In this document: one piece after another, positions 1-64,000 of the stretch | Layout of the letters: every line of letters begins with the position of its first letter | Numbering within the stretch: the stretch's first letter is position 1 | DNA from: Styela clava | Taxonomy: Eukaryota; Chordata; Ascidiacea; Stolidobranchia; Styelidae | Assembly: GCF_964204865.1 (NCBI RefSeq) | Contig: NC_135259.1 | Coordinates: 10,178,974-10,242,973, forward strand | Reading direction: 5' to 3' | DNA: 64,000 bases | The notes under the pieces: model-generated | Told to the model about the DNA's origin: nothing | Seen by the model: only the letters and a program-made list of their open reading frames with translations | Databases searched by the model: none | Translations under genes and position numbers: made by a program

Positions 1-439
1 TACTCAATCTAGTGGCGAGTTGCCAAATGCGCCGCGAGAACTAACAGAATTGTGTTAAACATACCTAGAAAATGACTGAATATTTTGCATATTGATTCAT
101 ATGAATGTTTTATTGTTGATTAATTTAAATACTGTGTATATAAATCAATTCATTCATTTTACCATTCTATGTCGTTTACTTTCCATTACATAGTGTTTGC
201 CTAATGGAGATAGAAGTACTTGCTGCAGTTTATTTATCTATTGAATAGAGTTTGGCCAAATAAGAAATTATTTTGAAGTAAAACCAGTCAAAGATGAAGG
301 AAGAATAGCGACGGTTATCAAAAATTCCACTACCCCACCCTAATTGGTCCACTTTAGGCCGACGGTGACGCAATATCGCCGGTTAGTTGGGCGGCAACTC
401 CACGTTCCATAGATTGCCATGGCGACCATTTTAGACGTA

Positions 440-521
440 TTTTTGATTCTCTTTTCACGGAACACTTCGAAGACGCTCGCGGAACACTAGTGTTCCGCGG
501 AACACAGTTTGGGAAACGCTG
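440..521. repeat. Right terminus of a hAT-like element
   Basis: The sequence holds near-palindromic pieces around GGAACACTAGTGTTCC and ends with GTTTGGGAAACGCTG. Its reverse complement begins CAGCGTTTCCCAAAC, a typical hAT terminus. I could not find the matching left end, so the element is truncated, decayed or starts outside the window. Confidence 0.4.
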
Positions 522-599
522 GTTTAGTATATAATTTTTATTGATTCAATGCTTGTATTCTGGTTGACGAAATAAATCTCTCTCTCGTATTCCGTCATG

Positions 600-1930
600 T
601 TTTTTAACCTAGTTATGAGACCGGTATTGTACCGTTATAGGTTGGAGATATTCATATTTTTTGTATTCCGATCCTGCCTATTGGCAGGCTGGCCAACATT
701 TTTGTTCGTAGGCCTATTTACTAAAGAATTTAGTTTTCACCTCTTGCAGCCTTGGTACGGTACCGGTAGTTTAAATAACACGTCAGCATGCCTTCAGTAA
801 ATGATTGCTAGCTGTACAGGTATAAATGCGTAAGACCAGTAAACAAACGTGATAGAAATGGTATGGGTTATAGATTGTCAGTGTTAAACGCTTCCAGTAC
901 CGGTATCGTACCCAAAGCGAAATTAGCGCCGCATCAAGTCCATGCTTCCGAAAACAAATACCTGGCTAACTAATCCCATACCCGACCTGGTAACCGAACG
1001 AAAGGCCGTGGTTCGCTATATGATTAAGCCGTCTTATCGGCTTTCCTCTCCCCCGGAATAAATATGTAAATCCTATCCTATTTGCAGCGCATATCCCACA
1101 GAGCACGGCGCGTTGGCAGAATCTCATGATACAGCGAGAATGACGTCATCGGAAACACCGCGCTCATTAAAATTTTAATGAACGATTATCAAAAATCTTG
1201 ACCATGTTTATCATGATAAAAATATCAAAAAAGATGTAAAAAATATTCTATCCTCAAAACTGCCCACGTCTACAATGAAAGATATCTAGAAAATTACAAA
1301 AAATGCAAATTTCTGCTCTGGTGATCACATTCCCTGATAAGAGCTAATGTTAAAATTGTTTTGTTTACATCACTTTTCTTTTGCGCGTAGGATGGGTTTT
1401 TATTGAATGAGGTCTGCGATTTTTTAGAATGCCAACTTTTACTCACAACACCACACAGTGGCCATTCTTTGTTACCACTTATGTCACGTGACCACGACTT
1501 TTACATAGAGTCATTAATTCTTCTCACTTTCCCAAATTGTTTCTAGTTTCGGGAAGTGACTGGAAGATTCGGGTCGGTACCGGTAAGTCTGTAAGTAGGG
1601 TATCCGTGTATAAGCTACAGCTTTAACACCGTGTATTCATTCACCTAGTTACAAATCATATAGGTTTGTGTTTCATAGGCGGTACCGGTACCGTACGTTA
1701 CCATATATCATGTTACATGTATTATTGGGTTTATTTAGGGATAGGCTAATTTAGAATTTTGCTAGGTTACCCTCACCGTATTTCTGCTTTCCGCTTCGCT
1801 ACCCTGGTACCGTACACTATCGGTACTTTGTTTTATTTCACAATTCCAGGGTTTTAATGATTAAAATAGCCTATATCATTCATTGATATACCGGTACCGT
1901 ACTGCCATAGCTGTTGATGAATATAGAAAA
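600..1930. repeat. Cluster of GGTACCGGTACC-like palindromic motifs
   Basis: Overlapping KpnI/AgeI-type palindromes (GGTACC, ACCGGT, GTAC) recur near 754-769, 894-913, 1575-1586, 1681-1697, 1806-1815 and 1891-1902. In an AT-rich background these CG-containing motifs stand out. They do not form a regular tandem array. Their nature is unknown. Confidence 0.4.
928..1080 (+). repeat. SINE copy A, 5'-truncated
   Basis: This copy matches the reverse complement of the copies near 5.4, 23.0, 39.2 and 62.4 kb. Shared blocks include CAAGTCCATGCTTCCGAAAA, CTAATCCCATACCCGAC, CGTGGTTCGC and CGGCTTTCCTCTC. Its 3' end is GGAATAAATATGTAAATCC. The tRNA-like head seen in the 5.4-kb copy is missing. Confidence 0.65.
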
Positions 1931-3744
1931 TAGGAAAACAGATCAGTGTTTTACGTGGTGCGATAAAAACAAAACTCTATGGATTTAAGTGTATTTTCTG
2001 TGAATAAATATAAATCAATCCTTCATTCATTATTACTGTATAATTATTATAATTAACGAAAGTGGAGCTGAACCTAAAAATTCCAACGCAAACACGATAA
2101 GACTATTCCAATATTCTATTGATTCTCTTCTATCTGTCTATTGCAATATCGCATAATGCTTCGTTGACAAAAGTACTTCAGCACTCGAGTTTCTGAGTTT
2201 GGCTGGGCCAAAACGTCTGGTCTGAAAGTCTATGTATTTAAACATCTAGATACCACTCCAATCTAACTACTTTTCCACAAAATCTCTACAAAATTTGCTC
2301 AAAAACTAAGAAATTTCGGTATAAAAGCATAGTCAAGTCCAGGATTTTCCTGTAAGACTGTAAGAAGTTGTGAAAAATTAAGTAAATAGAGATATACTGG
2401 CAATGAAGCAATAATATAAATAATATGAAATATATCATTTAACGATCTTTGGAGTTTCAGTTCGCGAGGAGGTCTTTTGAGTTCTGATTTGTGCTTTTAA
2501 TTACTGAATTATACTACAGTACTATATTATTGACAGTATCCCTTCCACATCAGATTTTACACTGATATTGTTATGTTCAATATTTTATTTATTCATTGTT
2601 ACATTGTTATTCTGCTCTGTTTCTAAGTCACAGATTCACTAAGAATTTGTTATTGACACTTAATGTTCAACAAAAGATAACTTCTATGAGCCGAGTGTAA
2701 AGAGAAAATTCAGTAGTAGGCCTATAGAAATAACAAAATCTGAAGTCCCATTATACAGTAGGGCACAGTTCTCAAATTCCAAGATGTCCTGACATTTGGT
2801 TCAATAAAACCAAATACTCAATTTATCTCTGAAATGAATGTGTCTGGCACAACGGCAGATGCGCCACATTGTGCCATGCTTGTTTTGGTCATGATTCAAA
2901 TCAATCATGACGTGTGGCGGCCTGCTATAACTCTTGAATGATACTGTAGAATCCAAAGGGCTCGTTTTTACATTGCGTTTCCTTTTAGTTTAATATGCAG
3001 TGCCGGTTCACCCATACAAACGTCTAGATTGCATCATGGAGGAAAGTTTTATCCCCACTGTTATAATAGACTACTTGGAAATTGGAATCGAACAATTGTA
3101 CCGTACTGTTTTATCACACTCTTATTGCTGTTTTGCTAAGGCCATCATAAACTTGGGAATATTTGATGAAATAAATTTTGGCATGCCGTTTAGACTATGT
3201 AGAAAGTAATAAATATATAATATAGCTTAGGGCACTATCATCATTAATTGAACTCCAGGGTAATACAGTAATTAGAGAGTCTATTAATGAAGTGAAAATG
3301 ACTTTAACACTAGGATGATTGTGTCACTTCTATCCAATATGTATTCGGTTATAATTTTAACAGGTTTTCACAATGATGGTTGATATTTTTTGTTAAAGTA
3401 TCGTACAAAAGATAGTGAGAGAAGCCATAGAAAAATCACTAAATTTATTTCTGGGTTAATTTAGCTGTTAATTGTTGTTATTTTAGATGTTTGATTAATT
3501 TGTTATTTTAGGTTTGGTCAGTTCAATTTGGTTTTTAGATGCAAAAGTAAAAAAAAATGTTGGTTGTTAAAATTTGAATTTTTTCGGCTTAGTAGTTGGA
3601 TGCGGATGGATAGGTAATGAGACGTTACATTTAATTTAAGGGATTAAATGGTAATATGTAGAAACTTGCATTGAGCTGATTTGTACGTCTTTTGTTTTAG
3701 GACTAGAATGCTATTTTATCGGATTTGGACGTGAATCTGTAATT
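1081..3744. other. Intergenic, no gene seen
   Basis: AT-rich sequence with only short, unconvincing open frames (for example 3000-3209). Apart from the palindromic motif cluster at the left edge, I see no recognisable element or coding exon. Confidence 0.5.
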
Positions 3745-3789
3745 AACAAAATTAGTTACTTCCATATTAATACACACACTTCTGGAGCG
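3745..3789 (-). repeat. Fragment of the GGCGCTCC-terminus repeat family
   Basis: The stretch reads AACAAAATTAGTTAC...CACACACTTCTGGAGCG and matches the end of the copy near 34.5 kb and, inverted, the start of the copy near 8.97 kb. Only the terminal ~45 bases are present. Confidence 0.45.
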
Positions 3790-3940
3790 AACAAGCCAGT
3801 TCTGTGACAGATCAATTAATTCAATCTTCAACCCTTGTACAATTAATTATATCTATAATAATGTTGTGCAATCTCCTGCTTTTCATTTTATTTTAAACTG
3901 TAAATTACATTTTTTAAAAGGGGCACGGTAATTTATAGAC

Positions 3941-4199
3941 CAGAGGTTGTCAACCGAGATTCGGCAGCCCCTAGGGTTCTGCCAAAACGGTCCAGGGATT
4001 CCACAGGTTCAAATTTGAGATTCTATGTTAATATATATACATATATTAATAGTTTATGCAATTCTTCTCACAGCCTTACAATTATGGATAGATTTGTGAT
4101 GAAACGTACGTTAAAATAAAAACCCGTTACACAGGAATACCTTGAGCCTTGAAATGTTTCATTGGCGGTAAACTCCACAAAAATAGTTGAAAACGACTG
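3941..4199. mobile_element. Short non-autonomous hAT element (MITE)
   Basis: The element begins CAGAGGTTGTCAACC and ends with the imperfect inverted terminus GTTGAAAACGACTG. It is flanked by near-identical 8-bp repeats, TTATAGAC on the left and ATATAGAC on the right, as expected for hAT target duplication. It is 259 bp with no coding capacity and lies about 100 bp upstream of the first ubiquitin-conjugating enzyme gene, where it may have disturbed the promoter. Confidence 0.7.
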
Positions 4200-4299
4200 A
4201 TATAGACCCTATGGAATACAATTTGCTTATTCATTCTATGAATTATTTGCATTTTAGATTTCAGTTGGCATATCATTTAATAATAATAGTTCAAATATA

Positions 4300-4764
4300 A
4301 TGACATCATTAGCAAGAAAACGACTGATGAGGGATTTTAAAAGAATGCTTGATGACCCTCCTGAAGGAATCAGTGGAGCTCCTATCGAAAATAATCTCAT
4401 GAAATGGGACGTTGTTATTTTTGGTCCTGCTGAAACCCCATTCGAACATGGAATATTCAGATTGAGTATGGATTTTACTGAAGATTATCCAAACAAACCT
4501 CCATCTGTTAAATTCATATCAAAAATGTTTCATCCAAATGTTTATTCTGATGGTAGAATATGCATTGACATTTTGGAAAACAAGTGGAGTCCAACATACA
4601 ATGTTTCTTCCATTTTAACATCAATACAATCACTTCTTGATGAACCGAATCCAAGTAGTCCTGCTAACTATCAGGCTGCTCTTTTATATAAAGACAGTCG
4701 CATCGATTATGCAAAAAAAGTTTCTGTAATTGTTGAAGAAAGTTGGAAAGAATGCAAATCATGA
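4300..4764 (+). CDS. UBE2A: Ubiquitin-conjugating enzyme E2, RAD6/UBE2A family, diverged tandem copy
   Basis: A 154-residue single-exon E2 enzyme. RAD6-family enzymes take ubiquitin from E1 on a catalytic cysteine and pass it to substrates such as histone H2B (with Bre1) or PCNA (with Rad18). The UBC fold is complete: HPN motif at residues 78-80, catalytic Cys88 in GRICIDIL, the [15 protein letters not shown] block, and Ser120. Length equals the usual ~152. The copy at 6964 is much closer to animal UBE2A. Here several normally invariant positions differ: FEDG is [17 protein letters not shown] is [13 protein letters not shown], and TYDVSS is TYNVSS. The open frame and catalytic residues are intact, so it is probably functional rather than a pseudogene. 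A possible 3' splice site (CATTTTAG, ending at 4258) suggests a 5'UTR intron. AATAAA follows at 4976. Being intronless, it could be a retrocopy, but the tandem arrangement favours local duplication. Confidence 0.93.
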
Positions 4765-4975
4765 TAGCCGCTATATTTGTGTATCATTTTTACTTCATTA
4801 TTAGATAATATGATGTTCTTTTTCTGCCCATATTCTTATATTGAATTTATTAATAATCGTACGCAATTATATGACAATAGCATGTTCAGTATTGAGTTAA
4901 TTACAGAATTCTGTAGGTAGAAACATTATTCTTTTATTTCAAATTTATGTTAGCCAAGCATCGATAGATCAGACG

Positions 4976-4981
4976 AATAAA
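4976..4981 (+). terminator. Candidate polyadenylation signal of the first E2 gene
   Basis: AATAAA about 210 bases after the stop codon, followed by a second AATAAA about 15 bases later. No other polyadenylation candidate between is as clear. Confidence 0.45.
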
Positions 4982-5403
4982 AGTCTGTCATGAATAAATA
5001 TGCTTAATGTGGAATCGTCATAATATTATTGATCTATTACTTATCTAAATGATTTCAGGCTGTATTAATTAATCCCCAGAATATTTGTGTGGTTACTTTC
5101 TTCCTGCCATAAATTCCCATACATTTCTGTCAAGTACATTCTATATTATCATTTCATTTTGCAATAGTATTCCAAAAAGTTTCACTGAAAATTTTTGGTT
5201 TATTATTTTTTGGCAAAGCATAAGTTTCTATGTCATTATTTAGCATTTATCGTATATGGTCTATACTTTTATTTTTATCATTTATATTGTCTATATCTAG
5301 CTTAGGGACTTCAATATTGACTTAGTTTTGCATTCTAAGGTAAAAATAGTTCAATTGTGTCTGTATGAGCAAGTCTGACAAATCATTACTGAAATATATT
5401 TGT

Positions 5404-5727
5404 TAGGATAGCATTTATATATTTATCCTGTTGAAGAGGAAAATTGATAAAACGGTTTAATCGTATTGCAAACCACAGCCTCTCATCCTGTTACTTGTCC
5501 ATGTCAGGTATTGGGTAAGTTAGCCAGTTATTTGCTCCAGATGCATGGACTTGATGATGGAGGAAGCCGTAACCGACCAGCGGTAATGTGAACCACCCTA
5601 CGACGGCGAGGAGTCCAACAATCCTCTCGAACATGATTATTCCTCACAGGATCCGAACCTGCGAACCCAAGCAGGGTAATTGTGAGCGTATTCCTAACGC
5701 TTAGCACAATGCGCCGCATCGCCAAGT
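5404..5727 (-). repeat. SINE copy B with tRNA-like head (most complete copy)
   Basis: Read on the minus strand, the element starts with a tRNA-like head. An A-box-like block, GTGCTAAGCGTTAGG, lies around 5691-5706. A near-perfect B box, GGTTCGGATCC, lies at 5649-5659. Together they form an internal RNA polymerase III promoter. The body then shares blocks with copies at 0.9, 23.0, 39.2 and 62.4 kb (for example CTGGTCGGTTACGGCTTCC on the minus strand). The 3' end approaches GGATAAATATATAAATGC. It lies between the two E2 genes. This is a SINE, not a tRNA gene, because no acceptor stem or anticodon arm folds. Confidence 0.7.
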
Positions 5728-6858
5728 CATCGTCGTTAGTTAGTGTCCGCAACTCGTGAATTCAGTCATTTTTATTATTTTTAATCATTCAAACTTTTAT
5801 TTTGTATAATAGCAATACCTTTGTATTCTGTTTACTAAACTAAACTTACCAATGGCCATTCTTGACACTCACTCGACAAGAAGGATTCAGCCTTATTTGA
5901 GAGTGAGTCAATTATACATGCTATGGGTCATTATATTATACATTAGTGATTTTTGCTATTATCTCAAATGTTGTTCTTTTTTTCCTCTTCGGGGGAATTT
6001 TAAGATTTACATTTTGAGTTTGTATGATTAAACTGTGCACTTCTTAATTTTTGTTTCATAAATTGTCAAACATATTCTTTATGAATTGTTATTGGATCGA
6101 TTTTTTGGAATTGATCAATTATGTCAGACAACATTATCCTTAAGTTCATGGCGCACTGTCATTGTTTATTGCGCTATGCATATTATAAAGGCATATCTGA
6201 TAATAAATGGTACACTTTGATTCCCATCCATCGCTTTGTAGAAGTTGAAACTCATTTTTCCATATGTCTTTCATTTTGGTTCGCTCACGGTATAATCCCT
6301 TGAAGGCTAAAATGAGCTGACTCACTGATGACTCATGTTTTACTATTTAACTAGAAAAGTATTTTGGAAATCAATATATTATTGAAAATATTTGAATTGA
6401 ATGGGTAGGAATTGGTATCTATTTCAACCATTTTGAAACTTTATTGGTGTGACGTGTGAGCCTATTATCTGTTGTCAACCCTATAATGCCTGAAAGGATA
6501 TATTTTGAAATATAAAATATTTCTAAAAGGAATGATTCTTCTTTATACATGACTAAATATGCTTGAATAAAGTTCCCATTAAAATGTAAATATATAACTC
6601 AACTGTACTAATAATAATATTTCCTATTATTCTTGAAATTACAAGTTTAAAATTTATAACTGAATTATTATGTGTATGTATTTCATTTTTCAAAGTAGAG
6701 GTGTAGAGCATTTGTAAATTAGGATAATGGTATAATTTATTACCACACATCCTTTTACAAGCGAAATTCTGGTAAAATATGGGGTAGGCTTTTATTATCG
6801 AATTGTGTATACATCACTGGTGACCTTATTTTTATGTCGCACATTGCTATTAATGTCT
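5728..6858. other. Spacer between the two E2 genes, no gene seen
   Basis: AT-rich spacer. Short open frames at 6121-6303 and 6553-6750 lack any recognisable domain and look random. Confidence 0.5.
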
Positions 6859-6906
6859 TTGTTGTTTTTTCAGATATTTAGATTGTTGTTTTTTCAGATA
6901 TTTAGA
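6859..6906 (+). promoter_or_regulatory. Tandemly duplicated 3' splice site in the 5' leader of the second E2 gene
   Basis: Two exact 24-base copies of TTGTTGTTTTTTCAG plus ATATTTAGA lie end to end, 57 bases before the start codon. Each has a polypyrimidine tract and CAG, a good 3' splice site. This suggests a 5'UTR intron with two equivalent acceptors 24 bases apart. Confidence 0.5.
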
Positions 6907-6963
6907 TTAAAATAGGGATTGAATAGTATATAAGAAATTGGCGAACCAAATTAAAAAAGTAAT

Positions 6964-7434
6964 ATGTCTACACCAGCTAGAAGAAGATTAATGCGTGATT
7001 TTAAAAAATTGCAAGAAGATCCTCCTACTGGAGTAAGTGGGGCACCAACTGACAACAATATAATGATATGGAATGCTTTAATATTTGGTCCAGTTGATAC
7101 ACCTTTTGAAGATGGAACGTTTCGATTGACTATAGAATTTACAGAGGAGTATCCGAATAAGCCTCCTTCTGTTAAATTTGCTTCAAAAATGTTTCACCCA
7201 AATGTTTATGCTGATGGCGGAATATGCTTAGACATTTTACAAAACCGATGGAGTCCCACATACGATGTTTCATCGATTTTAACGTCAATACAATCACTTT
7301 TGGACGAACCAAATCCGAACAGCCCGGCGAATAATCAAGCTGCACAATTGTATCAAGAAAATCGTCGAGAGTATGAGAAAAAAGTTTGTTGCATCGTTGA
7401 GGAAAGTTGGAAAGAATGTAATTGTAGATGTTGA
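6964..7434 (+). CDS. UBE2A: Ubiquitin-conjugating enzyme E2, RAD6/UBE2A orthologue
   Basis: A 156-residue single-exon E2 enzyme almost collinear with animal UBE2A/UBE2B. It starts [20 protein letters not shown], identical to vertebrate UBE2A apart from a conservative change. The HPN motif, catalytic Cys88 in [14 protein letters not shown], and the [18 protein letters not shown] block are intact. The known family role is H2B monoubiquitination with Bre1-type E3s, PCNA ubiquitination with Rad18, and N-degron turnover with Ubr1. The C-terminus ends in SWKECNCRC, four residues longer than usual and cysteine-rich. Copy 1, ~2.2 kb upstream on the same strand, is its tandem paralogue. The start is fixed by alignment to the family N-terminus. 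A duplicated splice acceptor in the leader suggests a 5'UTR intron. Confidence 0.96.
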
Positions 7435-7681
7435 TCCATTTGGCCGATTTTATTTTGTGTGCTTTTTACATTATGTTTTATTGATACCGTTGTCAAGATT
7501 TTTTCTTTATTGTAGCAGACAATACTATAACTAACTTTGGTAACCGCTTAAAATTATCTTTCTAAAATGTACAGTAAAGGTATAAGTGAACCACCCATGC
7601 TTGCGCCTGCCATAATGGTGTGGTCATATCTACGCATGCTTCAGAAATATTTCACCATAGAAAAGTGGTTGTATAATTACC

Positions 7682-7687
7682 AATAAA
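7682..7687 (+). terminator. Candidate polyadenylation signal of the second E2 gene
   Basis: AATAAA about 250 bases after the stop codon, followed by T-rich and TG-containing sequence. Confidence 0.4.
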
Positions 7688-8582
7688 ATTTTTCTGTATA
7701 ATTTCCACAGTAAGCCATTGTGAAACAAAATCATGATATGTATCTACTTGATGAAAATGTTGATATAAATTGCACAAAACATTGTTTTCTGTCCATAGAT
7801 TTAGATTCTTAAGATTAATATTGGTCTTTCAATATATTGGAATCCATGAGAGCCAGACTATTTGAAACAACGCTAAAAGCTCATTTGTCTTAATCATAAC
7901 GAATTTAAAAACAATGATAGTTTCCTGGTTTTTCCATGAGTTGTATACTTCTAGTTTTTTCTTTACCTCTCAGCACTTTGTTGAAGCCTAAGCTAAACTG
8001 TGTGAATAGCAAATATGTAATAAACACTTAAACACTCAAGATATTGGCATGGACGATATAAAAAGAACGTCATTGTTACAATTACAATTAGCTTCTCAAT
8101 ACCAAAATCTCAAATGAAACTTGACTCCCAAGTCCCAAGTGACTTGTCTCCCAATTAATGTTTAAAAATAATATTCAATTTTTGTCTCAATTTTGCTGGT
8201 GATTATATGGAGTGTACTATTCTGCAAGTTTTCTAGCATATTGGAAATTATGATTGTAAATATTATTTATTATCAGAAACAAATGTTTCATTGGGCTTGC
8301 TTGTTTTATATGATGAAAAGCTCACTTTTACACAGTGAAGTTTGAGCCATCCATCACCCAAGCAAAAAAAATCTAGTTCAAGGTTTTATCAAAAAGATAT
8401 CCACAGGCAAAACCAAATTAAATCAACACAAATGATACTCGCAACATACAATAGTTTGTATATTGGAAACTTCTTTGCTCTGTGAAATAAATTATTCTAT
8501 TATGAACTTATATTTATATACCAGTAATTGTTTAGGTGGGTGATTTAATGAGGGAAGGCAGACAAACATAGACTGTCACACC
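7688..8582. other. Intergenic, no gene seen
   Basis: AT-rich sequence without a recognisable coding exon, repeat terminus or RNA gene. Confidence 0.5.
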
Positions 8583-8777
8583 CTACAAACCTACAACATT
8601 CAGGAGTTCAATATTCCTCTTGCACTCAAAATGTCCCCCAAAGTATCTTGGCCCCCAAAGTATCTTGGCCACCATTAGCAGTAAGATCACAAGTGTGTTG
8701 CTGACATTTGCAAGGTGTGCCAACCATGGAGTAAAGTTTGGTCCAGCGTTGTACTCGTTAGCTGATTTATCAGCCAT
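8583..8777 (-). CDS. Possible small membrane protein or single exon, unrecognised
   Basis: A 64-codon open frame starting MADKSANEYNAGPNFTPW with a good initiation context (AAAAATGG). A hydrophobic stretch around residues 25-38 (NTLVILLLMVAKIL) could span a membrane. The 17-base unit ACTTTGGGGGCCAAGAT is partly duplicated within it, which encodes the repeated W/Y-GP-R-YFGG part. I recognise no family. A splice-acceptor-like TTTAG lies just before the start. It may be one exon of a larger gene or chance. Confidence 0.25.
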   Translation of the reverse strand: MADKSANEYNAGPNFTPWLAHLANVSNTLVILLLMVAKILWGPRYFGGHFECKRNIELLNVVGL

Positions 8778-8967
8778 TTTTGATATCTAAATATAAAGGC
8801 TGTTATTGTATAGAGAGAATTCGAGAAAAAGATTGGTTTGGTATTCGGTACAATCAGTTGGGAGTGGATAAAAAATTCAGATCTTGGTCATCGGTTTTTG
8901 TTTAACTGACATGTGTATTTCTTGACTCTTGACTAAGCGAGATTAAATTAGATTGATTTAAAAATTC

Positions 8968-9146
8968 GGCGCTCCAGATGTGTGTGTACGTACCAATATG
9001 GAGGTGACTGATTTTGTTCGCCTACTTTACATCAAGTTGTGTGATGGCACTGAAGCCCATGGGTAGGGGGTACATAAACTTGGCTAACACAGACAGTCCC
9101 CGAGCTTGTAATAGAATTAAAATAAGGAAAATCGGAGTAAAATTAT
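8968..9146 (+). repeat. Dispersed repeat with GGCGCTCC terminus, copy 1
   Basis: This block matches the reverse complement of 34379-34541 across its length: GGCGCTCC..., GGAGGTGACTGATTTTGTTC, CTACTTTACATCAAGTT, TTGGCTAACACAGACAGTCC and the AAATCGGAGTAAAAT end. It is probably a non-autonomous DNA transposon. No coding frame is present. Confidence 0.6.
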
Positions 9147-11429
9147 AGCCCAACCCTAACCTGATACACACACTGCGGGAGTACCAAAAATTCAAATATA
9201 TCGCGCAATGTTGTACGATTTTACTCATATTTACATCGCCTTTTTATGCCCACAGTAAAAATTAAAGCTGCGCCTTTTGTTAATAGGCATTTGAGCGTAA
9301 TTTTATTATGCGGACGCAATAGATTTTAGTTTCATATGACTGTAGTAACGAATAACACCTGGTGCCATTTAAAAATCTACGTCACTTCCTTTCTGGGTTA
9401 ATGTTCAAGCAGTTGGTTTCACGCCGATGTTGGTCATACATCACGTGAGCGTACGTATCAGAAGCGTGACGTCAATTAATTTATAAAACGTAAATAAACC
9501 CCGTCTTAGTCAAACTACATCATTCGAAATAACTTGTTAAAAATTAGGTCTATACGCGTAGGAGATTTAGCGAGATTTGTGTCTCGTAAAGGGATGAGTT
9601 TGATTACTGCATTCCGAAAAATGACGTCTTGTTGTCTATATCACTCACGTTTCTACTGCTAATGTATTATCATGAATAATCGCGTATTAGCACTCAATTG
9701 CTAATGCGCTGTGAACATACACATTAACATAAAGCAAATCGATGCCAATCTATACTCAATGCATACCAATTACTGTGAAACCCCAACAGAAGAGAATTAT
9801 TCTTCGGAACGTTGCTGAGAAAAAATGGCATTTCCATATGTTTGAGTATTACAACTTTAATGTAATAGGAAAAGCGTGGCTCGGGGAGATTTAGCCTTTC
9901 CATTCATATTTTCTTAAATCGACAAATTTTACCGATGACCCTATTAGATCTCACTGATAGACTACGTTAAACTTGGGTTTCCATGCGACGTCTTCTGAAA
10001 CGGTCTTCGGTTCGTTAAAAATGCCTGCTTTTTCACGGTATAATACCCCTTTTTCAAGGTAGCTCGCGGTTGAGACGACTCATGACAAAATAAAGTCATT
10101 ACATATCTAAAATACCACATAAGGATGTGAGATCAACTGCCCGACAATATTTAGTTTTGATATATATTGCGCTCATGCTAATTAGTTATTGTTGTTAGAA
10201 AGATCTGGTATAAATATATATTCAATTTAGTACAATGAAATTACATATAAAGTATATTAGTAAATCAGAAATACATATTCATCGCCCATAACACCCGCGA
10301 TACGGCTCCTGAATCAGTTGTTGAGATTACACCACTCGTTAATAGCCGACTTTTTCAACGGATATGTGTTGGTTTTCCTGTTGATAAAAAATTCAATCCA
10401 TGATCGATATAAATATTTGAAATGGTTGCTTGATCCACACTACAGGTGTGCCGCGGGAACAAGGAATATACGAGATTTGCGAAGTCCAAGAAAGTGTTTT
10501 TGAACTGTCGCGTTCCATCCCATAACAAAACCCGTTGGTGTTTTCCGTTTTAGTTTTAGTATTTTATAATGCCGCTTTTTCCATCAAGAAATTTTTGGTT
10601 GCGGATTCACTTCTTTATTCTATCTTTAGCATCTCGTCGCTGATATGATTATATAATAATAAAAAAACTAACTCGTTTTTCACACAGGAGTCATGGTTCC
10701 ATGCGAGAACGCAAAAAAGTAATTATCATGTCTTCGCGGCACAAAATATTTGTTGACAGAAATGAGGGCAAAACAATCGGAGATTCGAACAAAATGCAAT
10801 CGCAAACGTCATTAGGGACTTTATTTTTCAGCGCTCAGGGGCCGGGAAAAGTCCACATGCATAATTACTATTTACAATTGAACGACTTTTTTATGCTACA
10901 AATCTACATAAATTCATTTGCACTTCTCCATTGTGTAAACTGTATTTTTGACCTGGTGGTTGTCCAAAGGTAATGGTAGTGAATTTTAGAGAAGTTAGGC
11001 AAGCCAAGAAGTCTGTAATTGTTGTGTATTTTTAACACATAGTAATTATTACTTATCGATTTTAATCGGTAAGTATGTTGATAGGTATTTGTCTGTCTGT
11101 ATGTATGTCTGTTAGATGCACGCGATATCTCACGAAGGCGTTGAAGGTTGAATCTGATCCAAATTTTGCATGTGCATTCATCATATCTCGGACCAGAAGC
11201 CTATTGATTTTGGATGAATTATGTCATATAATTAGCGAGTTATTAATTAATTAGTGATGAAGAAATCATAAACAAAAATACAAACATAATGGGACAACGA
11301 GTCCTGGATCCACTACCACAGATATTGTCGACTTTTCATTTTACGTTGGCGATGAAGACTATCAAAGCCGACAATAAAGAAATAAATAAAAAATAAATTA
11401 ATTTGCAAATTTAGGCTCCAAATTCGTTC
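9147..11429. other. Intergenic, no convincing gene
   Basis: Open frames at 10318-10503 and 10701-10973 have no recognisable domain and poor coding character. The stretch 11040-11260 (inverted TCGATTTTAATCGGTAAG pieces and short GTCTGTCTGTATGTATG runs) looks like a repeat fragment but has no defined ends here. Confidence 0.45.
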
Positions 11430-11639
11430 CTATAATTGCGCCCAGCGTTCGTCGAACAGAACGCACAGTTCTGCGAGAAATACGGAAAAAATATAAATGC
11501 CCACCAGGGCGCAAGACTTGACACATACGTAATAATAAGAACCGGCATTTGGATGTAGATAGATGGCAGGAATAATCACACCAACTTCACAAAACATACT
11601 TAAGCTAACATGATGAAAATCTAAAAGTCTGCTTTCAAA

Positions 11640-11712
11640 CTTAATAGGGCGGGCCGCAAAGAACAGTCCGGCGGGCCACATGCGGCCCGCCGGTTGGACA
11701 GCCTTCCTCATA
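11640..11712 (-). repeat. hAT-like terminus with GC-rich palindrome
   Basis: On the minus strand the sequence reads CTGTCCAACCGGCGGGCC followed by alternating GGCCCGCC/GGCGGGCC blocks, as is common at the ends of hAT-derived repeats. The other end was not found. A 114-codon minus-strand frame over this block (11430-11774) is therefore not taken as a gene. Confidence 0.4.
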
Positions 11713-11812
11713 CGATATGGTGAAATACTGCCAACCGTTCGATTACCAGATCGGGGCGATGTTGAAAATCCCATTGCATGTGGACAAAAAAGTAACTTTA
11801 AAAAATGTAAAT

Positions 11813-11818
11813 TTTATT
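11813..11818 (-). terminator. AATAAA overlapping a stop codon
   Basis: On the minus strand the stop codon TGA of the membrane-protein gene supplies the first A of AATAAA. The 3'UTR would be only as long as the usual 10-30 base cleavage distance. Confidence 0.45.
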
Positions 11819-13458
11819 CAGTAAAATGAACTAGATATGAATAAAACAAGAATAAAACTTGCGCAACAAATGACGCCATTCTTAGGTACCGTAATGTAGC
11901 CTGGTATGTGACAATCCTGTAAATTGATTCCATGCTCTTGGTGCCCGAGTTCGTAGTATTCTAAGAATCCAGCTATCAGCCAAATACATCCCAGAAGCAA
12001 GCAGATCGCAGTCATAAACATTATGAGCTTGTTAACAAATCCTTTCAATCTCCAATTGACGTACAGAGCGGCTATTCCTGTTGAATATATCTAGTTTTTT
12101 TTAATTTGCGGGGTAATTAACCTACCAGGAATGCCTAGAACTGAGTTGGCAAATTAGGACCCTTGTGGAAAAAAATAAAGATTTTGTCCACTCCTGACAT
12201 AGAAGGTGATTATTGACACGTGATTGTTGTTATGTTTTTCGAAAACTTTATAATACACACTAATTAAAAATGGAGAATTCTAGAGAAGGAAAATTTTTTA
12301 AAACGTGAGAAATATTATGTCATGTATTAATATACAAATGCACTTAAGCTAATAATGGCCATCTAAAAAACCACGCTGTATCCGTACTTTTTAGTAATCT
12401 TGTAGATCAGGGGTGTTCAACATTTAAATACAGGAGGGCCAGATAGAAATAACTAGGTGGAACCGCGGGCCGAACCTTTCATTTAACATAAGCCTTCTAG
12501 TAGTTGTAGGCACAAAAATTTAGTTATTGTTCTTGTACCATGCGTTGATCGGACAAGCTAGCTGTTAGGGCATAGCTGTAACGTCATAGATAATACATTG
12601 GTCTTTGGTCTAGGATTTGCAGTGCAAAAGTAATTGGAATTACTTGGCGAATGTTCATTGTGTAACTATGGATTATAATGTATTTGATCCTTTCATATTA
12701 ATAGCATATAACATTTCACAAAATAGGTCACTTTATGTTTCACAACAGCAATAAAGCATTCGTTCCATACATGCATGTTACATGCTATTAATATGTAAGG
12801 GTTAAATACATTATACTTGCACACATACCAAATTAAATTAAAAGCTTGTTTCGCGAGCCGCACATCATTCAAAATTGGCATTCCTCCGCGGGCGCAATTT
12901 GCACACCCCTGTTGTAGATAACCACCTCCGCTGGTCAGACTGCTTTGATGGTCAGTCATTTATAACGGGACCAGAGTCGCCGATAATTCATTTTTTGCTA
13001 AATCAGTTCCTCCCAGACGTTACAGTAGTTTTTGGAAGACAGATATACCAGAGCAGCTTGCCAACAAATGTTTAATATATTCGTTAATAATTTGACAAGG
13101 AAAAAGAAGATGGCCAGACGCTGGAATATTATCATTTTCTGTCAATCTTCAGTATAAATTAGTTACCTGTTATAACGAACATACATAATCCGTTTAGTAG
13201 AACGGAAAAATCATCTGAAACTTCATTGTCGTATTCATTAGCAACCCGTCGTGGATACATGATTATAAACATCATGATTCCATACACGACATCCATTGGT
13301 TGAAGAGGACTGTTGATTTTCCTTTGTTCAGTTGTTAAATTCCCACGTCTACACTGTCCTTTCATAGGATTTTTGACTTCATTTCGTTTGGTTGGTACAT
13401 TGTACGCCGACTGATATTTTACTTTACCTCGACGCTTTGCTGTTTTTGTTTTAGACAT
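11818..13458 (-). CDS. Small multi-pass membrane protein, two exons, unrecognised
   Basis: Two minus-strand exons join in phase: 13458-13167 and 12077-11818, giving 183 residues. The donor ACAG/GTAACT and acceptor CAACAG/GAATAG split a glycine codon (G|GA). The N-terminus is basic (MSKTKTAKRRGKVKYQ). Four hydrophobic segments follow: DVVYGIMMFIIMY, SVLLNGLCMFVITGIAALYV, KLIMFMTAICLLLGCIWLIAGF and GVICCASFILVLFISSSFY. The loop between segments 3 and 4 holds a Cys and an acidic/His-rich stretch. The first in-frame ATG at 13509 would add 17 hydrophobic residues; I prefer 13458, but either is possible. This four-span layout resembles tetraspan or MARVEL-like proteins in topology only, and I assign no family. 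The 1,089-base intron contains a hAT element (12408-12911). Splice-phase agreement plus hydrophobic continuity across the junction is the main evidence that this is real. Confidence 0.65.
12408..12911. mobile_element. Non-autonomous hAT element with perfect target duplication
   Basis: It starts CAGGGGTGTTCAAC and ends TTGCACACCCCTG (inverted terminus). The identical 8-bp direct repeat TTGTAGAT flanks both ends (12400-12407 and 12912-12919). It is 504 bp and carries no transposase. It sits in the intron of the four-span membrane gene. Confidence 0.85.
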
Positions 13459-14154
13459 GCCTCCAACGTGAACGAGGACAAATCCTACCAGATTGATAGG
13501 CCAAACCAAGACGCATCAGTGCCGAATATCGGATTTTGATTTATGTCGAATGCCAAACAGAATGACAGTAGACTAGTATAGTTGTCAGGTGTGTGTTACA
13601 AAGATGTAACAAAAAATGTGTATCAAATGTATTAAACAAACAACATTTGCACAAATCATATATACATTGCATATTAAAAGATTTAATAATAAAATTTGAA
13701 AGCGAGAATCATTTGTTACCTCCAAACTGTTCTGGCTACTTAAATACACGTCGTGAAGAATCCTCAACTTGTAAACAAGTGTGAACATTCATTACCAAAT
13801 TCTAAAAGTAGATGTTGATACATGAACAAATCACATTATATTTGATGATATGTTTAAAAATAAAACATAACTTTTCTATCTAAACGCATAAAAATACTCG
13901 AAAGCGTGAAATTTAGGAACTGGCAACAGGAAAATACTCAAAAACGCTATTGTTACGTAACGATATAATCCGTATACGCGGTGCGTTGCAGTGAGTAAAT
14001 AATAAAAGGGAGACATGCAATTCAATATTTCATTCAAATTTGGATATCAATCGTCGATACATGGTAATATTGTTATCTCGTACTTTAACATCATGCACAA
14101 GGTATCTAAATTTACAATATTAAAACCACAAAAATCTTCGCCAGGAGTTGGCGG

Positions 14155-15348
14155 TAGGGTTGGATTATCCGGATAGCGGTTAACCGGATAACCGGTTAAC
14201 CAAGAGTTATTTTGCTATCTGATATCCGGATATTATTGTGACGGTTAACCGGATAATGGAGCAGTATAAATAATGCATATGCGCATTAGCGATTTTTATA
14301 TTTTTTGTTGAGTGGCGATTGACATCTCCCAGAGCATATAATAACAACTTTTCCCCACTCTAATCTGCCTATATTTTAGCCATCCGTAGAATGCTGGAGT
14401 GAACTTCACTATTACACCACAAAACACGCAGAACAAATGTAAATATTGCGCTTATTAGAAGAGTTCATTTGCTTTATAAAGTTAGATTTGAACTGGAGGT
14501 ACAGTTTAAGCAAGACTAACTAAAACGAATTCAGTTGAAAAGCATTGGTTGGGTGGGTGTGAGTTTGTTGCTTTTTCGTCGGGTGTGGCTTTTAGTTGTT
14601 GGCGTGTATTGAAGGAACGCATTTCATCATGATGTAAACCAGTTTGAATGTTGAGGACTTATTTCACAACACTTCCGATTCCATGTAATCTGTGTAGCAT
14701 TTCAAAATTTTGAGTACACGACCAAATGTTATGTGCTTGCTTTTAACTTTGGTATATATGTTTTTTCAAATTTCCACGTATCAATCGAATCAATAGATAT
14801 ACCAGCCGAAATAAATCTATTCTAAACTAATTGAACTTAAAAGCTTAAAGAAATGGTCATCGTGAGTCTGCGACACCAAAATTTAGTACAAGTCAAAATT
14901 TAAAGAAAATATGCTCTAGACACAAAAAGAAACTTATATAAAAAAATTAACAATAAAGTAGAAATAATATAAATCTTCACATAGGATTTGAATATGAGAA
15001 AATAACTTAGCAGTCGAGGGAAAGACAATTAGGACACAGTACCCAAAAAAAAATTTCATTATATTATTCAGCTGTACTTCTGTACGATTACAGAGCTTAA
15101 ATATTTATTTATTGACACATGCAACATCAAAATGCAAAATCATTTTTATTCGAGCTAAATAATACATATATAAGTATTTACAATAGAACTGTGTGGTGGT
15201 TTTTAGTCAATTCGACGCAAAAATCTTGTGAAATCGGTTCTCTGAAATTAGCAGTAACTATTCGGTTAACCGGATAGTTAAAGTACGAAATACCCGGATA
15301 TATCCGTTATCCGGATAGTATAAATTATGGGTATCCGAACTAATCCTA
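14155..15348. mobile_element. 1.2-kb Ac-like hAT element in the FKBP6 5' flank
   Basis: The ends are TAGGGTTGGATTATCCGGATA-like on the left and TATCCGAACTAATCCTA on the right, so both termini read TAGG(G)TTxG inward. The perfect 8-bp duplication GTTGGCGG flanks it (14147-14154 and 15349-15356). Sub-terminal arrays of GGTTAACCGGATAACCGG and TATCCGGATA repeats occur at both ends and could be transposase-binding sites. There is no transposase frame. Its right edge is only 133 bases from the FKBP6 start codon. Confidence 0.85.
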
Positions 15349-15489
15349 GTTGGCGGTCAACGACTGTCGGCGGTGTAGGGAAATCCCCGTCGTTGTAAAC
15401 ATACAGGTTCTTGAAAGCTGCTTCAGTGTCACGCACGTGCCAATTCTTGTTGCGGAGGTTTTTGCGCGCTCCACGTTGTTAGCTAAATC

Positions 15490-16950
15490 ATGGCAGAGAA
15501 AAGAAATAACGATGATCCGATTGACAATTTGCCAAAATATGGAATATTTGGTCCAACAAAGCCAGTTAAACACGGAGTTTGTGTAAGTGATCTGAGGGAA
15601 GCTGGCCATGAAGGTGCAGTACTTGAGTTTTGCACTGATGAAATTTCTGAAAATGTCGACGAAAGAATACAGCAAGAGGACAAATATTTCGATTCGCCAG
15701 ACATGTCAAAATGTTCATACATTTTGGAAGAGCTATGTGCTGCCTCAGACGACGATGAATCAGTTCCAATGTTTGACAGATTAAAGGCGAAAATGAAAAA
15801 CGTAACAGAAGATGGCGGCGTGAAAAAAGCCATACTGAGTGAGGGCGTTGGTGGAGTTGTTCCAGCAGATTCACGGATCAGAGCGCACTATCATGCTTTT
15901 TTGGAAGACATGAGTGAGCCATATGATTCAAGCTATCTGCAGGGGAAGGAGTTGAAAATAACTTTAGGGAAAGGACTAGTAATTCCAGGCCTTGATCTAG
16001 GAATAGCTTCCATGCGTAAGAAGGAAAAATCCAGGTTTTTAGTGTGTCCTGAATACGCGTATGGTGAAATGGGATGTCCACCACGCATCCCCTCTAATGC
16101 AACAATACTGTTTGAAGTAGAGCTTCTGGGATTTACAGAATCATCTATTCTTGATGAATGTGAGGGTATGAATTATAACAGACAAGAATTTACATTCAGC
16201 AAAATGCTTGAAGTTGCTAAAGCGGAGAAAAATGAAGGAAATGATCTTTTCCATCAGAAGCAATACATTAAAGCTCAGCATAAATTCATGAGATGTATCA
16301 ACGCAATGGAATCTGTGCGACTTAAAGACGAAAATGAAGAGGTCGAAATGATAAAAATTGTTAGCAAATCATATCAAAACATGGCGCTTTGCTGTCTTCG
16401 ACTGGGTAATTTTGGAAAAGCTCTCGCAGCCGGCAGACGCGTTTTGGAATACGACCCTGACCACGCAAAAGCGTTGTTTATCGTTGGTAAAGCGTTACGT
16501 CATATTGGTGATTTCAAGGAGGCAAGGAAGTATATGTTGCGTGCTCGTAAATTTGCGCCGACTTCTGATGACATAACCAAAGAGTTGAAGCTGATCGACA
16601 AGACCGAGGAACGTTTTCGTAACGCCGAAGTAGGCATGTATAAGAAAATGTTTAGTGGACATGTAAACGTCACGCAAAACGGGATTCCAACACCGCGCAC
16701 GAAGGTCACGTCAACTAAACAACAACAGGGCATAGCAATGTCATCGTTCCAGTCGGTCATCAAAGGCCGACTGGAAGATTTCAAGAAAAATAACGCAATT
16801 CTAGAGCTCGGTATTCCCATATCAGCATTTACACAACACGAAATTCTTTGTGCAGCAAATACTGCAGAAGAAATGAGACTAGATGTGGAATTGATAGACA
16901 AGCCAGGGAAGCCAAAACAACTGAAAATCACTAAACCGAAGTTTCAATAA
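15490..16950 (+). CDS. FKBP6: FKBP6-like co-chaperone (inactive-type FKBP domain plus TPR)
   Basis: A 486-residue protein in a single exon. FKBP6 (Drosophila Shutdown) is an HSP90-binding co-chaperone required for piRNA loading and transposon silencing in the germ line. Layout: acidic N-terminal extension 1-92; the FKBP6-type lead-in SVPMFDRLKAKM; FKBP domain about 111-215, with EPYDSSYL and YAYGEMGCPPRIPSNATILF matching FKBP6; TPR region about 236-371; then the ERF..AEVGMYKKMF block also seen in vertebrate FKBP6. The FKBP12 active-site tryptophan is leucine here (VIPGLDLG) and the active-site His is Cys (GCPP), so isomerase activity is doubtful, as in known FKBP6. Vertebrate FKBP6 is about 327 residues, so both ends are extended; the last ~85 residues are unrecognised. 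An in-frame TAA six bases before the ATG fixes the start. The absence of introns could reflect retroposition or intron loss. The gene is flanked 5' by a hAT insertion. Confidence 0.92.
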   Translation: MAEKRNNDDPIDNLPKYGIFGPTKPVKHGVCVSDLREAGHEGAVLEFCTDEISENVDERIQQEDKYFDSPDMSKCSYILEELCAASDDDESVPMFDRLKAKMKNVTEDGGVKKAILSEGVGGVVPADSRIRAHYHAFLEDMSEPYDSSYLQGKELKITLGKGLVIPGLDLGIASMRKKEKSRFLVCPEYAYGEMGCPPRIPSNATILFEVELLGFTESSILDECEGMNYNRQEFTFSKMLEVAKAEKNEGNDLFHQKQYIKAQHKFMRCINAMESVRLKDENEEVEMIKIVSKSYQNMALCCLRLGNFGKALAAGRRVLEYDPDHAKALFIVGKALRHIGDFKEARKYMLRARKFAPTSDDITKELKLIDKTEERFRNAEVGMYKKMFSGHVNVTQNGIPTPRTKVTSTKQQQGIAMSSFQSVIKGRLEDFKKNNAILELGIPISAFTQHEILCAANTAEEMRLDVELIDKPGKPKQLKITKPKFQ

Positions 16951-17337
16951 TTTTTCAGCTATTTGCCTGAATACCTTTACACTTTGTCAGTATAAATTGG
17001 AATTGGTTGCTGATGTTGCCATTCGATATCACTTGCGGAAATGTCAAAAATAATAACAGTGTGAACACAAAGTTGAATAAGTTCGATTTCTTTTCTTGTT
17101 GTATGAGTTGTAGTATAACACCCGACACCTCCACCCATTAAAATCACTACTAATTGATATGAGTGCCAATTTGTGTAGACAGATGATTTTTTGTTTTGCC
17201 ATCACTGCCCATTGTTTCTTTCTACATTTTTTATGATTCATCAATCCATTTTAACATGCTTGATTTCAAGGTGTTTTAATAATCGTGTATCGACATATAA
17301 ATACTTTCGATTAGGATTTCATGGAAAATTTCTTTTC

Positions 17338-17343
17338 AATAAA
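17338..17343 (+). terminator. Candidate polyadenylation signal of FKBP6
   Basis: AATAAA followed by A-rich sequence, 388 bases after the FKBP6 stop codon. It is the first clear signal downstream. Confidence 0.4.
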
Positions 17344-20300
17344 AAATAATAATATATCTTTGTCTTTTTCATCTATTCTACGAAAAAACGTGGAAGTTGA
17401 ATTTGGCAGTTGCTTGTGGAAACACCCATCCAACACATACTTGCATTTCTAACAACAATGCCAACTTAGTTGGTGCTTTAGGGCGTGACTGTAACTTAAA
17501 TAGAACAAGTTAGCGGAACAATTTGCCTATATTTTCCATAACTTGGATGATACTGTGCAATTTCAAAAAAATACACTCGTCTATGAAGACCAAGTTAATT
17601 AGAAGAGTCGGAATCAGTTTGCGATTTTATCTCTTCGCGGTACACAGAAATGTAATGTAAAAGTTGATTCGCTGCTCAAGAGAGAATTACTTAATCGTTT
17701 TGACTTAGGAAAACATAATTTTCTTCTTTCTAAATGGCTCAAAATTTGGCGTGAATTCTCTCGACTCCGCACCACAGCCCTTGTCAGAACAAACAGTAAA
17801 TTCGTTATATAAGTACTGTTTTTATTCATTTTCAATTCATATGATCAAAAAGACATATTTAGGACTACTATAATGGTTTGTCATTTATTTCGTTGAAATT
17901 AATGAAACTATTTCGAAAATTACTGCACATGGTAGTCTGTGGTTGGGTATATTCAATACCCTGTATACTGTATATTTGAATATATCCTCTCTAATTTAAC
18001 CATCAGTGTTTCCCAACCCAAATTGGGTCGCCCGAAATTTTCTTGATTACCTCCTTTATAATGACTTATTTATTATTGGTTTAGCATGTATTTTCAGTCA
18101 TACATACCATCCCTGGCGCTGTGATGTTTTGGTAAATATGATTTCGACTGCACCATACTTGACAGAGGTATAAAAAAAATTTAAACGCGAGAAAAACGTA
18201 AAATTAATGATACTTTTCACGCGTAACGGCGCGCATTGGAATGTTTACGTCTTTCTACGTGCATTTCCGTCGGAAAAAGTAACATTTTTTACATTGAGGG
18301 TGGTCTGTGCAGTAATAATTAGAGGTGTGACGTCATTAAAATTGTCAATTGAAGCCTTGAACTTGAAAATTCTCCAAATACAATCGTGAATTTTAGAGTA
18401 ACCATTCTTGCTATAATAGTGGTATTGGTGTTGTTCTGTTGGAAATAAAAATTAATTAATTAGGAATAATTATTTTAAACCACGAATCAAGTCGAGGTTA
18501 AAAGTCATCCGAGAATTGTGTGTCGAGTTATTCACTTAGTTATAAGTCTCGCTGTGGGTTAGTTCGTGACGAATCCCGGGTTAGTGATCTGATTATCATA
18601 TTTGGGGAAATACTCTACTTATTGGCCTGTCAGCAGATATTCATTCTTTTTATATATTTGCGCAAACTAATATTTGTCCTGAGGAACAACTTGTAACTAC
18701 GATTATTTTTATATATTCACAATCGCGAATAATTATTTTTCAAACGTTAAAAATTTCTCAAAGATTTATACGGCCTAGTCTTTCAAGCCCAACAATGTTG
18801 CTTCATTTTTAAGGAGATATATTGCTTTGAGAAAGTCCGAGCAATTGAGTTTCGACTCTTCTAAAAAAACTCTCCCGCACCTTTCCTGCTTAACAAGTAT
18901 TCATTCAAATTTTTATTAGGAAGGCACATATATCGTCCCAAATTCTAGCCGACTTGTCTGCATGTTGACAGTTTTGTAATTACTCACCAAAAAAACAAAT
19001 TTTGAAAGTTTCCGTTATAGATGTTGGTGGAGGTAGGTACATGTATGTTGCTTGAGGTTTCCTGGTCAGTAGGGATTTGTTCAAAAAGAATTGTATTAGA
19101 ACAATTGTTTTAAATCAAGTTTTTTTTTGCTTGTTTTGTTCAAAATGGCTGTACTATTTGATTTTTTTGTATCAAATAGATTGAAGAAAAATGGACGTAA
19201 AAACTTGCCAAGCGCTTCTTATTTGCAATAAATCTTTCAAAACGCCACAAATATCGATGGCGGCTCATGTACACCTTCTCAAACTGTAGTTCAGTGGTTG
19301 GCGCAGTAAGGCGCAACCGATAAGCCATTAAAGTGAAATGAGTTTGTATAACCTTGAAAAACTCTATCACTTCAACCTTGAAAACAAAGTATGCTAAGCA
19401 TAAATTAACCGAACAGTATTTACCGTAATAATGCCTTCATTTTACGAGGGAAATGTCAATACATGAACTCAAAATCCATATTATGGCGCCATAACAGATT
19501 TGTTGTGGGGTCTTTGCATCAGAGGACTCCCACAATTAACATAGGCTAGGCTAGGGTGTCTCGTCGTTTATATCAGTAGATTACCGCCGATATAAGCATA
19601 TTCTTCATTATCGCAACCCACTTGTTTTGCGGAAGGGCTGCACTTGATCTAATTGCTTTTGTAGTGGGCTCGTGAGCTGATTTTCATGATTTTTCTTACT
19701 TAAAACGCCTCTTTGATATCTCGGCCAAACATTCCGAGTATAATCTTATGACTTTGGTGGAGATACAAACGTGGCTATAAATGTACGCAAGTACGAAGTC
19801 AAATTCAAATTTAAAAATTTTACTTAAATTTTTGAAATTATAATTCCGGCTGCTTGTGCAGCTGCCAGAATGCGACGTTTTGGCGTAGTTTCGCGGCGAT
19901 GCAAGGGGTATTTCAATAAAAAAATACAGAAAAAAAATTGATTTAAAACAAGCCTTTGTTTTAAAACACGATGTTTTTTAGAATTAAGAAAAAACAAAAC
20001 CCTACTGGTCAGGCCAAATTTACGACTCTTAGACAAAAAGCGTATCTTGATTCGTGATACAGCGATTTCGCATAAGCATATTACCGCTTTTAATTTTCAG
20101 TACTGGTTAACGTTATTTCCATATTTATCACCGAAAATCTAAGGTTGGGTGTTTTCTGCTCAAGTAATAAATTAAATAACTCTGACTCACTGGCAAGCAC
20201 GAATGGGATGCGTCAGAACGGACAAAGGCAAATTTTACAGTACTCAAATGTCGTTTGCGATTAGAATCGATACAATAAATTCACATTTAATAGACAATTA

Positions 20301-23021
20301 ATTTTGTTAATTATAATTCTTATAGTTACATATTGTTGTAGCAAAACTACATTGAAGCCATACGTGTTTCTACAATATTTATTGCCTACTCCTTGCTAGC
20401 GTTATTATTAACTGTGATACAGCTTGCAGAGTCAAGATGTCAGTAATATTTGCCTTGAAATAAGCTAGTCAATATTCTCTTATTCGTCGACTGACTGGAA
20501 TTCTTCATATATAATTTATGTCAAAAAAATGGGTTGAGGAGTCCTACCTCATACTTGCGGCCCAAACCATCACGTCAACTTATCGCGTGCGTTCCAAGTC
20601 GGATCAAAATATGCATGTGTTACTGTTCCAGGTATGTGATTTCTTGGCAGCCGCGACTCAAAGCTGATCCGTCATCAAACTATACATAATACACGCCACT
20701 TAAAGGAGGGTACGCGAGTTACGTCCACCCTAATGTACTTTTTATGTTCCCAGGTAGTAAATAGGTCGCCGTGCCTAACAGCTCAGAAGAAACCCAAATG
20801 TAACACAAAAAATATATATTCTTATCTTCAGTGGTTTTATTAAATAAAGATTAAAACGCGAGAAAATGAGCAGATATGTTATAATCGATAAAAGTTGAAA
20901 ACCATTTCATTTCAAAATTTTAAGTTCAGATCAGCAGAATGCAGAAACTGTGTAAAAAGGCCAACCTATGTAGGAAAGGAAAGCTTTAAAGTCAGGTAAA
21001 TTTGAAATAAATAACATAACCAAGCAAGCTTTCATATAATTCGTCCAAAAAACAATTTCGAGAACAAAATTTTCTTTATTTTAAGGACATTTACATAATC
21101 AGCTGCGCTAACAGTATTAAAAAAAAAACGATAATATTGACAACAACAACAACTCCTAGAAATAACACACAGACGTACTTTGACACAAAAATACAAATCT
21201 TCCAGAAACAAAGCTGCACAAAATAAATATGAAAGTTCGCTAATGCAAAGGTGTCCAAAATTTCAAGAAATCAGATTGTACGAACGAGTACTGAAGGAGT
21301 TATATTACTATATCGAGTCTATGAACCTTCATATTTTGAATGTTAATACAAATCAACACAGAAATGAAATTGCTGTAAACCATACATGAAACTGAACATT
21401 TTAATGAATTAGGCAAATTTCAGACTTAAAGCCATAAGTACACAAGCGTGGGCAATATAATATATATACAGTCTTGGAAGTTTTATGATTTCGTAAGTGT
21501 CATTGTATCGTCTTATTATATTAAACTTAACATAAATCTGATTACCTATGAAAGTTTTATATTAATGGGCTCTTGCGCTGAGAAACGTACATTTGTTGTA
21601 AGTGCATCTAACTTTACATTTTGAGTAGATTTTCAATGTATCCGTCGTTTTGTCTGTTCTATAGATAATTATTCTAACGACAATTAATGTGATCTGGCTT
21701 TATTTGCAGTTTTCTCGTTCCCTTGCAGGCGATTTTATGTTTTTACAGTTATGTTTACTAATGCAGTTAGACTAATATTAGACCTAAAATTATTGATTCG
21801 AGGTGGAATTGAACCACAAATTTGGAAATGCTGGCATCGGGATCTGCTGAAAGAAATGCAGTTGACGAACATTTATTCAGTTAAGTATGAAGTATTAGGT
21901 TGGTATTGATCACTATGCATCTGCAGTTCGGTTAAATTCGTTTCATTTTATTCAATTTTCGTATTTTGTAAAACCAATAATACCCTAGTAGTTTTTCTAT
22001 CGACCACCGAGATTATTTTTGTTGACAAACAATGATAAAAAAGAAAAAGAAACTCTCTTACGCAATAAGTAATTCACGCCCCGAAAGAAGTAGGCCAGAC
22101 CCAATTTTATGTCTCAATAGCAATTCGAATTGCGAAATTCTCCACAACTAACCTACCCTTCAATTTTATGTTGTATTAATATGCATGTGCAGACGGAAGT
22201 GGATAGGAGGTGGATCTTCAGCATAACTGTATTCTAACATACAGGACAATTAAACTGAAAGTAAGTTTTTATCAACACAATCATTGTCTTTCCTGTAAGA
22301 ATTTTTTGTCGTTGTTCACCACGGTATTATACCGATCTTTTTGTTTGTATTTTATAAATTTAAAATGATGATTAAGTTCATTTGATAGAAACAGCCGTTT
22401 TATTTGTGAAGCAAGATGAGTGTCTTTCCGATCGTTTCGTAAGAAACTTAGATAAATTATGTTTTTACGTTGAAAAGAAACATAAAATTTGTCTTTTTAA
22501 AAACAATATCTAACGGGCATAATCAGAATCCGATGTTTGTGTTACAGAAATTGTCGGGGTTTGAGATTTGTCTTTGAATGTATTCATTGGAAGCTGAAAA
22601 CTGATTTTGAAATGAATGTAGGACGTCCGTTACGTCTGAGTCAAACATGTAATTTATCTACACTTTACAACAAACGATCCATTGAAGACTGAACAAATAA
22701 AGTAGTTCTCATAGTTGAGAAGGGCTCGTGTTTATAAATTGAATTCACACTAAAATTAATTGCTATCATTTATTCCGAGCTGTAACATCATATCCACATT
22801 AGGTGTCTCTGTGTTAGTAAAATATTAATACTTATAAAAGAACATTGGCAAGGATTTCTGCGCTGAAGCGTTTTTTTAATTGGATGGAATATTTCGGGTT
22901 CGCCAGTTTCCTAACTTGTATTTTATTATTTAGGTTATGCCATGAATACGAGCATAAGCGAATAAGGGAAAAGCGAATCTCACGAATCAAGAGTTTGTTG
23001 AAGTAAGTAATAATCTTTCAA
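17344..23021. other. Long intergenic stretch, no gene seen
   Basis: About 5.7 kb of AT-rich sequence. Open frames here (for example 17614-17835, 19140-19370, 21180-21389) are short and featureless. A hAT-like left terminus, CAGTGTTTCCCAACCC, occurs at about 18005 but no matching right end was found. I see no RNA gene. Confidence 0.5.
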
Positions 23022-23204
23022 TATTATCCCAGTTGATAGGAAAGCCGTAAAACGGTTTGATCATGTGAAGACCACGGTCTCTCGTCCTCTGACCAGTCAA
23101 TGTCGGGTATGGGTATAGTTAACCGGTTATTATTAGTTTTGAATGTATGAACTTGATGGCAGTGGCAGCTATACCCGACCAGCGGTTACGTAAACCACCT
23201 AGGA
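23022..23204 (-). repeat. SINE copy C
   Basis: It shares the body blocks of the SINE family: GGAAAGCCG, CCACGGTCTCTCGTCC, TGTCGGGTATGGG and CGACCAGCGGTTACGT. The tRNA-like head is not recognisable. It lies ~250 bases downstream of the minus-strand dsRBD gene. Confidence 0.6.
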
Positions 23205-23453
23205 GTTAGCAATCTTTTTTTTTTTCAATGATAACGTATGTGCAGTTTTATCTAAATTATTGCAATTTTGAAAATTGCACAATTGCACAGACTCTTTCAA
23301 TGCTTGTAGAAGCTATTTTAGTCCTATTATCATTAGTATCATGATGAACTCAATATTTTTTGTGTAATTTTCAGTAAAATGATAAACGAGAATATCGGTC
23401 AGAGACTGAAGACTTATTGATCGAAAGTTGGGGATCCCCCAAAACAGCAGTCT

Positions 23454-24450
23454 TACTTCATAGTGACACCTTGTGTCCCATAACTCATTGGCTGAGTATT
23501 AGGAATTAGGATCTCTTCATTCGAGGGGTCGCTCTCAGAACCAATCATTGACTGGGATTCAGGGATTGGTTGGGTATCATGAGCAGGCATGTCTTTTACA
23601 GCGTCGTTTTGAGCCAACTCTGTCTCAAATCTTCCTCAGCGGACGTAAGGTCGATCGGCTCATTTTGGATAGATTTTTTAGGATTTTTTATCTCTATTGC
23701 ACAAGATTCTGTCTCATCCGACTCTGTTTCATCAAGAAGATTCCTTAGAGCAGATCCAGCCTGGTTCATGACAGAACTACGCCAAGTTTCAAGTGCAACC
23801 TCGGCTGCTTTTATTTTTGCCTCTTTCTTGGTTGACGCTTCAGTTCCAGAAATTTTTTTATTTTCAAGCTTGGCATCTATTCTAAACCTTGTTTTATGGT
23901 CTGGTCCACTCTTGAACTCAGTATAAACCAGAGGTTGAATATTTCTCTGGGCAATTTCATGTAACAAAGATACTGCGTTTTTTCCTCCTTCAACATTGGT
24001 ACAGGAGGAAACGACGGAACAAACACGGAGGACGAGGAAAATTGTGATATCCGGAATAAAGCCATAGGAAATAAATGATTTGATAATATTTCGAACATGT
24101 TCATCTCCGTATGCTAATTTTGGAACTTTTGCTTGTGGAAGTGAGATAGCTCCGTCTACTCTTTTAATTGCAGGATTCCTTAGAGTAGATCCACAAATTC
24201 GCAAATTTCCAAGTGCAACCTCGGCTGCTTTTAATTTTGCCTCTTTCTTGGATGACGCTTCAGGTCCAAAAAAATTCTGACTTCCAAGCTTGACATCCAT
24301 TCTAAACCTTCTTTTATGGACTGGTCCACTCATTGACTCGTTATAACTGATACGTTGACCGTTTCTTTGAGCAAATTCATGTAACAAACATATTGCATTT
24401 GTCCTTCTGGGATGTCCAACATCGGTACAGGAGAAACAAATATAATCCAC
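23454..24450 (-). CDS. Protein with two dsRNA-binding domains, with a probable frameshift
   Basis: The intact frame (24450-23596) encodes 284 residues with two double-stranded-RNA-binding motifs. The first is about residues 18-84 (ICLLHEFAQRNGQRISY...SSKKEAKLKAAEVALGNL). The second is about 158-226 (VSLLHEIAQRNIQPLVY...STKKEAKIKAAEVALETW). Both keep the family's SGPxHKxRF and KKEA..KAAEVAL signatures. No deaminase, helicase or RNase III domain is visible. The two motifs are also very similar at DNA level, indicating recent internal duplication. The frame ends after EEDLRQSWLKTTL, but the +1 frame continues from about 23630 to a TAA at 23454 as plausible low-complexity coding (ETELAQNDAVKDMPAHD). 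That implies a one-base indel around 23627-23634 or a sequencing error. ADAR-, ILF3- or TRBP-like proteins carry such domains; I cannot choose. The L1 fragment ends directly upstream, so 5' exons may be missing. Confidence 0.65.
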
Positions 24451-24479
24451 TCTAAATTTCTCAAAGCATTATTGATTTA

Positions 24480-26955
24480 TCAAGCAGATATTCTATCATT
24501 CCCCCACATAATATTTCATGTCTCAAGGGATTTTTTTATTACCCCTAAAACTCCAATTATCTTACATTTTATCATAGTTCTCAGTTCAAATTGCATGTCA
24601 AGTATTTTGTCATATTTCACAGAATTTCTAAATTGCCAAACTGCATGTTTACCACGTGCCATGATTATTGATATTGAAATACTGTCTAACTCCTGTGTGA
24701 AAAATTAATTTGATGATGACAAAATATTTACTGGTAATTCACACCAATGCCAAAATCTTTTGACATAGTCACAATCATAAAATAGATGATAGACTGTTTC
24801 TTGACTATTTGTATTACATAGCACACAATTTCCATTATCATCATCAAACCAATATTTTATTTTGCTACCCACTGGCAGCTCATTATGCAAGATCTTCCAA
24901 CACAATTCTTTAGTTTTATTAGATACTGGCACTTGCCATATACTTTTCCATTTGATATTACATGTTAAACCTAAGCATTGTTGTACATGCATACTTTTTG
25001 AAACCACAAATTTCCTAATTTTCTGTTGCAACAAAATGTTATATGCATATTTTGTTGATACATTTTCAGGAATGTCATATCTATCTATTTCAGACCTTTG
25101 ATACAAATCAAAGCCACAATTTTCAGAGGGATTTGAAAATTGGCGATTCCTGCTTAGAATCGTTTTCCAGTTAGTTGGAATATTAGCTCTCAAGTTTCTA
25201 ATCACATTTTCTTCTGTACACATTCTGGCCCTTTTTCTAGAATCAGTTATTCTTTCAAAACATTCCCTTCCATCTATTTTCCTAACCAAATCCAATATTG
25301 ATAAAGAATTAATCTGTGCCAGAGTATGTATTCCTGCCCTGATATATTTTTGTCTTATTACTGCATTACTTTCATTGGGATAATTCGGATTGAACCAAAT
25401 GTTTTCGCTAAGTACCACTTTCTTTGTTTCAGGTGCATTTCTTTGGATTCTCAATTAATTTTCGAACAATTTTTATACTATTTTGGTAAAATAATGGTGT
25501 TGAATCCATACCCCGTGTATTATGTGTTAAGTGAAGCATATCCAAATTGCTTGTACACATATTCGGATGATAATTATCAATATAACATTTTGCTCTCTTG
25601 GCCCATGGACCCTCATTCTGTTTCAACAACTGAAATATCCACTTCACTTGAAGAGCTTCAATTTGAGTTTGAAGATCAATCATTTTTAGGCCACCATCAT
25701 TTTGTTCTGCACAGCAGATATGTTGTCCTATCATTTGTGGCTTGTCATTCCAAAAAAAATTCCATATTATAGATTTCATTTTTTGCATAAATTCCTGCGG
25801 TATAATTTCACATGTTGCCAAATACCCAAATTTTTGACATTAGCATGGACTTAATTAATATGCTCTTTCAACAACAATAGTTAGTCTCCTACCCTTCCAC
25901 AGATTGACTATTTTTTGCATTTTTGTTACAACTGCTGTCCAGTTATCTGTGCATACCTGTTGATTCGATCCTATCCACATTCCTAATATTTTTATTTTAT
26001 CCCTAATAATTTTAATTCCTCTGAAATGCATCTCACTGGGCTAAAACCAATTTTTTGCTTTCCCCACCAGTAATATTTGGGATTTCTCTACTTTTAGTTT
26101 TATGCCTGTAGCTCTGGTATAATTTTCCAACAGTTTCAAAGAGGCATTTATCGATACCTTACTTCCCAACATCAAATTAGTATTAGCTGCATAGCCTTTG
26201 TATTTCTCGGTTCTACCTGTAACATTCTTAAAACCTATTATTGTTTCTTCTTTTCTAATATTACAAGCTAACAATTCTGCAATCAAAGTATATATTGCCG
26301 GTGAAAGAGGGCAACCCTGTCTCACTCCACGTTTTAATTCAAATTGTTGTGAAATATAACCATTTGTAATAATTCTTGCTTCCGTTTGTTTATAAATGTT
26401 ATATATCCAATTTATAAATTTCATTCCAAATCCAAATTTACCAATTACTTTAAGTAATACCTCTCTATCCCGTGTCATACGCCTTTTCCTGGTCCAACGC
26501 CATAAGAGCGAAACCAGTGTTATCGATTCCCGCCTGGAAGATATCATCTCTAATGCACATCACATTTCCATGAATACATCTTCCTTTAATAAAACCTGTT
26601 TGATCAGGATGTATGATTTCAGGTAAAATTTGTTTTAGTCTATTTGCCAAAATTTTTGTGAACAATTTATATTCAAAGTTCATCAAAGTGATCGGTCGCC
26701 AATTCTTTAAATTTTCTCTTTCATCACCTTTATATAACAACACATTCACTCCAGTATTAGCCCTCTTGTGCATCACCCCATTTGCATATGTTTCTATAGT
26801 ATAATACACAATGTGTTTAATGTCATTCCAGAAGGATAAATAGAAATCTTTCGTTAGACCATCTATACCTGAAGACTTGCCTAATTTCATTTCCTTATAT
26901 GTTCCTCAATTTCCGTAATCTGTATATCTTTCTCACTATCATATCTCTGTCGATG
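24480..26955 (-). mobile_element. L1/Tx1-type LINE fragment, ORF2 reverse transcriptase, broken
   Basis: Minus-strand coding pieces give the central and C-terminal parts of a non-LTR retrotransposon ORF2. In order: GKSSGIDGLTKDFY (RT block 0/1); NWRPITLMNFEYKLFTKILANRL; HPDQTGFIKGRCI (26890-26465); RGVRQGCPLSPAIYTLIAELLA and a C-terminal RT/thumb segment (26547-26041); then IIPQEFMQKMKSIIWNFFW, WKILHNELP and CVLCNTNSQETVYHLFYDC (25821-24705). A final piece, HAVWQFRNSVKYDK, lies near 24640. The catalytic YADD is replaced by YAAN (KYKGYAANTNLML), so it is catalytically dead. Frameshifts break it near 26888, 26500, 25850 and 25440. The endonuclease domain and ORF1 are missing (5' truncation), and no clear poly-A tail is seen. 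Confidence 0.9.
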
Positions 26956-27180
26956 CTGCCACAGCCAAACTAAAACCAAATTTTGATGTTTTAGCTGGAG
27001 GGAGATTAGCGCAAGGAATTTGTCGAGATTGCGATTAAATTTAGTTTTTTGCACGACGCTTATTATTTTCCACTTTTGCTTTTGTAACACTGTAAACATT
27101 GTTCATAAAATGTAACTTTCTACGTCACACTTACATGGCCCGCCAGACTACGTGGGGAAAATTTTTGGCTTCTGATTTAG
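26956..27180. repeat. Fragment of the same hAT-derived repeat as 40.2 kb
   Basis: About 200 bases align well with 40282-40480, sharing CAAACTAAAACCAAATTTTG, GAGATTGCGATTAAATTTAG, CTTTTGTAAC and ACATGGCCCG. It directly adjoins the truncated 5' end of the LINE. The open frame across it (26887-27099) is a fusion of this repeat with LINE sequence. Confidence 0.65.
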
Positions 27181-27531
27181 ACCATCAACGGTGATTCCAA
27201 ATGAATCTGTAATAAACTGTCTTACCACACGTGTGTTAGTTAGACCGTGGCAAAATGCTCGATTGTGCATAACCATAAAAAACACCAATAAAAGAGATAA
27301 ATCGTGATAAATAATGTGTGAACGTTAAAATGCTAAAATAAAAAAGCTATTATCGGCTAGGGCCCAGTATGTATTAAAGCGAACATTTTTTTCTGAGAAC
27401 TTTGTGATAGCACTAATATTATGTGAAATTTAATTAGTCATTTTTTAAAATTCTATTTCCAAGCAAAATTATTCGTCTATTCTTTTTTTTTGCTGTAGGG
27501 CTGTGGTGGGCTTTTTACATGGAGCTGGATG

Positions 27532-27690
27532 CTATTAAAACTCTTTGAACCCTGAAAGCCGCTATGGCGGCTTTCCCGAGAAAGTCTTCCGACGCTGAAA
27601 GCCGCTTTAGCGGCTTTCGCATCCCGTATGAGCTCTGCAACTTTGAAACCCTCATATCTCGCGAACCATATATTATATTTAGACAAGTTT
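27532..27690. repeat. Twin-hairpin repeat, copy 1 (stem GAAAGCCGC)
   Basis: Two near-identical palindromes, GAAAGCCGCTATGGCGGCTTTC-like (27554-27575, 27597-27618), are separated by 21 bases. Flanks are shared with the copy at 33.7 kb in inverse orientation: the sequence next to the hairpins reads GGGTTCAAAGAG on one side and TGGTTCGCGAGATATGAG...CAAAGTTG on the other (minus strand). Confidence 0.6.
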
Positions 27691-27979
27691 TACATCGTGT
27701 GAAAGATAATCTACAAGACTAATTATTATTTTAAAATTGAGATAAAATATTGTGATCATCTTATAAAAATTGGCAAAATTGAAGAAAAGCATGAAAATTT
27801 TCTGAAAAACTTCTAAATCTAATTGAAAAAACTTCAATTTGTTTTCGATTTAACCTAGTAGATTATCAAACACATTTGTAGAAGTTGGAGATAGCTTTCC
27901 AGTGATACCATTAGATTGAAATTATGTTGTACCATTCAAATTTTAGAAGCATTTTTATTCGTGATTATTTTTGTTGCAG

Positions 27980-28980
27980 GATCGATGCTACGTCAAGGTG
28001 ACGTAAATAACGTCCTAACACATTTACGCCGTTACGCTACGCCGTTACGCAGCGACGTTACGCAATCACGTCGGCACGTAACACGTTCCAAACGGAAAAC
28101 ACTTTTCCCCGCAAGCTCGCAAAGTCATTTACTTCGTACTCGTGAAGCGACTAACGACTTGTAAACGATACACGCGGGGAATTTACGCATTACATCCAGC
28201 CTCAAAATCTGTTCGACTAAAACACACAATATGCAGTGTTATTGCCGTTTTAATTGCATTCAGATATGAAAAATAGGAATAGCAAATATACGGATTTCTA
28301 AAAACGGAATGATGGAACATGTCGCAGGATGCATTGTTTGAGTCAACGCTGGACTTTATTGTGCCATATTTTCTTCTTCTGATAGATGGATACAATCCAA
28401 CATTTTATCTATACCTAGCGTTCGTTTAAAATCCATTGTAAATATAGCGATATCAAGAATGTAGCGTATAAGCAGTAATTTCAAAAATCGAATGAGGCCG
28501 CAAAATGTAAAACACTGGCCAGGTGAGCTACTGGTGCCACCATGTCTTCCGCGTTCCCGTTATCATTTTCTTTTATTCAATTTTCATGATATCCAACGGT
28601 GAAGAATTAGCCTTGATGTTTCCGGTGGAACCTCATAAATGCATGAGGATCAAATATTTCACTTTGGCCATACATTTTTGTCCAATATTTAAATAATAAA
28701 CGTATATTAAATGACCTTTATATTCTAGCAATTTTACTATGTTCGATCGAGATTCGTCTGAATATATGGGGTTTTATCTGCGGCCGAGGATATGATACTG
28801 ATTCAATGATGGCACAATCTAGCTCAAGCTGTGAACGACCAGATGCGCAATTGCGCAATCTACCTTACGCAATGCATTACGCTCGAAGCGTCGCATGAAC
28901 GTTATCATTACAATGTCGTCGTCGCCCTTTGCGACGTTACGCAAACTTGGCGTCAAAACACTTGATCAATTTTGTTCACA
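27980..28980. other. Region with TTACGCA/ACGTCA-dense, CpG-rich blocks
   Basis: Two blocks (about 27985-28105 and 28840-28960) are packed with CG dinucleotides and the words TTACGC, ACGTAA, GACGT and ACGTTACG, in sharp contrast to their AT-rich surroundings. No coding frame fits. Similar blocks recur at 32.3-32.5 and 33.2-33.4 kb. Confidence 0.35.
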
Positions 28981-31461
28981 AACCATTGGAATCGATAGTA
29001 CAAATTCTGCAATAAAATGAGTTATGCGTATGTTAAGAAAATCATTCGTATATCCCCCGAAAGGTAATTTTGTATACTTTTCAAAATTTTACATATATCG
29101 ATGATACATTTCTAAAAAAGGTGTCAAATATTACTAAAATACAAAAAAATAGTAGATGGGACTAAAAATAGGCTTACACATCTCGTCAAATATCTCGTAA
29201 AAAATGATGCCAGTTTTAAATAAAAGACTAGATAAGCTTTTATATGACATATTACAGACCATCTGATATCTGATGGTTTAGAAGTTATGTTGATTTAAAA
29301 TTAGGGATATTACAAATTTTTAACGCATCGAATCAATGCGACGCCGTGGGAGGTCAGGGTGAGTCTTGGAATAATGAATTTGACAACAATCATCGCATTG
29401 ACACTATAAGTCCCTCTTCGTAGACCATTGAACCAACAATTCTAGGCCTAAACCTAGGCTTAACTGCATTAGTAAAGATGTAAAAGACTTAGGAAAGGCA
29501 GTGTAAAAACGAAAACGCCACAATATAGACTACTTGATGATGGACCATATTTAAGAAAAAGAAACAAATTAATAAATAAAAACTACTCTATTGAAGTCGT
29601 TTAACCGACTACTTGTGCCCACGTCATTTTTGACGTGAATATAATAATGAGACAAAATGACACGATCCACCTAAAGAAGTGACCGTTGGAATGACAAAAT
29701 ATTCCAGCAAATAATATCACCTGTACTCTATTCGGAAGATATCTCTGCACATCCGCATACTAACAGACTTTTTAATTCAGCAACGATGTTGATCTTACAT
29801 AGAAAACGGTCCAAACATCTCTGCAAAGCCGCATCTATCCCAGAGTCGTTGATTCACATAAATACACTTCTAAGTACCAATCTAGTTCTATATCATGGCC
29901 TAACTGGAAACCCTTTTATATTCCATATAAAAATATATACCATATTGGGTCATGGGCCAAAAAGTACCTTAATAACGCATCTCTGGGCTTCTAGTTCTAA
30001 GCACTTAATGGATCAAACCCTGTCGAATTGTGCCCAGTGGAACATATCTCAGGGAATCCCGGTCCCTTGTTCCCCATAGGAAACAAATATTTTCAGACTG
30101 CCCCACGTCGAGATTGGGAAGGCACACCCACTCGCCAACGTTATGAATATTTTACAGTGGACTAAAGTTGAAAATATCAGACGGTGGTTTGTCATGTTGG
30201 AAAGGCTAATGTAGAAAAACCTAAATGGTAAAATATTAGTTTCAACCCCCCAAAACCAATTTCCTCCCATAACTTGCGTCGCTCTACACGGCCGTTGTCC
30301 GTTTGCGGGGACGTTGTAACTCACCGAAAGGCGGATTCAAACATCGAACCGCAGACCTGATTCCAGATATAGTATGAGTGTGAGAGCTGATTTACCACTG
30401 TGTCCCACCTTCCCCTACTAACTTTCGCGTTTGTCTGACTGAATGCATAATTATGCAGTTTTTATGCAACTTTACCAACGTTATGTTGTCGAGAGATGAA
30501 ATAATCACACAGATCTCAACTCATCGTAGATTAGAACTATTCCGTATTCTTCACAAATATTTGATTAAAACATATAATTTTGCCCACCCCTATCTAGTTG
30601 GTTTGTATGTTGAAGTATAATTAGGACGATATGTCGAGTTACGACAAAGGGATTCTGAGAGAAAGAAAAATTTTGTTTGCTAGATTAGACTTTTGTCAAC
30701 GACTAGATATAGGTTGCCACCCCATGGTTTTCACAAACTGAAAAGCTCTGAATAAGAGGTTCTCAAAAATATCGTTATCCCTAAATTGAAATACCATAAG
30801 CTCAATTTCCCCTTACATTAAAAATAAAATTCCAAGCGTGCATTTTATCAAATTTGATTACAGCAATGACATAAGAATCCATAAATACAAAAACAACATA
30901 TTGACTTAATCTCAGTGAGAAGGATGTCACTGTTTCTGCGATATCAAACCTAGGAATTCCATATCATCGTCAATTATAAGCTTGACTCAATATTTTGTTT
31001 TAATGAATGCCATTGCAAAGAATAAGTTGAATGACTTTAAATCAAAAATGGTAATGACGCCGTGAAATGGGTGGCATATTGCTGTTGGAGACGAACACAA
31101 AAACATCTGTAGTCGATTTTGAGTCTTGGATTTCACGAAACCGAATTATAAAACCAACTTTCCATAGCTTTTCTTTGGCGCCATCAGTTTTCATTTCACA
31201 GAAGATTAAGCTTCATTGCAGCTATAATAATGAAGACTACATGTCTCTACTACCTGCGAGACCTACTAAATTATGATGTAACAATGTTTGCTAACTAGAT
31301 TCGAACAAGCGCGCCCAGTTTTTCTGCAAAGTGGCGGAAATATGGCGATTACAAAATAAATTGTTACGTCAATGAAAACCCCCCTAAAATTGTCTAGGTA
31401 TCCTCTTTTGGGTTAAGTACCCCCAGTTTGTGTGCCACTGGCCTAGCAAATACCATACGGA
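28981..31461. other. Intergenic, no gene seen
   Basis: Short frames at 29786-30079 and 30049-30324 have no recognisable domain. Two adjacent small hairpins, AGTCGTTTAACCGACT and CACGTCATTTTTGACGTG (about 29606-29638), are the only notable structure. Confidence 0.45.
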
Positions 31462-31929
31462 TTATATGCCAGCAGAACCAGAATACGTATTATTCTCAAG
31501 AATAACATATGCAAAACTAAATTTGAAGAAGACTTTTAAACACCGAGCAATAATTTCAAAGAATAAATATTGCACGCTATATTTTAGATTTTTCATTTTG
31601 ACTTTATTCAAAGCCTTTTTGTTCGCAGTTCTTCCCCACACACTACTTAAGAAATCCTTTTCCCTCCTGAGTTTAAAAAATAAAGGTAAAGTCCGGTTGT
31701 TTTCCACAGTTGAATCATAAACGGCTGCTTTTATGGCTCGAAAAATACCGGAATCTGTCTCACTGAGTTTGAAAGTTTGTTCCAACCATTTTTCAGCTAA
31801 ATCAGGCGTAGAAAGTTTCTTATCAGTTTCTAAATAAATGAAAATGATATTAACTCTTTGAACTCTGACAGCTCTGAGCGAAGTTACTCGCTCACCCTGA
31901 AGGTTCGCGGCGCCGTATTGGTAGAACAA
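31462..31929 (-). CDS. Unrecognised open frame, 155 codons
   Basis: The minus-strand frame has a plausible globular middle (TPDLAEKWLEQTFKLSETD, then GIFRAIKAAVYDSTVENN) and a hydrophobic C-terminal third. Its first ~25 codons run through a hairpin-bearing repeat, so the annotated start is doubtful and a later start or an upstream exon is likelier. It may be a transposon-encoded fragment or chance; no family is recognised and no splice sites are obvious. Confidence 0.2.
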   Translation of the reverse strand: MFYQYGAANLQGERVTSLRAVRVQRVNIIFIYLETDKKLSTPDLAEKWLEQTFKLSETDSGIFRAIKAAVYDSTVENNRTLPLFFKLRREKDFLSSVWGRTANKKALNKVKMKNLKYSVQYLFFEIIARCLKVFFKFSFAYVILENNTYSGSAGI

Positions 31930-31975
31930 TAAAATAAGTCTAAATACGGGCTATTTGGCACGCTTGTAACTTTTT
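31845..31975. repeat. Hairpin repeat, copy 3 (stem TGAGCGA), diverged
   Basis: The palindrome TGAGCGAAGTTACTCGCTCA (31875-31894) is followed on the minus strand by TCAGAGTTCAAAGAGTTAAT, nearly identical to the TCAGGGTTCAAAGAGTT next to the hairpin at 27.5 kb. The second hairpin is not clear here. Confidence 0.4.
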
Positions 31976-32299
31976 ACCAATTATAGGTAGCACGTTGTGA
32001 GACATTTCAATCGAAAGGAAATTTTATCGTGCATTCAGAATGTATTTTCCATTTTGAAATACATTTTGTCAAAATTAATAAAATTGACCCTAATCTAACA
32101 GTCATTTTTCTGCATGTATGTGAGTTTTGGCTTGAAATTTTGTTAGTTTGGTACAAAATATACTGCCAATATTTGATGTTCATAAAGAGTTTTTTATAAG
32201 CTTTTTGTTGATATTCGAATTACTATTGTGGCTGCCATATAACCAACTTTATATTTAAATATTTAATTGTGTATCATTGTGTCGGGTGAACAACATCGA

Positions 32300-33400
32300 T
32301 AAGCGGCCATGACTCACTGATTACGCAGCTACGCAAAAGCCGATCACGTGACTACCGTCATGAAGATGTTGATAAGTACGCTCGAAACGTATTGCGTGGC
32401 AAAATGCGCAAGATAACTTTCACGACGACGTTCTCAGCGGAACATCGGTCGCCGAGTTTCGATATGATATTAACCCTGTATGGATTGAAGTACCGACGTC
32501 GAGTAATGCGTGCAGTAATAGCGAAGTGAAGTTAATATCGTCATATAAAATTTCACGTGGAAAATGTTTTATTCGCCCATGAGTATTTGTTCAAATATTA
32601 ACCAAAATAAGTACTTGCCTGCTCTGCAGATCAAAATATCTGATTTTACGAATGTTAGGCGAAGCAAGTGGATGGAATAATATCTGAGAGCACTAATAAT
32701 GCAGAAAGAGCAACTCTTATTCCAACAAGATCATATGCGTCGCCAGAACTAGATACCCCACCGCAAAACGTCAGTTCTAATAATAGATGCGTCGTATGCA
32801 GCAAAATTTACATTATTGCCAAAAAACCAATCCAGCTGCTAAAGACAAAGCGTTGCTGAAACGATGCGAGACAGTATATAAGTACAAATACTGTAATGAG
32901 TACCTATGTATAGGTAACGAAACCAACAACCATTGGTATAACTGGCACAACAAAGTGCAATATTGGATTTAGTCTGCCTAATATTTTCATGTTCTTCATT
33001 GTTCCGGGCATAACGAAGTGCAATATTCAATTTAAAATTTTTAGCAAGCAGTCTTTTATGTACATACATTTTTCATGGTCTTTATTGTTCCGTTATCCGC
33101 TAATAAAATCACAATCTTGTTCATATTGCGTATATGTAACCACAACTTAATGGGGCTTGAGCGGGCAGTCAAAGTCAAATCGTAGTGCGAATTTTGAATG
33201 CGTAGCATCGGGTTAATTAATTACTTCCTGCGGACATTTAAATAATAACATCTCGACGTAACGTTATAGCGGATATCGTCACGTTTAGTTGCTTTTGCGT
33301 AATATGCGTAAAGTTGTGCGTGACGAGACGTTGCCTCTCTTCAATGAGAACATCAATTTGACGCAGCGTCGCTGTTGAATCTACAGATAATCTAATATAT
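32300..33400. other. Second region with ACGT/TTACGC-dense blocks, no gene
   Basis: Blocks at about 32320-32510 and 33190-33380 repeat words such as TTACGC, ACGCA, GCGTAA and CGACG in AT-rich surroundings, resembling the 27.98-28.98-kb region. The pieces between (32668-33069) give only weak open frames. Confidence 0.35.
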
Positions 33401-33669
33401 TTGGTCATAAAATTTGAATGGCTCATCGTAAAATCGTTTTGGATACGTATATGAAAAGCTATTCAAATTCTCTACATATATTGCCGATTGAATATGTGGC
33501 TATTTAGGCAAGAAGTCGAAATTCTTTATATTAAATATTTGTTATCATACAATAATTTCATACGCACTTTCAAATTGCCAATTTTACTGAAACATCGTAT
33601 ATTAGAGCACCGATCATCACAATATAATTAGTCCCAATAACAAGCTTTCATGCAATATAAAATTTATTT

Positions 33670-33815
33670 AAATACTCATTGTGGTTCTTGAGATACGAGA
33701 TCATAAAGTTGATTCCCTCCGACACGAAAAACAAGCCGGTAAACCGGCTTGCCGGGGCACAGAGCGTACTCAAACAAGCCGGTAAACCGGCTTGCCGGGT
33801 TCAAGCGGTTAAAGA
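33670..33815. repeat. Twin-hairpin repeat, copy 2 (stem CAAGCCGGT)
   Basis: Two identical 20-base palindromes, CAAGCCGGTAAACCGGCTTG (33732-33751 and 33775-33794), are 23 bases apart. The left flank TGGTTCTTGAGATACGAG...AAAGTTG and the right flank CGGGTTCAAGCGGTTAA match the inverted 27.5-kb copy, although the stem sequence is different. Confidence 0.65.
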
Positions 33816-34378
33816 CGAATTTTACATTTGTCACTGAGCATATATGGCTTGGAATTTTCTTAAAAGCACTCAAAGAGCAGTGGTTTTCAACCCTCGTTGC
33901 GCGCAAGCTCACAATTTATGGACAGAGCTATATTTATACCTCATAGTGTTACATAAGCAAAAGTGGAAAACAATGAGCCTAGTGCCCAAACTAAATTAAA
34001 CCAAATTGAATTACCCAACATGCCGGATTTGGCCGGCGGTTTAGAGGTCGGAGTAAAAGAGTTTTATAAAATAAATGCTATGCTTAACTAATCACCTGAA
34101 ACCAATGCGTCAGCCAGTCCAATGAACGAGGAAGATTTGTTGTCTATCTGCATTGAAGATGCGAGCAAACGCATAGTTTTTCTGAAACCAATATTGAACG
34201 AAATGAAAAGATTATTTTCATTAAATACAGACAGAAAGCTTAATACAGGGATGGCCAAATCCAAATATTTCTCTATTCCGAATTGATTCTGAGAAAATAT
34301 TCCTAAATTTTGAATACATTTTGACGTGACGTGGGGGCATGTTCATGCGGAAAACTACATGAATCACTATTTCTTCGT
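33816..34378. other. Intergenic, no gene seen
   Basis: Nothing recognisable apart from short random frames. Confidence 0.5.
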
Positions 34379-34541
34379 AATTTTATTCCGATTTTTCTTA
34401 TTTTAGTTCTATTACGAGTTCAGGGACTGTCTCTGTTAGCCAAGAGAATATACTGCCCACAGGTTTCAGTCCCTCTACAAAACTTGATGTAAAGTAGGCG
34501 AACAAAATTAGTTACCTCCATACACATACTTCCGGAGCGCC
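34379..34541 (-). repeat. Dispersed repeat with GGCGCTCC terminus, copy 2
   Basis: Inverted match to 8968-9146 over its length: ATTCCGATTTTTCTTATTTT, CAGGGACTGTCTCTGTTAGCC, ACTTGATGTAAAGTAGGCG and the terminus CATACTTCCGGAGCGCC. No coding frame is present. Confidence 0.6.
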
Positions 34542-35810
34542 ATTAATCTAAGTGAAAATTTCCGACAGAGATTAAAAAGCATTGGGCTCACTGAGTATTC
34601 TCAACAGAAAAAACGTCTATATTAATTTGGTTTTCTGGGAGTGAGAAGTTGGTGTCAAAATTTTCATCAAACATGTAAATTTTCCCCACAACAGAGACCC
34701 GAATTAAATAAATATTCATGTTATTTCATCCCATCTTCTTGTGAACAAATTGAATCATTGAGTCAGGGAACATCAGTCTGTGAAATTAGCCGTTTATACA
34801 AAAATATCACATATTGGTTTAACAGTTGGAGGGCAAGTAACACACTTGCTGTAGAACCACTAATTAAACCCTAGCATCCCGGGTTGCGTCTTACAGTCCG
34901 ATGCACCTCATAGTATTGTAAAATACGGTATTTAACGCTGAAAACTGGTGCACTATGCCCAGATGACCCGACTATTGTCTGTCCCCAGTCCACATACGAC
35001 TATCTCCCATATTTGTGGATACAGATAGTACACATTTCAACATCACATACCAATCTATAATAAATGTAAACTTCTCAAAGCTACCTGTAGTTTGCAGCAG
35101 TGGCCACTTCAGCCCCGCCTTCATGTTGAGTGTGAGATCATTTTGTTATTTGTTTCAGATGCATGGGATTGATATTACATGAAAGTACTGAAACAAAGTT
35201 GCCAATAGGTTCATTTGCTTATGGGGTTATGATGAAGTCAATGCTAAATAATGTACGAAATAAGATGCTCTGAGTAAGCAACGCTCACATATCTTTGGAA
35301 AAAGTTTGATATGTGAAAGTGTATGGAAAGATGGAGATTATGGGTGGCTCTCATAACCACCATAAATCAACATTTCCAGACCGTAAGGCATTTCGTCGTT
35401 TTTTTTGGGGGGGGGGTTGTATTCACTGTAATATAAATAATATTCTTTTTTTTTAATGTAACTATAACACTCATACATAATATATACAGTATAACAAAAG
35501 ATTTGAAATGTCTGAATGTACAAAAACTGGAGTGCGACTTGTGCATAATACTAGCAATGGATCCATCAAGATTGAACAAATAAAGTAGTTTTTATGCACA
35601 GTGAGCTCTAAAATAGGGAGGGGGGAAGTCAACAAAAAAACTTGGGAACCACTGATTTTAGTAGTAAATTTTCCCTAAATCAACACAAGGTGCCCTGTTC
35701 CTAACATTTTATAAACTGATGAACCTGTGAACCATGATCAAATCCTAATCTCCAACCACAAATTAGACAGTTGCATTTTATTTTCTAATTCAAAAGATAG
35801 TTCATCAGAA
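34542..35810. other. Intergenic, no gene seen
   Basis: Includes a run of ten or more G after seven T near 35400 (assembly-sensitive homopolymer) and only weak open frames. Confidence 0.5.
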
Positions 35811-37851
35811 CAGGGGTCCGCAACTACTTTTCATCGCGACCCAAAAGATTGTTTTCTAATTTCTCGCGACCCAAGCATTTGGTAAACATGTAAATAGTTA
35901 CCGATTTTAAGACTATTATTGACACTAGCAATTTTCTTGTACAAAATTATGTGAAACTTATCACATAAAATCGTGAATAATAGCGTTAATTATGACTAAT
36001 GCGAATTATTAGCTTTGTGTTTTGAACACAACATATAAATTCGATCTTAAATAGGGAGACAGCAACTCGAAGGTCTTCTTCTACTTTTAGCCTTGATCTG
36101 TATTTGTTTTTTATGTATGAAAACGCAGAAAAGGTTTTTTCACATAAGTAGGTAGTTCCGAATGACAACAGAACATTCATTGCAGCAGCTGATAACTCCG
36201 GAGATTATTTTTCCACTGAAATCCAAAATTCAGTCAATCTTCTTTTTCCATCAAATGTGATCTTTAACCCGCGATCACTTGACAAGTCATCCAATGCTTC
36301 AATCAAATCTGATGATAGATGTTGTATATTTGATACTGTGAAACGTGAAAATATCTAGTCGTAGTGATGTGTTTTTGGGAAAATATTTATTAAACCACTG
36401 TGAAAGATCATGAAGATAACTGATTATGGACTTATTCCCAATGTTTTGACTGAACTCGTTTTCTTTGAGAAAATCGTTCAGCTCGGAAAACATATCCATT
36501 CTTCCATTTTCGAACGGGCAATCCAGTGGATTTTCTTTTTGAAAGCTTCGATCTTGTTATTCGCTTAGATATTTTGTCATTGTTTTCTTTTCGCTTAACA
36601 ATCCTTTTTCTAATCGGCGGAAAAGTGTATTGGTTTGTCAATGAATTTTGGATGCTTTGCTGTAAGATTCGTTTCAATTTCACTGCTTTCAGGCTCTCGT
36701 TGGCAAGAACATCGGAACAAACAGCCCATTGAGGACGTGACTCATCATTTATAAGAACACACGTGAAACCAAGTTTTATAAATTCTTCGCTGTACTTCCG
36801 CTTATAAAGATGGTTTGAGTGATGTATATATCCGATGAGGGTGAGAAGATGAGTCTTTTGTCGGGCGTTGATCCACACTGCTTGAAGACGCAAAGATGTT
36901 TGAAGGTGCATGCGGTGTTCTGTTCTCACTTAATTTCTTCTTTGTATCTCCCGCTCGTGTTTTTTCTTTTGAGTATTCTTCGGTAACCAGTTTGTTAACA
37001 TTATTTGTGACTAAAACTACCTTTAAAATTCTTAACCCCGCTAAATTTTGAATTTAATCAGGAATGTCTTACAATAACAAATGTAACAGCACCCTAACTA
37101 TTTAATTTAGAAGGGAAAAATCTCATCATCTGTCCTTATCAAGCAATTCCACACGACTACTGCTAACCTCGCATTGCTACAAACAACACAATTATCTACG
37201 TAGTAGGATAATACTAATTAACAATGCAAACAACTGCGTAATGAATGTTTCCCCGACTTTCGATCCCGGCAAAATTCTCCGGCTTCATACTCTACCATTG
37301 CAAAATTATTGGTACTTATTTCAAGAATGGTTTTGTGAGTTGGCGCCTATATAAACCGGTTTATATGTTTAAAACTGTCATTTTAATTCAATACATTCAA
37401 CAACCTTACATTTAAATGTGCCGTATGGAAGTTTGGCTTAGTCTATCACAGCTATTTCTAGATTAATTTTTGATTACTGCATTAAAATAAAAACTCCGAC
37501 AAAGCAAAATAAAAACTAAGAAATAGCCCGCGAAAACTGCCAAAATGAGGTAATATTCACAACCACGAAAAACTGTCTGAATGGTAAAAGTATCTGAGCG
37601 CTTCTGAAACGTTTATTGTTACGTCAAATCTTGCACTTATGCTGATTGGCCAATGTTACGGCAGTAAATAAGGAAGTGTATATTCGGGAAAACATCCATA
37701 TATAATTATATTCAGAGATTTATAAAGTTGTTATACATAAATACGCTACACTGACGCGATGCTCATATTTATGGCACATTTAAATTGTTTTGTGACCCAG
37801 AGCGGAGGGCTTCGCGACCCAATTTCGCGACCCCGTAGTTGCGGACCCCTG
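35811..37851 (-). mobile_element. 2-kb hAT transposon, internally deleted
   Basis: Perfect 17-bp terminal inverted repeats, CAGGGGTCCGCAACTAC, flank the element. The target duplication is CATCAGAA on the left and CATTAGAA on the right (one change). Sub-terminal CGCGACCC motifs occur at both ends. It carries remnants of a BED-type hAT transposase on the minus strand (separate entry). Confidence 0.9.
35986..36929 (-). pseudogene. Decayed hAT (BED-finger/ZBED5-like) transposase
   Basis: On the minus strand the N-terminal part (36929-36432) has KRKYSEEFIKLGFTCVLIND and PQWAVCSDVLANESLKAVKL, the BED-finger region of ZBED5/EPM2AIP1-like hAT transposases. Its zinc ligands are damaged: the expected C-x-x-C is WAVC and the paired histidines are lost. 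After a frame change near 36500, DMFSELNDFLKENEFSQ follows (36499-36299). Then comes the C-terminal dimerisation region TYLCEKTFSAFSYIKNKYRS (36180-35986). The central catalytic DDE region is largely missing. The gene cannot encode an active transposase. Confidence 0.85.
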
Positions 37852-38235
37852 CATTAGAAAGCTGCATATTAAGCCTTCAAAAATGAATTATTTCGCCTAG
37901 AATAGATTATAGAGATATTCAGATTCAAGGCTGTGGTGTCGAAAGTCGTATTTCCAAAATTATAGTGGCAGAAGAAATTGCAAAGTCTAATTCTTTGGAG
38001 TTGGAACTAAGATGAGAAAGGAACGAAATGTAACCCAGTGTACGAAATGTAACGAGGTTTGATATAATTTCACATTGGCCACTAGATGACGCCATGCCAT
38101 CTCATTCAAACCGTAAGCAAAACAACAAGCTCAAATATATGCACACGAAAACCAAAACAGAATATTTTACCCATAAGTTTTTCCAAAATGATATATATTG
38201 TGTAGAGATGAGACTATGGAACGCCTACCGTACCT

Positions 38236-38350
38236 GGGTCCAATGTAGTTTGATACCACATGTATCTCTATTGGGCGTGGCGGGACAATTTTTGCATACG
38301 TCTCACTTAACCTCCACCTGACTACGTCGTCCAAACATTACGTGATTGCA
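38236..38350 (+). repeat. Half copy of the 62.8-kb foldback element
   Basis: It matches the left arm of 62758-63158: GGGTCCAATGTAGTTT, ATTGGGCGTGGC, ACAATTTTT, CCACCTGACTACG and ATTACGTGA. The opposite arm is absent. Confidence 0.55.
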
Positions 38351-39154
38351 ACGAGTATGAAAACCGTTTTCCAAAAGAAATAATAATATATCGTAATCTC
38401 ATATTTTTCAGTCAAAGGCTTGTCCATACAAATGTCCCGTAGTCACACTACAAATACCGTTTGGCAATTTTTCTCATACCATCTACTGCCACATTGCTGC
38501 CGTCTGCTTGAAAGTAAAACTAAGTTAGTTCATGACCAAAAAGTGATGAATTTCCCTATTACAAAACTAGTGAATTCCTTTCTTTATCGCAGTGTACTCA
38601 ATTATGAGTAATTCCCAAATGACTTCCGGGAATTCAAAGAAACGGTCATGGAATTGGTATCAGCGAAATGCCAAAAGATTTCGATACCAGGAAGGAAATA
38701 AAAACGTTGCGCATTTTCTCGACACGCGAGTTTGCTTGTTAGTTGACCTGGTGAAAACGACAAGTTTAATTCCACATAGCCAGAAAGATCGAATAATTGC
38801 AGCAAGTTGGAGGCATCAATAACGGTATTTATACCTTAGAAATACAGGTTTTGAACCATAGGCCTAGAAATACGTAACCTGTAGCTCAATTCTCTCAATA
38901 ATTGGCGACCATAATACGAAGACAAAAACAATGTCTGAAATGCTGGCGAAATCCGTAACTCATCCTTCATATTAGGTAATTATAATTTTCAACTGGTTGG
39001 AGTACTCAAATTGAGTTTAGAGATTTTTTTGGTTCCAAAATTCTAATAAAATTACACGAACTATAGTCCTAGATTGTACCTATATATTTACGATTGTACC
39101 ATATTCTCTGTACTCGATGTCGGAAATCAAAGTGAAAAGTTGACCATTGAATAA

Positions 39155-39345
39155 GGATAAAATTTACATATTTATCCCGGGAGAGAGGAAAGCCGATTTG
39201 ACGACTTAACCATATGGCGAACCACGTCCTCCCGTCCGGTTACCATTCCATGTCGGGTATGGGATTAGTTAGGTATTTGTTTTTCCGAAGCATGGACTTG
39301 ATGGTGGAGGAAGCCGTATCCGACCAGCGGTTACGTGAACCACCC
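39155..39345 (-). repeat. SINE copy D
   Basis: It shares nearly the whole body with copies A, B and C: GAGAGGAAAGCCGA, CATGTCGGGTATGGGATTAG, GCATGGACTTGATGGTGGAG and CGACCAGCGGTTACGTGAAC. It ends in TTACATATTTATCCC. The tRNA-like head is absent. Confidence 0.65.
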
Positions 39346-39667
39346 GATGGCATGCAATGGCCAATACTTATAGCCTCATGGTCAATATTAAATATCATAA
39401 ATGACTGAAGATTGTTACTGTGTAATACATGTGCAGGTGTTACGTCACATTCTCTGCCTCGCATTTCAGTACTGCGTGATCGTCATATTATCATTGCGCT
39501 TTACAATTACAAATACAGTACAAGTACAGTACACATACAGAGTTTTTAGAAAAATGAAATATTCAAAAATAAACATTGGTGAATATGAATGCCATTATAA
39601 ATGGTATACAAAACTGATTTGAAAATTCAGAAAAGCTCCCTCGGTGTTTTAACATATGTATTTGGGC

Positions 39668-39808
39668 CTCCAGAAGTATGTGCACCAAGATGGCGCACAA
39701 CCTGAACATAGCATGTGTACCAGGTTAGGCTTCACGTTGTGCGCCATAGTATGTGTACCAGGTCAGGGTTCAGGATGTGCGCCATCTTCGTGCACATACT
39801 TCGGGAGC
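39668..39808. repeat. Small foldback element, copy 1
   Basis: The ends are inverted: CTCCAGAAGTATGTGCACC...AGATGGCGCAC and the reverse complement of GTGCGCCATCTTCGTGCACATACTTCGGGAG. The centre has two imperfect repeats of TGTACCAGGT. It matches the copy at 50.1 kb. Confidence 0.65.
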
Positions 39809-40206
39809 GACATGTATTTAATATTTATTGAAAAATGTAAGTTACTAACTTACTGTGTCCTTATTTTAGATTCAAAGACAATTGTTGATATATCATCGCC
39901 AACTTTCTGCAATTATATAAACCAAAGAATAATTCAATTATCTAAACTGGTTTTCGAATTGAAGGAAATCATGGTAAAGACTAAAAATCAAAGCAGTGCT
40001 AATATGGAGGACGAAAGAATGTCGATGAATTCCTTGGGAAATCTTCATGGTCGAGTAGATTTCTTCGGAATTGAAACCAGGAGAGCAAACAAACCCATAT
40101 GTGAGCCTACATTATATAGTTTAACAGAAAGACTAATTTAATTCAAAAAACGAAAAAATGTTACGAGTGAAAACTTGAACAAATTTCTGTCGTTGAGTGT
40201 TTAATC

Positions 40207-40511
40207 CCGACATGGGCAAACTACGTCCCGCGGGCCAAATCAGGCCCGTTGGGCACTGTAATCTTGCCCGCCTGATACTGTCACAGTCAAACTAAAACCA
40301 AATTTTGATGTTTTAGCTTAAATACCTCAAGGAACTTGTTGAGATTGCGATTAAATTTAGTTTTTACACAGAACATATTGTTTTCCGCATTTGCTTTTGT
40401 AACGCTGTAAATATTGTTTATAAAATGTAACTTTTCACGTCACACTCACATGGCCCGTCAGTCTAGATGGGCAAAATTTTTGGCCCCTGGTCAAAATACC
40501 TTGTCCACCTT
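40207..40511. mobile_element. Non-autonomous hAT element
   Basis: It starts CCGACATGGGCAAACTACG with GCGGGCC/GGCCCG blocks and ends ATACCTTGTCCACCTT. Near-identical 8-bp flanks GTTTAATC and GTTTAACC suggest target duplication. A 200-base inner part recurs at 26.96-27.18 kb. Confidence 0.6.
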
Positions 40512-41598
40512 GTTTAACCAGTAGTCTACATCAGCGGCTCATCCTAACCCGTAACATACCATGGATTCCACTTCATACGCTTACTTTTACTACTTGATCC
40601 ACAATTGATTTAAACCCTAATTGAAAACAGTAGAATGAGTATAGTAAAGTGTAATAAAAAGGGGACAAATGAGACACCAGTTTTAAGGACATCGTCAAGC
40701 AGTAAAAATGTATCCATCTTTCCATTTATAACAATGCTAATCACGCAAATATTTGAAATTAAATGCTCGTCCCAGAATCGAAAGCATATCTTAAGCCGTT
40801 TCGAATCGATTTTATCTAAACCGCCTTAAAATTCTGAAAGAAAAATAATTTCATTTCTGAATATATCATTGTTTTGGCCGAAATAGGAAATATTTTCTTA
40901 TTTACTTTCCCGCGCGTTCAGACAATTAGAAAATGATAAATAATGTTAATGCGAACTTCCTTTACTAGCTCACGTACCGGACAGATGACTCAGCGAAGTA
41001 TATAAACCACAAATTCAATAAACATTCATTTCCATTAGTTGATTTTTGTTGTTAAACTGTAGAAAGGAAATTTTAACCTGAATGCCTGTATTAGGTATTA
41101 AACCAAAATCGCGGCTTGAAGGCACGTTTGTGAGCGTTTTGGAAATAGCTGACAGTTATTTTCGTCCAACACTATTCATGCGTAATAAATTGGTTAGGCT
41201 TAGCTTTATTGTAACCGCTTTGCATCTTGTTTGAATCATATAACTACAATACAAAATACGATGACAAAAAAAAAAACAGAATTCAATAGTTTATCGGGCT
41301 AGCAAATTTTCCAACAATCGGTTAGCAGTTCTGAATAGCTTAAAAAATACATGGTGTGGCAGTAGTTTCCATCAAGTACGCCACAGACTACTTTTTTTTT
41401 GTAATTTTGATCAAAATGTTCAAGTGCATATGTATCAAATTGTTGTCCTGTTTTGCACTTTTTATTCGTAATCATTATTAAACCTAAAATATATTTACTT
41501 CCGTTGATTGTAAATAATTCAACAGGACGAATATTAGGCCATATATATTTATTCTTAACTCCGATACCTAGTTATTGTGAGAGGCTTCAAGAAACAAG

Positions 41599-44500
41599 AT
41601 GGCCACGCCAGGTACGTTAAAAGATATCAAATGAGAAATTTATTTACTTTCTTTCTTTTTAAATTTAGGAATATTTGTCTAAAATATATAAAATAATTAA
41701 AAATATAGAAAGCTCATATTACTAATGAATCATCATGTTTGCCAGCTTCTATGCCATGGCAAGACGCCTAGGTAAACAATTTGGATTTATGATAGATATG
41801 GAGTAAAATAAATACACGTACGATGCACAACTTGCAATATCAAATTACCCTTGCTATTTGTAATTGCGATTAATTGATAATCTTACGATATTTTATTTGT
41901 TTTATTAGTATCGATAAGTGTCGTAGTTATTATAATTATTTTTTCATATTGCAGATCAGAAAATGAAAGTGATGCAAACATGGATATTTATCCAAAGTGT
42001 GGCAACAACGTTGATGATTGCATACCTTATATTATTAACAGGTACCTACCATTATCTTGCAAGCCATGTTCCTTAATATAATCGTTTTCGGTAAATTGGT
42101 TGGGCCCAGAATTACTCGATTATTTATTCGAAGATAATTAATACTTTCAATTCTATTTTTGAAATTGAGGTAAAAATGCAACCAAAACGAGGTGACGAGG
42201 TTGCCTAAATCTTAAATGTGCCTGATTGCTATAGTTTTCTTCGAATGGTTATGTTTTTATTTCTAATTTTAGGCGGTTTAAAATTTCAGTTTTCTTACTC
42301 AATCGAATCTTAAAATATATAATGTCGAATTGCACTCAAATTTTAAATATGATTTCCTTTTGGTTGATGCAGGCCCACAAAGGCAAAAAAAAACGGTATT
42401 TTAACATATGTTGGGCATACCGTGCTTCCCTGAAAATAAGAAAGACTGGGTCGTATTTCAATTTTCTTCCGAAAACTAACACTAGGGCTTTTTTTGGGGG
42501 GAAGGCTTATATTTTCATGTATCAAAAACAAAATTACAAAGTAGAAAATTACGAGATTTTCAAATATACAAAATTTGAAAACCGATATCCATTTACATGT
42601 TTTTATTCAGCATAACTGCAAAACATAGATTATTAATCGTTTAAAACGTGTAGAAGAAATTTCGTGTAGACGTGTAGAAGAAATTGCTATCGACTAGGTC
42701 AAAAAAAATTTGCGTTGTTGACTAGGTCTTATTTTGAAGGGAGGGCCTATATTAAAATTAGTTCAACATTTCAGGCTAGGTCTTATTTTCGGGGAAACAC
42801 GGTAGCTCTTCTTGAATGGAATAGCACCGATATTAAAAATATTTCGGAAATATGCATAATAGTGAACTCGTTTGGCCCCAAATATGTGCCGGAACAATTG
42901 GAGTCAGTCAGGCCATGTGTAATCGTCTTCAGCGACTTCGAATTGAATTTCTGATGCAATTATTCATGAAAAAGTTACTGCGAAAATTTTTCTACCGCGT
43001 AACAAAAACTTCAGTGCATACAATTTACATTACTAATACAGATTGTTAACAGAAGTGTGAATCGACGAAAATTTCCCTACAGTATCACACAATGGAAGTT
43101 ACATGAAAAAGAAATAGCTTGTTCCAAAATAGTAAACTGTGATCTTACGAATCGGGAATTTTGCTGAGAGACATTTTTTTCATATGAACTAAATTGAATC
43201 CTTGTGCTACATAAAATTCTCATTCGATTTATATGTACGGTAACAAATTTAAATTAAAACAACAGTTCGGTGTGTTGGTATAGCACTATGATGTAAACAC
43301 TGAGTACTACTTTTTGAAAATCTGATGATATCTAATTTGTATTCAAATATTGTTGTGCTAACCATCATTCTTTTTAGTGTGGCTTGCTCCGTTCTTTCCA
43401 ATGAACTACGACACAGATGATGACGTCGATGATAATACAGCTGCGATATCGAGTTTGCAAAGCAATCTAAACGAAACTGACGGTAGTACTCTAACAGATT
43501 ATTCAATAGACTAGTGATTTTCGCCGTCAAAATTCATCTTGCCACTCACAATGCTCCAAACGAAACCAATTGCGATAGTCATTTTGATACGAACTTAAGT
43601 GATGAAAAAATCTTTGTTGCTACCGGTATCTCTACCGGCACCAAGTTGGCGGCACTAACTATAGGGCATTTCCAAAAACTTGTAACGCATTGTTGTGATT
43701 TGGTTTGATAATAATACTAAAGTGAGTGAGCAAATATCCTGGGAATCATGAAAAAAAATAGTCTGAAAATCTTTTAAAATCGTGGGGACCACCATACTAT
43801 CCGCATGATATATTTGATCATCGTTTCAATTTCGGCTTGGTATGGGATTGTTGCTTTGCTTATTGGACACGAAGTAGGCCTATAAATCGTTGTTGTTGTC
43901 TTTGTTGGGGCGTTTGGACTTTTTGTGGTAGTTGTTGATGTGGAAAATCGCTTTTATGCGAAACGAATGAGGGCGATTCGATTGACCAAAAAATAAGGAT
44001 AAAAGTTCTAGCGACTTCATTTAATTTTGAGTCCTGAAAATGTTGTCCTTCCACTTTCGTGTTTATACATATTCGAGCATTACTAGATAACAGCGAAATG
44101 AACTTTACGTTTTATGTGATAGTATTCCTTTATTTTAATTTAGAGCAAGTTAACAATAATACAAATAACATCGATGATTTGGAAGAATGGAGGACGGATA
44201 CCGATCGAGAAATCGATGAAATGGTGAATTATTATGAATATATCCATCATACAAATCTTCATCAAAGTATTTGCTATAGTATAACTACTAATATTCTCCA
44301 TTTCTTCATTGTTACTACTATAATGCCCATTTATGCGCACATAAACGATTTGAACCGTACAAAGGCGCAACTAGCGCATAGCACTATAGCTGAGGGTGTT
44401 TTGAATATGAAACAAATAAGGTAATTTTAATGCATATTGTGGTAGATGTAAACTGTTCAAAATAGGCGAATGTGGGAATTTAGCGAAAAGGGTTGGAAAC

Positions 44501-47500
44501 CAATGCGTTAGACTATTGCACCTTTATATATATATATGCTAAGTGGACAATTCCAAATAGAATAAACAAATAAAAACCCACTCAGAAAGATATCCAACTA
44601 ATTCAATGACAACACAAAATACCAGATCGGAAAAATAGTAGTGCAATGATAACCTCACCCTACGATGACACAAAATAGACTTGTTTGGCTTCAAAATCAT
44701 TTGTAAGTGACTTATGATTAATCTAATTACCGAAAACAATATTTCAGCGACCATTTATGCAAACATAAACTATTCCAGTCATCGACACAACACAATGTGC
44801 GCATTTTCCCTTTCCGCGACATCACGTGACGCAGTTTGGTTTCAGATAAACAAACAACATATCATTTGCTACTAATATTGCTCTGATTACCACATCAAAA
44901 ACGATCATTCGATAAAGTATAAACCCTTTTCACCGACACGAAAAAGTTCAGCGTATAGGTTGCACAACAGCTCTCAGTTCAAATCAACAATAGGCCCTTG
45001 TTTATGTGCTATAAATTGCGGGTAATGCAGAATGGTATTTAGGGGGAAATATGAAGTTTGATGACGCTATCGATTTTCAAAGGCAAATATAGAAATTTTG
45101 TTTATAATTACATTAAAATTATTCTAAAAAAATTAACATGTCGGTAAAATGGACACATATATATGTTCTCAGAAACTTTTGTATGACAACTGCTTTTGCC
45201 GCCAAACCATACACTGAGTATGTGTAAATTATGTCTTTCCCAGAATTTGATTTTAATTGATGAATATTGTACGCTGCAAGCATATTATATAATTTTGATT
45301 TCTAAGTCTTGCTTCATAGTAAGTGTTTAGAAGTTCTGTAATTTCACACTAATGACCTATTATTATTTTTTTCATTTCAACAGAATGCTACAATTAACTA
45401 TCAACAAGATGAAATTGACGAATTATACAATCAAACCGATTACTTAAATCAAACAGTCATCGAGCTTCAATCAGAAATTTATGTGTTGGAAAATAAAGTA
45501 AGCAAAAATATCTTGATATGAATTATATATGTTTTTATGATTTTTGAGTTATTACAATGTTGTTTGCAAAGCTGTGAACAGCGACATCAACAAACACTAA
45601 ACGTAAAAATTTTTTACCTCACCAGTTACCGGAGAATTGATTTGACAGTCAAGTGTATTATAATCCCCGATGCCAAAATGCGATATTGACATGCGACGGT
45701 TGGCTAGTGATAAGCTACTATAAGGAAGTGATATAAATAAATAATGGAAACCATTTGGAAACGATACATTGTTTGGGAAGACAAATATATATAGTCCTGT
45801 TCTTATACACATATGTTTTCAAATCTCGGTAATGTAGACATGGCATATATCGCCGGATGAGAACAGAAGGGGCCTAAGTCACAATTTTTGAAATTTCACT
45901 TTTTTCAATATTTTGGGGTTTTGAGCCATGCTCTACATCAGGGGTCGGGAACCTTTTTGGTCAAGAGAGCCATAAAATATACATATTTTCAATTGCATTT
46001 CCGTGCGAGCCATATAACATTTCTTCAATTAATCAGACCTGAAATGTTTACTCGAAAGTCAACACACACAATGTCAATATACATTGAATGTGATTTCTGA
46101 TGCTGCATGTAGGCGCTGCGGGCCTTGAACGGTTGCTCACCTGCAGCCCAATGTGGAAATCTACGATACTCATCACCCTTTTTCGTTTAGACATCTCCGT
46201 AGTGTTTTTAAAACTATATCGCTTTGTGATGTCACAATATATGTTCCAGAATCCCCTTGTTTGTCACAATGCCTCTCTAGTAAATATCTTACATAACATA
46301 GACATGTGCTGGACGCGTGTTTTGAAACGTATTGGGAATTTCCTGCCAAATTCGGCTATAAAAGAGTTTGGGATCTCGTAACAATAGTAAGCTTAGTCTT
46401 AGAATATTAGATTTTTCTGGGAGCCATATGCCGTCACCAAAAGAGCCATATATGGCTCGCGAGCCATGGGTTCCCGACCCCTGCTCTACATAAAGGTTGT
46501 GGTCTTGAAATTCTGAATTTCTCAATAAATTTTTTTTTAGCTGGACTATAATATTTTGTAGAAGTTAATTAAGAACAGAATAGGCCTAAGTTCTAATATG
46601 ATGGACATGGACATCAGAAATAAAATGTCCGAATCTTACTTCTCTGAGAATTTGTTCAGTGCAACTAAGTCACCTAGTTTTACCTTGCATCTCATACAAA
46701 AAATTTCCGTTGTTAAAAACAGAATGGGCCAAAGTTCTTTATGGAGGTAAAAAACAGAACGGAAGTGCCAAAAAATATTGATTACAAAGATATTCCCATT
46801 CACATTAAAATAACGAGAGCTCAGGTCTTTACTAAGTGTGAATATCTAAAAATTCAAAAATAACGAAATTTAGAATGGTTTTTTGCGTTTTTTTTTAAAC
46901 TCAAAATTGTGACTTAGGTCTGTTCTGTTCTAATTCGGCAATATATAGATATATTGGTATGATGAAAATGATGACATTGAAACCGAAAACATCAGCTGAA
47001 AAGTTACATGTATATGCCATACAAACTTGGGATGGACAAGTAGACATTTGCAACCGCAAATTGACGTGTCTTAAATTCTCGATTCGCAAGTACATGGTAT
47101 TTTGGTATCCATAATAAATTGTTTCCTTGATAATGAAGAAATGAACTTATTGAGAAATTCCATATTGTACTTCAAAAAACATTTATGAATTGACATCCGA
47201 TTTCTTAAATATATAAAGCCTTAGTGTACTACAGATCAAAATTGTTTTTCGAACATTTTTAGACACGTTGGCAACAAATTGAAATTATCGCACTTGCAGT
47301 ACGATTGGCTGAACTGGAAAAGCAACAAATCGCGTGAGTATACCGTGCAAACAGGAGCATTTATTTATTTATCGCTTCCAAGTGCTGAGCAATGAGAGGT
47401 CGTCGTCTAGCCATTCATGTGTACCATGATGATGATATGATTTATCACAAAAATATACCCACGGGTTATAAAGTACATTGGTTGGTACACATAAAAAAAT

Positions 47501-50500
47501 TGGTTGAAATAATCAAACGACAATGTCCTGAAAGTCCGAAATATCATCTTTTATCAATTAATTCATTTATACTATTGAAGCGATGAATCTGCCCCGTGAA
47601 TACTTTCCGAAAATGACCGAGTTGCTGGAACATATTTGATTTATATGGTCCTCAATAAACAATACTTAATTTGGAGACGAGAATCGATGATTTTAATATT
47701 TCTCTCTCTGCATTTAGGAGGCCTTTATTTTCATTTCAATACTCAACTTTGTTATTACATTTCCAGGAACGCTGTAGATGCTGCAGCTGGGATCGCTCGA
47801 GCTGACAGAAGAGCTGTTGAGTATGATCGGAGGATTACAGAATTGGAATGCTTCGATAAGAAAATTACAATTCAAGTTGATGACTTGAGTAATAGCACTA
47901 AAGAGCAGTTTTGTAACGTGACTAAATCATTGGGAACAATATCCGGTCAAGTGAGGGATAATCAAGAAATAAACGATGTAAGATTTTTGAATAACAAAAT
48001 ATGTATTGAGAGAGCTTCGCAGTATTTCTGAAAAGGATAGTTTGCATACTTTGAATACCTCCAATAGAATAATTACGTCAGTTTCGTTCTAATAACAATA
48101 TGTATGTAACCAACTGCGAAAATTTCATTTTCATCGATTAACATAGCCTTCGATATCGAATATTCAATTAACGAAAGCTAAGCAAAACCCTGCATTGTTT
48201 CTTGGCTGACGTAAATGACTTATGCAATGTTTTGAAGAATAGATATTATAATGAACAATAAAAAATATATACGATATACTTCACTTTTGATTTGCTGCTA
48301 TTAGTAAATGAATTGGTGAATAAAAAATTTCAGACAAAATGCCGATTATGTGAAAAAAATATTCAATTTTAGCTACACTCAGAATCTTTCTTTTTCTCAG
48401 ATTAGGGACACGATCACAACGGCAAAATTTGAAGAAGTGAATGACACACTCACTCAAATATTATCTGATATTGACAGTATCGAAACTCAGCAAGACGTTG
48501 ATGAACAAAAGCTGCAAGACCTAAACGAGGTGAAGTTGCAATTCAACATTCAAGTAGTTGTTGACTAAATTTTAGTAGAATCAGGTTTTGTTGAGAAGGC
48601 GGTAAGATGACCTCGGCTTCAAGCTCTACATCATGACGCTATTGGTTATTCTCTACCTACGACCTCTTGACTTACGAAAACGTGAATAACATTCTCAAAA
48701 AAATTGCACAAAGTCGAACATGGCAGTCAATAATAATAATTTATTTCCTCACAATACTGAGAATACGAACTATACTTACACAAATTTAAAAATATCGCAG
48801 TCCAGGGTGAAAGAAGACGCCGGAAACCAAATTTCATTCTTTGAAAGCGCTATTTATTATAATAAATAATGAATTCCGCTAATCATATTATCACTATTCT
48901 CATAACCTTAAATGAAATGAAAAATTGATGCAGCTGAACCAAAACACACTAAAAAAGTGGTAAAATATCCTAGGACTTTACAAACTTCAAGTAACCATGC
49001 CTCAAGTGTTGTTTGAAAGTCATACCACGTGGTTTGAATTTTTGTTATTTTTCAGACATTTATAAACGAAACACAGGATCTTCAAAATCAAATAACAGAG
49101 TTACATAATTACACAGTGCAAGTTGCGGGAAATCTTGAACAAGCGATTGAAAATCAGATCGACCATGCTATATGGGCTGTTAACAGGTAAATAAAATTGT
49201 TCGTTACGTTTACGTTTTTATTTATTTATCCCGAACCAGGATTTTAGGGTAAAAACAAATGAAACAAATAGCACCGGTGTTTTTTCTCACAAAATGCTAT
49301 TGATAAAACTGTTTTTGCGGATGACCTGCTTTATAAGGACGTTTGTAAAAGGTATGGATACTACAGTACCTAAACCTTCTATACGTACTGACTATCTCGT
49401 CCGTATTTTATATGCCTCAAGTCTCGTAGACTTCACGGAATTACTTGGTGGTCAGTCGTTTATGTTAACATGGCATTGCATAGTAAATTTTAATTTCTGA
49501 TCATTGTAGTAGTGAGACACAACGTCTGTCATCTTTCTCTTTATGCGGTCCTGTTGAAGTGTAATTGTTATATAATACGATACGAATATTGCATTCATGA
49601 CGTTATTGATTTGTGCAAACTTGAAGTACAAATTGGTCGAAGATTTGTAAGTCCCGGGTTGATTTATAAATAGTCCATTGCTGAAGAATATCGTTCGACT
49701 TCCAACATTCTGATTTTCAGCTTCAAAGAGCAGGACGATATGAGAGAAGCTGCAATAGAAGCAGAACGTATAGAAAGGGAATCTGGATTGCTGAAGCTTC
49801 AGTGTTCATTAGATGAAGTAAATCAAACATTGAACAGCAAAATCGATTCAACCGAACAATATTTGGAGGACTGGACCATGGAACAAGTTAACTTAACAAG
49901 ACAAATGTTAGAAGATGACGTAGGACAATTGCAGAGTCTTGTGGAAGACACAAAAGTATGTTAGAAGTTGGGACATTTCGAAACGAACCATTGTAAATAT
50001 TGATTTTGGCCGGCATAAAAGGCACAAAATGTTTTTAGTGAGTAATGATGATAATAAGGACCTCCTGAAGTATGCGCACCAAGATGGCGCACAACCTGAG
50101 CTCAGGTTGTGCACCAGGTTAGGGTTCAGGTTATGCGACATCTTGGTGCGCATACTTCAGGATATGATGATAACTATTATTTCATATTTGAAATAATCTT
50201 TTTTTTTATCATTTGACAATCCATTTCAAAAGTTGAACACTATCCCACATATGGTTGTTACAAATTCTCATAAATCATATATCATTAAGTTATCAGAGTA
50301 TACCAATACAGATAACAATTTGTGAGAAATATTCAAGTTATCTTCCTTTTAAGTTCGATTTTTTAATGCATCTTCATTATTGATCTGCAACATATATATA
50401 TATATATATATAATAATAATAAAATAACCTTTTCTTGTACAGATTAACATGACCAAACTCATTGATGCCACTGCAGACAATTTACAAGAAGAAATAAATG

Positions 50501-53500
50501 AAACCAACATTGTCGTAAAGAAAGAAGCAGCGACAAGAGAATTACAATACGTTCATGTGAGTTCAAGTCAATGATTGTGATATACTCGTTGGCAGGACTA
50601 ATTTTCGTCCTCTCGAGATTAGCACCTGCGAAATTTTTATTCCGATTCACAACTCACGGTGGGACAAAAAATATTTCCTACGCCAGCTCTTCCCCAACTA
50701 CGGCATAGCACAATTGTTACAGCTGAAACTTTGCGTTTGAAAAGATTTGTTGTCTCTTTTAAAAATTTAGACTCAAACTATTCAGTTTTAGAATTGTGAA
50801 ATTCATACTTGAAGTGTCGAAGCCAAATTTTGATTCCGGTTCCGACTTTGGGAAATTTTAAAACAGAGATTTGACCCCGACTACAAACCAACCGACCCAA
50901 GTTAAACTTTTATTTCCTCACTAATTTGTTTGTTCACAGTCCCATTGATAGCTAGTGCGTTTTGTGAAGGCGAAAATGTTGGCGTGCAAGCCTACACTGT
51001 ATATTTGACGTTATGATGAATGATTACATTGTTAAAAATATAGTTTTGTTTTTAGTTATGTGATCAGATTCATATTGTGAACGCGGAAGTCAATGAAACC
51101 AACGAAGCTTTGGCGTCAAACGTTATAATTTTCACTGACGACATAAATCAACTTAACCAATCAGTAGAAGATCTACAAACAGTATGTTCAACAATTTTGC
51201 AAAATTACTTCTTTTTGAATTTACAGCACAAAACGAGGTCCAATGTATTCAATTGCATGATGCTGTATGTACTTCCTGTGGAAGATTTCCCTCCCATTCA
51301 ATACAGTTTTATAAAACATTTTCCTGGAAATAGAAAAAATATGACATGAGGGTTAAATAATATTCAAGAATTAAACAATTTTTACTTGCGGATGAATACA
51401 AATTCAGATGGCTGTCATTTATAACATAAGTATACTGGTTACCCAGATAATTGGTATCTTGTCCAGCGCACCCACTTATTTCGTTTCGTTGATTTTTATT
51501 TTTCTGCAATACAATTTCAATATGTGGGAAATTCCGTTATTTAAAAAAAGCTTTCATAAGAGAAAATAATAAAGACATTGTATATATATAGTAAACAAAC
51601 ATGAGAGATACTGATATATTGACGCTGAACATGTTATTTTTATGCTTATTTAAATAAATCGGGTGGCAACTGACTCTGATGACCCCTAAAGGTCGTATCT
51701 TTGCCTCCCAGTCATGTATTGAAAACGTCTGTTTATTTGATATTTATATATGTATGTATATATTGTTTTCTGGGTTTGACGAAATAAACTCTCTCTCTCT
51801 CTCTTTCTCTGTCATATATCCATTCCTCTTCCTAACTGTAATTGGTTTTCAAGATACAAGCAAACCACACCACTGAAATAAAAGTTCTACAAGACGGGTT
51901 GTTTGACCATGAATTAACATTTGTCATGACACAACGATCAACGACACAGAGTCTTATTCAACTTCGAAATGAAACCTGTGAATTGGTGAGTATATTGCTT
52001 ATACGTCTCTGGACGCTGTATATGTATGCACCTACATCCATGTCATCACAGATTTCAATCGACTTAAAAATTAGATCGCAGAAACGTATTCTAGCATGAA
52101 ATAGTACTATGCAACGAAACTCGCACTATATACAAGTGCCCTCCAGAATTCGTACTAGGACTCAATGTCACCTTTACACGCGAATGGATGGATATTCATA
52201 TCAAATTATTTTTTACTTTTTGAAATTTGGTTCAAATTTCTGATATTAGTTGAGTAATCTCCGAGTCTATTTTAAGCATTGCTTTTTTGCTGTAGATCAG
52301 ATAATCCATAGGTTTTGGGGCTCTGTAATTTTAAAAAAACAATTTTTAACTCGAGGCAACTTTTATGCAGCAAAACGAAATTTCATCGATGGAAAAGGAG
52401 CATAAATTATTTGATAACAGAATGGATAATGCAGATAAACGACTTACTGCTAATAGACGTGAATTCAAAGAAGATATCGTGAATGTCAAGGCGGACTTCA
52501 CCATTGTAAGTTCGTTCGATATTGCGAAACAGATGTTTTACTGGAGCCAACAAAGGTTTCAATGTGTTTGCTGTCGCCATGTGCTTCTTTACGACTTTAG
52601 TTATTTTGACACTTCATTTTAACCAATGTACGTACAATTGCTTTTAAACTTTCACAGTGGCTAGTAAAGCAAGTAACTTCCACTTTGATTATAAAGATGT
52701 TATTTAAAATGTTTCATCAGTTTCTAGGGGGAAAGTAGAAGTGCCCATATTAATATATATGTGTGAATGCACATGGCCATCAAATACGATTGTGAAATAT
52801 TGGATGATAAATCAATTATTTTGACAAAATACAACTTCCCTCAGCTTATTTCAAATATCTCATAAGGGATTTCGTTTATCTAAATTCTCTTCCACATTGC
52901 TATCCATACACTGTGGATATTCCAGCTTTTGGGCGAAGTTACTAACCATGAAATTCCCGGTTTGTGGGATTTCCCTTCCCTGCAGATGCCACGAAGTGTT
53001 TGTAGTTTTTTTATCAGTCGCTATCTAATATCATCTATTTCTATATTATCATTAGTCTTTTATCAGTAAACTTTTTGGTTTTAGTTGAGTTTATATAGCT
53101 GTTATATATTCCTTTTATTTAGTCTATCGCATTACTGAATCAAAGCAACAACGATGCTCTACAAAGTGCCATAGATGCAGAATTAGCGGTTGCACAGCTT
53201 GTAACAGATCTCGGCGAGAAGTAAGTAGAACTTCTGCTGTAATAAATGGAAATAAAGGCAAAAAGTACTGCTGGCTAAGCAAAATTTATTATTATTAAGA
53301 CTAAAAAATTATTTCAATGTATACAAATTTACGAAATATTCCATTTCGTTTTTTAAGCATTCCCGAATTGTATGCTGCAATTATGGCAATATTGCCTGAA
53401 GCGGGTACTCCAAGGCCAACCGGAGCACCTCCGCCGGGTACGCGTCCTGTCGCCGAAGCCGATTTCCAGCCACCACCTGTAAGTTTGTAATAAATATCTA

Positions 53501-54646
53501 TGTCTGAATAGAAAAAATTGTGAAAGATTCTTTTTGTATATATTAAAGTTTCCATTAGCACAGTGGTCCCTAACCTTTTATGGGTCTCGGCCCCCTTCTG
53601 GCGCCCAAAACTGGACGTTTTGGATTGTGTTGTATTTTTACGACCTTTTATGGAATGCAAAAACAACCAGAGACAAAAAAAAGTCCAAGCTTCTTAGTAT
53701 ACGACTAATGGAAATTTTGCGCTTGGGTCTGCCTCACAAGGTTTTTTATATTAGGCACAGTCTTTAATACAGGTAGACGAATGTCACTGTGAACATCAAA
53801 ACGGTTTTCAGATTTTTTTTTTGATGGTAACAAGATCAGAAAAACCAGATTCGTACATATAGACTGTGACAAATTATACCATCAGTGAAAAAGTTTTTTG
53901 TGCTAAGCAAGGTGTAAGAATACGAAATGCCACTCCATAGCTACATTCAAAAGCGGGCTTTCCCTCCGGCAGAACCCCGAATTTGGCCAATGTTGTTTTC
54001 TTGTCAAATCTAACTTGCTTGGCAGCCAAGAAACCGATGCCAACGTCTTTTACCCGGAGATAAGTTTTTGTCCCAATGGTTTTGAAGTTTAGATGGACGT
54101 AATGATTCATTGCTCGTGCTCTGTCATCTCGATTTACTTTGGTAAAGCCAAAGCCAATGTAATATTCATTCCATTTTTGTATTTTGGGCATTATGATCAA
54201 ACAATTCACGTATAGTCATATAGGAAAGTGAATTCACCCTGTATTCGTAAATAACCCATTCAGATGATTAAACTCAGGGAACTCCTGAACGGGGGATTTT
54301 AGTTTGAAAGAAAAGTATGCAAATGAAGTTGCTTTATGATCAATAGTTGGCCTTGTATCGTGGCCCCCTTGGACTGCTTCGTGGCCCCCTCTAGGGGGCC
54401 ATCGGCCCCCGGTTGAGAACAACTTATTAGCATATCTGTTCAAAAACAGGGTAATATTTATAAATGGAGCTCGCTCATTGAAAAGTTTTTAACTATGCGG
54501 CGAGAGTGAGTAAAAGAATTCTATGTAGACACATAACAGGCGTTTCTGATTTAAAATTTTATTTTTACCAGGGTACAACTGATGATGCGGGAACTACTAA
54601 CCACGATTATGATTATGAATACAATTTCTCAGACTCGGAATCATGA
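41599..54646 (+). CDS. Type II membrane glycoprotein with long coiled-coil-like ectodomain, 17 exons, unrecognised family
   Basis: Exons: 41599-41611, 41955-42041, 43378-43482, 44144-44223, 45384-45497, 47263-47333, 47767-47977, 48401-48529, 49056-49186, 49721-49955, 50443-50556, 51056-51181, 51854-51985, 52371-52505, 53123-53220, 53358-53478 and 54572-54646. Every junction has GT/AG and agrees in phase, giving 658 residues without a stop. Residues 1-12 are cytosolic-like; 14-37 (IFIQSVATTLMIAYLILLTV and on) form an uncleaved signal anchor. After an Asp-rich linker, about 500 residues are Gln/Glu/Asp/Asn-rich helix with heptad-like hydrophobics (for example NDTLTQILSDIDSIE), bearing about twenty N-x-S/T sequons and five cysteines. 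A Pro-rich stretch (TPRPTGAPPPGTRP) and the acidic, tyrosine-rich DYDYEYNFSDSES close it. Ectodomain exons are mostly 38-45 codons and phase 0, suggesting exon duplication. Topology resembles scavenger-receptor-type trimers, but I see no homology. It is probably a cell-surface or secretory-pathway protein; the function is unknown. Introns carry several transposons. Confidence 0.8.
42418..42804. mobile_element. TIR element ending CCGTGTTTCCCCGAAAATAAGA
   Basis: The left end TACCGTGCTTCCCTGAAAAT and the inverted right end ATTTTCGGGGAAACACGGTA form imperfect terminal inverted repeats flanked by TA. The inside contains shortened repeats of GGTCTTATTTT and GGCTTATATT. It lies in intron 2 of the type II membrane gene. 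Confidence 0.65.
45939..46483. mobile_element. Non-autonomous hAT element with perfect target duplication
   Basis: Terminal inverted repeats CAGGGGTCGGGAACC (15 of 15 match) and the 8-bp duplication CTCTACAT (45931-45938, 46484-46491). Sub-terminal AGAGCCATA and ATATGGCTC motifs occur. It lies in intron 5 of the type II membrane gene. Confidence 0.9.
50064..50161. repeat. Small foldback element, copy 2
   Basis: A 98-base near-perfect palindrome: CCTGAAGTATGCGCACCAAG at the left and its inverse at the right. An inner palindrome, CAACCTGAGCTCAGGTTG, is also present. It lies in intron 10 of the type II membrane gene and matches the 39.7-kb copy. Confidence 0.75.
53561..54424 (-). mobile_element. 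Decayed hAT element with transposase remnant
   Basis: It starts CAGTGGTCCCTAACC and ends GGTTGAGAACAACT, an imperfect inverted terminus, between flanks CATTAGCA and TATTAGCA (7 of 8 match). GGCCCCC blocks occur near both ends. The minus-strand frame 54209-53874 begins PKIQKWNEYYIGFGFTKV, like the N-terminus of BED-type hAT transposases, and ends with ECSYGVAFRI, like its later part, so most of the protein is deleted. It lies in intron 16 of the type II membrane gene. Confidence 0.7.
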
Positions 54647-54739
54647 AGTAAATTACTGACACTCAGTTTTAAAATAGACAATACCAGCATTCCACTACCA
54701 CTTTGCCTTTCAACAATACTTCCAAACGCGTTCGCAAAC

Positions 54740-54745
54740 AATAAA
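54740..54745 (+). terminator. Candidate polyadenylation signal of the type II membrane gene
   Basis: AATAAA about 94 bases after the TGA at 54644-54646; it is the first such signal downstream. Confidence 0.5.
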
Positions 54746-55835
54746 TACCATCATAGCCACCGATATTGAAATAGATCGGGTGCAGTAGATGCACTGTTTT
54801 CGTGATATAGAGAATTTACTTTCATATAGCGAAATAGCAATATCCATTCCTCTTAATTGTTGACAATTTTGTCAGCGATGATTTCTGGCGCTTTAATCGT
54901 CATTTTACTGAGATATATATATTGATCTCAACAAGTAATGGGCTAACTACACATATCACTACTACTAGGACTCCCGTCAGTTGGAAAATAGTCTACGTAT
55001 ATTGATATCGGTATCTGCCTTTCAACACTGAATTCTGCCTATAAATTTGTCAAAAGCAAGTACCGTACAAATCGGGTCATACAGCATATATGATTGTTCT
55101 GCTTTTTTACGTATTAATATTATTTATTATTAAAATATTTTAATCACTGTTTACACATATTGTCATCAATAAATGCGAGTATTCTAATCATTTTTGTTTA
55201 TAAAAATATTTTTTTGTTTTAGTAGTAGAACGTATCACAAATATTTGTCGTTTTGTCATTTCTGAATCTTTGACATTAAACTCTGTATTGTGTCAACGTG
55301 TAAACAAAATTTTGATGCCCACAAGTAAAAGTTCGTCGCAATGAAAGCAATCGAAAATATATCGTGCAAAACGTTTGACTCGCTAGCGGTACATTGCTTT
55401 TGGCGTTTCTGGAAGAAGACTGCGAACACGGCCCATTTACCATCAGGCAGGGTCGACTGAAGCTTAGGGTCAAAGCTAAAGCTCCAGTAGTCTCGACATT
55501 CCATTTAAAATTATTCATACTAAGTCTTTTTTAAATTGACAGTATATAAATGAAGACGTGCAGCACTTATATAAGGGGGGTCCAAGGTTTCCGAAACACC
55601 TATGCTTATGAATTACCGATTAACGTTTGAAATGCTATGGTAAATTTTTTCAATGGTTTCAAAAGAGTTTGTGATGGAATTACACTCTGGTAGTATTGTA
55701 TTTATCCACCGCCTCTTAATCGTATCAAAGTTACTTCCATCAGCTTAAATTGTCATTTCAGAATTCTAGATTTAAATATTGTTTTTCCAAACGGCATTGT
55801 ATGCAGAAACATAATTGACTGCAGTAGCATCTAAT
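54746..55835. other. Intergenic, no gene seen
   Basis: Overlapping minus-strand frames at 55256-55518 are short and contain no recognisable domain. Confidence 0.5.
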
Positions 55836-56083
55836 CAGTGGCGTATCTAAGGTATGGCAGCCAGGGCTCCCGCCATGGGCGCCGTTTGGGTAGGGGCGCA
55901 AAAACGGTGTTTTAGTTTTAAAATGTTCCAATAATATAATTCGGAATTAAAAATATCAGCAATTTGTATTTAAACATTAACGTAATTCCAACAAAAGCTG
56001 TTAATAAAAATAGTCGGTCAACGATCAAGGGGGCGCATTTTCAAACGTTGCCATGGGCGCCATTTTATGCAGATACGCCACTG
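55836..56083. mobile_element. Short TIR DNA element (CAGTGGCGTATCT)
   Basis: The left end CAGTGGCGTATCTAAGG and the inverted right end AGATACGCCACTG match for 13 bases. Sub-terminal CCATGGGCGCC occurs on both sides. Flanks CATCTAAT and CACCCAAT are only 6 of 8 identical, so the duplication is degraded. At 248 bp it is non-coding and hAT-like. Confidence 0.7.
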
Positions 56084-57224
56084 CACCCAATTATCGTATA
56101 CCCCCAAAAATACGCTACACCGCCCCCCCTATATGGTTCATACATTTACGAAAGAGATCTCTGTTACACTTACAAGAAATGAATGTATTGTTAGGTCAAA
56201 AACGTTGTAGCTTACTATCAGTTTGCGTAAATTCAATTTAAGGGTCAGCGAAAAATACAGGACCATCAGGTCAGTGGTTCGTCAACCATGTCATATATAA
56301 CGAACGATACGCGGGCGCATGCTGGTTACATTTAAAACAATAGCAAGTTAGTTATTCACTTGAAACACCTATTTTGAAATGCTAGAAATTGCTGCGAGTA
56401 ATATCGAAGTAATAAACACAGAGCCTTTGCCGAATTTTGAAGGTTTTGTTTGTCAGTTTGTTTGTTTTTTCTTCTATGTCAGAGTGACCAAAATAAATAC
56501 GATTGATGTTTGATTATATGTTTCCTTTATATCACAACTTTGTTCACAGATCAACGGCCTAATCCTATTGTGTACCATGACTGCTGTCCGGATCCTAGTG
56601 TTGGCAGAGAATGCGGCGAATGATACATATATATCGATTCAGATTTAATACATAATTTAACATGTCCTGTATGCATCTGAACAAATTTTTCTGAAAGTTG
56701 CCAACTCTAACCGATGAAAACAAAAAATATTATAATATTAACGCTATTAATTTTAATGATGTAATATTTCGTAATTCAACAGAATGGAACATCATTATGA
56801 AAAATAGTGTTGTGATAAATCGAAAAATGATCTGTGGTATAATAATTTTTCCAATTAGAAAATCACTTTGCCACAATATATATAGGGGGCCCATGAAGTC
56901 TTAAAATTGCAAAGGGAATTTATAGATACCATATATTGTTTTGGCCCTAACAGATGTATTAAATAAAGTAAAAATACTGATTATAAAACAACAAACCTGG
57001 TTAAGATACATTGAGAACGGACTTCAAAACAAAATTGAAATTGTAAAGAGACTTTACGAACACCCATATCAAGTAAGTCATTCTAGGTACATAAAGCTGC
57101 AATTAATAAGAGAATATATAAGCATAGATACAATTCATTTCTATCACTTGTGTAGATGAATGAAATCAGGAAAAACATAGATTGCACATACAGTGTTGAT
57201 TAAAATATCACAAATATTTTCAAA
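56084..57224. other. Intergenic, no gene seen
   Basis: AT-rich sequence after the TIR element, including the 3' flank of EXOC4. Open frames at 56698-56904 and 56941-57159 are AT-biased with no domain. Confidence 0.5.
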
Positions 57225-60200
57225 TTAATTATCTTCTTCTTCAAGTTGAAGTTTAGCAGCTTGTTCACTTTTATGAACTTGCTCTCGTATGATTTCTCTC
57301 AACCGCTGAATTCTCGCAAGTCTTGTACTTTCACTTCCGCTACCGGGTCGACTCCTGTGCAGTAATTCTACAGCTTGTACATAATCATCTTCTTCAAATT
57401 GAACTCCCTGTTCGACCACTATGCTCTGAATAAGAAAATAAGTACTTGCTGATGATATTAGTAAAAGATATTGTTTGATTGGCACTTCGTGCTAAAAGTT
57501 TGGAAGGAGCTTGCCATTGCATCCCTGGTTACCCTGCACACGTTTGAACCTTGTCGGGGTATCTGTGTGTCGAGGATTACTGGCATCCATCTTTGTCATA
57601 GGGCAGTGGTTCCCAACCCCTTTATGGCTCGCGACCCGCTTTTAGCACTCCCCTGCTCCCCATTCCGGTGGTATTTAGAGTGTTAATATGATTGGTAGAT
57701 TCCAAATCAAATTATGTTCAAACAATTCATGCTCAACAAAGTGCTGTGGAATGACCTCATCAAAGAATGTAATTAGGAAGGACTGGGAGTTTTCGTGTGC
57801 GGGAAAGTGTAGAATCAGTTCTACGCCTAGCCTCCTGCCCCTCCCCAACATCTCTGTGGCAATGGGTCCCGGTTGGGAACCGCTGTCATAGGGTGTGTCA
57901 GAGTATTAATTAGGTCTATTTTTGTCATGGGGTGATCCATATAACTGCAGATCAGCCGAAATGAACCAGCCAAGAGACAGTTCATCACAGAAATTATGAA
58001 ATGAATAATGTGGCAGTGAACACAACGCACGTATATAACTTTTGGTCCAACATAATATATCCGAATTTATGTCTAGTTAGTTACCTGTAGGTCATCAACA
58101 GAATGATATAACATTTCATAATACAATCTTGCAGAATCTAGATGGGATTCTCGAGACATAGTAGCATGTGTGATAACTTGCTGTAACGCGAAGATGTTTC
58201 TGCAAAAAAGGCCAAGATAATAAAAATGTGATCCAATATCCACACGAACAAGTTGACAATTGTATTAAAATTACTGGCATATTCACAGGAAATTTGCTTG
58301 AAACAAGGTCACACACATTCAACCAGAAGTAAAGTTATGGGTTGCCACTGCAAGAGCTATTGAAACTAAGCAGATGTATGGTGGTGCATTGTGCACCCGC
58401 GAAACAGTTACGATTACGATGAGGTGAATCTATCGCACAAAGTATTAAAGACTTCTGATATGAAATTATTACCCACCGGCACATTCTTTTTATTCCAGAA
58501 TGTGTAATTCTGTTGATAAATCTTGATCCATGAATTAGGATAGCAGATATCATGTGACCCAGTCCTTCAAATACGTAGCTCTGTTTGTGAGGTTGTAATG
58601 CAGAACGAAACACTTCATCCATGGATGATATGACTGAAGCAAGCTTGATGACCTATTGGATTAGGTGAGATCAGACGAAACTTGGTTAAATTGATTGACA
58701 ATTGGTATCAACACCAAATTTCATTACTACTGAAGTTGCCTAGGCACATTACACAAAGAAAGCGATATATTCCTATAAATATACTATTCAAAAATATTCA
58801 AATTTAAAGCTTGGTATAAGATACAAATTCTTTGGTCATCTTTACTTAGTGGTGGGAGAGTATCTTTTCCTAACAGGTCAACTGAAAGTGAACGCCCTGA
58901 TCTATGAATTGACAGTTGGGCAGACCATTTGGACAACGTCAAACTTAGTACCAACTGGGCGTTTTAACAAATTTTGGGCACAATAAGGCTGGCACATGCA
59001 GCCAACAGAAGCAGAAACATACCCTGATAATATATTACATATTAGCATTTGCCAATGTCTACTCCTCTTTTGAGTATAAGTACAATATTAAGTTTAAAAT
59101 AACAAGTAGGCTAAGGCTACTATAATAATATTCTAAGGTTCTATCTTATTAAATCTTTAAAATCATGTTACAGCAAAAATGAAATTTAACAGCAAATCTA
59201 AATATCTGAATTCTAGCTATAGATTCTTCAAATAATAAAATTCCATTGAAGCTGAATTCTCTTAAAATAATTCTTTCACACAACTTCCATCTGGTTAATA
59301 ATAAGTCTTACCTGTGCATCCCGTTCCATATTATCGATGGTTCTGATGTCAAAGTTGCTCTTTTTACACATTGGAATCAAGTAGTAAAAACAGTGAATTC
59401 GAACTTCAATATGAAGACACAATAAACACACTTCACTCATACTATTATAATCTCTACAGAGTTGATTCAACATAAGCATTGTGTCCTGAGGCAAAAAAAA
59501 AAAATATTGATAAAAATAAAATTTCATACTGAAAAAAAAACATTATTATGGTATACAGAAATGAATTGTTTCAAGCAAGGTTCAGTTTATTACTTCTTGT
59601 AAGTTGTATCAAACTTAATGAATGTAAAATACTTAAATTGCGCTTGCGTTGAGTGGAATAAAAAGTAGTGTTTGATATTGACTTCAATTAATATAACAAA
59701 ATACTTTTCCAATTAGGTACAGAGTAAGTAAATAAAGAATGAAACCTACTCTATAGCAGTATTTACCATCCCTATTTGATAAGAATAATTCTTCCAATGA
59801 AATTTTAGAATTGAAATATATATATTCATGATTAAAATTGCATATTTCAAAAGATATTTTAAATTCAGCCATATTGTAGGCAGAGATTCCTCCAAGTAGT
59901 AAATCATATTTCTGTGTAAATGAATAAAAAAATCTTTTTTGTCTATTACCTGTGGAGCTGTTGGATTAATCTCAGTGAGCAGAAGATTAAGTCGTTTGAC
60001 GAACCATTGCAAACTTTCGTGCAAATTTGCAATAGCGGTAAGGTCAGTGACATCTTCTACAAATCCACCAGTTGGTATTGGTTCATCCCCTACTCTCGAC
60101 ACAAAATATTGACCTTCTTTATAAAAATCTTTGAGTAACTGATGAGAGTATTTATTATGAGTATTCGTTTTTTGTACGGGTCGTTGAACGATTGCCCAAT

Positions 60201-62055
60201 TCTCCAGATTTCTTAAGAATTTATTAGAATCGGCTTCCCGAACCCACGAAGCACTGATAATTCTTTGATCTTCAGACTGTGGTTGCACTACTCCTCTGTA
60301 CGATTGAATCAAAGTTTCCTTGTATTCATGTAACAGAGAACAAGCCATTGCCAAAAACTGGTCGTGATATCCTCCTAAATTTGTCATGAGTGAATGTAAG
60401 TCCCACATGCATTGATCAACAACAACCGCACTTTGAAGTAATGAGTTGCAAGATGAATTCAGTTTTTTATTGCTAGATGTATCCATAAGGGCTTTCAGGG
60501 GATCGGTGACTTTACTTGAAGCGTCAAAACTTTTCTTCATTTCGTATTGGATCTGCCTGATGAAAACATTTTGAATATAATCAGTGATGAAATCATTGAG
60601 CAGACATTTTCTCCCTCCGGAGTAATGCATTTCACTTTCAATTTCTTTAATGAAATTGTTGAGAGGTCCAAAAATGAGAGTAATATTCCTTGAATTGGGT
60701 TTGCAAACTTTTTGAGCTGTGATATTATGGTCAACTAGTTCTTGAGTGCTTGCGTCTTTAGTACCAGCGTTTATTCTTTGTTCAGCTCTCTGTTCACGTA
60801 AGTAAGTATTCATTGATATTGCATGAGAAGATGCCTCAAAACGAAAAAGCTTAGCAACACGAGGACGGGTTGCACGCTTTCTTGAAAAATGGGATGCAAA
60901 ACTGCCACTTTGTACATCATTAAAACCAGTGTTTGCTAGTTGAGAATTAGCAGATGCATTGTCAAAATCTAAATACTCTTGTAATATAGCTTGCAGCACA
61001 GATTGGATTTTAGACCAAACCTCCTCCATGTCATAAAGCTGGACATCCATTGAACCATCTGAATTTTTGCTCGCAGATTGAGAAATTAAATGTAATATGT
61101 GTTCGTGAGCACTGGCAATGCATCGAAACTTTTCAAACAGCTTTTCTAATAATTGTAAAAGACGTTCTGGGTTATCTCCTTCGTCACCTTGCTTGTAGAA
61201 AAGATCAGTAATTTCTACAGTAGTATGTGTAACAATCATATTTATATGCCGATCCATTTTAACTTTGGTAGCTTCTATGGCATCTGGAATCTTGCCTAAA
61301 AGGCCGAGAGAAAGCACCAATATTGCCATTAGACGAAACGGATCTTTTTCTGGATCTTTCGTAACATCTTCAAGCTTTTCAACATCGTTTAAATCATATT
61401 TCACTTCAGAATCTCTGTCACTTGCTTTCACAGAATTAAAATACAGTTGTTTGTGTAGCTCCGTTATAAAGCCCTCATGCATTGTTACTCTGCGACTCAA
61501 CAATTCATTTCTTATATCATTCAAGGCTTCAACCTTAATTAAATCATGAGTGAGTAAACGAAGTATTTTTAGAATCAATTGAGTAGCGTGAAGGTAATAC
61601 TTTTGTTTCATGAACTGATCGATATTCTCAGGGGCTGCTTTCACCTCCTCAATATCATCGAGAAGTTGTAAAACTCGTTTATACTTGACACCTTCCTTCC
61701 ATAAATTACGAAGCTCATCTTGTCTACAATGTAACAAAGATTTACATTGAAGAAGGCTTTCTTTCACATGTTTTATGCGGCTACGAGATTCAGAAATCCG
61801 TTCGCCAATTTTTCCAAACTGCTTGATCGTCTTGGCAAGTTCTTCATAGTTTATTGCAACCATTTCATCAAGTTTTTCATCGTTCTCAGTGAAAGCTTCT
61901 TCCAATCTCTCTTTTTCTTGATCTCGTTGACGGTCATCATCGCTTGATGCCAATGTCCGAATAATGGACATCAGTAATCCTGACGGATCTCTAATAAATC
62001 CAGCTCGACCAACACCAGCTACGCTGGCACGAGCTTTTCCGTCCGAGGAATCCAT
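57225..62055 (-). CDS. EXOC4: Exocyst complex component 4 (Sec8)
   Basis: Five minus-strand exons: 62055-59950, 59485-59312, 58652-58477, 58199-58085 and 57425-57225. All junctions are GT/AG and agree in phase, giving 923 residues (human about 974). Sec8 is a subunit of the octameric exocyst, which tethers secretory vesicles to the plasma membrane. Family blocks in order: [19 protein letters not shown]; the coiled-coil [113 protein letters not shown]; and the C-terminal [25 protein letters not shown] with RLREIIREQ. The first exon alone carries 702 codons, so most of the introns typical of vertebrates are absent while four survive in the last quarter. The long frame runs past the first donor into intron 1, which is not coding. 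The ATG at 62055 lies ~18 codons before the conserved RDPSGLL. A hAT element sits in the last intron. Confidence 0.96.
57604..57885. mobile_element. Non-autonomous hAT element with perfect target duplication
   Basis: The termini CAGTGGTTCCCAACCCC and CGGTTGGGAACCGCTG form an inverted repeat, and the 8-bp duplication TCATAGGG flanks both ends (57596-57603, 57886-57893). At 282 bp it lies in the last intron of EXOC4. Confidence 0.9.
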
Positions 62056-62382
62056 GGTTTTCCCAAGGAATTCCTTTTATGTTAGCTATAACTGAACAGA
62101 GAAAGATAAAATATTATGCTACAGTGCTATGTTAGATAACGTAGGAAGGTAAATCAGAAAAATGCAGCATAGAATCAATCAAACACTTCACAGGTATAAA
62201 TCATGGAGACAATTTTCTTCATATTATATATGACACATTTATATGCCTACTACTCCATACTCTGAACTTTGAAGGCTTTGCAAAAGCATTATTAATGCAG
62301 GATGATTATTACATCGCTGAAATAAGCAGAGACATTCAAAGTGCGGTACAAACCAGAAAAGAATTATATTGGTTGTAACTTA

Positions 62383-62462
62383 GGATAGGATTTACATATT
62401 TATCCCGGAGGAGAGGAAAGTCGATAAGACCATTCCAAGTCGGGTATGGGATTAGTTAACTT
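62383..62462 (-). repeat. SINE copy E, truncated
   Basis: The block GGATTTACATATTTATCCCG, GAGAGGAAAGTCGATAAG and AAGTCGGGTATGGGATTAGT matches the 3' half of the SINE family. The remainder is absent. Confidence 0.6.
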
Positions 62463-62757
62463 TTTGTCAAACACTGATATGATTTAGCTTCCTTACTGAC
62501 TTTGCATCCTATTCTACATCTACTGATACTTTTAGTGCAAATTGACAGCTATGAACTTGAACCAGTATCATAATATTTTTACAAGTTTCTAAAACAAAAT
62601 TGGCTTCAATGTGTGTGTTTTTACATTCATTATATTAAAATTAAGAGGTTAGAATCATGTGACAAAAATTAATGTGATGTCACCAAACATGAAACATAAT
62701 AAGTTGAAAACACAATTATACAAAAAATTCCAACCGTTTTTATTTGAGTAATATTTA

Positions 62758-63158
62758 GGGTCTTGTGTAGTTTCGTACCTTATGTACTTCTAGTGGGCGT
62801 AGCATAACAATTTTTTGATATGTCAGTCCCAACCCCCATCTGACTACGCCATCCAAAAATTACGTCACTACGACATCACAATCACGTCATAGAGCTTGCC
62901 AAATATATGTACAATCGCCCGAAATGGCATTGGCGCCGACGATAAAGAACTGACTGTTCGATTTCGGGTGCTCGTTTGCGCGTCCTGGATGGCAGTTCGT
63001 ATAGTTTGAAGGGCTCTATTACATCACTGTGACGTCGTGTTGACGTAATTTTTGAATGGTGTAGTCAGGTCAGCAGGTGGGGGTTAGGATTGATACGTGA
63101 AAAAATTGTCATGCTACGCCCACTAGAAGTATGTTAGGTACGAAACTACATGAGACCC
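62758..63158. mobile_element. Foldback MITE with ~140-bp inverted arms
   Basis: The two arms are near-complementary over about 140 bases, sharing TGTAGTTTCGTACCT, ACTTCTAGTGGGCGTAGCAT, ACAATTTTTT, AACCCCCA and AAAAATTACGTCA. Flanking AATATTTA direct repeats (62750-62757, 63159-63166) are identical. No coding frame is present. A half copy lies at 38.24 kb. Confidence 0.85.
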
Positions 63159-63199
63159 AATATTTAGTACTAACGTTTTAATATAATAAAACATTCAAT

Positions 63200-63215
63200 A
63201 TATATATATATATAC
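63200..63215. repeat. AT microsatellite
   Basis: A short run of alternating TA follows the foldback element. Similar TA runs occur at about 50395-50412 and 44527-44537. Confidence 0.5.
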
Positions 63216-63671
63216 AGTGGATCAGGGACAAAAATTATGGCTAAATCATTGCCACCATCCAAATGGAACAGAATTTTATCCGAATAATTTGCGCATATAG
63301 ACTATTACAGTCTGCTGGTCAGACAAATCAGTCACACAGATATAGGATGATTTATACACCTGGTAACAATATCTGGATATACGGTTTAATTAAGACAACA
63401 AGATTAGATTAGTCTACTTCAGTACCGGTAAGTGGGAAAAACTTAGATGTAAATCATCACTTATATTACATCACTTATCATTATAACTTATACTTGAGAA
63501 CTCTAAACATAATTTTGGTTGATTGAATATTAAAACTTTGTTATTGCATCAATGTTTCAATATCTGATATTGAAAAACACTTAATCACAGTTTTAGCTAT
63601 GTATATTCATCAAGGGAGGCGGACAACTCGACTACACGGATAACTCACCAGAGACAACTCGACTACCTAGA

Positions 63672-64000
63672 GCAGTGTTCTTCAACTTTTTTTATCGAAG
63701 TATACCTTTTACAGTTTCTCAAGAACTTTGTATACCTTACAAAAACCAATGTTTATTTAAGGCTCAAATAAACAATAAATTTTAGTCACATATTGTACTG
63801 CAATATCATCATGCAATCTAATAGGCTAGTGACCGCAAGTTATAAATTTGACTGACTGCCTTAGCGTCGACGGGAACAATGTTTGACATAAATCAAACAA
63901 AGTGCATGCACTGCATGGCATCCGAAATCACCAACCCAGACGCATGCCCGTATTATCTATATAATTTGTGATGTAACAACGTGCTCACGTCGGTTCTTAG
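63672..64000 (+). mobile_element. Possible hAT element, left end only
   Basis: CAGTGTTCTTCAACTTTTTT at 63672 is a typical hAT left terminus. The matching right end was not found before the window ends, so it is partial or truncated. Confidence 0.35.

Follow-up and report, generated by a model that had tools for sequence, protein, structure and literature searches.

What kind of protein, if any, is encoded by the small exons scattered between positions 41599 and 54646 on the plus strand of this Styela clava DNA? An initial annotation had joined them into a gene for a heavily glycosylated type II coiled-coil surface protein with no recognised homologue, and this proposal was followed up here in the window, that is, the whole 64,000-nucleotide stretch of DNA that was analysed.

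Reconstruction of the gene

The 17-exon gene (41599-54646, plus strand, as are all its exons) was rebuilt base by base and gave 1977 nt, corresponding to 658 residues and a stop. As had been proposed, the exons joined without an internal stop or a phase conflict, and all 16 introns, 137 to 1765 nt in length, had GT-AG borders. The G+C content was 38.9% in the exons versus 33.6% in the introns. Among the GT sites scored, the donors of 14 of the 16 introns ranked above the 94th percentile and those after exons 3 and 12 at 87.3 and 89.6; acceptors ranged from the 67th percentile (exon 13) up to the 99.8th (exon 8). The 13-nt start exon of the rebuilt chain (exon 1, 41599..41611, encoding MATP-) had a donor at the 99.9th percentile. 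A polyadenylation signal, AATAAA (54740..54745, plus strand), is the first of four AATAAA/ATTAAA-type hexamers between the stop and position 55400. Among the 25 of 73 inverted-repeat pairs listed, pairs at 50044-50181 (56-nt arms, 80% complementary), 45845-46946 and 42418-42804 lie in introns 10, 5 and 2, respectively, and are perhaps small mobile elements.

A codon table for scoring the exons was built from four further open frames in the window, 1565 codons in all. By this score, the called frame was the best of the three in 16 of the 17 exons, the exception being exon 2, which encodes the hydrophobic anchor. When each exon was ranked among 2000 length-matched open segments drawn at random from elsewhere in the window, 10 of the 17 scored in the top 5%; exons 1, 2, 5, 9, 12, 13 and 17 fell outside it, exon 2 being average (1052 of the 2000 segments scored as high) and exon 13 being equalled by 538 of them.

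The chain was also sought with an exon-chain finder based on dynamic programming, which combined generic, untrained splice matrices with the codon table from the other genes and was run in parallel on three control strands (the reverse strand of the gene region and both strands of 27.6-41.0 kb). Its non-coding background, 27.0-41.0 kb, includes the control stretch and may depress the scores of that stretch; the reverse strand and random sequences are unaffected by this fault. At the best setting (loose sites, penalty 6), the gene strand scored 150.0 versus 8.0, 15.4 and 31.0 for the controls, with 15 of the 17 exons recovered exactly and two changed. With loose sites, the scores were 184.3 versus 24.4, 39.1 and 50.6 at penalty 4 (13 of 17 exact, 7 extra or changed) and 228.9 versus 57.2, 70.1 and 86.3 at penalty 2 (14 of 17 exact, 12 extra or changed). 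With strict sites, they were 102.3 versus 4.1, 9.0 and 14.3 at penalty 8, where 12 random sequences reached at most 12.4, and 149.0 versus 13.7, 23.4 and 29.6 at penalty 4; the two strict settings returned only 7 and 8 of the 17 exons exactly because their site threshold bars several sites of the proposed chain. Together, these results indicate that the 17-exon gene at 41599-54646 is almost certainly real.

Its individual junctions are less firm. The proposed chain itself scored 210.3, 178.3 and 146.3 at loose penalties 2, 4 and 6, slightly under each optimum (150.0 versus 146.3 at penalty 6), so that single junctions are not settled by the finder. None of the three loose settings recovered exon 4 (44144..44223); exons 1 and 13 were each missed by two of them, and exons 6 and 12 each by one. 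The best setting dropped exon 13 (51854..51985) and lengthened exon 4 by 7 residues, favouring an acceptor at 44123, and other settings replaced exon 1 and added exons. Exons 1, 4 and 13 are the least certain of the chain. We therefore see an appreciable, if minor, chance that the chain is partly wrong, with exon 13 skipped (which its phase 0 at both ends would permit), a longer exon 4, another start or an extra 3′ domain exon; the length and end of the product would then differ, and such errors would be compatible with any of the readings below. The setting-dependent changes to exons 1, 4 and 13, the added exons and the weakness of some acceptors all point this way, whereas exons 5-17 join in frame and carry 20 of the 22 N-x-S/T sequons of the product, in 10 of those 13 exons, and the AATAAA signal stands 94 nt beyond the stop.

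Anchor and topology

The predicted cytoplasmic tail comprises the first 13 or so residues of the product, and a hydrophobic stretch follows at approximately residues 14-40. Both are encoded largely by exon 2 (41955..42041, tail and signal anchor), which the finder recovered exactly at all three loose settings. Hydropathy reached its maximum of 2.06 at residues 24-42 and the best window starting past residue 45 scored 0.97, indicating a single anchor. Exon 3 (43378..43482), supported by the rebuilt chain, codon score, heptad register and finder, carries the end of the anchor, an Asp-rich juxtamembrane stretch and the first of two heptads with Asn at position d. Lys 7 and Lys 9 precede the anchor, residues 41-60 hold six Asp and neither Lys nor Arg, and the net charge of the product past residue 40 is -82. 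Under the positive-inside rule, by which topology is assigned from flanking charges, the Lys residues before the anchor and the Asp-rich, Lys/Arg-free stretch after it predict a type II orientation. The single hydropathy peak and the charges around it thus agree with the one N-terminal signal anchor originally called.

A predicted glycosylated coiled-coil rod

The segment downstream of the anchor is predicted to be a long helical rod. Coiled coil is encoded by exon 4 (second heptad of the Asn-at-d type; rebuilt chain, register and finder, its acceptor being uncertain), by exon 5 (45384..45497, 4 sequons), exon 7 (47767..47977, Cys185 and Cys206), exon 8 (48401..48529), exon 9 (49056..49186) and exon 14 (52371..52505, no sequon), each supported by the rebuilt chain and the finder, and by exon 12 (51056..51181, Cys432) of the rebuilt chain. 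The rod segments of exon 10 (49721..49955, Cys342) and exon 11 (50443..50556, weak heptad period of its own) and the rod end in exon 15 (53123..53220) have the same double support from chain and finder. Two further rod segments are less clear: exon 6 (47263..47333) has a weak acceptor and, taken singly, lacks a clear heptad period, and exon 13 (Cys514) combines a weak acceptor with a codon score near zero and a weak heptad period.

About twenty sequons had been reported; we counted 22 (19 NxT and 3 NxS), whereas shuffling gave a mean of 6.9 and did not reach 22 in any of 5000 trials. The reverse motif occurs 6 times in the product. Hydrophobic residues recurred with z 8.4 at a period of 3.5 and z 9.5 at 3.6 (0 of 300 shuffles), and the fitted heptad register scored 93.5 versus a maximum of 40.6 among 60 shuffles. 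Residues 51-594 contain no Pro. Asn residues of sequons occupied core a/d positions in 1 of 21 cases, compared with 9 of 29 for other Asn (Fisher p 0.031), a distribution that would be expected of outward-facing glycans. In individual exons, the 3.5 period was weak in exons 6, 10, 11 and 13, exon 10 being strong at 3.67 and so closer to that value than to 3.5, and the register contained 15 breaks in residues 51-600. Because of these breaks and the weak period in exons 6, 11 and 13, the rod may consist of separate segments or depart in part from coiled coil, and the 82 nm calculated for a continuous helix over residues 51-605 is an upper bound. The five Cys (185, 206, 342, 432 and 514) could link chains. 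Taken together with the shuffling controls, the sequence supports type II topology, a heavy potential for N-glycosylation and a mostly coiled-coil rod, as first described, and the predicted protein type, a type II glycosylated coiled-coil rod, is well supported.

The rod had been described as trimeric or dimeric. Two [IV]xxNTxx[IV] motifs, VDDNTAAI and VNNNTNNI, lie near the membrane, and the fitted register places N53 and N74 at position d; 6 of 2000 shuffles held two or more such motifs, although the motif was chosen after looking at the product and occurs only twice. Trimeric coiled coils are described as repeatedly using [I/V]xxN heptads in which Asn occupies d (PMC12933892). The two [I/V]xxNT heptads of the product thus no more than hint at a trimer over a dimer.

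The ectodomain exons were also said to encode mostly 38-45 residues in phase 0, as if a single helical exon had been duplicated. The description proved overstated, since only 6 of the 17 exons (5, 8 and 11-14) combine a length of 38-45 codons with phase 0 on either side. All 78 pairs among exons 3-15 were aligned and compared with 200 shuffles preserving the hydrophobic pattern: one pair (3 and 11) was matched by no more than 2 of 200 shuffles, approximately the chance rate, and the mean z was 0.14. We reject exon duplication on this basis; similar exon sizes may simply be a trait of coiled-coil exons.

Hinge and acidic tail

The Pro-rich hinge and the acidic tail were found as described. Exon 16 (53358..53478) encodes the last helical stretch and the hinge, and exon 17 (54572..54646) the acidic, Tyr-rich tail DYDYEYNFSDSES and the stop, both exons being supported by the rebuilt chain and the finder. 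Eleven Pro fall within the last 64 residues (595-658), and Tyr 647, 649 and 651 stand in the acidic run DYDYEYNFSD. Sulfotyrosine clusters are described as usually comprising two or three such residues within a span of six (PMC9372746). The three Tyr of the tail are spaced in this way in a segment predicted to enter the secretory pathway, and DYDYEYNFSD is plausible as a predicted tyrosine-sulfation site.

Relatives and neighbouring loci

Profile searches returned little beyond the general features of helical rods. Six Pfam families matched at E up to 1, all under their curated cut-offs (best PUMA_CC, E 2.1e-06, 28.1 bits versus 30.1), as did five NCBIfam models (best SMC, 22.3 bits versus 567.35), and the PDB gave five matches at E up to 1 (best 2wpq_A, E 0.004). 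We judge these matches to be weak and generic, of the sort that coiled coil would be expected to give, and for these three collections the label "unrecognised" holds. Exon 10 alone (78 of the 658 residues) had 118 pattern matches in a collection of genome contigs and 24 in one of viral contigs, among which no relative was confirmed; these collections are understood to hold no animal genomes. Rfam had no match within the window, and in narrow literature searches none of the matches listed dealt with a protein of this type, as far as their excerpts go.

Within the window, tblastn with the product recovered nothing below E 0.05 except its own exons; a match at E 0.060, the next in rank, lies inside a Sec8/EXOC4-like gene. 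This gene (59746-62076, minus strand) is convergent with the coiled-coil gene, tail to tail, and contains an uninterrupted 776-residue frame, seemingly few introns for Sec8/EXOC4. Among the 69 open frames of at least 40 residues that overlap 54650-59800, no globular C-terminal domain was seen by eye; the Sec8 frame and the frame at 57225-57491 were the two that were profile-searched, and the latter matched no family.

The neighbouring genes, Sec8 included, are of ordinary kinds. Elsewhere, the window holds an uninterrupted FKBP-TPR frame of 487 residues (15487-16950, plus strand) and two uninterrupted ubiquitin-conjugating enzyme genes (4297-4761 and 6964-7431, plus strand; 72% identity over 152 residues), which we take as nearby duplicates or retrocopies. 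At 23596-26905 (minus strand), a frame with two dsRBDs adjoins a zf-RVT frame and fragments of reverse transcriptase that are spread over two overlapping frames; this is probably a degraded non-LTR element.

Proposed protein and alternative readings

We propose that the gene product would be a type II, N-terminally anchored glycoprotein in which the short cytoplasmic tail and the anchor are followed by some 550 residues of mostly helical coiled coil. The rod would assemble as a parallel homo-oligomer, probably a trimer and possibly a dimer, with N-glycans on its outer faces, and the Pro-rich hinge would present an acidic, probably tyrosine-sulfated tip. At the cell surface such a protein could act as a tether or spacer, with an extracellular partner protein bound by its tip; the receptor, matrix or recognition role first suggested is conjectural. 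We put the probability of this reading, a glycan-coated surface rod with a flexible, probably sulfated tip, at about one half. The gene is well supported but uncharacterised, and it belongs to a known kind in its layout, not by proven family.

The layout would also suit a type II resident of the Golgi that has a coiled-coil stem in the lumen, an acidic tail and a role in trafficking rather than at the surface, on the broad plan of GOLIM4 and GOLM1, whose type II orientation, luminal coiled coil and acidic C-terminus are shared. The short cytoplasmic tail, the single N-terminal anchor and the coiled coil beyond it fit this reading too. However, 22 sequons and a helical span of about 550 residues exceed what is known of GOLIM4 and GOLM1, which also differ in the shorter rod and in the Tyr cluster seen here; the hydrophobic stretch (approximately residues 14-40) exceeds the length usual for Golgi anchors; and no GOLIM4/GOLM1-type family appeared among the six Pfam matches at E up to 1. 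We regard Golgi residence as unlikely on balance.

Somewhat more doubtful still is an arrangement like that of PLVAP (PV-1), a homodimer in diaphragms: dimers of the rod would build a diaphragm or surface lattice, anchored rods meeting at their Pro-rich C-terminal ends. PLVAP offers the closest known layout; in it, as predicted here from the sequence, a type II anchor is followed by a coiled-coil ectodomain and a Pro-rich C-terminal region. Pfam holds a PV-1 model, and no such family appeared in the Pfam search at E up to 1; moreover, the present product has 22 sequons versus 4 in PLVAP, it ends in an acidic Tyr-cluster tip, and its heptads of the Asn-at-d type favour a trimer. A chance assembly or a decayed pseudogene is highly improbable, for although 7 of the 17 exons are indistinct from random open segments by codon score, 658 codons run without a stop or frame break, the control strands gave 8.0 to 31.0 versus 150.0 for the gene strand, and the sequon and heptad signals lie far above shuffles.

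Comparison with known systems

Returning to the surface rod as the preferred reading, its type II, N-glycosylated coiled-coil stalk recalls those of class A scavenger receptors. These differ in carrying a collagen-like or C-terminal globular domain, which is missing from the present model: the Pfam matches included no collagen-like, SRCR or lectin domain, and the tail exon ends in a stop. The likeness to trimeric coiled coils with Asn at d lies in the two [I/V]xxNT heptads, with their Asn at the core d position, and the best PDB match, 2wpq_A, is a fragment of a trimeric autotransporter adhesin. This similarity is generic, and we do not claim homology.

A more specific version of the preferred reading, which we offer tentatively and consider unlikely as a whole, is a lineage-restricted tether: a glycan-shielded trimeric rod of up to about 80 nm with a sulfotyrosine tip at its free C-terminus, the reverse of PSGL-1. 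Should the tip prove to be exposed and to carry sulfate, the protein would clearly exemplify a rod bearing a modified peptide tip instead of a globular head, and the gene would offer a good test of lineage-specific surface proteins made of coiled coil and glycan. The three Tyr, in a flexible terminal segment, resemble the sulfotyrosine cluster of PSGL-1 (PMC9372746). That cluster is N-terminal on a mucin-like protein, whereas the one predicted to be sulfated here is C-terminal on a helical rod.
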